The notes under the pieces were generated by a model. The model was given only the letters and a program-made list of their open reading frames with translations, was not told where the DNA came from and did no database searches. The position numbers and the translations under genes were made by a program. Positions 1 through 32,881 of a stretch of 32,881 nt of DNA are shown here, in pieces. Source of the stretch: Akkermansiaceae bacterium (lineage in GTDB: Bacteria > Verrucomicrobiota > Verrucomicrobiia > Verrucomicrobiales > Akkermansiaceae); contig JANXMQ010000200.1 of assembly GCA_025354565.1 (NCBI GenBank), positions 1 through 32,881 of the forward strand. Direction: 5' to 3'. Within the stretch, counting starts at the first letter, position 1. Each line of letters starts with the position of its first letter.

Positions 1-212
1 GGTAGTCATTTTTAACGAGATTTTGAGGACGATCTGTTCCGCTCAATCTATCTGTTAAATTAACCTATTTATACCACAATCTGATGTGTCGCAAGCGGCC
101 CTAGAAGCTGTATATTGTGCTTTCTAAGTCCGACAGACTGCCAGGGTTGTCCCAGAGTTTTTTCAAGCGCTCGCAAGCCCGAACTGGAAGACATCATTTA
201 GATGGCCAATAT

Positions 213-1313
213 TCACAAATAAGCCCTGAGCTCGCGCATCCTGCGACCCTGCCACTCGATGACGTCAGTGCCCTTGAGGTGTTGGTCTGCGATTTTCAGA
301 TTAAACTCGATGACGCTTCTAGGGTGTTCGACCACGACGTTGAGGGCTGAGAACTCCAAGTCGGGATTGGCAACAAAAATGCCCTTGATGTAGGCAAGCA
401 CGTCGGCTTTGCCTTCGAGGCGTTTGACGGAGGGGTCTTCCAAGGCGAAGCCCTCGTGGCACATGGCGGAGACCCCCGCGAGGTTGCGGGAGTTGAAGAA
501 GTCGACATATAGCTGGGTGAGGGTGCGGATGAGGTCGTTTCCCTGGAGCGGGGGTGCGCCATCCACCCGTCCCTGCTCGTAGAGGTCGGTGGCCTTGAAG
601 AACTCGAGATCCTCGGGCACACCGAGACCATACATGCCGTAGTATTCATGGCCGGTGCGCATGACGACGATTTTTCCACCTTCCTCGATGAGTTGGTTGT
701 AGGTGGGGGCCACGTAGAACTCATTGTTGACGCGCAAGCCCCGTTTGATCATGTGCTCGGCGGCTCGGACGTAGTCGGCACCGCGCCGGAAGTTGTAGAT
801 CCCGACGGTGGCCTCGTTGCTGACCACCTGTTTTTCGACGACCTCGCTGACTGTGCCCAGCTCATTCATGCGACAGTAGGACCACTTCGGGTGGTCAGCA
901 TCAAATGTCATAATGAGCCCCGCAGCCTGCTGACGATCCAACTCGGCGAGGTAGGTGTCGATGTCGAGTTCGACGAACTGATCCGCGTTCGCGATCATCA
1001 GCCGGTCGTCGTTGTTGATGTATTCCTTGGCGAGTAGGACGGTGCATGCCGCGCCTTCGGTGACTTCATTGACCGTCACGATGTGACAGCCAGGGCAGAG
1101 TGTGTGCAAGGTGTCTGGCACCTCAGGAAAGCGTTCGAGGTGCTCGTTTAGACAGATGAAAGTGAACTGATGGGGCTGTGAGGGGGTAACGTTTTCGATG
1201 ACCCATTGGATCATCGGCTTACCTCCTATGGGGATCAGCGGTTTGGGCACGGTGAAGCCCGCATTGGCGAATCGGCTGCCTTTGCCAGCCATTGGAACGA
1301 CGATTTGAATCAT
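213..1313 (-). CDS. Sugar-phosphate nucleotidyltransferase fused to a C-terminal NTF2/SnoaL-like domain
   Basis: This 366-residue protein has an N-terminal nucleotidyltransferase fold of the sugar-1-phosphate type. The signature runs M8-A-G-K-G-S-R14 followed by P-K-P-L at about 23-26, and an N-A-D-Q segment near residue 110 supplies the metal-binding Asp. It should couple NTP to a phosphorylated sugar or polyol in the cytoplasm; the substrate is unknown. Residues from about 256 to the end resemble a SnoaL/NTF2-like alpha+beta cone (Y-V-D-F-F-N, then F-A-L-E-D-P), an unusual addition to this enzyme class. The ATG overlaps the stop of the upstream cupin gene by four bases (ATGA), so translation is probably coupled. 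It is the last gene of the five-gene left-hand module, and its catalytic domain is paralogous to the protein at 1639-2397. Enzyme class is fairly sure; the role of the C-terminal domain is unknown. Confidence 0.88.
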   Translation of the reverse strand: MIQIVVPMAGKGSRFANAGFTVPKPLIPIGGKPMIQWVIENVTPSQPHQFTFICLNEHLERFPEVPDTLHTLCPGCHIVTVNEVTEGAACTVLLAKEYINNDDRLMIANADQFVELDIDTYLAELDRQQAAGLIMTFDADHPKWSYCRMNELGTVSEVVEKQVVSNEATVGIYNFRRGADYVRAAEHMIKRGLRVNNEFYVAPTYNQLIEEGGKIVVMRTGHEYYGMYGLGVPEDLEFFKATDLYEQGRVDGAPPLQGNDLIRTLTQLYVDFFNSRNLAGVSAMCHEGFALEDPSVKRLEGKADVLAYIKGIFVANPDLEFSALNVVVEHPRSVIEFNLKIADQHLKGTDVIEWQGRRMRELRAYL

Positions 1314-1642
1314 GGTAATTGTCCTTTCATGTATTTGTCATGGGTGGCGCCAGGGATCTTGACTGCAACAGACACAGTGTCCTTGAGTGCGCGGAAGTCA
1401 GTACCTTCGCCAGGCTCCATGACGATAATGTCGCCCTTGACGTAGATCACCCCGTTCATCTCCACCTCGCCACTGACGATCACCGTGTATTCGGTTGCGA
1501 TTTTATGATAGTGCCACTGGTCATAATCTCCGGTTTTGTATTCCTTCACGGCCACCTCGACATCTTCCGTGGCGTGCATGGTGGGGGAGAAGTTGCCGAT
1601 GAACCATCCCAGTTTCATGTCATCCAGTTTTGCGTGTTTCAT
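1310..1642 (-). CDS. Small cupin-fold protein
   Basis: A 110-residue single-domain cupin. Motif 1 is well kept: G38-D-Y, then H44, H46, E51 and G58, which is the usual His-His-Glu metal-binding pattern. Motif 2 (G70-D with P-G-E-G) lacks the final His normally seen as P-x-G-x2-H, so metal binding may be incomplete, or the protein may bind a sugar phosphate without catalysis. It overlaps both neighbours by four bases (ATGA on each side) and sits between two paralogous nucleotidyltransferases, which argues for a shared pathway. Known possibilities for small cupins in polysaccharide loci are isomerase, epimerase or sensor; none can be chosen from sequence alone. Confidence 0.85.
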   Translation of the reverse strand: MKHAKLDDMKLGWFIGNFSPTMHATEDVEVAVKEYKTGDYDQWHYHKIATEYTVIVSGEVEMNGVIYVKGDIIVMEPGEGTDFRALKDTVSVAVKIPGATHDKYMKGQLP

Positions 1643-2397
1643 GATGAAATGGATCCGTAGCGATTTGATGCGAGTGTGGCAGAGTAGGCCTGGACGTCGG
1701 AGGGAGTCGCAAGCGACCGGTAGCCGGTTCGATCAATCGGGTGGATGCCGATGCGTGCCTGTTTTAAGATCATTTCATTGAGAGTGGGGCAAATGTAGAA
1801 AAGCCCGTCCAAGTGAGCGTCTTTTTTCAGCATCTCCATGGCCGCCCGGACAAAGTCGCTGCCCTTGGCGAAGTAGTAGAATCCTGCGGTCGCGAATTTG
1901 CTGATCGGCCGCTTTTCCGCAGTTTCGATCACCATGCCCTCGGGGTTGCATTTTACGAATGACCAGCGTGGGTGTATGTCCTCGAACACTACGACGCCAG
2001 CATCCCATTTTTCCCGTTGGAAATGCCTGATGATGCCCGCGAGGTCCACCCCCTTGAGAATTTGATCTCCGTTGGTGATGATCAGCGGTTCGTTGTTGTT
2101 GATATAGTCCACGGCGAGAAGGGCGCTACATGCGGCCCCGGAAGTCGTCTCGTTGATTTCAAGGACCGTGATGTCGGGGTCCATCAGTTGCAGGACCTTG
2201 CCGGTATGGTGTTTTCGATTTTCGTCGCGCCGGACCGCGCAGATAAAAGTGGCACCAATAGATTTGAGGGGTTGCAAGGCCTCCATTACATGCTGGATCA
2301 TTGGCTGCCCTGCCATTTCGGCTAGGTTCTTGGGATAGCTGTAACCCGCCTCTTTGAAGGCTTGGCTAGAACCCGACATGAGTACGAGCACGTTCAC
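1639..2397 (-). CDS. Degenerate sugar nucleotidyltransferase homologue
   Basis: A 252-residue nucleotidyltransferase-fold protein paralogous to the catalytic domain encoded at 213-1313. Shared stretches include A-G-[FY] before the P-K motif, G-[KQ]-P-M-I-Q, N-x-D-Q, and a His-Pro-[KR]-Trp-Ser segment. The nucleotide-binding loop is altered: where the paralogue has A-G-K-G-S-R-F, this one has S9-G... more exactly S-G-S-S-Q-A-F at residues 8-14, losing the second Gly and the Arg that contacts the triphosphate in this family. P-K-P-L has become P-K-N-L. It may bind sugar phosphate without making a nucleotide sugar, or use a different donor. The start is GTG and overlaps the HAD stop codon (GTGA); the 3' end overlaps the cupin gene. 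Homology is clear; activity is uncertain. Confidence 0.85.
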   Translation of the reverse strand: MNVLVLMSGSSQAFKEAGYSYPKNLAEMAGQPMIQHVMEALQPLKSIGATFICAVRRDENRKHHTGKVLQLMDPDITVLEINETTSGAACSALLAVDYINNNEPLIITNGDQILKGVDLAGIIRHFQREKWDAGVVVFEDIHPRWSFVKCNPEGMVIETAEKRPISKFATAGFYYFAKGSDFVRAAMEMLKKDAHLDGLFYICPTLNEMILKQARIGIHPIDRTGYRSLATPSDVQAYSATLASNRYGSISS

Positions 2398-3029
2398 GCG
2401 TTCCTCCCTTCCGCTAGACGGATATGGCTCACGATGCCGTCTAGAGTTACGTCAGTAATCTCGCCAATAATCATGAGGTGGGTGCCGGCCGCACGTGCAG
2501 CGGCGATGCCGTGCTCATTGTCCTCCAGCACGAGAGTTTCCTCTGGTTTTACCCCGAGCATGGCCATCGCCATGATGTAGATTTCCGGATCAGGTTTGCC
2601 ATGTTTCACGTCCTGATTGCTGACGATGCCTTCAAGGTATTGATCGAGGTTACTCTTTTGCATCATCAACTCGATGCTGTTGCGGATGGAATTCGAAGCA
2701 ACGGCCATTTTATAGCCCATGGAGCGAAGATGGGAGAGCGCATATTCATGTTGGAACAGTGGTTTGCAGCGCGCATGCACCACTTCGGTAGTGTAGATCT
2801 GCTTCAGATCGTTAAGAAATCCGTGCAGGGAGACTGGTAGTCCGTGTTCTTTGCTCAACATTTCGAGTTTCTTGCGAGTGGGCAGTCCGTCAAAAGTTAC
2901 AAGATGATCGTACCGGCTGATGTTGAATCCGAAGTGATTCAGTGCACGGTTCAGAGCTTCGTAATGCCAGTCTTTGGCATCAATGAGTACGCCGTCCATG
3001 TCAAAGATCACGGCTTTGATTTGGTTCAT
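2394..3029 (-). CDS. HAD-superfamily phosphatase (beta-phosphoglucomutase-like subfamily)
   Basis: A 211-residue haloacid dehalogenase-fold hydrolase. Motif I is D10-M-D12-G-V; motif II is the Ser in A-V-A-S-N-S; motif III is the Lys of K-H-G-K-P-D-P; motif IV is L-E-D-N-E-H-G. An alpha-helical cap lies between motifs I and II, as in the PGMB/GPH group. It probably removes or moves a phosphate on a small sugar or polyol. The ATG at 3029 was preferred over an upstream in-frame TTG at 3041 because the family begins directly with the motif I strand. It starts 8 bases after the GDPD-like gene and overlaps the next gene (GTGA). Substrate is not predictable. Confidence 0.9.
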   Translation of the reverse strand: MNQIKAVIFDMDGVLIDAKDWHYEALNRALNHFGFNISRYDHLVTFDGLPTRKKLEMLSKEHGLPVSLHGFLNDLKQIYTTEVVHARCKPLFQHEYALSHLRSMGYKMAVASNSIRNSIELMMQKSNLDQYLEGIVSNQDVKHGKPDPEIYIMAMAMLGVKPEETLVLEDNEHGIAAARAAGTHLMIIGEITDVTLDGIVSHIRLAEGRNA

Positions 3030-3037
3030 AGGTTGGT

Positions 3038-3670
3038 TCAAAGATTGAAGTAGGATTGGGCTTCCTCTGGGATATCAGAGCACAACAGGAGCGATGGATG
3101 TGAGTGAATGGTGCTTGCCGCCAACCGCTCCCAGAAATTTAGGTGGGGTCTGCCATGTAGCTCGGGAGAAACGAGGCAAACTTGTTTTCCAGCATCGAGG
3201 TGCCGTTCGATCGTTTCAGGGATCAACCACTTATCATCAAAAAAGGCATCCATCCAGACACCGGCAGCCTCACGGTAGAAATTCGGCTCAGGTTCGAGAT
3301 CGCTCTGGCGGGTGAATACGCGTAGGCCGACCCTTAACGACATCACGGCATCGGGGACGGACATGTCAAATAGAAAGTAGTTTTCAATGCCATGTGTCTC
3401 GAATGACTGTTTAATAAGATTTTGCAGTCCGTCGGCTTTGATATTGGCGGCTAAGATGAGGGAGGGATCTTTCTTTGCGAGCGCCCGCAGCATGTAGTCA
3501 GCAAGCAATGATTCCATTCCGGGTGGGTCGTGTGAAATTACTAAACTGCCGCAATGATCTCTGAAATCGGTTTCAGTGCCGAATCCCAATTCAAACGACC
3601 TCTCGAAAGATTTTATGGAATTCTTTGGGCAATATTCGTTCCAGTAACCGCGGTGGCTTATAATGATCAT
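3038..3670 (-). CDS. Divergent glycerophosphodiester phosphodiesterase-like protein
   Basis: A 210-residue TIM-barrel protein of the GDPD superfamily, shorter than typical GDPDs. Recognisable elements are H6-R-G, N17-S, E33-T-D35 and H47-D48, matching the HRG, PEN[ST], ExD and HD motifs. Two differences stand out. The Glu of P-E-N-[ST] is Lys16, and the strand that normally carries a metal-binding Glu before Ile-Lys reads A-A-N76-I-K. The C-terminal half carries F-T-R and V-S-P-E-L-H-G-R blocks. No signal peptide is visible, so it should act in the cytoplasm. It is the first gene of the five-gene module, 135 bases downstream of the polymerase gene. It could hydrolyse or form a phosphodiester on a sugar-linked intermediate; ordinary glycerophosphodiester turnover is less likely. 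Confidence 0.8.
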   Translation of the reverse strand: MIIISHRGYWNEYCPKNSIKSFERSFELGFGTETDFRDHCGSLVISHDPPGMESLLADYMLRALAKKDPSLILAANIKADGLQNLIKQSFETHGIENYFLFDMSVPDAVMSLRVGLRVFTRQSDLEPEPNFYREAAGVWMDAFFDDKWLIPETIERHLDAGKQVCLVSPELHGRPHLNFWERLAASTIHSHPSLLLCSDIPEEAQSYFNL

Positions 3671-3805
3671 ACGCTTGTCATTTCGAATGTTTTAAAGCGC
3701 TGAGTGGCGAAGACCTTATCATCGGTGTGCAGGATTTAGAAGAGGGAGGTGATTGACTTGCGCCAGTTGAGAAGTGTTAGCTATTCCGGGGAAGTTGCCC
3801 CATGC

Positions 3806-5386
3806 TCAAGCACCCTGCCTGCCGCTTCCGGCCAATCGATCCTCCTTGCGAAGCCGGTTTGAGGCCCCAAGCACGAAGGGAATGTGACGCTGAATGACGT
3901 AGGCCGGAAGCGGAAGATTGTTTTCCAGCAAGCGCAACATCCCGACCGATAGCAGAAATCCCCCCGAACCTGTTTTGAAGTCACCGAAAATAAGAACGAA
4001 GTAAACCGGTGCGATGACCAGCGGAATTCCCAAATACAACGCGAGAGGATACCATTCCGTTCCCCGGCAGCGCAGGATTTGACGGTGGGCATGAACTGCT
4101 AGGCGAATCATGGCAGTTACGAAGAAGATAAGGCCACTGCCCCCGATGACCCGGATCGTGGAAACTGGACCGCTGTGGTAGTCACCATTTGTGAGAATCG
4201 TATCGCGGTGGTTGTCAAATCCCGAGATCCCGGCTCGTGCTCCCTGACGTTGATTTCGCTGTTCCATCAACTCCGTAGAGGTGAAACCAAGTCCGTCGCC
4301 GATCCACTTGTTGTGAATCCACCGATCTGATAGCAGCGCCTCGCGCCAGATATCAAAGCGCCATTCGCTGGAGCCTGTGGCATCGTCCTTATAGCGTCTT
4401 TCCCAAGTTCCTGGAAGGAAGGTGAGCGAGCGCTGGATGTTTGGAGGAAGCGGGTACAGGCTATTCACGATTGCTAAAACAGCCAATCCACCGATGCCAC
4501 CGAGGATGGAGATCGCGAGGCCGGAGATACCACTGCGATAGGCGATTCCGATTAAGAACGTAAAGCTCACGGTAATGATGCCGTTTCTAAATCCAGAATA
4601 TGCAGCAGTTACGAATGCCACCATAACGAGAATCGCCCACAACGGACGGGTCAGGGCTCTGACCGGCGAGATGAAGGCGGAAATCCAGAGTGCCAAGCTA
4701 CCGCTCAACCCCAGCAGGAAGTCCACGCGGGTTGCGACCTTGTCGTCAATCACTTGGCTATCGAAGCCGACGTCGTCGGCGGAATCACCGTTAGTTTCAC
4801 CCGTGTAGTAGCCGATGCTGGGTATATAATTGCCAAGGATTGAGATTGCTGTGCTGGTTAAAGTCCCGATGATTGATAGTCGAAGAATCCACTTGAGTTG
4901 GTCGGGTGGGACAATCAAGCCACCTAACAGGATTGCGCTTAGAAGGGAGATCGCGTATAAAGCATAGCCTTTTCCGCCCACGGTATCCCCGCCGAATAGA
5001 TTCACTCCTACGGGATTGCGCACATAAACTTGAAAAACCAAGAGTGTGAGAACCACCACCCAGAATTCGAGTTCCGTCCAGCGCAACGCGAAGGGCAGTT
5101 TCCGCATGAGAAAGAGCAGCGAGCAAAATACGAGAACGAGGATTTGAGCCAGAAGCAGGGTGGTCGGCTGACCAGGAATGCGTAATTGGATGTTGATCGC
5201 GGTCATCAAGGGAATCAGCAACCAAATTTTGCGACCTAGGGCGAGGCAGGTGATCAACACCGCCGCCGTGATTACCTGCAGGATTGTTTCAATCTGATTG
5301 GTGACGATGCTAAGTCCGAGCCAGATCGCGAGAAACAATCCGGCGATCAGGATAATGATACCTTGGATGGAGCGGGAATTGAACAT
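3806..5386 (-). CDS. O-antigen polymerase/ligase-like membrane protein (Wzy/WaaL type)
   Basis: A 526-residue inner-membrane protein with about ten to twelve hydrophobic segments. A long, largely hydrophilic loop lies in the C-terminal half (roughly residues 310-410), the layout of Wzy polymerases and WaaL ligases. The loop contains W-R-F-D-I-W-R-E-A and a G-D-G-L-G-F segment followed by a G-D-Y-H-S-G-P stretch, where this class places its periplasmic His. It should polymerise repeat units or attach the polymer to its acceptor at the periplasmic face. The gene is alone between 118- and 135-base spacers inside the polysaccharide locus. Polymerase and ligase cannot be separated by sequence alone, so no symbol is given. 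Confidence 0.8.
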   Translation of the reverse strand: MFNSRSIQGIIILIAGLFLAIWLGLSIVTNQIETILQVITAAVLITCLALGRKIWLLIPLMTAINIQLRIPGQPTTLLLAQILVLVFCSLLFLMRKLPFALRWTELEFWVVVLTLLVFQVYVRNPVGVNLFGGDTVGGKGYALYAISLLSAILLGGLIVPPDQLKWILRLSIIGTLTSTAISILGNYIPSIGYYTGETNGDSADDVGFDSQVIDDKVATRVDFLLGLSGSLALWISAFISPVRALTRPLWAILVMVAFVTAAYSGFRNGIITVSFTFLIGIAYRSGISGLAISILGGIGGLAVLAIVNSLYPLPPNIQRSLTFLPGTWERRYKDDATGSSEWRFDIWREALLSDRWIHNKWIGDGLGFTSTELMEQRNQRQGARAGISGFDNHRDTILTNGDYHSGPVSTIRVIGGSGLIFFVTAMIRLAVHAHRQILRCRGTEWYPLALYLGIPLVIAPVYFVLIFGDFKTGSGGFLLSVGMLRLLENNLPLPAYVIQRHIPFVLGASNRLRKEDRLAGSGRQGA

Positions 5387-5504
5387 AGGCGGGCGAGGAA
5401 AGTGGTTAGATTAGAGCGAATGATTGGTCAGGACGATTGGCTAAAAGAGACGTTCCATCGTTTGTTTGGCCATGTTGAGTGGTGGAACCTGAGAGAAACA
5501 GAAC

Positions 5505-6341
5505 TCAGCAAAATGGCCGGCAGCAAATTCCGGCAGGCGGGGAAATGATTTCATGATTGGTATTACTGTGAACCAATCCGACCAGACTGTCACTGCGGAA
5601 CAGGGAGGGAATGCCAAGTGTTTCAATAATTTTCAAACCTGCCATGACTAGCTGCCATGGGATGGGCATATAGAATCGAGAGTGATTGGATCGTTTGGAG
5701 ATGGATTTGAGGATGGCCAAAAGCGGGACGGAGACGGGATGAGTCAAGGCATGCACGGTGGTGGATTCCGACGGCGGGGATTCCGCGATGGCCACGATGG
5801 TCGCCGACAAATCCGCCTCATGGATCATGAATTGGCGGAGGTTCGCGCCGCCGCTGAGAAAGGGCACGACCGGCGATCTTGCCACCAGTTTTTCCAAGTT
5901 TCCCATGACACCGCCGGATGTTTCGCCCCAAACCAGACCTAGACGGACGACGATGGCTCCGAGTGCGAGAGCTTCCTTTTCAATCATTCGTTTGGCTTTG
6001 CCATAATTGGATCGGCAGCCTTCATAGGAATTCATTGAGCTGATGAAAATCAGGTGCCCGACGTTGGCGTTCTTGGCGGCTTTGAGTAGGGCCACGCTTG
6101 GAGCGACATTGCGATCGAGGATTTCCTGCCAAGTGCGCGGAGCAAAATCGTAAGCGGCGTGGACCAAGACATCCACCTTATCCCATGGCAAAAGCCGGGG
6201 ATCATTTCCCAAGGCATAGGAAACCCAGGGTGCCGCGCACGGGCGACGACTCAATGCCAACACTTCGTGGCCGTGAGCCCGGAAACAGTTTGAAATGCAA
6301 GTGCCGACATAGCCGGATGCGCCGGTGATCGCGACTGTCAT
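5505..6341 (-). CDS. NAD-dependent epimerase/dehydratase (extended SDR)
   Basis: A 278-residue extended short-chain dehydrogenase/reductase. The N-terminal Rossmann motif is T6-G-A-S-G-Y-V-G, and the catalytic pair is Y113-x3-K117 preceded by Ser residues near 101. It should epimerise, reduce or dehydrate a nucleotide-linked sugar. A longer open frame runs upstream, but the ATG at 6341 is preferred: it begins at the beta-strand of the NAD domain and overlaps the stop of the GMC oxidoreductase by four bases (ATGA). That coupling suggests the two redox proteins act on the same intermediate. The last ~30 residues are atypical for the family. The substrate cannot be inferred. Confidence 0.88.
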   Translation of the reverse strand: MTVAITGASGYVGTCISNCFRAHGHEVLALSRRPCAAPWVSYALGNDPRLLPWDKVDVLVHAAYDFAPRTWQEILDRNVAPSVALLKAAKNANVGHLIFISSMNSYEGCRSNYGKAKRMIEKEALALGAIVVRLGLVWGETSGGVMGNLEKLVARSPVVPFLSGGANLRQFMIHEADLSATIVAIAESPPSESTTVHALTHPVSVPLLAILKSISKRSNHSRFYMPIPWQLVMAGLKIIETLGIPSLFRSDSLVGLVHSNTNHEIISPPAGICCRPFC

Positions 6342-7936
6342 GGTGGATCGAGTTGGCCGGCGATGCTCGCGATGCGGTGGGCGTTGGCCATCACGCTGAA
6401 GGTGATCGAGGTGGCCGGGATGCTTGGCAGCACGGAGGCATCCACCAAATGCACCCGGTCCATCATCGGCAGTCTGCCGATGAAATCCGTCCCGAGAGTT
6501 TGGGGATGTTTGCCCATCGGAAAGGTGCCACCGCTGTGGTAACCGCTGCCGGGCTTGGGAAATTGCAGGCCGGGCAGCAATGGTATGGCACGGAGATTGA
6601 GTGCCTGTTTTAGCAGCTTCCAACCGACTCGCAGGGTGGTGGCCAGAGCCTTGTTCGATTTCTGGATCCGGGCATCGAGAAAAACTTTTCCGTCAGAGGC
6701 TTTTTTCAAGGTCAGTGCGATTGATCCGGATTCTTTGGAGTGGATGAAGCCTTGGGCAATTAACAAGCGGCCAAGGAAGTGGCGGCGAAATCCGGAGAAC
6801 CGCAGCGGGAGACCGAGGAATGTCTGCTTGAGTTCATGATGCAGGAACGAACTGTAACCATAAATCTGCAGGTGGACCATGTGCGCACTAACCGATTGAT
6901 CATCCATCTCCAAAAACGCTTGAGACGAGGTGTGCATGTCTTCAGTTTCCACGCCACTGGTCATTGCGAAGCGGAGTAGCGGATAGATAAAATACTGGCT
7001 GTCGAGCAGGCTGATCGGTTGATCAAATATTTCTAACGAATGAAGGACGATTTTTGCCGTGGGCAGAACCCCTGCGCCGACGAATAGCCGTGAGGCCTGA
7101 TAGGAAAAGGGAATGTCTTTCGCGAGATGCCGACCTGTGACGATCACCTCGTTCCCAACTTGTTCAAATTTTTCGACAAGGTGATTGTCGAGATAGGTGA
7201 CATCGCCATTGCGGATGAGGGTTTCAAGGGTTTGTGCGGATGAATAAATCAAGCCATACGGGCATCCAGAAAGGCAGAGTGTGCACTTGGCGCACTCGCG
7301 GTGGGAGGCATCCCCCGTGGCCCTGATTGCCAAGCGGCTGCGACCGAAATAAACCCCCGAGCGGCGAAGTGCCGCGCGTTTTTTTTCCAGATCCTTGAGT
7401 AAAGCTTGTCCTTGGTTGCTGGGTTCGAGCGGACTTTTCTGGTTGGAGTAGATGGGAAGAATTTCTTCCAAATCGTCTTGAATTCCGGTGCCAGGGACAA
7501 AGTCCATGACGGCCCGATAATGTGGTGCTAGGTCTTCCAGCGAGATCGGCCAATCCGCGATGTCTGCTTGGCGGTATGGTAACAGGGAGGCGCCCCAAAT
7601 ATTGCTTAGTCCGCCTCGCGCCAGCGAATGGTTGAATCCCGCGTTTTTCTTCCATCTAACATCGATGGCTGCACGGCGGGTATCGATACTGTATGGCGAT
7701 CCGTATGACAGTTTGGAATGGTTGGTCTCATGGGTGGTGGGTCGCTTCCCGATGACGGACTCGAGATCCACTCCGCTCCAGGAAGCGGGTTCCTGGACGG
7801 ACATCCGATTGACGGCCGCTTGCTGATCGGCTTCCAAACGGGTGCCCACGTCCAGAATCGTCACGTGGTGTCCTTGATGGACGAGCGCCATGGTGGCGGA
7901 AATCGCCGCCGGGCCGGATCCAATGACGACGATCAT
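6338..7936 (-). CDS. GMC-family FAD-dependent oxidoreductase with a cysteine cluster
   Basis: A 532-residue flavoprotein. Its N-terminal FAD-binding motif is G6-S-G-P-A; a second GMC signature G-G-L-S-N-I-W-G-A lies at 108-116. The C-terminal block reads H-S-G-G-T-F-P-M-G, then D-A-S-V-L-P and A-N-A-H-R, typical of glucose-methanol-choline oxidoreductases. Residues 215-225 hold C-x2-C-x2-C-x3-C-P, a pattern able to bind an iron-sulfur cluster and known from some long-chain-alcohol and sugar dehydrogenases of this superfamily. There is no obvious export signal. It sits 16 bases after a GT-C-like gene and overlaps the epimerase gene, suggesting oxidation of a sugar hydroxyl or lipid-linked intermediate. 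Family is certain; substrate and electron acceptor are unknown. Confidence 0.9.
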   Translation of the reverse strand: MIVVIGSGPAAISATMALVHQGHHVTILDVGTRLEADQQAAVNRMSVQEPASWSGVDLESVIGKRPTTHETNHSKLSYGSPYSIDTRRAAIDVRWKKNAGFNHSLARGGLSNIWGASLLPYRQADIADWPISLEDLAPHYRAVMDFVPGTGIQDDLEEILPIYSNQKSPLEPSNQGQALLKDLEKKRAALRRSGVYFGRSRLAIRATGDASHRECAKCTLCLSGCPYGLIYSSAQTLETLIRNGDVTYLDNHLVEKFEQVGNEVIVTGRHLAKDIPFSYQASRLFVGAGVLPTAKIVLHSLEIFDQPISLLDSQYFIYPLLRFAMTSGVETEDMHTSSQAFLEMDDQSVSAHMVHLQIYGYSSFLHHELKQTFLGLPLRFSGFRRHFLGRLLIAQGFIHSKESGSIALTLKKASDGKVFLDARIQKSNKALATTLRVGWKLLKQALNLRAIPLLPGLQFPKPGSGYHSGGTFPMGKHPQTLGTDFIGRLPMMDRVHLVDASVLPSIPATSITFSVMANAHRIASIAGQLDPP

Positions 7937-7952
7937 AACCGGCGGACTGTGA

Positions 7953-9890
7953 TCATGGATCTATCATCGGTTTCTCCGGGCAGAGAACACTCCAAATTGC
8001 GGGCGGGTTGGACGCGTAGATCCGAATACGGGTAGTCCCGATAATTCTCCAGCCGATCTTTTCGGCCAGTTGTTCGGGCGTGATTCCGAACCGGTCATTG
8101 CATCCCCAGTCCGAAGTGACAATGGCGTCAAAGCCACGGGTGTCCGGCAATTGCTCCCCCAAGGCGGGAGCAACCTCCCTGACGGTTCTCGTTCCCAAAG
8201 GCAGCCAAAACGAGTATTCCGAATCATCACTGGTGCCAGCGAATCCTATCGACGCGGTATCTGGAGGTAAAAGTTCGCGGACGAGGCGCTGGGCGTCGGA
8301 ACGATTCGCATACACGTTGTAAACGATCTCCATGCGGCTCAATATGCCGTTGTTGATTCCGTTAGCTTTGAGTTTTTCGATGATTCCGGTCATCGGCAGC
8401 AGGGGGCGGGCAGGATTCAGGAGGAGTGCGGGAATGATTGGTAGTAGCAGGATCAGGCTGCACCAGCGCCACCAAGGGAGGGTAAATGTAAGACCTGAGC
8501 GAATCAGCAACAAAGGCAACCCGATGAGTCCCACATAATAAGGAGCGATCAAGCGCGGTGCACCGCAATTTCCAAGTTTCATCATGTAAACCAACAAGGC
8601 TATCCAAAACCCCGCTCCGACCGCTCCGCCAAGGGTGAAGAGTTGGCTCGTCTGGATGTGTCGAATCGCGCCAGCCAGTCCTAACAGTAGCGCCGCACTG
8701 ACCCCAAGCCCAAGACCTGAGTTTTCCTCGGATGCCAATTGCGGATGAGTGAATCTGAAATCAGCGAAGCCGTCTTTAATGTATTGTAAGGGCGGGTGGA
8801 CGAGTTTGTCGTTGAACCACTGGTTCACTTTGTCTGCCGGTGGAAAGACGGCCGGCGCGAGACTGGCACTTGCAAGTAACAACGTGTTTCCCGCCAGTCC
8901 AATCGTAGGATTTTTGATCTTGAGCAAACTGTCCGGGGCACCCGCCCAGTCACCCGTGTGGCGTAAATTGGCAACTGCCAGCGGGGCAAACGAAATCACG
9001 CTGGCAACACCAGCCGCAAGGGTGGCGGTCACGATCAATCGCGGATGTTGGAACAATACCACCAGCAGGCAAATCGAAACCGGCAGCAGCAGCGGAAGGT
9101 TGCTGGCCTTGGTTCCGGTCATCAACGCCGCAGAGAACACCGAGAGGATGACATCGAGCGGCTTGCCGGATTGAATGGCTTTCAATGCAAACAGCAGGGC
9201 TGCCAATACATAGACGGTGGCGATCAGATCGTTGCCGATGCTGCCCGCTTCCATCACAAAGCACGACGCGCAGGGCAGGATCCACATCCAGGTGGCGGCG
9301 ATGGATCGCTTCACGCCGAGCGCGGTGAAGACCGAAAAAACCAAACCTGGCAGCAGCAGATAGGAGATCACATTGATCAGGAACGCCAACCTCAGGGTGT
9401 GAAATACCGACAAACCTGGCAGCATCAGACACTCGAATCCAGTGGCGCTGAAATCCATCCGCGGATCCGTGCCACCGATCCAATGCCAACGCTCCGAAGA
9501 CAGCCAATGAAGAATTCTCGGGATCCGATAACTGAAAGCATCAAAGTTAGTTGGAGCGTGGATTGCCCCACCGATCAGAGCCGCACTGGCACAAATGAGA
9601 TAGAGCGAAGGGAATAGTTTTTTAAACCGACGCCATCTCACGCCCTTCAAGAACCAAAGGCTTCCATTTAATCGATTGTAGCCGTAAAGCGAACCTGAAA
9701 TACCGAGGAACAACACGATTGCATTGCCGGTGCGGTTCAACTGCCCGATGAAGGAGAGAATCAGCGCTCCCGCTGTTAGCCAGGATGAAAGCAGGATCCA
9801 AATGGCGGTGACACCCGCTGTCCACGAGGAATCCGCAGATCTGTTTTCTGATTGATGCGGCACGGTTTTGGATCGGAATCTGAGATTCAA
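7953..9890 (-). CDS. Polytopic GT-C-like glycosyltransferase (GT39/ArnT-related)
   Basis: A 645-residue protein with about a dozen membrane segments and a C-terminal soluble tail of about 130 residues. The first periplasmic loop carries F-D-A-F-S-Y-R-I-P-R, matching the acidic loop motif (D-x-x-[ST]-Y-x-x-P-R) of GT-C enzymes that use polyprenyl-phosphate sugars. It should transfer a sugar onto the growing polymer at the periplasmic face. The preceding GT2 gene, 9 bases upstream, could supply that lipid-linked donor. The assigned start is TTG at 9890, just after the GT2 stop; an in-frame GTG at 9863 is an alternative and neither has a clear ribosome-binding site. Fold class is likely; acceptor and sugar are unknown. 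Confidence 0.72.
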   Translation of the reverse strand: MNLRFRSKTVPHQSENRSADSSWTAGVTAIWILLSSWLTAGALILSFIGQLNRTGNAIVLFLGISGSLYGYNRLNGSLWFLKGVRWRRFKKLFPSLYLICASAALIGGAIHAPTNFDAFSYRIPRILHWLSSERWHWIGGTDPRMDFSATGFECLMLPGLSVFHTLRLAFLINVISYLLLPGLVFSVFTALGVKRSIAATWMWILPCASCFVMEAGSIGNDLIATVYVLAALLFALKAIQSGKPLDVILSVFSAALMTGTKASNLPLLLPVSICLLVVLFQHPRLIVTATLAAGVASVISFAPLAVANLRHTGDWAGAPDSLLKIKNPTIGLAGNTLLLASASLAPAVFPPADKVNQWFNDKLVHPPLQYIKDGFADFRFTHPQLASEENSGLGLGVSAALLLGLAGAIRHIQTSQLFTLGGAVGAGFWIALLVYMMKLGNCGAPRLIAPYYVGLIGLPLLLIRSGLTFTLPWWRWCSLILLLPIIPALLLNPARPLLPMTGIIEKLKANGINNGILSRMEIVYNVYANRSDAQRLVRELLPPDTASIGFAGTSDDSEYSFWLPLGTRTVREVAPALGEQLPDTRGFDAIVTSDWGCNDRFGITPEQLAEKIGWRIIGTTRIRIYASNPPAIWSVLCPEKPMIDP

Positions 9891-9899
9891 TGACCGGCT

Positions 9900-10844
9900 T
9901 CAGCGGTTTCTCCAGTGAAGCAATTGCAGCGCGTGATTGAAGCGTTGCCCTGCGGCCAGTCCATCGAGAATCACGGCCACGGAAAAGCTGAGCATCGCCA
10001 GGATGGATAACCCGGAGGCAAGTATCACCAGAGGGATGTGCAGGATTTTGTCCGTGTGTATGTATTCCATGACCGGGATGGCACCTGCCGCGAGAGCCGC
10101 TGCGGCGAACGCAAAAGAGCACAGGCTGAAAAACAAAAGCGGCCTATATTTGACGAAGATTGAAAAAATGGTCTTCAGCACAAGTACACCGTCGGTGAGA
10201 GTGTTGAGCTTGGAGAAGGACCCCTCGGGGCGGCTTCGATAATCAGTCGGCACTTCAACGATGAAATAGCCCTTGTCGAGGGCGTGGATGCTCATCTCCG
10301 TCTCCAGTTCGAATCCATCGGAGAGGATCGGATAGTTTTTCACGAAGCGTTTGGACATGACCCGATAGCCGGTGAGAATGTCGCCGAGTGAACCTTTGAA
10401 CAATGAATTGATCAGCCGGCGGGTGAGGTTATTTCCAAAATCATGCAGCGGTCGCTTGTTTTCGCGCTTGTAAACTCCGGAGCTATGGCGGTTCCCGCAG
10501 ACGATATCGGCGCGACCATTCAGAACCGGGGCAAGCAAAGCGGGTAGATCGCTGGCGGGGTAGGTCATATCGGCATCCGCCATCACATAGACGTCGGCTT
10601 CAATCTCCATGAACGCCTTGCGAATTGCCGCGGCCTTCCCTCCGCGCGATTCCCTGAGAACATAGCCCTTGCAGCCGATTTGTTGATAGGCTTCGCGGGC
10701 AAGTTCATAAGTTCGATCTTCCGATGCGCTGTCGATGACGTATATCTCCGCATCCGGACAAGCACCGAAGAAGTCCCTCATGGTGTCCACAACCGTCAGT
10801 TCCTCGTTATAGGCGGGAAGAATGATGGCAATGGTTTTGAACAT
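9900..10844 (-). CDS. GT2 family glycosyltransferase with C-terminal membrane helices (polyprenyl-phosphate sugar synthase type)
   Basis: A 314-residue GT-A enzyme. The nucleotide-sugar fold begins at once (I-I-L-P-A-Y-N-E-E at 7-15), the catalytic Asp-x-Asp is D90-A-D92, and about two hydrophobic helices follow after residue 215. This resembles DPM1/GtrB-like enzymes that load a sugar from a nucleotide donor onto polyprenyl phosphate at the inner membrane. The ATG at 10844 is chosen because it sits directly before the first strand; an upstream ATG at 10895 would add 17 unconserved residues. It lies between the YfhO-like and GT-C-like genes, a natural donor-synthase/acceptor-transferase arrangement. 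The sugar is unknown. Confidence 0.87.
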   Translation of the reverse strand: MFKTIAIILPAYNEELTVVDTMRDFFGACPDAEIYVIDSASEDRTYELAREAYQQIGCKGYVLRESRGGKAAAIRKAFMEIEADVYVMADADMTYPASDLPALLAPVLNGRADIVCGNRHSSGVYKRENKRPLHDFGNNLTRRLINSLFKGSLGDILTGYRVMSKRFVKNYPILSDGFELETEMSIHALDKGYFIVEVPTDYRSRPEGSFSKLNTLTDGVLVLKTIFSIFVKYRPLLFFSLCSFAFAAAALAAGAIPVMEYIHTDKILHIPLVILASGLSILAMLSFSVAVILDGLAAGQRFNHALQLLHWRNR

Positions 10845-10908
10845 TGGACACGGAGTGGAAGAACCGGGTGCGACGCTGCCGCAGCGGTGAATCATTTGAG
10901 AATGGTGG

Positions 10909-13152
10909 TTAGGATCGGACCGGGCGTTCGGATTCGCGGCGCACTAAGCCAGAAAGCAGGAAGCTCCCACAAAGCAGAATGCCTGTGGCCATGAGGGGGC
11001 GTGCGATTTCCATAGAACGGGGGGTATAATTCAGTTCAATCATCCCGTCCGATGTCTTGTCTGGAGCGCGGATGGTGGATAGACACGGCTCGATTTTTTC
11101 TATTTCAATCGTGCTTTTTCCGTTCCTCGCAGTCCAACCTGGGTAATAGGTATCCGTTCTCACGATGACTTCGGCATCGGGCAATGCCGAGGTATCCAAC
11201 ACAAGCCGGTTGTGACTTTCCTTTACGATTTTGACCGGCAGTGCTGCCTTGCTTTTAGAGGATCTGAACCGGGAAGGATGGGTTCCGGTAATTGGCTGTA
11301 ACGATGTTCCTTGGCCGGCTATGGAGAGCGAGAGGAAATCGCTCCGCCAGTCGGGAGGGACGGGCGCGGCAGTGGAGGGATACCTAAAGAGGCTGGTGGG
11401 TTGCAAAGCGGAATAACCGTGGAGAGAATGAGCTTGATAGAACGCTGCGTAAGCCATCGGGAAAATCATGTCGCCGCCTCGGGTTGCCGACTCGTCGATC
11501 CGGAGACCTCCGTCGAGTTTTGCAATCGCCTGATTTTGGCTGGGACCGCCTGCAAGCAGCTTGTGCCAAAGTTCTATCGACTGGCGGGGGCGAAAGCGCG
11601 CGTGGAACAACAATACTGGCAATGCGCTGACGAGCAGTGACAGCAGCAATCGTTTCCGGACGTCGCCTGGGTTCTGCGCCGATAATGCGGCCGCCAGCAC
11701 GATGACGGCAATCAGAGTGATGGCACATTCAGGGTTCGCGACGGAGACTTCTTGCGGGAAATTGTTGATTTGGAATCGCCGTAGGTTGGGGGCGCTGGGC
11801 AGGGTATTGTTCGATTTGTCGACGCTGATGATCTTCGCTTCGATTTTCTCCTTGAAGAGCGGATAGACCCACCAGGCCAAGCCGCTTGTCATTCCGCCGA
11901 TGGCGAGCATCGCAAATAGGAAGATCTTCGCGAGCTGCGGATGGGGGCGGGCTTTGCGTTCGAGGATGGCTTGGATGGCCAATGCCGCCAGAAGAATCAG
12001 TCCCATCCCGGCAAGTGCTGCACAGCGGGGGTAGAGGTATCTCACAAGGGGGGTCGAGACGATGAGAAGATAGGTAGCCACAAGGATGGTTGCCTGGCAG
12101 ATGCCGCCACCGAGTTTTCCTTTTTCCCTGCGGAAGGTCCACGCGGCCCAAAAGGCAAGGAGCAGCGCCACGGGGCCGCAGAACCACTGGAACGAAATCC
12201 CATTCATTTGGACCAGCCTGGCTGCGTCCAAAGTGCGGAAGGTTCCGAACATCCAAGGGTAGATTGCCGTTAGGGAAAATGGAGCCGCCAGCAACTGTTG
12301 ATACCATGCGACGGAGTTGTTTGCAGTCCGGCTGCTCAGCAGAAAGAACTCGACTTGGTTGCAGAGCACTGGAAACGCGACAAGTGCGCCAATGATCCCG
12401 GACAATGCTGTAACTCCGATCGCTTTGGGAAATCGCCCCCGGTCCTTGATGGCGACAGCGATGAGAAAAGTTAGAGCGAAGACTGGCAGATAAGCATGGG
12501 ATTGCAGGTTCCCCGCATAGAAAATGAGTCCGCACAAAAGCCCGCCAAGTCCCGCATTGGGCAGAAGGCGGCCATGAACTGCTCTTATCCAGATGATCCA
12601 CAGAAACGGGAAGTAGAGAAACGAACCCTGAATCCAAGGATGGCCGAAATAGACCGTGAACCATCCCGCGAACTGATAGATCAAAGCGAGGATGGCGGCA
12701 ACCAGGCAATCGATGCTGAAGTATCTCAACAAAAGGAACATGCCTAGGCCCGTGACGATTCCGCGTAAGATGTAGTTCCAGTTGTAGGCCAACTCGAAGG
12801 GCAATGTCGCATAACACAGCATGCGAATCGGATCCGTTCCGTTGATGTGAGCGTCTGCTAGTAGAGGACGGCCACCATAAGTGTAGGGATCCCACCAGGG
12901 GATTTCTCTGGAGTGGTAAGCCTTGTAAATGGAGTATTGGAGCGGAAGATCGTATGTAAACTGGTCGATGATGTGATGGTTTTCGGGAATCCCGTCTGCG
13001 GCGGGATCCATGAACTTGTATTGACTGAAAATATTAGGCCCGAGATCTAGTGGGGCAAGCATGCTCTTCCCCCACAACGCATCGCTGTAAATCAATGCAG
13101 ACAGCAGCACACTTGCCAACAGGAAGCAGAGGATTTGTTGGTAGATCCGCAT
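10909..13152 (-). CDS. YfhO-family polytopic membrane protein
   Basis: A 747-residue protein with at least ten membrane segments and a large C-terminal soluble domain, the layout of the YfhO family. The N-terminal loop contains D-L-P-L-Q-Y and H-S-R-E-I-P-W-W-D-P-Y-T-Y-G-G, a motif block characteristic of that family, whose members resemble GT-C glycosyltransferases. Known YfhO proteins help glycosylate teichoic acids using lipid-linked sugars, so a periplasmic side-chain transferase role is likely here. It is 21 bases downstream of the methyltransferase gene and 64 bases upstream of the chosen start of the GT2 gene. A long open frame on the same strand (11729-12895) is an out-of-frame shadow. 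Confidence 0.82.
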   Translation of the reverse strand: MRIYQQILCFLLASVLLSALIYSDALWGKSMLAPLDLGPNIFSQYKFMDPAADGIPENHHIIDQFTYDLPLQYSIYKAYHSREIPWWDPYTYGGRPLLADAHINGTDPIRMLCYATLPFELAYNWNYILRGIVTGLGMFLLLRYFSIDCLVAAILALIYQFAGWFTVYFGHPWIQGSFLYFPFLWIIWIRAVHGRLLPNAGLGGLLCGLIFYAGNLQSHAYLPVFALTFLIAVAIKDRGRFPKAIGVTALSGIIGALVAFPVLCNQVEFFLLSSRTANNSVAWYQQLLAAPFSLTAIYPWMFGTFRTLDAARLVQMNGISFQWFCGPVALLLAFWAAWTFRREKGKLGGGICQATILVATYLLIVSTPLVRYLYPRCAALAGMGLILLAALAIQAILERKARPHPQLAKIFLFAMLAIGGMTSGLAWWVYPLFKEKIEAKIISVDKSNNTLPSAPNLRRFQINNFPQEVSVANPECAITLIAVIVLAAALSAQNPGDVRKRLLLSLLVSALPVLLFHARFRPRQSIELWHKLLAGGPSQNQAIAKLDGGLRIDESATRGGDMIFPMAYAAFYQAHSLHGYSALQPTSLFRYPSTAAPVPPDWRSDFLSLSIAGQGTSLQPITGTHPSRFRSSKSKAALPVKIVKESHNRLVLDTSALPDAEVIVRTDTYYPGWTARNGKSTIEIEKIEPCLSTIRAPDKTSDGMIELNYTPRSMEIARPLMATGILLCGSFLLSGLVRRESERPVRS

Positions 13153-13173
13153 TTCGGTATTGGCCCAGTTCTC

Positions 13174-13887
13174 TTAGATGGCTTGCGCCACGGCGATTAC
13201 ACTCTGGCCGATGGGAGGTCGGCAAATTCTTGACTCCAGCCAATGGCATGGAGGGAATATTTTCGTGTCAAAAAGCCGCACTTGTTCGATTTCGAAACTC
13301 ATTTTTCTCATTATACGGAAGCGCATGAGCCAAGCGAAGTAGCCAATGAAATTGAAGTAGGACAGTTCCTTGATCTGGAAGCCCGCGCTTTCGAGTTTTT
13401 CGCGGAGGCCGCTACGATTGTAGCGGCGGAAATGACCGAAATGGGCGTCCAGATTGGAAAAAATTTCCTGACGGGCAGGTATGAGCAGGCAAAGGTGTCC
13501 CTTTCCGGGGGATAATATTTTGTGCAGGCGGACCAGTTCCGCGAGATCGTCCTCGATGTGTTCGAGCACGTTCACCATGACGGCCCCGTCGTAAGCTTCG
13601 TCCGGATGTAGGTCGGCGGTTGTCCCTGCGACCAGCCGGGTCTGCGGCAGTCGGTTGCGGAAGCCTTGTTGGAAACCTTCGTCTGGCTCGACACCCACAA
13701 GTTCGGTAATGCCGGGCAGTGACAGAATTGCCTCACTGGTTTGTCCGATTCCGGCACCTACTTCCAGCACGCGCCCTGTTAGATATGGCGCGAACTCCGA
13801 AACGATGGCCGCGCGATAGTTTTTTGCTTCGGATAGGGCGGCGAACTCGAAGTCTTCGGTTGCAGCGGTGGCGTTGGGCTGACTCAT
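13174..13887 (-). CDS. Class I SAM-dependent methyltransferase
   Basis: A 237-residue cytoplasmic methyltransferase. Motif I is L-E42-V-G-A-G-I-G (SAM-binding loop), motif II/acidic residue lies in V-G-V-E-P-D-E, and V-M-V-N-V-L-E-H-I-E-D is the post-II block typical of the Methyltransf_11/23 families. The C-terminal part is basic and weakly hydrophobic and may touch the membrane. It lies 10 bases after the GT2 gene at 13898 and 21 bases before the YfhO-like gene. It could methylate a sugar of the polymer or the lipid carrier. The family is clear; the acceptor is not. Confidence 0.88.
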   Translation of the reverse strand: MSQPNATAATEDFEFAALSEAKNYRAAIVSEFAPYLTGRVLEVGAGIGQTSEAILSLPGITELVGVEPDEGFQQGFRNRLPQTRLVAGTTADLHPDEAYDGAVMVNVLEHIEDDLAELVRLHKILSPGKGHLCLLIPARQEIFSNLDAHFGHFRRYNRSGLREKLESAGFQIKELSYFNFIGYFAWLMRFRIMRKMSFEIEQVRLFDTKIFPPCHWLESRICRPPIGQSVIAVAQAI

Positions 13888-13897
13888 GGAGTTGGGT

Positions 13898-14605
13898 TCA
13901 GAAATTGTACTTCATGATGCACCAGATGGCCCGGAATCCGTCGCGCCAGCCGATTTTCTTGCCCTCTTCATAAGTGCGTCCATAGTATGAAATGGAAATC
14001 TCGTAGAGCGGGACTTTCAGTTTGGCGACTTTGGCCGTGATCTCCGGTTCGAAACCGAACCGGTTTTCTTCAATCGTGATTTGATCGAGAATGTCCCGCC
14101 GGAAAACCTTATAACAGGTTTCCATATCGCTAAGGTTGAGGTTTGTCGCCATGTTCGACAGAAGTGTCAGGAACCGGTTGCCGACCGCATGCCAGAAATA
14201 CAGGACCCGGTGGGAACCACTTCCCAGAAAGCGGGAGCCGAAAACGACATCGGCCCTCCCCGAGACGATTGGAGCAAGCAGTTTCGGGTATTCGTCGGGG
14301 TCATACTCGAGGTCGGCATCTTGGATGATGACGATCCCGGACGTTACCTGTTGGAAGCCCGTCCGCAGTGCCGCGCCTTTGCCTTGGTTGATCTCATGCG
14401 TGAAAATTCGGATCCGTTCGTCGGTTTTCGCCAGTCCTTGCATGGTCTGCCAAGTGTTGTCCGAGGAGCAGTCATTGACGATGACGAGTTCCGCCACTTC
14501 CGGGCGGGCAAGAACCTTTTCGACAATCAGATGAAGAGTCTTTTCCTCGTTGTAAACCGGGATGACGACGCCTAGGCATCGGGCTGGAATTTCGATGGGT
14601 TTCAT
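13898..14605 (-). CDS. GT2 family glycosyltransferase (dolichyl/undecaprenyl-phosphate mannose synthase-like)
   Basis: A 235-residue soluble GT-A glycosyltransferase. It begins with [10 protein letters not shown], has the first acidic motif N-D-C-S-S-D-N, the Asp-x-Asp motif D96-A-D98-L-E-Y, and the G-S-R-F block usual for DPM1-like enzymes. Without C-terminal membrane helices it is the short form that makes polyprenyl-phosphate hexose at the inner face of the membrane. It is the first gene downstream of the rearranged segment and probably starts a second transcription unit with the methyltransferase and YfhO-like genes. Its product could feed the YfhO-like protein. The sugar is not predictable. 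Confidence 0.9.
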
Positions 14606-14625
14606 GAGCGGTGGCTACTGGACGG

Positions 14626-14880
14626 GTGAATTGGGGAAATGAAAGTGCCTTGTCTGCGTTGAAAGGGCTTTGGAAGCAGGTGAACAGCTATCAGGTGACG
14701 CATCCTTCGGCGCTATTTTGGGCGTTGGTGTTCGTCTAGGGTTGCCGATCCGACGAGCGCACTGTTGTTTACCGCTGACGCGGTGTGGTGGAATCGTCCG
14801 GTGATGGCGTGTTTGTTGAGCTTGTTGGCGATCACCCTCAATTTATCCCGGACCTGCTGGCGGGCCGAGGAATCAGAGTC
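14626..14880 (+). pseudogene. Decayed fragment of a VTT-domain membrane protein gene
   Basis: This stretch is a broken second copy of part of the intact gene at 15931-16638. One frame reads ALKGLW, then HPSALFWA, and stops at a TAG near 14738. The neighbouring frame continues with PTSALL, RPVMACLL and LNLS. All these blocks occur in the same order in the intact protein (AVLKGLW, HPSALFWA, PTSALL, RPVMACLL, LNLS). One frameshift or small deletion near 14740 separates the halves. The 5' quarter and the whole 3' half, including the R-x-x-P-G-F-P motif, are missing. It is a remnant of duplication and is not expected to be functional. Confidence 0.85.
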
Positions 14881-14934
14881 TTATCAGCTTCCTGAGTGAT
14901 AGAAAAATTGTGGTTCGTGGGCAGTAAATCGTAG

Positions 14935-15606
14935 TTATGCTTTTACCACTTGGCCGGGCTGGCCGTGACGTTTGCCATGGCATTGCGGGGTGTCGATGAT
15001 GAGATCGGCGTGGGTGGCGAGGTCGGCGAGATCGAAGGCGGCGTGATGGGTGGCGATGACGATGCAGTCTTGGGCGGTGAGATTTTCCGCAGTCCATTCC
15101 AGAGAGGTGGCACCGGCCCAGTTCATGTGCTCGCGGGTGGGGCCGACTGTTAGGACATGTGGATCGTGGAAACGGACCAGCGCGCCGAGTTCTTGGAAGC
15201 GGTCCATCAGCTCGAATGTGGGTGACTCGCGCATGTCACCGACGTTGGCCTTGTCGGCCAGTCCTAACAACAGAATATGGCTGCCTTTGATTGCCTTGCT
15301 GCGGGAGTTGAGCGCCTCCATCGTGCGCCGGACGACGTATTCGGGCATGGTGCGGTTGATTTCCCCGGCCAGTTCGATGAAGCGGGTGTGGATGCCAAAT
15401 TCCCGGGCTTTCCAAGTGAGGTAAAATGGATCGATAGGGGTGCAATGCCCGCCGAGTCCGGGGCCGGGGAAGAAGGGGGTGAAGCCGAAGGGCTTCGTGG
15501 AGGCGGCGCGGATGACCTCCCAAATGTCGATGTCCATGCGATCGGCGACGATTTTCAATGCATTGACGAAGCAGATATTGACGGCACGGTAGATGTTTGC
15601 CGCAGC
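14935..15606 (-). pseudogene. N-terminally truncated UDP-N-acetylhexosamine 6-dehydrogenase (WbpA/WecC type)
   Basis: The reading frame holds only the C-terminal half of a nucleotide-sugar dehydrogenase: the N-I-Y-R-A-V-N helix, the catalytic-Cys block G-P-G-L-G-G-H-C, the P-I-D-P-F-Y-L-T-W-K motif, and the full UDP-binding domain ending in V-V-K-A. Intact enzymes are about 420-440 residues; here the N-terminal NAD-binding domain (about 200 residues) is absent. Homology fades at about 15606 and an in-frame TAG lies near 15643. An ATG at 15558 could start a 207-residue product, but without the NAD domain it could not work as a dehydrogenase. It lies between the intact and broken copies of the VTT gene, so the deletion is probably part of that rearrangement. 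Confidence 0.85.
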
Positions 15607-15930
15607 ATCGTGAGTTTTGCGACCTGGGTGGATGTATGGGAACTATTTTTCCACGCTACCGCCCTTGGTTACGGGCTTTTTGAGGGCTTGGAACCGAAGC
15701 ATGGCGGCAAAAGTCAGAGTGGGAGCGAATCTCTCACTTGTGCGAGAGTGAATCGGCGTCGCCAATGTTCAAGAAAAAATGAACAACAAAAGGAAGCCTG
15801 CTGGGACCGTCCTTAATGGCGAATGGCTTGGGGGGAAAAGGCTCGGCGATGGTCTGAGCGTGACAATCCCGCCATACCGGCCCGATGCAGCCTTGCCAAG
15901 ACGGCGGTTAAACCAGAGCTTTCGGGCCTG
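15607..15930. other. Spacer between the truncated dehydrogenase and the VTT-domain gene
   Basis: No intact gene is seen here. The left edge is where dehydrogenase homology ends, so some of it is probably leftover sequence from the deletion. A short inverted repeat (CTCTC, 8-base loop, GAGAG) lies near 15732-15749. An in-frame ATG at 15823 could extend the VTT protein by 36 charged residues that do not look conserved. No convincing promoter was recognised. Confidence 0.4.
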
Positions 15931-16638
15931 ATGGAAATGTTTCGAAAACTGTTGATGCACCGCTGCGTGCGGATTGCACTGATTTGTCTTACGGGAATAG
16001 GAATTGGCGCACTGCTGGTGGCGTGGAAAATGGGAGTGGATTTGGCGGTTTTGAAGGGGCTTTGGGAGCGCTGCAAGGATTACCTCGCGGATCATCCCAG
16101 TGCGTTGTTCTGGGCGATTGTTTTCCTGCCGGCCCTTCCGATTCCAACCAGTGCCCTGCTGGTCACTGCGGGAATCGTCTGGCGGGATCGACCGGTGATG
16201 GCATGCCTACTTTGCCTGTTGGCCATGGCCCTGAACCTTTCCTGGACCTACTGGTTGGCAGCGAGACCAGCGCGAGGGTTTGTTGAAAAACTGATCGCTT
16301 CGGGTTCATTTCAGATTCCCGATTTGCCGCGAGGAGACCATCTGAAATTGATTTTGGTCATGAGGTTGACTCCCGGGTTTCCGTTTTTTGTCCAGAACTA
16401 TGTGCTGGGATTCATGCGGGCTCCGTTTTTACTTTATCTCCCGGTTTCACTACTTTGCAGCGGTTTCATCGGGACCGGTGTGGTGTTGGGCGGCGTGGGT
16501 CTTGGCGGTGGCAAGCTGAAGTGGGCAATTTTGGGAATCTCACTCATTGTGGTCGGAGGAATATTGACCCATTTCGTTCGCGGCTGGCTGATGAAACGGA
16601 AGCAGAATGGGCTAAAGACGCAAACACTAGACGTTTAA
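15931..16638 (+). CDS. VTT-domain (TVP38/TMEM64/DedA-like) inner-membrane protein
   Basis: A 235-residue integral membrane protein with about five hydrophobic segments. The hallmark of the VTT family is present as R-L-T-P-G-F-P-F-F-V-Q-N-Y-V-L-G, the conserved Arg, Pro-rich and Asn/Gly signature of the re-entrant region. Proteins of this superfamily act as lipid scramblases or carriers; DedA members recycle undecaprenyl phosphate, so a lipid-carrier role beside a polysaccharide locus is plausible. It is the only intact plus-strand gene in the window and is opposed to everything around it. The start is uncertain: the ATG at 15931 is preferred because it precedes the first membrane helix, while the ATG at 15823 would add 36 residues. 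A broken copy lies at 14626-14880. Confidence 0.85.
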   Translation: MEMFRKLLMHRCVRIALICLTGIGIGALLVAWKMGVDLAVLKGLWERCKDYLADHPSALFWAIVFLPALPIPTSALLVTAGIVWRDRPVMACLLCLLAMALNLSWTYWLAARPARGFVEKLIASGSFQIPDLPRGDHLKLILVMRLTPGFPFFVQNYVLGFMRAPFLLYLPVSLLCSGFIGTGVVLGGVGLGGGKLKWAILGISLIVVGGILTHFVRGWLMKRKQNGLKTQTLDV

Positions 16639-16670
16639 TTTCGAGAGAGCAAAATGCCTGCGATCATTCG

Positions 16671-16795
16671 ATACTGGCCCGCGTCAAGATTTGTGGTATT
16701 TTGGGTTGTGCTTTCGACACTGCAGGCAGGATGCCCACAGTCCAAGACAGCCGGGACGGTTGTGCTTCTTTCCACAAACCATCGCGCGCCAGTAT
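16671..16795. repeat. Long imperfect inverted repeat between convergent genes
   Basis: The outer arms (16671-16683 and 16783-16795) are 13 bases long and match at 12 positions (ATACTGGCCCGCG against CGCGCGCCAGTAT). Slightly inside, TTGTGG on the left pairs with CCACAA on the right with a two-base offset. The centre holds a second, weaker palindrome, CTGCAGGC-N5-GCCCACAG. It lies between the 3' ends of the plus-strand VTT gene and minus-strand cysN. No T-run follows on either strand. A REP/MITE-like element or a structured 3' end are both possible. Confidence 0.45.
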
Positions 16796-16826
16796 TGCAG
16801 TCGGCGCGGGCATGACCGACACGACG

Positions 16827-18071
16827 TCAGATAATCATCCCGGCGGCGACGGTTTCGTTGGTGCCGGGATCGATGAGGATGAAGGAGCCGGTGATGCGGT
16901 TGCGGCGGTAGGAATCGTAAATGAGGGGGACCGCAGTGCGCAGAGAAATGCGGCCGATGTCGTTCATCGAGAAGCCTGTGACGCCTTCGATTTTATGGAG
17001 GGTGTTGATATCCACATGATATTTCACTTCCTGCACAATTGCTTTGGTTTCCTGGGTGGTGTGGCGAACGACTAATTTCGCGTTGGGCGGCATCGGCTTG
17101 GAGGAGAACCAACAGATCATCGCCTCGATGTCTTGCTCGACGTGCGGAGGGTTGTTAGTTTTCACCAAGGTGTCACCGCGCGAGATGTCGATTTCATCGG
17201 TTAAGGTGATGCAGACTGACTGTGGGGCGAATGCTTCCTCCAGTTCGCCGTCCGGGCTGTGGATGGCCTTGACGCGGGTGGTGAAACCAGAGGGCAGGAC
17301 GGTGACTTCATCGCCGGGTTTGAAAATACCACCCGCCACGCGGCCAGCATAGCCGCGGAAGTCATGCCACTCGTCGCACATCGGGCGGATCACCCATTGC
17401 ACTGGGAAACGGGCATCGACGTGGTTTTCCTCGCCGCCGACATAGACGTTTTCGAGGTGATAGAGGAAGGTCGGACCTTGGTACCACGGCATGTGCTCGG
17501 ACTTGTCCACGACGTTGTCGCCGTTAAGGGCGGAAATCGGGATGTCCGTGATTTCCACAATGTTGTCGAGGCGTGAGGCGAACTCGCGGAAGTCCTTGAC
17601 GATTTTTTTGTAAACCTCTTCCGAGTAATCCACGAGGTCCATCTTGTTTACGGCGACGACGAGATGCTGGATGCGCAGCAGGTTGGCGATGAAGCTGTGG
17701 CGTTTGGTTTGTTCGATCACGCCCTTGCGTGCGTCGATGAGAATGATGGCCAAGTTTGCGGTGGAAGCTCCGGTCACCATGTTGCGGGTGTATTGGGTGT
17801 GGCCGGGAGTATCGGCGATGATGAATTTCCGCTTGGGGGTGGCGAAGTAGCGGTAAGCGACGTCGATGGTGATGCCTTGCTCGCGCTCGGCCTTCAAGCC
17901 GTCCGTTAGGAGGGCGAGATTGACGTTGCCATCGCCCCGGCGGCGGGAGGATTCCTCCATCGCTTCGAGTTGGTCTTCAAAGATGGATTTGGAATCATAC
18001 AATAGGCGGCCAATGAGGGTGGATTTGCCGTCATCGACGGAGCCAGCGGTGGTGAAGCGGAGAAGGTCCAT
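16827..18071 (-). CDS. cysN: Sulfate adenylyltransferase large subunit, GTPase
   Basis: A 414-residue translation-factor-like GTPase that drives ATP sulfurylase. The P-loop is G10-S-V-D-D-G-K-S17, G3 is D87-T-P-G-H91, and G4 is N142-K-M-D145; two beta-barrel domains follow. The protein is shorter than E. coli CysN (about 475 residues) but in the range of other bacterial forms, with no fused APS kinase. With CysD it makes adenosine 5'-phosphosulfate from sulfate and ATP. It follows cysD after 57 bases and cysC lies upstream. Its place in a polysaccharide locus suggests sulfate activation for sulfation of the polymer, though general assimilation is not excluded. Confidence 0.96.
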   Translation of the reverse strand: MDLLRFTTAGSVDDGKSTLIGRLLYDSKSIFEDQLEAMEESSRRRGDGNVNLALLTDGLKAEREQGITIDVAYRYFATPKRKFIIADTPGHTQYTRNMVTGASTANLAIILIDARKGVIEQTKRHSFIANLLRIQHLVVAVNKMDLVDYSEEVYKKIVKDFREFASRLDNIVEITDIPISALNGDNVVDKSEHMPWYQGPTFLYHLENVYVGGEENHVDARFPVQWVIRPMCDEWHDFRGYAGRVAGGIFKPGDEVTVLPSGFTTRVKAIHSPDGELEEAFAPQSVCITLTDEIDISRGDTLVKTNNPPHVEQDIEAMICWFSSKPMPPNAKLVVRHTTQETKAIVQEVKYHVDINTLHKIEGVTGFSMNDIGRISLRTAVPLIYDSYRRNRITGSFILIDPGTNETVAAGMII

Positions 18072-18128
18072 TTGGGAGAAAATTTGAAAATTAAGAGGTG
18101 AAATTGAAAACGAAGAAGGGCGGTTGAA

Positions 18129-19034
18129 TCAGAAGTAGCCTTCTTTTTTGCGGTCTTCCATCGCGGTTTCCGAGCGTTTGTCGTCGGAGCGGGTGCCGCG
18201 TTCGGTCTGGCGGGCGGCGGCGACTTCGGCGATGACGTCATCAAGATCCGCTGCAGTGGATTCCACGGCCCCGGTGCATGTGGCGTCGCCGATGGTGCGG
18301 AAGCGGACGACCCTGCGGGTGACGGGTTCGTGGTCCTGGGGTTTGAGAAACTTGGTGACGGCGAGGATCGAGCCGTTGCGCTCGAAGACGTCGCGTTCGT
18401 GAGAGAAATAGATGGATGGCAGTGGGATTTTCTCGCGTTTGATATACATCCAGATGTCCATCTCGGTGAAGTTTGAGAGTGGGAAAACGCGGAAGTGTTC
18501 GCCGGGGTTCTTGCGGCCGTTGAAAAGGTTCCAAAGCTCTGGCCGCTGGTTTTTCGGATCCCATTGGCCGAAGTCGTCGCGGTGGGAGAAGAAGCGTTCC
18601 TTGGCACGGGCCTTTTCCTCGTCCCGGCGACCGCCACCGAGGCAGGCGTCGTATTGGTTTTCCTCGATGGTATCGAGAAGGGTGACGGTCTGGAGTTTGT
18701 TGCGCGAGGCGTTCACGCCTTTTTCCTCAACGACCCGACCGCGGTCGATGGAATCTTGCACCGAGCCGACCACGAGATTGGCGCGGATCAGGTCCACGAA
18801 CTCATCGCGGTAGGTCATGGTTTCCTCGAAGTTGTGGCCGGTGTCGATATGGACGAGCGGAAACGGCATGCGTGCAGGCCAGAATGCCTTGCGGGCGAGC
18901 CACGCCATCACGATCGAGTCCTTGCCGCCGGAAAACAGCAGCGCGGGGTTTTCAAATTGGGCCGCCGTTTCGCGAAAGATGAAAATGGCTTCGGCTTCGA
19001 GCTGGTCGAGTTGGTCGAGTTGGTAGTTGGGCAT
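18129..19034 (-). CDS. cysD: Sulfate adenylyltransferase small subunit
   Basis: A 301-residue member of the PAPS-reductase/ATP-sulfurylase PP-loop family. The ATP pyrophosphatase loop is S-G-G-K-D-S at about 35-40, and the family-specific G-G-G-R-R-D-E-E-K-A-R-A-K-E-R block follows in the middle. It transfers AMP from ATP to sulfate when activated by CysN. The N-terminus contains a short repeated L-D-Q unit that aligns with the ordinary L-x-x-L-x-x-L-E-A-E start of the family. The gene is preceded by a 162-base spacer after cysC, the longest gap in the sulfate block, so it may have its own promoter. The identification is secure. Confidence 0.96.
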   Translation of the reverse strand: MPNYQLDQLDQLEAEAIFIFRETAAQFENPALLFSGGKDSIVMAWLARKAFWPARMPFPLVHIDTGHNFEETMTYRDEFVDLIRANLVVGSVQDSIDRGRVVEEKGVNASRNKLQTVTLLDTIEENQYDACLGGGRRDEEKARAKERFFSHRDDFGQWDPKNQRPELWNLFNGRKNPGEHFRVFPLSNFTEMDIWMYIKREKIPLPSIYFSHERDVFERNGSILAVTKFLKPQDHEPVTRRVVRFRTIGDATCTGAVESTAADLDDVIAEVAAARQTERGTRSDDKRSETAMEDRKKEGYF

Positions 19035-19108
19035 GGGACGAGGGCAATGAGGAAAATAGAGTGCTTTTGAGGTGGGAGAATCCTTCTCCGCTCGCTCAGA
19101 AGTGCGGG

Positions 19109-19149
19109 GGGATAGGCGGGGTTACAGCCGCAGTCAAGATTTAATTATA
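19109..19149 (-). promoter_or_regulatory. Possible promoter upstream of cysD
   Basis: On the minus strand a TTGACT box (19137-19132) is followed after 17 bases by TATCCC (19114-19109), a reasonable -35 with a weak -10. Just upstream a perfect TATAAT (19149-19144) occurs, but it has no matching -35 at the usual distance. Either could serve cysD, 75 to 110 bases downstream. This is a by-eye match only. Confidence 0.2.
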
Positions 19150-19196
19150 ATGTTGGGTGGAATGGTAAGGTATTGTGTGTGAGGCGCGGGCGGCGT

Positions 19197-19799
19197 TCAC
19201 AGCGGCAGGTGGACGGCGATTTTTTCGCGGATGGCTTCGAGCAGTTCGAAGGCCGCGTCTTCGATGGTCGTGGACTCAGTATCGAGCAGCAGATCCGGAT
19301 TGTTCGGTGGTTCGAATGAGCCATCCTTGCCTGTGAAATGGGCGATTTCGCCACGGGCGGCCTTCGCGTATAGGCCTTTCACGTCGCGTTTTTCACAAGC
19401 TTCGTAACTGGCCTTCACATAGACTTCCAAGAGGTCATCGCCCAAGACGCCACGGGCCAGATCCCGTAACTCCCCACGTGGCGTGATGGCGGAGACGAAA
19501 GTGATGATGCCTTGGGAAACGAAGATTTTCGCGACTTCCGAAACCCGGCGGATGTTTTCGAGGCGGTCCTGGTCCGTGAAGCCGAGGTTGGAATTCAGTC
19601 CGGTGCGCAGATTGTCGCCGTCGAGAATGGTCGTGAAGCGTCCCTGCTGGTGCAGCACCCGCTCGGCGGCATTGGCGATGGTGGATTTTCCAGAGCCGGA
19701 CAAGCCGCAGAGCCACACAACGAGGCCACGCTGGCCAAGCAGATTTTCTTTGTCCTGGCGGTGAAGGAAGCGATGAAACTCGGGATGGATGTTGGACAT
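19197..19799 (-). CDS. cysC: Adenylylsulfate (APS) kinase
   Basis: A 200-residue P-loop kinase that phosphorylates APS to PAPS, the universal sulfate donor. The Walker A motif is G32-L-S-G-S-G-K-S39; the D60-G-D-N63, L-R-T-G-L-N and R-L-E-N-I-R-R blocks are diagnostic for CysC. The ATG at 19799 is preferred over an in-frame TTG at 19808. It follows UDP-glucose dehydrogenase after 57 bases and precedes cysD. PAPS has two main fates: reduction to sulfite or transfer by sulfotransferases. No PAPS reductase or sulfotransferase gene is visible nearby. Confidence 0.96.
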   Translation of the reverse strand: MSNIHPEFHRFLHRQDKENLLGQRGLVVWLCGLSGSGKSTIANAAERVLHQQGRFTTILDGDNLRTGLNSNLGFTDQDRLENIRRVSEVAKIFVSQGIITFVSAITPRGELRDLARGVLGDDLLEVYVKASYEACEKRDVKGLYAKAARGEIAHFTGKDGSFEPPNNPDLLLDTESTTIEDAAFELLEAIREKIAVHLPL

Positions 19800-19856
19800 G
19801 GGAATCAAATATAGTGTGCGCTGGTGGGGGAATGCGAGGGAATTTAATCCGCAGGA

Positions 19857-21245
19857 TCATGCCCCCTTGCCAATGACAAAGGCATCGAAGCCATGCGCTT
19901 TCAGCAGATCGGACGCCAAAACCGCACGTCCGTCAAAAATGAAGGCCGGCTTGAGCATGAGGTCGTGAAGGCGCGGCAGATCGAGGGTGCGGAATTCGTC
20001 CCACTCGGTGAGCGTGGCAAGCGCGTGCGCGCCGGTTGCCGCTGTGTAGGGATCGGGTGAAAACTCGATATTCGAGGCGATGAGGTCTGCCGGGACCCCG
20101 ACATCCAGCAGATCCTGTTGGATCGTTTCCCGGCTGACCCGTGGGTCGTAGATGGCGAGGTGGGCGCGCTCGAGGAGTAGATCCCGGCAGACATGGATGG
20201 CCGGGGATTCGCGAGTGTCATTGGTGTCTTTCTTGAAGGCGAACCCAAGAACGCCGATCCGCTTGCCGTTGACCGTATTATAGAGAGTGCGGACGATTTT
20301 TTCCACGAAGCGGGATTTCTGCCAATCATTGAGATGGATGACCTGCCGCCAGTATTCCGCGACGTGTGGAAGGTTGAACGAATCACAGAGGTAAACCAGA
20401 TTTAGAATGTCTTTTTGGAAACACGAACCGCCGAAGCCGAGTGACGCTTTGAGAAACTTCGGCCCGATCCGCGAGTCCATGCCGACGGCGCGGGCGACTT
20501 CATCCACATCCGCGCCGGTCGCTTCGCAGAGCGCGGAAATGGAGTTGATCGAGGAAATCCGCTGGGCGAGGAAGGCGTTGGCGACTAGCTTGGAAAGTTC
20601 GGATGACCAAAGATTGGTGGTCAGGATACGCTCGCGGGGAATCCAGCGGGCGTAAACTGCCGCGAGCGCTTCTACCGCCGCGTTGCCCTCGGGCGTCGTT
20701 TCGCCGCCGATCAGGACGCGATCCGGGCACATCAGATCTTCCATGGCGGTGCCTTCTGCTAGGAACTCGGGGTTGGAGAGGACTTGGAACGTCGCGCCAG
20801 TGGTAGAATTCGCGGCGAGGATGGAGGTGATGGCGGTCGCGGTTTTCACCGGGATCGTGCTTTTTTCGACGATGATTTTATGGCCTTGAGAAACCTCCGC
20901 GATCAGGCGGGCGGCGGACTCGATGTAACGCAGGTCGGCGGCGCGGCCAGCCCCGATACCGTAGGACTTGGTGGGTGTGCCGACCGAGACGAAAATCAAA
21001 TCCGCAGCGGCGATGGAGCCTCGGATGTCGGTGGTGAAATGCAAATTCCTACCTCGAGCGGAGGCGACGACCGCATCCAGACCGGGCTCGTAAATCGGTA
21101 GCGTGTCCGAGTTCCAGGCGGCGATTCGCTTTTCGTTCATATCCGCAACAGTGACTTGGATGTCAGGGCATTTGGCCGCGATCATGGCCATGGTGGGGCC
21201 GCCGACGTAGCCGGCACCGAGGCAGCAAATGGATTTGATAGACAT
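19857..21245 (-). CDS. UDP-glucose 6-dehydrogenase (long, eukaryotic-like form)
   Basis: A 462-residue enzyme that oxidises UDP-glucose to UDP-glucuronate with two NAD+. The Rossmann motif is G10-A-G-Y-V-G; V-G-T-P-T-K lies at 88-93; the central block E-L-S-K219-L-V-A-N-A-F precedes the catalytic Cys275 in [10 protein letters not shown]. The length and the Y-E-P-G-L-D-x-V-V and F-Q-K-D-I-L-N-L motifs fit the eukaryote-like subfamily rather than the shorter Ugd/TuaD type. It starts 8 bases after the glycosyltransferase gene. It predicts glucuronic acid, or a sugar derived from it, in the polymer. Confidence 0.95.
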
Positions 21246-21253
21246 GGGTTATT

Positions 21254-22027
21254 TCAGGATTTGGAATTCACGCCGACGCGGTCGCGCAGGAGGTAGTAGA
21301 GGAAGAGGGAATTGTATGTAAAGTAACGTTTGAACAGCCGCCGTGGCTCCATCGCCACGCGGTAGGCCCATTCAAGACCGAGCCGTTGGACGAGCGGGGG
21401 AGCCTGACGGATTTCCCCGGCGTGGAAGGCGAAGGCCGCGCCGATGCCGAAATACACCCCTGACGGGAGCTGGTCCTTGTGTTGGGCGATCCAGTGTTCT
21501 TGCTTAGGACATCCGAGGCCGACCCAGATCAGGTTCGCGCCCGAGTTCCGAATTTTTTCTACGATGATCGCAAATTCATTGTCCGGCCATTCCCCGAACG
21601 GTGGCGAATGCGTGCCGACAATCGCGACGCCGGGAAAACGCCCGCCGAAGGTGCGGGTGAGTTCGTCCAGCGTGCTGGCCTTACCACCTAGCAGAAAGTG
21701 CTTGAATTCGCTCGAACGGCCTTCGGTCGCCTTGAGCGTTTCTAACATCAAAGTCGGGCCATACACCCGATCGGTTAGTTTTTCGTGAGGACCGAGTTGG
21801 GAATTGAGTGCCCACACAAGCGGCATTCCGTCCGGGCAGATCAAGTCAAAACGGGCCATCGCCGCACCGAACGCCGCGTCCGTCCGGGCCAGCGCGGCGA
21901 CATGAGTGTTCGCCGCCTCCACGGCATAGGCGCGGTCCTGTTTCAGGGCGGCTGCGAAAATCCATGACACCGCTCCGGCATAGTTGGTCGCCGCGACGGG
22001 CAGGCCGATGATGGAGAGTTGTTTCAA
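21254..22027 (-). CDS. WecG/TagA/CpsF-family glycosyltransferase (GT26)
   Basis: A 257-residue GT26 enzyme. Hallmarks are N40-T41 in the first conserved strand, the P65-D-G-M-P-L-V-W72 block with the proposed catalytic Asp, and G-L-G-C-P-K-Q-E-H-W-I in the second half. Members add the second sugar to a polyprenyl-diphosphate-linked primer (ManNAc or ManNAcA onto GlcNAc in known cases). The C-terminal basic/aromatic tail probably anchors it to the membrane. The start appears to be TTG at 22027; no ATG lies before the first conserved strand. It shows that the polymer is assembled on a polyprenyl lipid, though the initiating phosphotransferase is not in the window. Confidence 0.92.
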   Translation of the reverse strand: MKQLSIIGLPVAATNYAGAVSWIFAAALKQDRAYAVEAANTHVAALARTDAAFGAAMARFDLICPDGMPLVWALNSQLGPHEKLTDRVYGPTLMLETLKATEGRSSEFKHFLLGGKASTLDELTRTFGGRFPGVAIVGTHSPPFGEWPDNEFAIIVEKIRNSGANLIWVGLGCPKQEHWIAQHKDQLPSGVYFGIGAAFAFHAGEIRQAPPLVQRLGLEWAYRVAMEPRRLFKRYFTYNSLFLYYLLRDRVGVNSKS

Positions 22028-22051
22028 ATTTTCAGGAAATACGGAGGGCGC

Positions 22052-23134
22052 TCAGACCTTGCAAACCGGCTCCACCGCGCGGAGGGCGGGCGTGCTGGCG
22101 AGGGCCTGGATCCGGTCCTGCGGTGAGTCGAACAGATAGAGCGCGTAGCCGCCGTGGCCGCCGCCGCAGTATTTGTGGGCGAGCGAACCGGGGATTTCCG
22201 GCAGAGGCTCCATGCCTTCCGCGAGTTGGGTGGCGTGGTAAATGGCCATGCCTTCCGCAAGCCGCTGGGGATCGGCATGAAGCACGCCCTCGCGGGCGGC
22301 CCGGCTGCTGCGGGCAATGCTGTCGTAATCACGCACAAGATTGACAACGCCGGGCGTGTCGTGCGGCGAGCCGGTCCAGAGGATGGCGAGACAGCCGGTT
22401 AGAAAATCGCCGTTGCGTTTGAAATCGAGCACCGGAGTTTTGCCCGAGCGCCAGACACAGAGGCCGGTCTCACGGATGACAGCCGGGTCCTGCCAACCGA
22501 CGCCGAGGTCGATTTCCGATTCGATGCCGTCCCGCCCATTCAACAGCGCCCAAGCCCCGCTGCCGCCGAGGCCAGCCTGCTTTTCATACGGCCATTCGCG
22601 CAGCGAAACGAGTGGAGAAATGGAGCAGTTCACGATGAATTCGCCGGGCCGGGAAAACCGCGGAACATCGAGCCAGCCGCCTGCGAAATCGACTCGCAGC
22701 GGAGCCTCGGTCGGTGCCTGCACCCAGCGCACGATGGAACTCGTGGAAACCGGCGCGAAGCGTGGCGGGGTCTTGGGTAGAATGGTGTATTGCGCGCCGA
22801 CCTGCTTGCAGATTTCGCGTTTCACTTCAGAGTATTTGTCATCCTCGGTGACGATCAAGAAATCCGGGCGAAGGCGCAGGAAATCCTCTTCGAAGTCCAG
22901 TCCTTCCTTGTGGCCGTGCGTGATGATCACCTCGTCGATCATGCGCAGCCCTTGTAGCAAGACCCGCTTGTGATCATCCGGGATCGAGGGTTTCCGCCGC
23001 TTGTGATGCCACAGTACTTCGGCGGAGGCGAACGAAACGATCAGATAGTCTCCAAGCGCTCGCGCCTCCTCAAAAAACTGCAGATGCCCGGCGTGGAGGA
23101 TGTCATAGCATCCGGAAACGAAGACTTTTTTCAT
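22052..23134 (-). CDS. Bifunctional cytidylyltransferase-like / compact GHMP kinase fusion
   Basis: A 360-residue two-domain protein. Residues 1-137 are a HxGH nucleotidyltransferase (G8-C-Y-D-I-L-H14-A-G-H17, and a terminal S130-T-S-S-I-V as in the RfaE-C/TagD group), which joins a nucleotide to a phosphorylated substrate. Residues about 143-360 look like a GHMP kinase: A144-P-L-R-V-D-F-A-G-G, a short G188-L-G-G-S-G-A loop, and K321-Y-C-G-G-G-H-G-G. The GHMP part is about 215 residues against the usual 320-350, so it is strongly shortened. The ATG at 23134 is preferred over a TTG at 23179. It lies between gmd and the GT26 gene. It may phosphorylate and then activate one sugar, but the sugar is unknown, and fucose salvage and heptose activation are both possible. 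Confidence 0.82.
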   Translation of the reverse strand: MKKVFVSGCYDILHAGHLQFFEEARALGDYLIVSFASAEVLWHHKRRKPSIPDDHKRVLLQGLRMIDEVIITHGHKEGLDFEEDFLRLRPDFLIVTEDDKYSEVKREICKQVGAQYTILPKTPPRFAPVSTSSIVRWVQAPTEAPLRVDFAGGWLDVPRFSRPGEFIVNCSISPLVSLREWPYEKQAGLGGSGAWALLNGRDGIESEIDLGVGWQDPAVIRETGLCVWRSGKTPVLDFKRNGDFLTGCLAILWTGSPHDTPGVVNLVRDYDSIARSSRAAREGVLHADPQRLAEGMAIYHATQLAEGMEPLPEIPGSLAHKYCGGGHGGYALYLFDSPQDRIQALASTPALRAVEPVCKV

Positions 23135-23191
23135 GGGTTTGGATAGAGGAAACTGGTAGTGATACCGCGCTTGGGCCAAGCGGAACGGGGC

Positions 23192-24307
23192 TCATTCCTT
23201 CGAGACCGACACATGATGGCCGTGGGACTTGAGCAGCGCGTGGCGGCGGGCAGCCTCCAGATCCGACGCGACCATCTCCGCGCACATTTCTTCGACGGTG
23301 ATTTCCGGTACCCAACCGAGCTTTTCTCTGGCCTTGCTCGGATCACCTAACAACGTCTCCACTTCCGCCGGGCGGAAATAGCGGGGATCGACCTTGACGA
23401 TGACCGCGCCGATAGCGACCGCCGGGGCAAGCGTCTGATTTACCGCCGTTACGGTGCCGATTTCATGCACGCCTTCACCTGAAAACTCCAGTTCGATACC
23501 AGCTTCTCGGGCGGACATTCTGACAAACTCCCGCACGGAAATTTGTTTGCCGGTGGCGATCACGAAATCATCGGCCGTGGCCTGCTGGAGCATCATCCAC
23601 TGCATCCGCACATAGTCCTTCGCGTGGCCCCAGTCACGCAGGGAATCGATGTTGCCGAGGAACAGGCAGGACTCCAAACCTTGGGCGATGTTGGCGATGG
23701 ACCGAGTGATCTTCCGGGTCACGAAAGTCTCACCCCGGCGCGGCGACTCGTGATTAAATAGGATGCCATTGCACGCATACATCCCGTAAGCCTCGCGATA
23801 GTTCACCGTGATCCAGTAGGCATACATTTTCGCCACCGCATAGGGCGAGCGTGGGTGGAATGGCGTAGTTTCCTTCTGCGGGATTTCCTGCACCAGGCCG
23901 TAAAGCTCGGACGTCGATGCCTGATAGAATCGGCAGGTTTTTTCCATGCCGAGGAAACGGATCGCTTCGAGCAGACGCAGGGTGCCGAGCGCATCGACAT
24001 CTGCGGTGTATTCGGGAGCCTCGAAGGAGACGGCGACGTGGGATTGCGCGCCGAGATTATAGACCTCGTCGGGTCGCACCTCGCTGAGAATGCGGGTGAG
24101 GTTGGAACTGTCCGCGAGATCACCGTAATGCAGGCGGAACCGCGAGTTCTCGACGTGCGGGTCTTCATAAATATGGTCGATCCGCTGGGTGTTGAACAAC
24201 GAGGCGCGGCGCTTGATACCGTGAACTTCGTAACCTTTTTCCAGCAGGAATTCCGCGAGATAGGAGCCGTCTTGGCCGGTGATGCCGGTGATGAGTGCTT
24301 TTTTCAT
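23192..24307 (-). CDS. gmd: GDP-mannose 4,6-dehydratase
   Basis: A 371-residue extended SDR that converts GDP-mannose to GDP-4-keto-6-deoxymannose. The NADP-binding loop is T7-G-I-T-G-Q-D-G14, followed by the characteristic G-I-K-R-R-A-S; the catalytic set is S131-T-S-E134 and Y156-x3-K160. The sequence [10 protein letters not shown] is a Gmd hallmark. The gene starts 61 bases after the fcl stop and lies immediately before the fusion kinase gene. With Fcl it supplies GDP-L-fucose; the intermediate can also lead to rhamnose, perosamine or deoxytalose, but the adjacent fcl makes fucose by far the likeliest. Confidence 0.97.
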
Positions 24308-24368
24308 AGTTGGTGTGGCAGGGGTTGTTTTCAGCTTTGGATGATAAGTAATGAGGAGCTGGGAGAAT

Positions 24369-25307
24369 CTATAGGCGTGCCTCGCCGGCCTTCAGGCTGG
24401 CTAGAAAATCCTGATACGCCGCCGCCAGACCTTCGCGGAAATCCACCGTTGGTGTCCAACCGGTGGCTTTGATTTTCGCAATATCCAACAACTTGCGCGG
24501 CGTGCCGTCGGGCTTGCTCGGATCGGTTAGGATGCCGCCGGTAAAGCCGACGGTGATGGCGACGAGCGAGGCAAGCTCAAGAATCGTCACATCATCACCG
24601 ACGCCGACGTTCACCCAGTCTGGCGGGCTAGCGAGCCCTAACAGATGGAAGCAGGCGGACGCCAGATCATCCACATGCAGGAACTCGCGGCGCGGGGTGC
24701 CGGTCCCCCAGATCGTGACGTTCGCATCGCCGCGCTCGTGTGCTTCGTGAAATCGCCGGATCAGGGCGGGGATGACGTGGGAATTCTCCGGGTGATAGTT
24801 GTCGCCGGGGCCGTAGAGATTTGTCGGCATGGCACTGTGATAGAGCAGGCCGTGCTGGGCGCGATAATGCTGGCAGAGTTTCAGTCCGGCGATTTTCGCG
24901 ATGGAGTAAGCTTCATTCGTTAGTTCTAACGGGCTCGTCAGCAGGCATCCCTCAGGCATCGGCTGCGGGGCCATTTTCGGGTAGATGCAGGACGAGCCAA
25001 GGAACAACACGCGCGGCACTCCGGCGCGGCGACTGCCTTCCACCAGATTCGCAGCGATGGTTAGATTTTCATAAATAAAGTCCGCCGGGTAGGTCGAGTT
25101 CGCATGAATGCCACCGACCTTGGCGGCGGCGATGATGACGATCTCAGGTTTCTCCGAAGCGAGGAAATCAAACACTGCGGCTTGGTCGCCGAGGTCCAGT
25201 TGCTCGCGGGTGGTGGTGATGATTTCGTAGCCGCCGAGCTTTTCTGCTTGGCGCGTGAGGGCCTTGCCGACCATGCCGCGGTGACCGGCGATGTAGAGTT
25301 TTTTCAT
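24369..25307 (-). CDS. fcl: GDP-L-fucose synthase
   Basis: A 312-residue extended SDR that epimerises and reduces GDP-4-keto-6-deoxymannose to GDP-L-fucose. The NADP loop is G8-H-R-G-M-V-G14; the G104-S-S-C-I-Y-P-K111 block contains the catalytic Ser and Cys; Y134-x3-K138 completes the active site. The ATG overlaps the glf stop by four bases (ATGA), and gmd follows. Identification is secure (also called wcaG). Confidence 0.97.
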
Positions 25308-26476
25308 AAATTCGATCCGTAGAGTGTGATGAGTTTGTCCGCTTCAGCAAGCGCCATGCCGGTTACTTGGTCCATATTGTAATATCGGTAAGTCGCAAGG
25401 CGGCCAATGAAACTGGTGGCGGGTTCGGCGGCGGCGAGAGTTGCATAGCGTTCGTATGCAGCGCGAGCCTCGGGTGCGGGAATAGGATAGAATGGCTCGT
25501 CGTCCGGCGTCCAGTTTTTTGGATACTCGCGCATGATGGTGGATGCGCCGATCTGCTGGCCGGTCGCGTGTTTCATCTCCACGATGCGGGTGAATGGCAC
25601 TTCGGGGCCGGGGTAGTTTACTTGAAGGGCAGGCTGCCAGAATCCGGGTTGCCCGGCGATGGCTTCACGGGTTAACAGTTCCTCGGCGGAAAACGATTCC
25701 GCCTCGAAGCGCAGCGAGCGATAGGGCAGGGGACCGAAGCGGCGGCCATAAAATTCGTCCACCGCGCCGGTGAAGATGAGGTGCTTATGTTTCCAGCGGG
25801 CGCGGGCTTCGGAAAATTCCATGCCCAAATGCAATTCCACTCCCGGCGAGGCGTTCAGCATGGTTTCAAACATGGCCGTGTAACCCTGCTTGGGTAAGGC
25901 TTGGAACGATTCTGATAGATAGCGATCGTCGCGGTCGGTGCGGATGGGAATGCGGCCGCAGACGGAGGCGTCGAGTTCGCGCGGGTGGCGCTGCCATTGC
26001 TTGAGCGTGTAGCCCTCGAAAAAAAGTTCGTAAAGTTCCCGACCGACTTGGGAAATGATGACCTCCTCGGAATTTCCCGGCTCGGTGATCGGGATTCGCG
26101 TTTGCTCTAACCAAGTCGTGAATTCAGCCGTGTTAGAGGGGCGCCCGAGGTATTCTTCGAAGGTGTTGAGGTTGATCGGAAAACTCCAGTAGCGCCCGCG
26201 GGTGTGGCTTTTGATCGTGTAGCTGACCTGATGCCATGCGGTGAAACTGGATAGATAATCGACGATCCGCCGCGAGTTGGAGCGGAAATAATGGGGTCCG
26301 TAGTGATGGATCAGCACGCCCGCCGCATCGAGGCCGTCGTAGGCATTTCCACCCAGATGGTTGCGGCGATCCACGACCACGCATTTCCACCCGGCGGACG
26401 ACAGTCGCTCGGCGGCGACGAGGCCGGAAAATCCCGCGCCAATGATCAGGAAATCGGTGGATCGGTCAGCTTCCAA
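25304..26476 (-). CDS. glf: UDP-galactopyranose mutase
   Basis: A 390-residue flavoenzyme that interconverts UDP-galactopyranose and UDP-galactofuranose. The FAD loop is I-I-G-A-G-F-S-G near residues 11-18, and the conserved N-H-L-G-G-N-A-Y-D and H-x-Y-G-P-H-Y-F-R motifs lie in the next 50 residues. Y-T-x-K-Q-W and the Arg-rich substrate loop are also seen. No ATG is available between the upstream stop and the first strand, so the start appears to be TTG at 26476. That codon lies only about six bases downstream of a U-run in a terminator-like hairpin, which could link initiation to antitermination. It overlaps fcl by four bases and predicts galactofuranose in the polymer. Confidence 0.95.
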
Positions 26477-26481
26477 ATGGC

Positions 26482-26507
26482 AAAAAAATGGCTGGCACGC
26501 TGCCGCC
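26482..26507 (-). terminator. Intrinsic-terminator-like hairpin ahead of glf
   Basis: On the minus strand an imperfect GC-rich hairpin (26507-26490; stem GGC-GCA around loop GCG with TGC-GCC, one bulge) is followed, after two bases, by seven T residues (26488-26482). It sits after the antiterminator gene and before the biosynthetic genes, so a NusG/RfaH-type factor could be needed to read through it. The stem is short, so strength is uncertain. Confidence 0.45.
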
Positions 26508-26519
26508 CTTGGTCGATCT

Positions 26520-26584
26520 CTCCGTGGCGGAGGGAAACCTGAAGGGTGGGGCAGTGGTTGTTAGTGTCGTCCGCGTGGCGGACG
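26520..26584 (-). promoter_or_regulatory. Pair of related hairpins in the glf leader
   Basis: Two hairpins lie between the antiterminator stop and the terminator-like stem: 26568-26584, with a perfect 7-base stem (CGTCCGC, GTG loop, GCGGACG on the plus strand), and 26520-26532, with a 5-base stem (CTCCG, TGG loop, CGGAG). Both contain the plus-strand string GTGGCGGA, so they look like two copies of one element. They are good candidates for the RNA or DNA recognition site of the NusG-like protein encoded just upstream. Confidence 0.4.
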
Positions 26585-26595
26585 GCGAGAAGGCA

Positions 26596-27147
26596 TCAAG
26601 GCGTCGGTCGCCGTGGCAGTAAAATCGAGAAGAGATCCATATCCACAGCTTGTGGATTGCCAAGAAACTCCAGGAGAATTTTCACCCGCTCGGTGGCGGT
26701 GGGAATGCCGACAACGGTGCCCTGCATCCCTTGAAACGGGCCGTGAGCGACTTCCACTTCATCGCCCATTTCCAAGTTCGGGCTGAGCGTGATGAGCTCG
26801 TTTTCCATGGCCCCATTGTGATCGAGGATTTCAGCTTTCAGCGCCTCGACGAAAGTTTCCGGCACAGCGGGGATGCCTGCACCGAAGCGCACCAAGCCGC
26901 GCACGCCTTGGCAAAAAGTGACAGCCCGCTCCATCTCGGCTATCGAAAATTTCGCCAACACGTAGCCGGGAAACATCGGCTCGACCCACCAGATTTTCCC
27001 CCGCCGGGTGGCCTTGCGATAGCGGAGGCGCGGGCAGAAAACCTCGACGCCTTCGATTTCCCGCAGGTGGCCGGCGGCGATGTGCTCGCGCTTCGTCTGG
27101 CAGCGGACGCAGAACCATTCCGGGAAATTTGCTCTGGAGGGATTCAT
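26596..27147 (-). CDS. NusG/RfaH-like specialised transcription antiterminator
   Basis: A 183-residue NusG paralogue. The N-terminal NGN domain starts with W-F-C-V-R-C-Q-T-K-R-E and contains P-M-F-P-G-Y-V-L-A, the block that contacts the RNA polymerase clamp. The C-terminal KOW domain carries G-D-E-V-E-V-A-H-G-P-F-Q-G-M-Q-G at about 138-153. Such paralogues (RfaH, LoaP, UpxY) attach to RNA polymerase at a leader element and keep it moving through long polysaccharide operons. Its ATG overlaps the GbsR-like gene by four bases (ATGA). The 119 bases downstream hold two related hairpins and a terminator-like stem before glf, which supports operon-specific action here rather than the housekeeping NusG role. 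Confidence 0.92.
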   Translation of the reverse strand: MNPSRANFPEWFCVRCQTKREHIAAGHLREIEGVEVFCPRLRYRKATRRGKIWWVEPMFPGYVLAKFSIAEMERAVTFCQGVRGLVRFGAGIPAVPETFVEALKAEILDHNGAMENELITLSPNLEMGDEVEVAHGPFQGMQGTVVGIPTATERVKILLEFLGNPQAVDMDLFSILLPRRPTP

Positions 27148-27647
27148 TGGCCGAGAAGTTTTTGCAGGACCGGTAGCACCCGGCCGCCGCTACGCATCCA
27201 GCGGTCAAGACGATCCACCCGCTCGCCGAGGAATTTCCGGCGCTCGGGATCGCTGATGGTCTGGGCGGTGCTTGCGAGTCGGTCGATTTTGGTTTTTCCG
27301 CTCTCCAGATGAGGCCGGATTTGCTCACGGATGAAGCCGCCGACGAGGCGTTTCAGCTCAATCGCGGGCTCGTAATAGGTGCGGCGCTCGGCCCCGCCCT
27401 CGGCCTCGCGGACTGCGCCCAGGCTCTTGAGCGTCCGCAGTCCTTGGCTGGCGGAACCCTTGCTAATATGGAGTTTCTGCACGAGGTCATCCAGCGACAG
27501 CGGGGTCGGCGAGATGAAGAGTAGGCCGTAAATTTCGCCGATCGAGCGAGGCATTCCCAGCACCCGCACCCCGTCCACAAACATTGAGACCACCTGGCGT
27601 TCCAGAGGATCCAAATCGTATTGATCGCCATCGAGCAGACCAGCCAT
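27144..27647 (-). CDS. GbsR/MarR-type winged-helix transcriptional regulator
   Basis: A 167-residue DNA-binding protein. The winged helix covers about residues 30-95, with the recognition region in L-V-Q-K-L-H-I-S-K-G-S-A-S-Q-G-L-R-T-L-K and the wing at V-R-E-A-E-G-G-A-E-R-R-T-Y-Y. The S-K-G-S-A-S pattern is typical of the GbsR subgroup. The rest is helical and probably dimerises. No effector pocket can be named. The gene heads the locus, overlaps the antiterminator gene, and has a perfect inverted repeat 28 bases upstream of its start, so it is likely autoregulated and controls expression of the antiterminator and thus the polysaccharide operon. Confidence 0.9.
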   Translation of the reverse strand: MAGLLDGDQYDLDPLERQVVSMFVDGVRVLGMPRSIGEIYGLLFISPTPLSLDDLVQKLHISKGSASQGLRTLKSLGAVREAEGGAERRTYYEPAIELKRLVGGFIREQIRPHLESGKTKIDRLASTAQTISDPERRKFLGERVDRLDRWMRSGGRVLPVLQKLLGQ

Positions 27648-27674
27648 GGGAGGACCGTAGAAAGTTTCCCCGGT

Positions 27675-27698
27675 TTGTTCAATCTAATTTGAACAAAG
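27675..27698. promoter_or_regulatory. Perfect inverted repeat, candidate operator of the GbsR-like regulator
   Basis: The plus strand reads TTTGTTCAA, six bases, TTGAACAAA: two perfect 9-base arms over 24 bases. It lies 28 bases upstream of the regulator's ATG and just downstream of a candidate promoter, where a bound dimer would block transcription. Dimeric winged-helix regulators usually bind such sites. Confidence 0.6.
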
Positions 27699-27722
27699 TA
27701 ATTTCAGCCAGCTTGCTTGAAA

Positions 27723-27752
27723 TTTTACCCCCCGCGCCGCTCAACGCTCAAA
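27723..27752 (-). promoter_or_regulatory. Candidate promoter of the regulator-antiterminator operon
   Basis: On the minus strand, TTGAGC (27752-27747) and TAAAAT (27728-27723) are separated by 18 bases. Transcription would start near 27716, placing the inverted repeat 27675-27698 at about +18 to +41. It is a by-eye sigma-70-like match. Confidence 0.35.
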
Positions 27753-27983
27753 TTAGGGAAAAACAACCACCGATAACCAGGATGGACGCAGATAAAAAGA
27801 AAGACTGAGTCAAAAATCTGGTATTTCTGGCACCAACGATCTTCCAACTAGCCCATTCACGCATTGGAACCTGCGGACAACTTTTCCCACGGCAGAGTAG
27901 CGCGCCGCGCCGAAGCCTCAGCTACCCACTAAGTTCGATTGTGCCAATTTTTGAACCCGTATAACGACTATCACATATTCCAA
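27753..27983. other. Spacer between the membrane-protein operon and the polysaccharide locus
   Basis: No gene is seen. The segment 27769-27803 (ACCGATAACCAGGATGGACG and following A-rich bases) resembles degenerate intergenic sequence, and 27895-27935 is very GC-rich (GCGCGCCGCGCC). No clear terminator for the operon ending at 27984 was recognised. Confidence 0.3.
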
Positions 27984-28259
27984 TCAATATTTTCGTTTAA
28001 ATCGAATCATAATCAAAACAGCTAATCCTATCGCGAAGATAGTTAGAATGCCCCATACACTTACGTAATTTCCGAAGAGCCTTGAGGAGATTTTTGAACC
28101 CCGCTCCTGTGGGCGTTGATCTGACTTCTGAGTCTTGTCCCATATTGTCAGCATGTTTTCTACATGCTTGCTTTTTTCGATCAATTTATTGCGTGCGATT
28201 TTTTCAAAGTTTTCAAAACAGCGCGGTTGTTTAGCTGGAGGCGGCAAAATATTTGACAT
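27984..28259 (-). CDS. Small single-pass membrane protein, unknown function
   Basis: A 91-residue protein, not recognised. The N-terminal two thirds are polar, with one Cys; residues about 65-85 form one membrane helix, and the protein ends in the basic tail I-R-F-K-R-K-Y. The last 14 residues resemble the end of the upstream 236-residue protein (G-[IL]-A-V-x-I-M-[VI]-R-x-K-R), and the DNA is also similar. Its ATG shares a base with the upstream stop (TAATG), so translation is coupled. The charge pattern suggests a cytoplasmic C-terminus. It is last in the operon with the metalloprotease-like gene. AT-rich compared with the polysaccharide locus. Confidence 0.7.
   Translation of the reverse strand: MSNILPPPAKQPRCFENFEKIARNKLIEKSKHVENMLTIWDKTQKSDQRPQERGSKISSRLFGNYVSVWGILTIFAIGLAVLIMIRFKRKY
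27994..28022. repeat. Copy 1 of a 29-base duplicated tail (copy 2 at 28269-28297)
   Basis: The 29 bases match 28269-28297 at 25 positions (both begin CGTTTAA and end AAACAGC). Both encode the C-terminal membrane/basic tail of their gene, in the same frame. This points to a partial duplication between neighbouring genes. Confidence 0.75.
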
Positions 28260-28969
28260 TATTTTGTGCGTTTAAGTCGGACCATAATCCAAACAGCAAT
28301 ACCCACTCCGCAAAATCCAGAAACAATCATTATCCACCGAATTAATTTGTCATCCTGAGTTGCGAGGCCGCTTTTTTCTGCTAGCTGCGAGATTCTTCCA
28401 CCGCCCTGATAATTCTCTCTTGAATTCAAAGAATCTGGCCGTGTCGCGTCTTGATGTTTGGATTGATCTTCCTGAGTTGGTTTCAACTCGTCAGTATTCG
28501 CCCATTTTCCTTCTATACCAGTATAGTCAGCTAATTCATAACTGGCCGATTTGAATATTTGAGAAAGCGTTGTCTCTTTCACCCTAATAAGGGTAAAAAT
28601 ATTATCATCCCTGAATAACAATATGATTCGTCCTGCTTCATTTATTTCTTCTCTATCACCTTCACCACCAGAATTGACAGCCATTGCGACAATCCGAGAC
28701 TTGTGATTCTGAATTAATGTAGTTATATCATTTTTAGGAAATGCGTATTTTCTTCTGTAATCAAATTTATTGCTAACAAGTTTAATTTTTGTCACCTCCT
28801 CTATTTGCAGCCAATTTCTGGGAAAAATTCCTTTTTGATTATGATAAACTTCTACCATGCGAAGGACATTTTCAGCGTCCGCGAAATCGGCAGTCTTGAA
28901 AGATTTTCCATAACAAAAATCAAAACAACAGTTTAAAACAATCAGGATAGGTATTAAGGTTTTTGCCAT
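28259..28969 (-). CDS. Secreted or membrane-anchored protein with C-terminal helix, unknown function
   Basis: A 236-residue protein, not recognised. It begins with a plausible signal peptide (M-A-K-T then a hydrophobic run ending near C-Y-G-K). An alpha/beta-looking region of about 120 residues follows, then a Gln/Ser/Asp-rich linker (about 165-200), one membrane helix (about 208-228) and the basic tail R-L-K-R-T-K. Most of the chain should lie outside the cytoplasm. It overlaps the 884-residue gene by 16 bases and touches the 91-residue gene (TAATG), so all are probably one operon. No sorting motif such as PEP-CTERM or LPXTG is visible. Confidence 0.7.
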   Translation of the reverse strand: MAKTLIPILIVLNCCFDFCYGKSFKTADFADAENVLRMVEVYHNQKGIFPRNWLQIEEVTKIKLVSNKFDYRRKYAFPKNDITTLIQNHKSRIVAMAVNSGGEGDREEINEAGRIILLFRDDNIFTLIRVKETTLSQIFKSASYELADYTGIEGKWANTDELKPTQEDQSKHQDATRPDSLNSRENYQGGGRISQLAEKSGLATQDDKLIRWIMIVSGFCGVGIAVWIMVRLKRTK

Positions 28970-31608
28970 TTTGCTGTTTTTCTGAACCTCGTAATCGAGA
29001 CGGGATTAAATACTGGAAGTGCGTTGACATTAATAATTATTTGCTTGGCCATAATTCCTTCTTCATCATGATGCGCGGAATCGGAGCCCGCCCCTGGCAT
29101 ATGTCCGATTTCATGAGCCGCGTTAAACATAATCCCGAGCTCTACCAAGGTAAGCGCATTTGGATGTGCCGTACGAATCAGATTGTCATATTCATCCCTT
29201 ACGGTCTCGACATAGACGACACTAAATTGCCTCTTATAACCCGGAGTAATTCCTTCTGAATAGCCTTCTGCATGTGGATCTCCGTCATCTGAATATCCGC
29301 CTTGATAAGCAGTGATTAGTCTAGCGGTCCAACATTTATTTTTATCGTCCAGATCTTTTTGTGCATCCCAAAATTCATCTCCTATACCTAGGACACCTCC
29401 ATTTACCGACTTCTGCAAAAGAAAGTCTAAAAATTTATGTGTATTCCAAGTTTCGGCATTTTCCACCTCAATAAAAGCAGGTTTATAGGAGTTTTTAAGT
29501 GTGTTGCCCACGAGATTGTTTCTTGGCAATGGTGGTGCGGCCAGTCCGTAATCATCATCATCATAAAGCCGGAATTCCGAACCTGAAGGTAGGTCGGTGT
29601 GGTTTCCAGAAATTCTCACGAATTCGTCCACTAAGTCATTTCCAGTCGCGATTACACTGTACGAGTTACTTTGCACAATAATATGACCATTCTCAAGATC
29701 GAAATAACTGGTCTGATCGGTTATAGGAGAAATGGGGATATTCGTTTCGGTCCCACCAATGGTGAGCCAAGTGCTCCCGATGATGGGATTGGCTATATCT
29801 GAACTCAAATCATTCCTCTTGTAACCAAAACCGTCCACCGGTATCGCCGCCATCGAGTCATTCTCAACCCACAATTTTCTCCAGACCGTCAGCAAGGGGG
29901 AGGCTGGGGCCTCGCCATTTTCGCTGAATTTACAACCAAGAAATTTTTCTTCATCAGGCTCATCGATTTGGACGGCTTCGTATGTAGATTCGTCAATGAT
30001 GGAGGCTGCGACGCGGTAGTTGTTGCCGGGCTGCATTCCGACACGGAAGTCGAATTTAACCTCGCCATTAGCACCGACGATGCCTTGTGCCGTGTCTCCA
30101 CCCCATGCGGTGCCAGTCCAGAATTGACCGCTTTTGGGAGTGCCTAGATAATCGATCAGATTGTCATCTCCACCCTCATAGTTCGTGTCGATTACCGGAG
30201 TGGAATTTCCATCTTCGTGATCGAACTCTTCTGAGGTGCTGTCATCCACATCGAACGATTTCACAAAAACGGTTTTCCCTTGAAGTGCGGGAGAGGTTTT
30301 TACGACGACTTGGAGTTTGTTCCGCAGTTCAGTTGAAACGGGATCTTTAAAATCAGGAAAAATACGGCTGCCGTAAATTGGCTTGTTCCATGGGTCGATG
30401 TGGGCGCTCACATTATCCCATCCGCTGATGGCTTGCCAGCTTATCTCAACCGGCAGTAAGCCTACGGCGACATGGCTGGGAAGTATATCATCAGATATAT
30501 TGGTAGCGGTAACTTCGATATCTATCGTTAATGGCGCGTTAGCTGGCGCGGTGAACATGTGTGCTTTTTCGATATGAGGCGGGGCTGGAAATCCGGGGAG
30601 CGTTGTGCCGTTGGTTTGATCGGTGATCCAATCGTCATGGCGGGAATTGACGTTGATGGAGCCTATGATGGGGTCTCCCTTTGATGGTGTAGCGCTCCAT
30701 TCTAAGGTGTCATCGAATTCGGATGGTGTTCCCGTGTAATTTGGAAATTCATCGCTGGCGATTGCGACAACCAAAATGCGGCTCTCTCCGGCAGGAATCG
30801 TGAGTGTGCCGGCGCGGGTGACGGGTTCATCTTGTCCGGCATTGCCCGTGACAGAAACCCATTGCCGGGCTGATTCTGGATCGGGCGAGGTGGGGTCCGT
30901 GCCTGCGAGGGCTTCTTCTGCGGTACTGATACCGTCGCCGTCTGGATCTGCGTTGGGATCAATAGCGTAGGGACCACCATTGAGTAGAATGTCGGTGAAA
31001 TAGGTGGCTAACCAGAGATCAGGAATACCTGCTAAGGTAGCTTTATTGGTCGGATCGGTGCCGAGGAGGGATTCTTCGCGGCCTGTTAGTCCGTCGTTAT
31101 CAAGATCGGTGTCCTCTATGGCGACTTGCCAGAAGCGTTTGTCGGAATCGTTGATGTCAAAGCCAAAGGTGACCATGCCACCGGTTGCGGTGAAGGGTTC
31201 TCCGACGGGAATCCAACTCCCCAATGAGAGATCGGGTGAAAAGAACAGGGTGTATTGTTTGCCTGCGAAAGTGGGCCAACTGATTTCACAGGCTTCGGGA
31301 GTGAGGAGTTCGGGGCCGTTTGTCGGGCTGTTGAAGTAGGTGGCGGGAATGTGGAGGATGTCAGTCTGGACGATTCCTTCGGGCGGATTGGCTTGAAATG
31401 GATTGGTGTTAGCAGCGGCTTCCTTCGCGTTAGACCAGCCGTCTCCGTCTGGATCTGCCAAGGGATCGAAATTCGGCGGGAGGAGTTGGCCATTGTTGAT
31501 TTCTCGTTCCCAAAGATCGCTGAGGCCGTTGTTATTGGTATCTAGAACGGCAAAAGCGGCGGATGCTAGGCACAAGGAAAACAGTGCAAGAAGGGAAAAG
31601 CGTTTCAC
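28954..31608 (-). CDS. Large secreted protein with Asp-rich repeats and a C-terminal zincin-like motif
   Basis: An 884-residue protein with a clear signal peptide (M-K-R-F-S, hydrophobic run, ending A-S-A-A-F-A). Two or three thrombospondin-type-3/EF-like calcium motifs occur: D-T-N-N-N-G-L-S-D and D-P-D-G-D-G-W-S near 23-60, D-L-D-N-D-G-L-T and D-P-D-G-D-G-I-S near 165-230. Between them is a Y-T-L-F-F-S-P-D-L-S block common in secreted proteins of this phylum. Near residues 832-850 it has H-E-I-G-H-M-P-G followed by S-D-S-A-H-H and then G-I-M: the HExxHxxG of metzincins plus a candidate Met-turn. The third ligand is displaced, because position 11 is Ser. A zinc endopeptidase acting outside the cell is likely but unproven. 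The GTG start overlaps the upstream stop and has a strong ribosome-binding site. Confidence 0.82.
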   Translation of the reverse strand: MKRFSLLALFSLCLASAAFAVLDTNNNGLSDLWEREINNGQLLPPNFDPLADPDGDGWSNAKEAAANTNPFQANPPEGIVQTDILHIPATYFNSPTNGPELLTPEACEISWPTFAGKQYTLFFSPDLSLGSWIPVGEPFTATGGMVTFGFDINDSDKRFWQVAIEDTDLDNDGLTGREESLLGTDPTNKATLAGIPDLWLATYFTDILLNGGPYAIDPNADPDGDGISTAEEALAGTDPTSPDPESARQWVSVTGNAGQDEPVTRAGTLTIPAGESRILVVAIASDEFPNYTGTPSEFDDTLEWSATPSKGDPIIGSINVNSRHDDWITDQTNGTTLPGFPAPPHIEKAHMFTAPANAPLTIDIEVTATNISDDILPSHVAVGLLPVEISWQAISGWDNVSAHIDPWNKPIYGSRIFPDFKDPVSTELRNKLQVVVKTSPALQGKTVFVKSFDVDDSTSEEFDHEDGNSTPVIDTNYEGGDDNLIDYLGTPKSGQFWTGTAWGGDTAQGIVGANGEVKFDFRVGMQPGNNYRVAASIIDESTYEAVQIDEPDEEKFLGCKFSENGEAPASPLLTVWRKLWVENDSMAAIPVDGFGYKRNDLSSDIANPIIGSTWLTIGGTETNIPISPITDQTSYFDLENGHIIVQSNSYSVIATGNDLVDEFVRISGNHTDLPSGSEFRLYDDDDYGLAAPPLPRNNLVGNTLKNSYKPAFIEVENAETWNTHKFLDFLLQKSVNGGVLGIGDEFWDAQKDLDDKNKCWTARLITAYQGGYSDDGDPHAEGYSEGITPGYKRQFSVVYVETVRDEYDNLIRTAHPNALTLVELGIMFNAAHEIGHMPGAGSDSAHHDEEGIMAKQIIINVNALPVFNPVSITRFRKTAKWQKP

Positions 31609-32480
31609 TTGTTTTCTCCTTTCGTGGTAGCAGTTGGAGTCTTAGTGCGCCAGTAGTTGAGGGTTATATTTTTGGGTTTTGGCGGATGGGCTTTAAGATA
31701 GGCTTGCTCCTTGATGCGGGCGCGTTCGCGACCTTCGTAGGCTTCTAAGAGGCGGTCATGTTCCTTGTTATAAATGTCGTGGAGTGATTGGATGGGGATG
31801 AGTGCTTTGGTATCAGTGGGTGGTTTGCCGGTGATTTGCCATGTCGCCATTCCTTCGGGAAATTCCGGTATCTCAGGCATGTTGTTTTCATAACTTTGGG
31901 TGGATTTGGGGTCGGTCTTGGAGTCGATATCTATATTTTCCCAACTCATGAAAATCGAATGGGTTTGTCCTGCGGAATCGAGAAATGAGTGAATGCCACC
32001 GGCAATCAAGGAGAAGTCGGCCGATGACCAGAAGGTGCAATTTTCACCAGCGCCCATTGGGTTATATCGGACGAGGGTGCGGGGCGGTGAATTTTTGGAG
32101 CGATAGATGGTGGCTCCGAGGTAGAGGATGTCGTCTTTCGGGTGAGTGGCGTGGTAATCAGCGATGTGTTCGCGAACCGCTGGGTCCATGGCGGCAGATG
32201 CGGATGCCTGCTGGGGCGGCTCGGGTAGGTCGATGGGTTTGATTTCGCGAATGGTGATGGTGCGTCCGCCTTGCTGGTGGATGGAAGTGGAAAGAATGTC
32301 CGCTTTGGCAACGACCAAGGTGGGTTTTGGAGGAGCGGGAAGCGGTGGGGTGCCGTCCGGGATGTTGCCTAGGATGTGGGCGGGTGTTGCGACGCGAGGA
32401 GTGGGGATTTTTTCGTTTTGACTGTGAGCAAGCACAGTGCTGGCGATGATATAAGCAATGAGTGGAGGAAGTGTTTTCAT
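31605..32480 (-). CDS. Secreted protein of unknown function
   Basis: A 291-residue protein, not recognised. The N-terminus (M-K-T-L-P-P-L-I-A-Y-I-I-A-S then A-H-S-Q) looks like a signal peptide, so the ATG at 32480 is preferred over an in-frame GTG at 32501. A Pro-rich stretch follows; the middle has a beta-rich region with many aromatic residues (about 120-200) and the C-terminus is charged and helical, ending in a Lys-rich tail. It is the first gene of the four-gene operon and overlaps the metalloprotease-like gene, so a joint role in the cell envelope is likely. It might be a propeptide-like partner or inhibitor, but nothing in the sequence shows this. Confidence 0.7.
   Translation of the reverse strand: MKTLPPLIAYIIASTVLAHSQNEKIPTPRVATPAHILGNIPDGTPPLPAPPKPTLVVAKADILSTSIHQQGGRTITIREIKPIDLPEPPQQASASAAMDPAVREHIADYHATHPKDDILYLGATIYRSKNSPPRTLVRYNPMGAGENCTFWSSADFSLIAGGIHSFLDSAGQTHSIFMSWENIDIDSKTDPKSTQSYENNMPEIPEFPEGMATWQITGKPPTDTKALIPIQSLHDIYNKEHDRLLEAYEGRERARIKEQAYLKAHPPKPKNITLNYWRTKTPTATTKGENK
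31616..31622 (-). promoter_or_regulatory. Strong ribosome-binding site of the metalloprotease-like gene
   Basis: The minus strand reads AAAGGAG seven bases before the GTG at 31608. It is the clearest Shine-Dalgarno in the window, most other genes having none, and it decides the unusual GTG start. Confidence 0.75.
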
Positions 32481-32832
32481 GGTGGGCCGGTGAGCTGTCA
32501 CGACTCAATGTTTGCTACTGGAAAGAAAGAGCGCGACTTGATCGCGCCCCACCTACAGGCACCAGCAAGCGCCTCCTCGAAAAGACACGCCAAGCCGCGC
32601 CGATTGGCGCGACAGCTCTGTCAATTCGAGGGCTTGAAAACTTGCTGGTTTTGTAGGTGGCCCAGTAGCTTTTGTTGGTCGCAAAAGCAGTTGTGTGTAT
32701 TTTTGAAACTAAATTGTGTTGGATGTCATTACGAATGACACTCATCCTAAAAAGGAAAATGGGCGTGTTCGTGGGGCACCTTTGAGCAAGGCGTTTGATG
32801 GCGGGTCCGGATGATGGCAAAGGGATCGGTTT
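32481..32832. other. Hairpin-rich intergenic region
   Basis: No gene is supported. Five perfect short inverted repeats are packed into about 210 bases: 32531-32547 (GCGCGA, 5, TCGCGC), 32596-32611 (CGCGCC, GATT, GGCGCG), 32611-32622 (GACAG, CT, CTGTC), 32668-32688 (GCTTTTG, 7, CAAAAGC) and 32724-32740 (TGTCATT, ACG, AATGACA). The promoter of the four-gene operon should lie here but was not recognised. Confidence 0.5.
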
Positions 32833-32881
32833 TCACCCGCTGAGCAGGAGCGCGGCCTCGTCCGGCAGACCGGGCAGCCAT
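32833..32881 (-). CDS. Possible 3' end of an upstream gene (partial)
   Basis: The last 15 codons before a TGA on the minus strand read as W-L-P-G-L-P-D-E-A-A-L-L-L-S-G, a plausible helical C-terminus, with the gene running off the right edge. The stretch is too short to identify or to be sure that it is coding. Confidence 0.25.
   Translation of the reverse strand, partial: WLPGLPDEAALLLSG

Follow-up and report, generated by a model that had tools for sequence, protein, structure and literature searches.

Capsule pathways in which a nucleotidyltransferase leads the activation of a sugar phosphate are among the closest known parallels to the five genes analysed here. In Campylobacter jejuni HS:5, the CDP-6-D-glucitol pathway (HS5.18 and HS5.17) pairs a PF01128 cytidylyltransferase with a PF01370 reductase (PMC10918830). 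Our locus differs in lacking this combination, and no PF01370 protein is encoded among the five genes. The main text of PMC10918830 does not contain HAD, phosphatase, cupin or phosphodiesterase as whole words. An earlier note on this DNA knew of no described pathway with this gene set, and our search of open-licence papers, in which 'WavE' merges with 'wave', likewise found no description. BcbE and BcbF of the Pasteurella capsule may be relatives of the NTP and of the small HAD, on which the same literature yielded nothing usable.

The genes lie on the minus strand at 213-3670 of the window, the 32,881-nucleotide stretch of Akkermansiaceae DNA that was analysed, and all five reading frames are present. 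Successive genes encode a GDPD-like protein, a HAD protein, a nucleotidyltransferase-fold protein (NTP1), a small cupin and a second nucleotidyltransferase (NTP2). Four-base overlaps were found at three junctions, HAD-NTP1, NTP1-cupin and cupin-NTP2, and the GDPD and HAD genes are 8 bases apart when HAD starts at ATG 3029, a start that agrees with those of homologues; the coupling proposed earlier, by overlaps and one gap, is thus present. The alternative HAD start chosen by the ORF tool, TTG 3041, would give a 4-base overlap with the GDPD gene instead.

In glycerophosphodiester phosphodiesterases (GDPDs), the glutamate of the ExK motif is the third acidic metal ligand. The GDPD-like protein (3038..3670, minus strand, 210 amino acids) was assigned from residue motifs, an AlphaFold2 model and a structure match; no Pfam family, the curated GDPD family included, was matched at E values up to 0.1. 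The model (pLDDT 94.7) aligned with GDPD 3no3 over 194 residues (Z 20.3, 2.4 A) and gave a Foldseek E value of 3.5e-9; this predicted structure supports a GDPD-type TIM-barrel fold, and with it membership of the fold. Residues H6, R7, G8, E33, D35 and H47 are invariant in 12 aligned rows, so that the catalytic head HRG/ExD/HD is present. The HD appears as HN in some rows. Also invariant are N76 and K78, which when mapped by motif fall at the ExK position, and on this mapping the third acidic ligand is missing. The protein therefore resembles 3no3 and 2pz0 in fold (Z about 20) and catalytic head, but differs from them in its identity of about 20%, its lack of a Pfam hit, its NIK in place of ExK and its cassette context.

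The HAD protein (2394..3029, minus strand) belongs to HAD family IA. It matched PF13419 with E 8.5e-37 and passed the broader HAD-IA models TIGR01509 and TIGR01549, and its best PDB sequence match was 3kbb, the TM_1254 phosphatase. It shares invariant D14 and D16 with beta-phosphoglucomutases and TM_1254-type phosphatases, but forms a subfamily of its own, scoring 128 bits against the curated beta-phosphoglucomutase cut-off of 153.35 (TIGR02009) and 101 bits against 189.4 (TIGR01990).

NTP2 (213..1313, minus strand) is a canonical nucleotidyltransferase (PF00483, E 3.6e-15) carrying the signature GKGSRF...PKP and a C-terminal SnoaL_2/NTF2 domain (E 7e-11). This domain occupies about residues 262-366 (216..530) and its counterpart in the Tropicibacter cassette stands as a gene of its own (48% identity, E 2e-31). 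NTP1 (1639..2397, minus strand) matched PF12804 (E 2.8e-9) and PF00483 (E 9.2e-9), while PF01128 stayed under its cut-off for both proteins (E 0.018 for NTP2, 0.041 for NTP1). The best PDB sequence match of each was 4evw (E 2.9e-16 and 2.9e-15 for NTP2 and NTP1), a Vibrio cholerae protein listed as 'nucleoside-diphosphate-sugar pyrophosphorylase'. The G-x-G-S-R-F...P-K-P signature accompanies the Pfam match in NTP2, with GxGSRF kept in 12 of 12 copies checked, a count that leaves out L058, whose NTP2 spans two frames. NTP1 lacks the G-x-G-x-R nucleotide-binding signature (GxGSR in 0 of 12 copies), and the description of one nucleotidyltransferase as altered is confirmed, NTP1 being a degenerate family. 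Because the motif is absent from every NTP1 copy checked, NTP1 is probably, judging from sequence, a non-catalytic partner of NTP2. NTP1-NTP2 fusions occur in alphaproteobacteria.

The cupin (1310..1642, minus strand, 110 amino acids) matched PF07883 with E 3.9e-4 and 20.5 bits, under the 27.2-bit cut-off. Its H44, H46 and E51, which we take to be the cupin metal-ligand motif, are invariant in eight aligned rows. A HAD-cupin fusion is present in L009. Seven alphaproteobacterial loci carry another degenerate nucleotidyltransferase, NTP3, in place of the cupin.

Homologues of the five genes co-occur in Opitutae, Bacteroidales, Clostridia, Alpha- and Gammaproteobacteria. The order GDPD-HAD-NTP1-cupin-NTP2 is contiguous in 11 of 25 loci (window, L002, L004, L005, L007, L010, L023, L024, L041, L043 and L050), so the search for same-order co-occurrence that the earlier note proposed came out in its favour; placement varies in L009, L012, L013 and L022. 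Among 20 tabulated loci, GDPD, HAD and NTP2 were present in all, NTP1 in 19 (by blast) and the cupin in 14, the constancy of GDPD and HAD being partly built in because most loci were found with one of them as query. A GDPD profile gave 11 strong matches in 1280 genomes (4/337, 3/345, 2/349 and 2/249); four of these are query sources, namely the window's genome and three search centres, and the strong hit G1034 is the Scandinavium plasmid also counted as L013. HAD directly adjoins GDPD in 10 of the 11, lying about 6 kb away in Caedibacter. The GDPD-like family marks the cassette. A HAD search at E 1e-45 in 199 genomes of the window's phylum agreed, with the window's own genome as the single positive; the three other cassette genomes from the GDPD search were evidently outside this draw.

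Distance matrices from 20 loci correlated for 9 of 10 gene pairs, the exception being NTP2-cupin, where 258 of 2000 permutations reached the observed value. This test leaves out L007, L055 and L042 (identical or almost identical to L005, L014 and L013), L003, L006, L009 and L040 (short or with no visible NTP2), and L057 and L058. Neighbours of polysaccharide type accompany the cassette in relatives' loci; the alphaproteobacterial L014, L051, L052 and L055 are not among obvious polysaccharide genes, and L054 is without annotation. The five genes are a real, travelling cassette in several unrelated bacterial groups.

Outside the five cassette genes, the neighbour met most often is the rare WavE family, found at 10 of 25 cassette loci and not found near the other 15. 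These 25 are 22 loci that have GDPD and HAD together with one or more NTPs, plus the window, L057 and L058, and both members of the near-copy pairs L005/L007 and L014/L055 are counted. In the clustered neighbour set, a different 25 loci that include L003 and L009 but not L057 or L058, WavE occurs in nine. PF07507 (WavE) was detected in 1 of 198 genomes of the phylum of Bacteroidales, itself a cassette genome (G423), and in 2 of 299 genomes of the phylum of Caedibacter, both of which have, close to WavE, a HAD and a nucleotidyltransferase other than those of the cassette. No WavE was found in cassette genome G343 or matched in the window's genome, where a control search was likewise empty. A structural model of WavE was of poor quality (pLDDT 45.9). 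The idea of a fructose donor, from Vibrio core fructose and WavE, was set aside, the open-licence literature, with passages of PMC2627896 and PMC4807371, offering nothing decisive.

Three WavE loci without the cassette have a different HAD and nucleotidyltransferase, and two of them also a kinase-like gene. At L066 the HAD and nucleotidyltransferase near WavE are broken pieces, the HAD piece being recognised by reading of the sequence. The Legionella sainthelensi plasmid L059 carries a kinase-like gene, HAD, NTP and two WavE genes; its kinase-like protein, itself without a Pfam hit, matches the EcKL part (E 1e-5) of a fusion in L067 (29%, 106 bits). These two sets resemble the cassette in having an NTP2-like nucleotidyltransferase and a HAD with WavE nearby, and the L067 fusion appears on reading to hold a degenerate NTP-like region too, Pfam showing EcKL alone. 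They differ in a small HAD of another type, in the kinase-like gene and in having no GDPD or cupin match. By analogy with these two loci, the GDPD-like enzyme may substitute for a kinase.

We consider the chances about even that the five genes form a cytoplasmic pathway to NDP-X, X being a sugar or polyol, for a surface polysaccharide; every chemical step, and the substitution of GDPD for a kinase, is what we infer. The GDPD-like enzyme would cut a phosphodiester to yield X-phosphate, a role that would fall to the kinase where the related sets run kinase-HAD-NTP-WavE, and the HAD protein would ready X-phosphate by phosphatase or beta-phosphomutase action. NTP2 would be the catalytic pyrophosphorylase (NTP + X-phosphate -> NDP-X + PPi), with NTP1 as a non-catalytic partner subunit retaining the sugar-phosphate-binding half. 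The cupin and the NTF2 domain may be isomerase or binding helpers, NTP3 filling the cupin's role in the seven alphaproteobacterial loci. NDP-X would then go to a transferase outside the five genes, which in many relatives would be WavE. The suggestion that the module makes an activated phosphorylated sugar or polyol is plausible and fits the enzymes and polysaccharide contexts; that it also transfers this onto the polymer is unsupported, because no transferase is among the five genes, the candidate in relatives being the neighbouring WavE gene. A bolder form, in which the sugar or polyol phosphate comes from a GDPD-fold phosphodiesterase rather than a kinase, and a catalytic NTP with dedicated pseudo-NTP subunits (NTP1, NTP3) turns it into a new NDP-X for WavE-type transferases, would be an undescribed route to an activated glycan precursor, and we hold it to be rather unlikely.

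A CDP-polyol version of the earlier note's proposal, in which NTP2 makes a CDP-polyol from which polyol phosphate is transferred to give phosphodiesters in the polymer, is possible but on the unlikely side. Phosphodiesters are GDPD substrates, and the cassettes of Rhizobium tumorigenes and R. rhododendri come after an FGGY kinase / G3P dehydrogenase / TIM barrel / TPI / RpiB set, which resembles erythritol catabolism. Among the loci read, however, this catabolic neighbour occurs only in these two related Rhizobium plasmids, and no reductase or polyol-phosphate polymerase was found to travel with the cassette in the 25 clustered loci, where the frequent partner is WavE. Capsule pathways of the kind exist, but the HS:5 enzymes are PF01128 and PF01370 rather than PF00483 (PMC10918830).

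GDPD and HAD might instead serve in repair, removing cyclic or wrongly placed phosphates that arise from decay of a labile NDP-X, NTP2 alone making the product. Cyanophage S-CAM9 has a HAD-NTP2 fusion with no GDPD within the stretch read, and the GDPD query found no match in phage records (E 1e-3), so that GDPD, NTP1 and the cupin may be an add-on. We nevertheless regard repair as improbable, GDPD being present in 25 of 25 bacterial cassette loci, a figure biased by its use as the main search seed. With the replaceable cupin, the S-CAM9 fusion makes the earlier description 'self-contained' an overstatement. The two cyanophage stretches that were read hold HAD and NTP relatives but no GDPD, and PHROGs contain families matching GDPD, HAD and cupin. 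A phage origin of the cassette was rejected on the lack of GDPD matches in phage records and viral contigs.

Plasmid records name parts of the cassette 'hypothetical', 'HAD' and 'glycosyltransferase family 2', and the last name would suit NTP1 and NTP2 as glycosyltransferases in a cassette that builds a glycosyl phosphodiester. This is very improbable, as Pfam and NCBIfam scans gave nucleotidyltransferase families and no PF00535, and NTP2 retains GxGSRF...PKP. That the genes belong to different pathways and adjoin by chance can be virtually dismissed: only the variable placement in four loci speaks for it, against fusions, correlated distances and a recurrence of the set in unrelated bacteria that counts strongly for GDPD, HAD, NTP1 and NTP2.

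The cassette is sparse, yet spread over unrelated bacteria and plasmids. As a pseudo-nucleotidyltransferase partner, NTP1 is an example, open to experiment, of a subunit whose nucleotide site has been lost. If its product is a new activated building block, the cassette would offer a way to the donor of the WavE family and help to predict glycan chemistry from sequence.

All five frames were located on the minus strand, at precisely the positions given in the earlier note: a GDPD-like protein (3670-3038), HAD (3029-2394), the degenerate nucleotidyltransferase NTP1 (2397-1639), a cupin (1642-1310) and NTP2, a canonical nucleotidyltransferase with an NTF2 tail (1313-213). The GDPD frame ends at 3038 and the likely HAD ATG is at 3029, giving the proposed spacing of 8 bases, and the proposed 4-base overlaps were found at HAD-NTP1, NTP1-cupin and cupin-NTP2. 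The nucleotidyltransferase, NTF2/SnoaL and HAD assignments of the window proteins were backed by Pfam. The cupin gave a weak match under the family cut-off (PF07883, 3.9e-4), and the GDPD-like protein gave no Pfam match. An AlphaFold2 model of this protein, with nine homologues as input (pLDDT 94.7), matched 3no3 with a Z of 20.3 over 194 residues, and this predicted structure supports a GDPD fold.

One nucleotidyltransferase had been described as altered, in agreement with the GxGSR motif, which was present in 12/12 NTP2 sequences checked and in 0/12 of NTP1. Judged by sequence, NTP1 is probably a non-catalytic partner. The motif was also found in 0/5 sequences of NTP3, a nucleotidyltransferase-like protein that takes the place of the cupin in seven loci (L011, L014, L051-L055), those of Azospirillum and Tropicibacter and five of Rhizobium or Sinorhizobium. 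In these same loci NTP1 and NTP2 form one fused frame, except in the unannotated L054, where they are directly in tandem. In a Scandinavium plasmid, HAD is followed, at the position of NTP1, by a frame of only 141 residues.

To find the module elsewhere, species genomes were scanned with the GDPD protein, and 38 candidate stretches yielded eight relatives, titled Opitutae, Rickettsiales, Clostridiaceae, Bacteroidales (two), Oscillospiraceae, Phocaeicola and Caedibacter. GDPD-HAD-NTP1-cupin-NTP2 occurred in the window's order in four of the eight (L002, L004, L005, L007); L008 has the cupin after NTP2, and the remaining three (L003, L006, L009) are short or incomplete. Among 25 cassette loci, the five genes were contiguous and in this order in 11. 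Plasmid records numbered 27 each for GDPD, HAD (E 1e-20) and NTP2 (E 1e-20; identity at least 40% in 24), and the three lists, compared by genus, have largely common genera. Strong matches to a GDPD profile were obtained in 4/337 genomes from the phylum of the window, whose genome is one of the four, and, search centres counted, in 3/345, 2/349 and 2/249 genomes of the phyla of Bacteroidales G343, Caedibacter G344 and Clostridiaceae G339. The window's phylum is presumably Verrucomicrobiota, judging by the Opitutae relative L002. HAD directly adjoins GDPD in 10 of these 11 genomes; in the exception, Caedibacter, it lies ~6 kb away. The three listed genomes of the window's genus gave no match to the profile, which suggests horizontal gain.

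Pairwise distances among the copies of one cassette gene were correlated with those of another for 9/10 gene pairs (observed value reached by 0 to 3 of 2000 permutations); NTP2-cupin distances showed no correlation (258/2000). Shared descent of the species could also yield such correlation, and is unlikely to be the whole cause because the spread of the cassette is sparse and cross-phylum. HAD is fused to NTP2 in cyanophage S-CAM9, with no GDPD within the stretch read, and to the cupin in Caedibacter L009. The latter fusion and GDPD lie within L009 1-14823, among genes that read as NRPS-like and ABC-transporter-like instead of a polysaccharide locus. The Tropicibacter cassette has an additional stand-alone NTF2-family gene, which shares 48% identity (E 2e-31) with the NTF2 tail of NTP2 in the window, so that the tail counts as part of the cassette.

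Several further genes were observed around the cassettes. In the same locus, the window (16827-19808, minus strand) encodes an EF-Tu-type GTPase, a PAPS-reductase-family protein and an APS kinase; the first two read as CysN-like and CysD-like, and because of these genes the polymer may be sulfated. A 375-aa protein (22052-23179, minus strand) has a PF01467 cytidylyltransferase-like N-terminus and a C-terminal part with no Pfam match, and is flanked by WecG-type and GDP-mannose dehydratase genes, one on each side. Further upstream, a regulator-like protein (27144-27647, minus strand) has a relative with 40% identity at 3933-4427 of the Opitutae locus L002, which also has the cassette. On Rhizobium tumorigenes and R. 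rhododendri plasmids (L014, L055, ~4590-11131) a catabolic-type gene set, which we take to resemble erythritol catabolism, precedes the cassette in the same direction.

Nine weaker GDPD relatives were found in profile searches of the phyla of the window, G343 and G344, and neighbourhoods were read for seven. Five (L044, L045, L046, L048, L049), where the GDPD-like protein is of a sister family, contain a stretch that matches phage Bellamy's two-nucleotidyltransferase protein, as one frame in L044, L046 and L049, and a nearby aldolase-like gene, class II by our reading. L025 matched half of the Bellamy protein, and the L047 neighbourhood had neither the match nor an aldolase-like gene. Thus a GDPD-like protein and paired nucleotidyltransferases also occur together outside the cassette, which points to an older link between them. 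In the cyanophage Bellamy itself (L056), the frame at 6838-7995 joins a nucleotidyltransferase to an isomerase domain of the LacAB/RpiB type and is followed by a cassette-type cupin and the two-nucleotidyltransferase protein.

WavE (PF07507-type) genes were present in 10/25 cassette loci (22 neighbourhoods, the window and two further loci), and when 25 partly different loci were clustered, no neighbour family apart from the cassette genes was more common than WavE (9/25). WavE is a rare family. In the Bacteroidales phylum it was found in 1/198 genomes, the cassette genome G423, inside the locus, and not in cassette genome G343; in the Caedibacter phylum it was found in 2/299 (L066, L067). A PF07507 search of the window's genome gave no match, and neither did its control. 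In L066, broken pieces of WavE and a nucleotidyltransferase (blast, 46 bits) lie side by side, with what reads as a small HAD piece. Within ~5 kb of WavE, L067 encodes a small HAD, a protein of 513 residues that combines an EcKL kinase-like part (Pfam 1e-5) with what reads as a degenerate nucleotidyltransferase part, and another nucleotidyltransferase, which lacks a Pfam match and is 29% identical to that of a Legionella sainthelensi plasmid. This plasmid carries, in a row, a kinase-like protein (no Pfam match, but matching the kinase part of L067 at 29% and 106 bits), HAD, nucleotidyltransferase and two WavE genes. The proximity of HAD and nucleotidyltransferase to WavE in these few loci suggests that WavE uses their product, and that the cassette is an alternative route to a WavE-type donor, with GDPD in the kinase's place.

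The results establish gene content, folds or family matches, motifs and associations. For the chemistry, we infer each step: GDPD would release X-phosphate, X being a sugar or polyol, from a phosphodiester, HAD would set the phosphate, and NTP2, with NTP1, would make NDP-X, with cupin, NTP3 and NTF2 as putative helpers and a separate transferase consuming the product. No description of the five-gene set was found in the open-licence literature, where 'WavE' searches poorly. Among characterised systems, the synthesis of CDP-6-D-glucitol in Campylobacter HS:5 comes nearest in concept, with enzymes that belong to families other than those of the cassette (PMC10918830). The general kind to which the cassette would belong, nucleotide activation for surface glycans, is already known.
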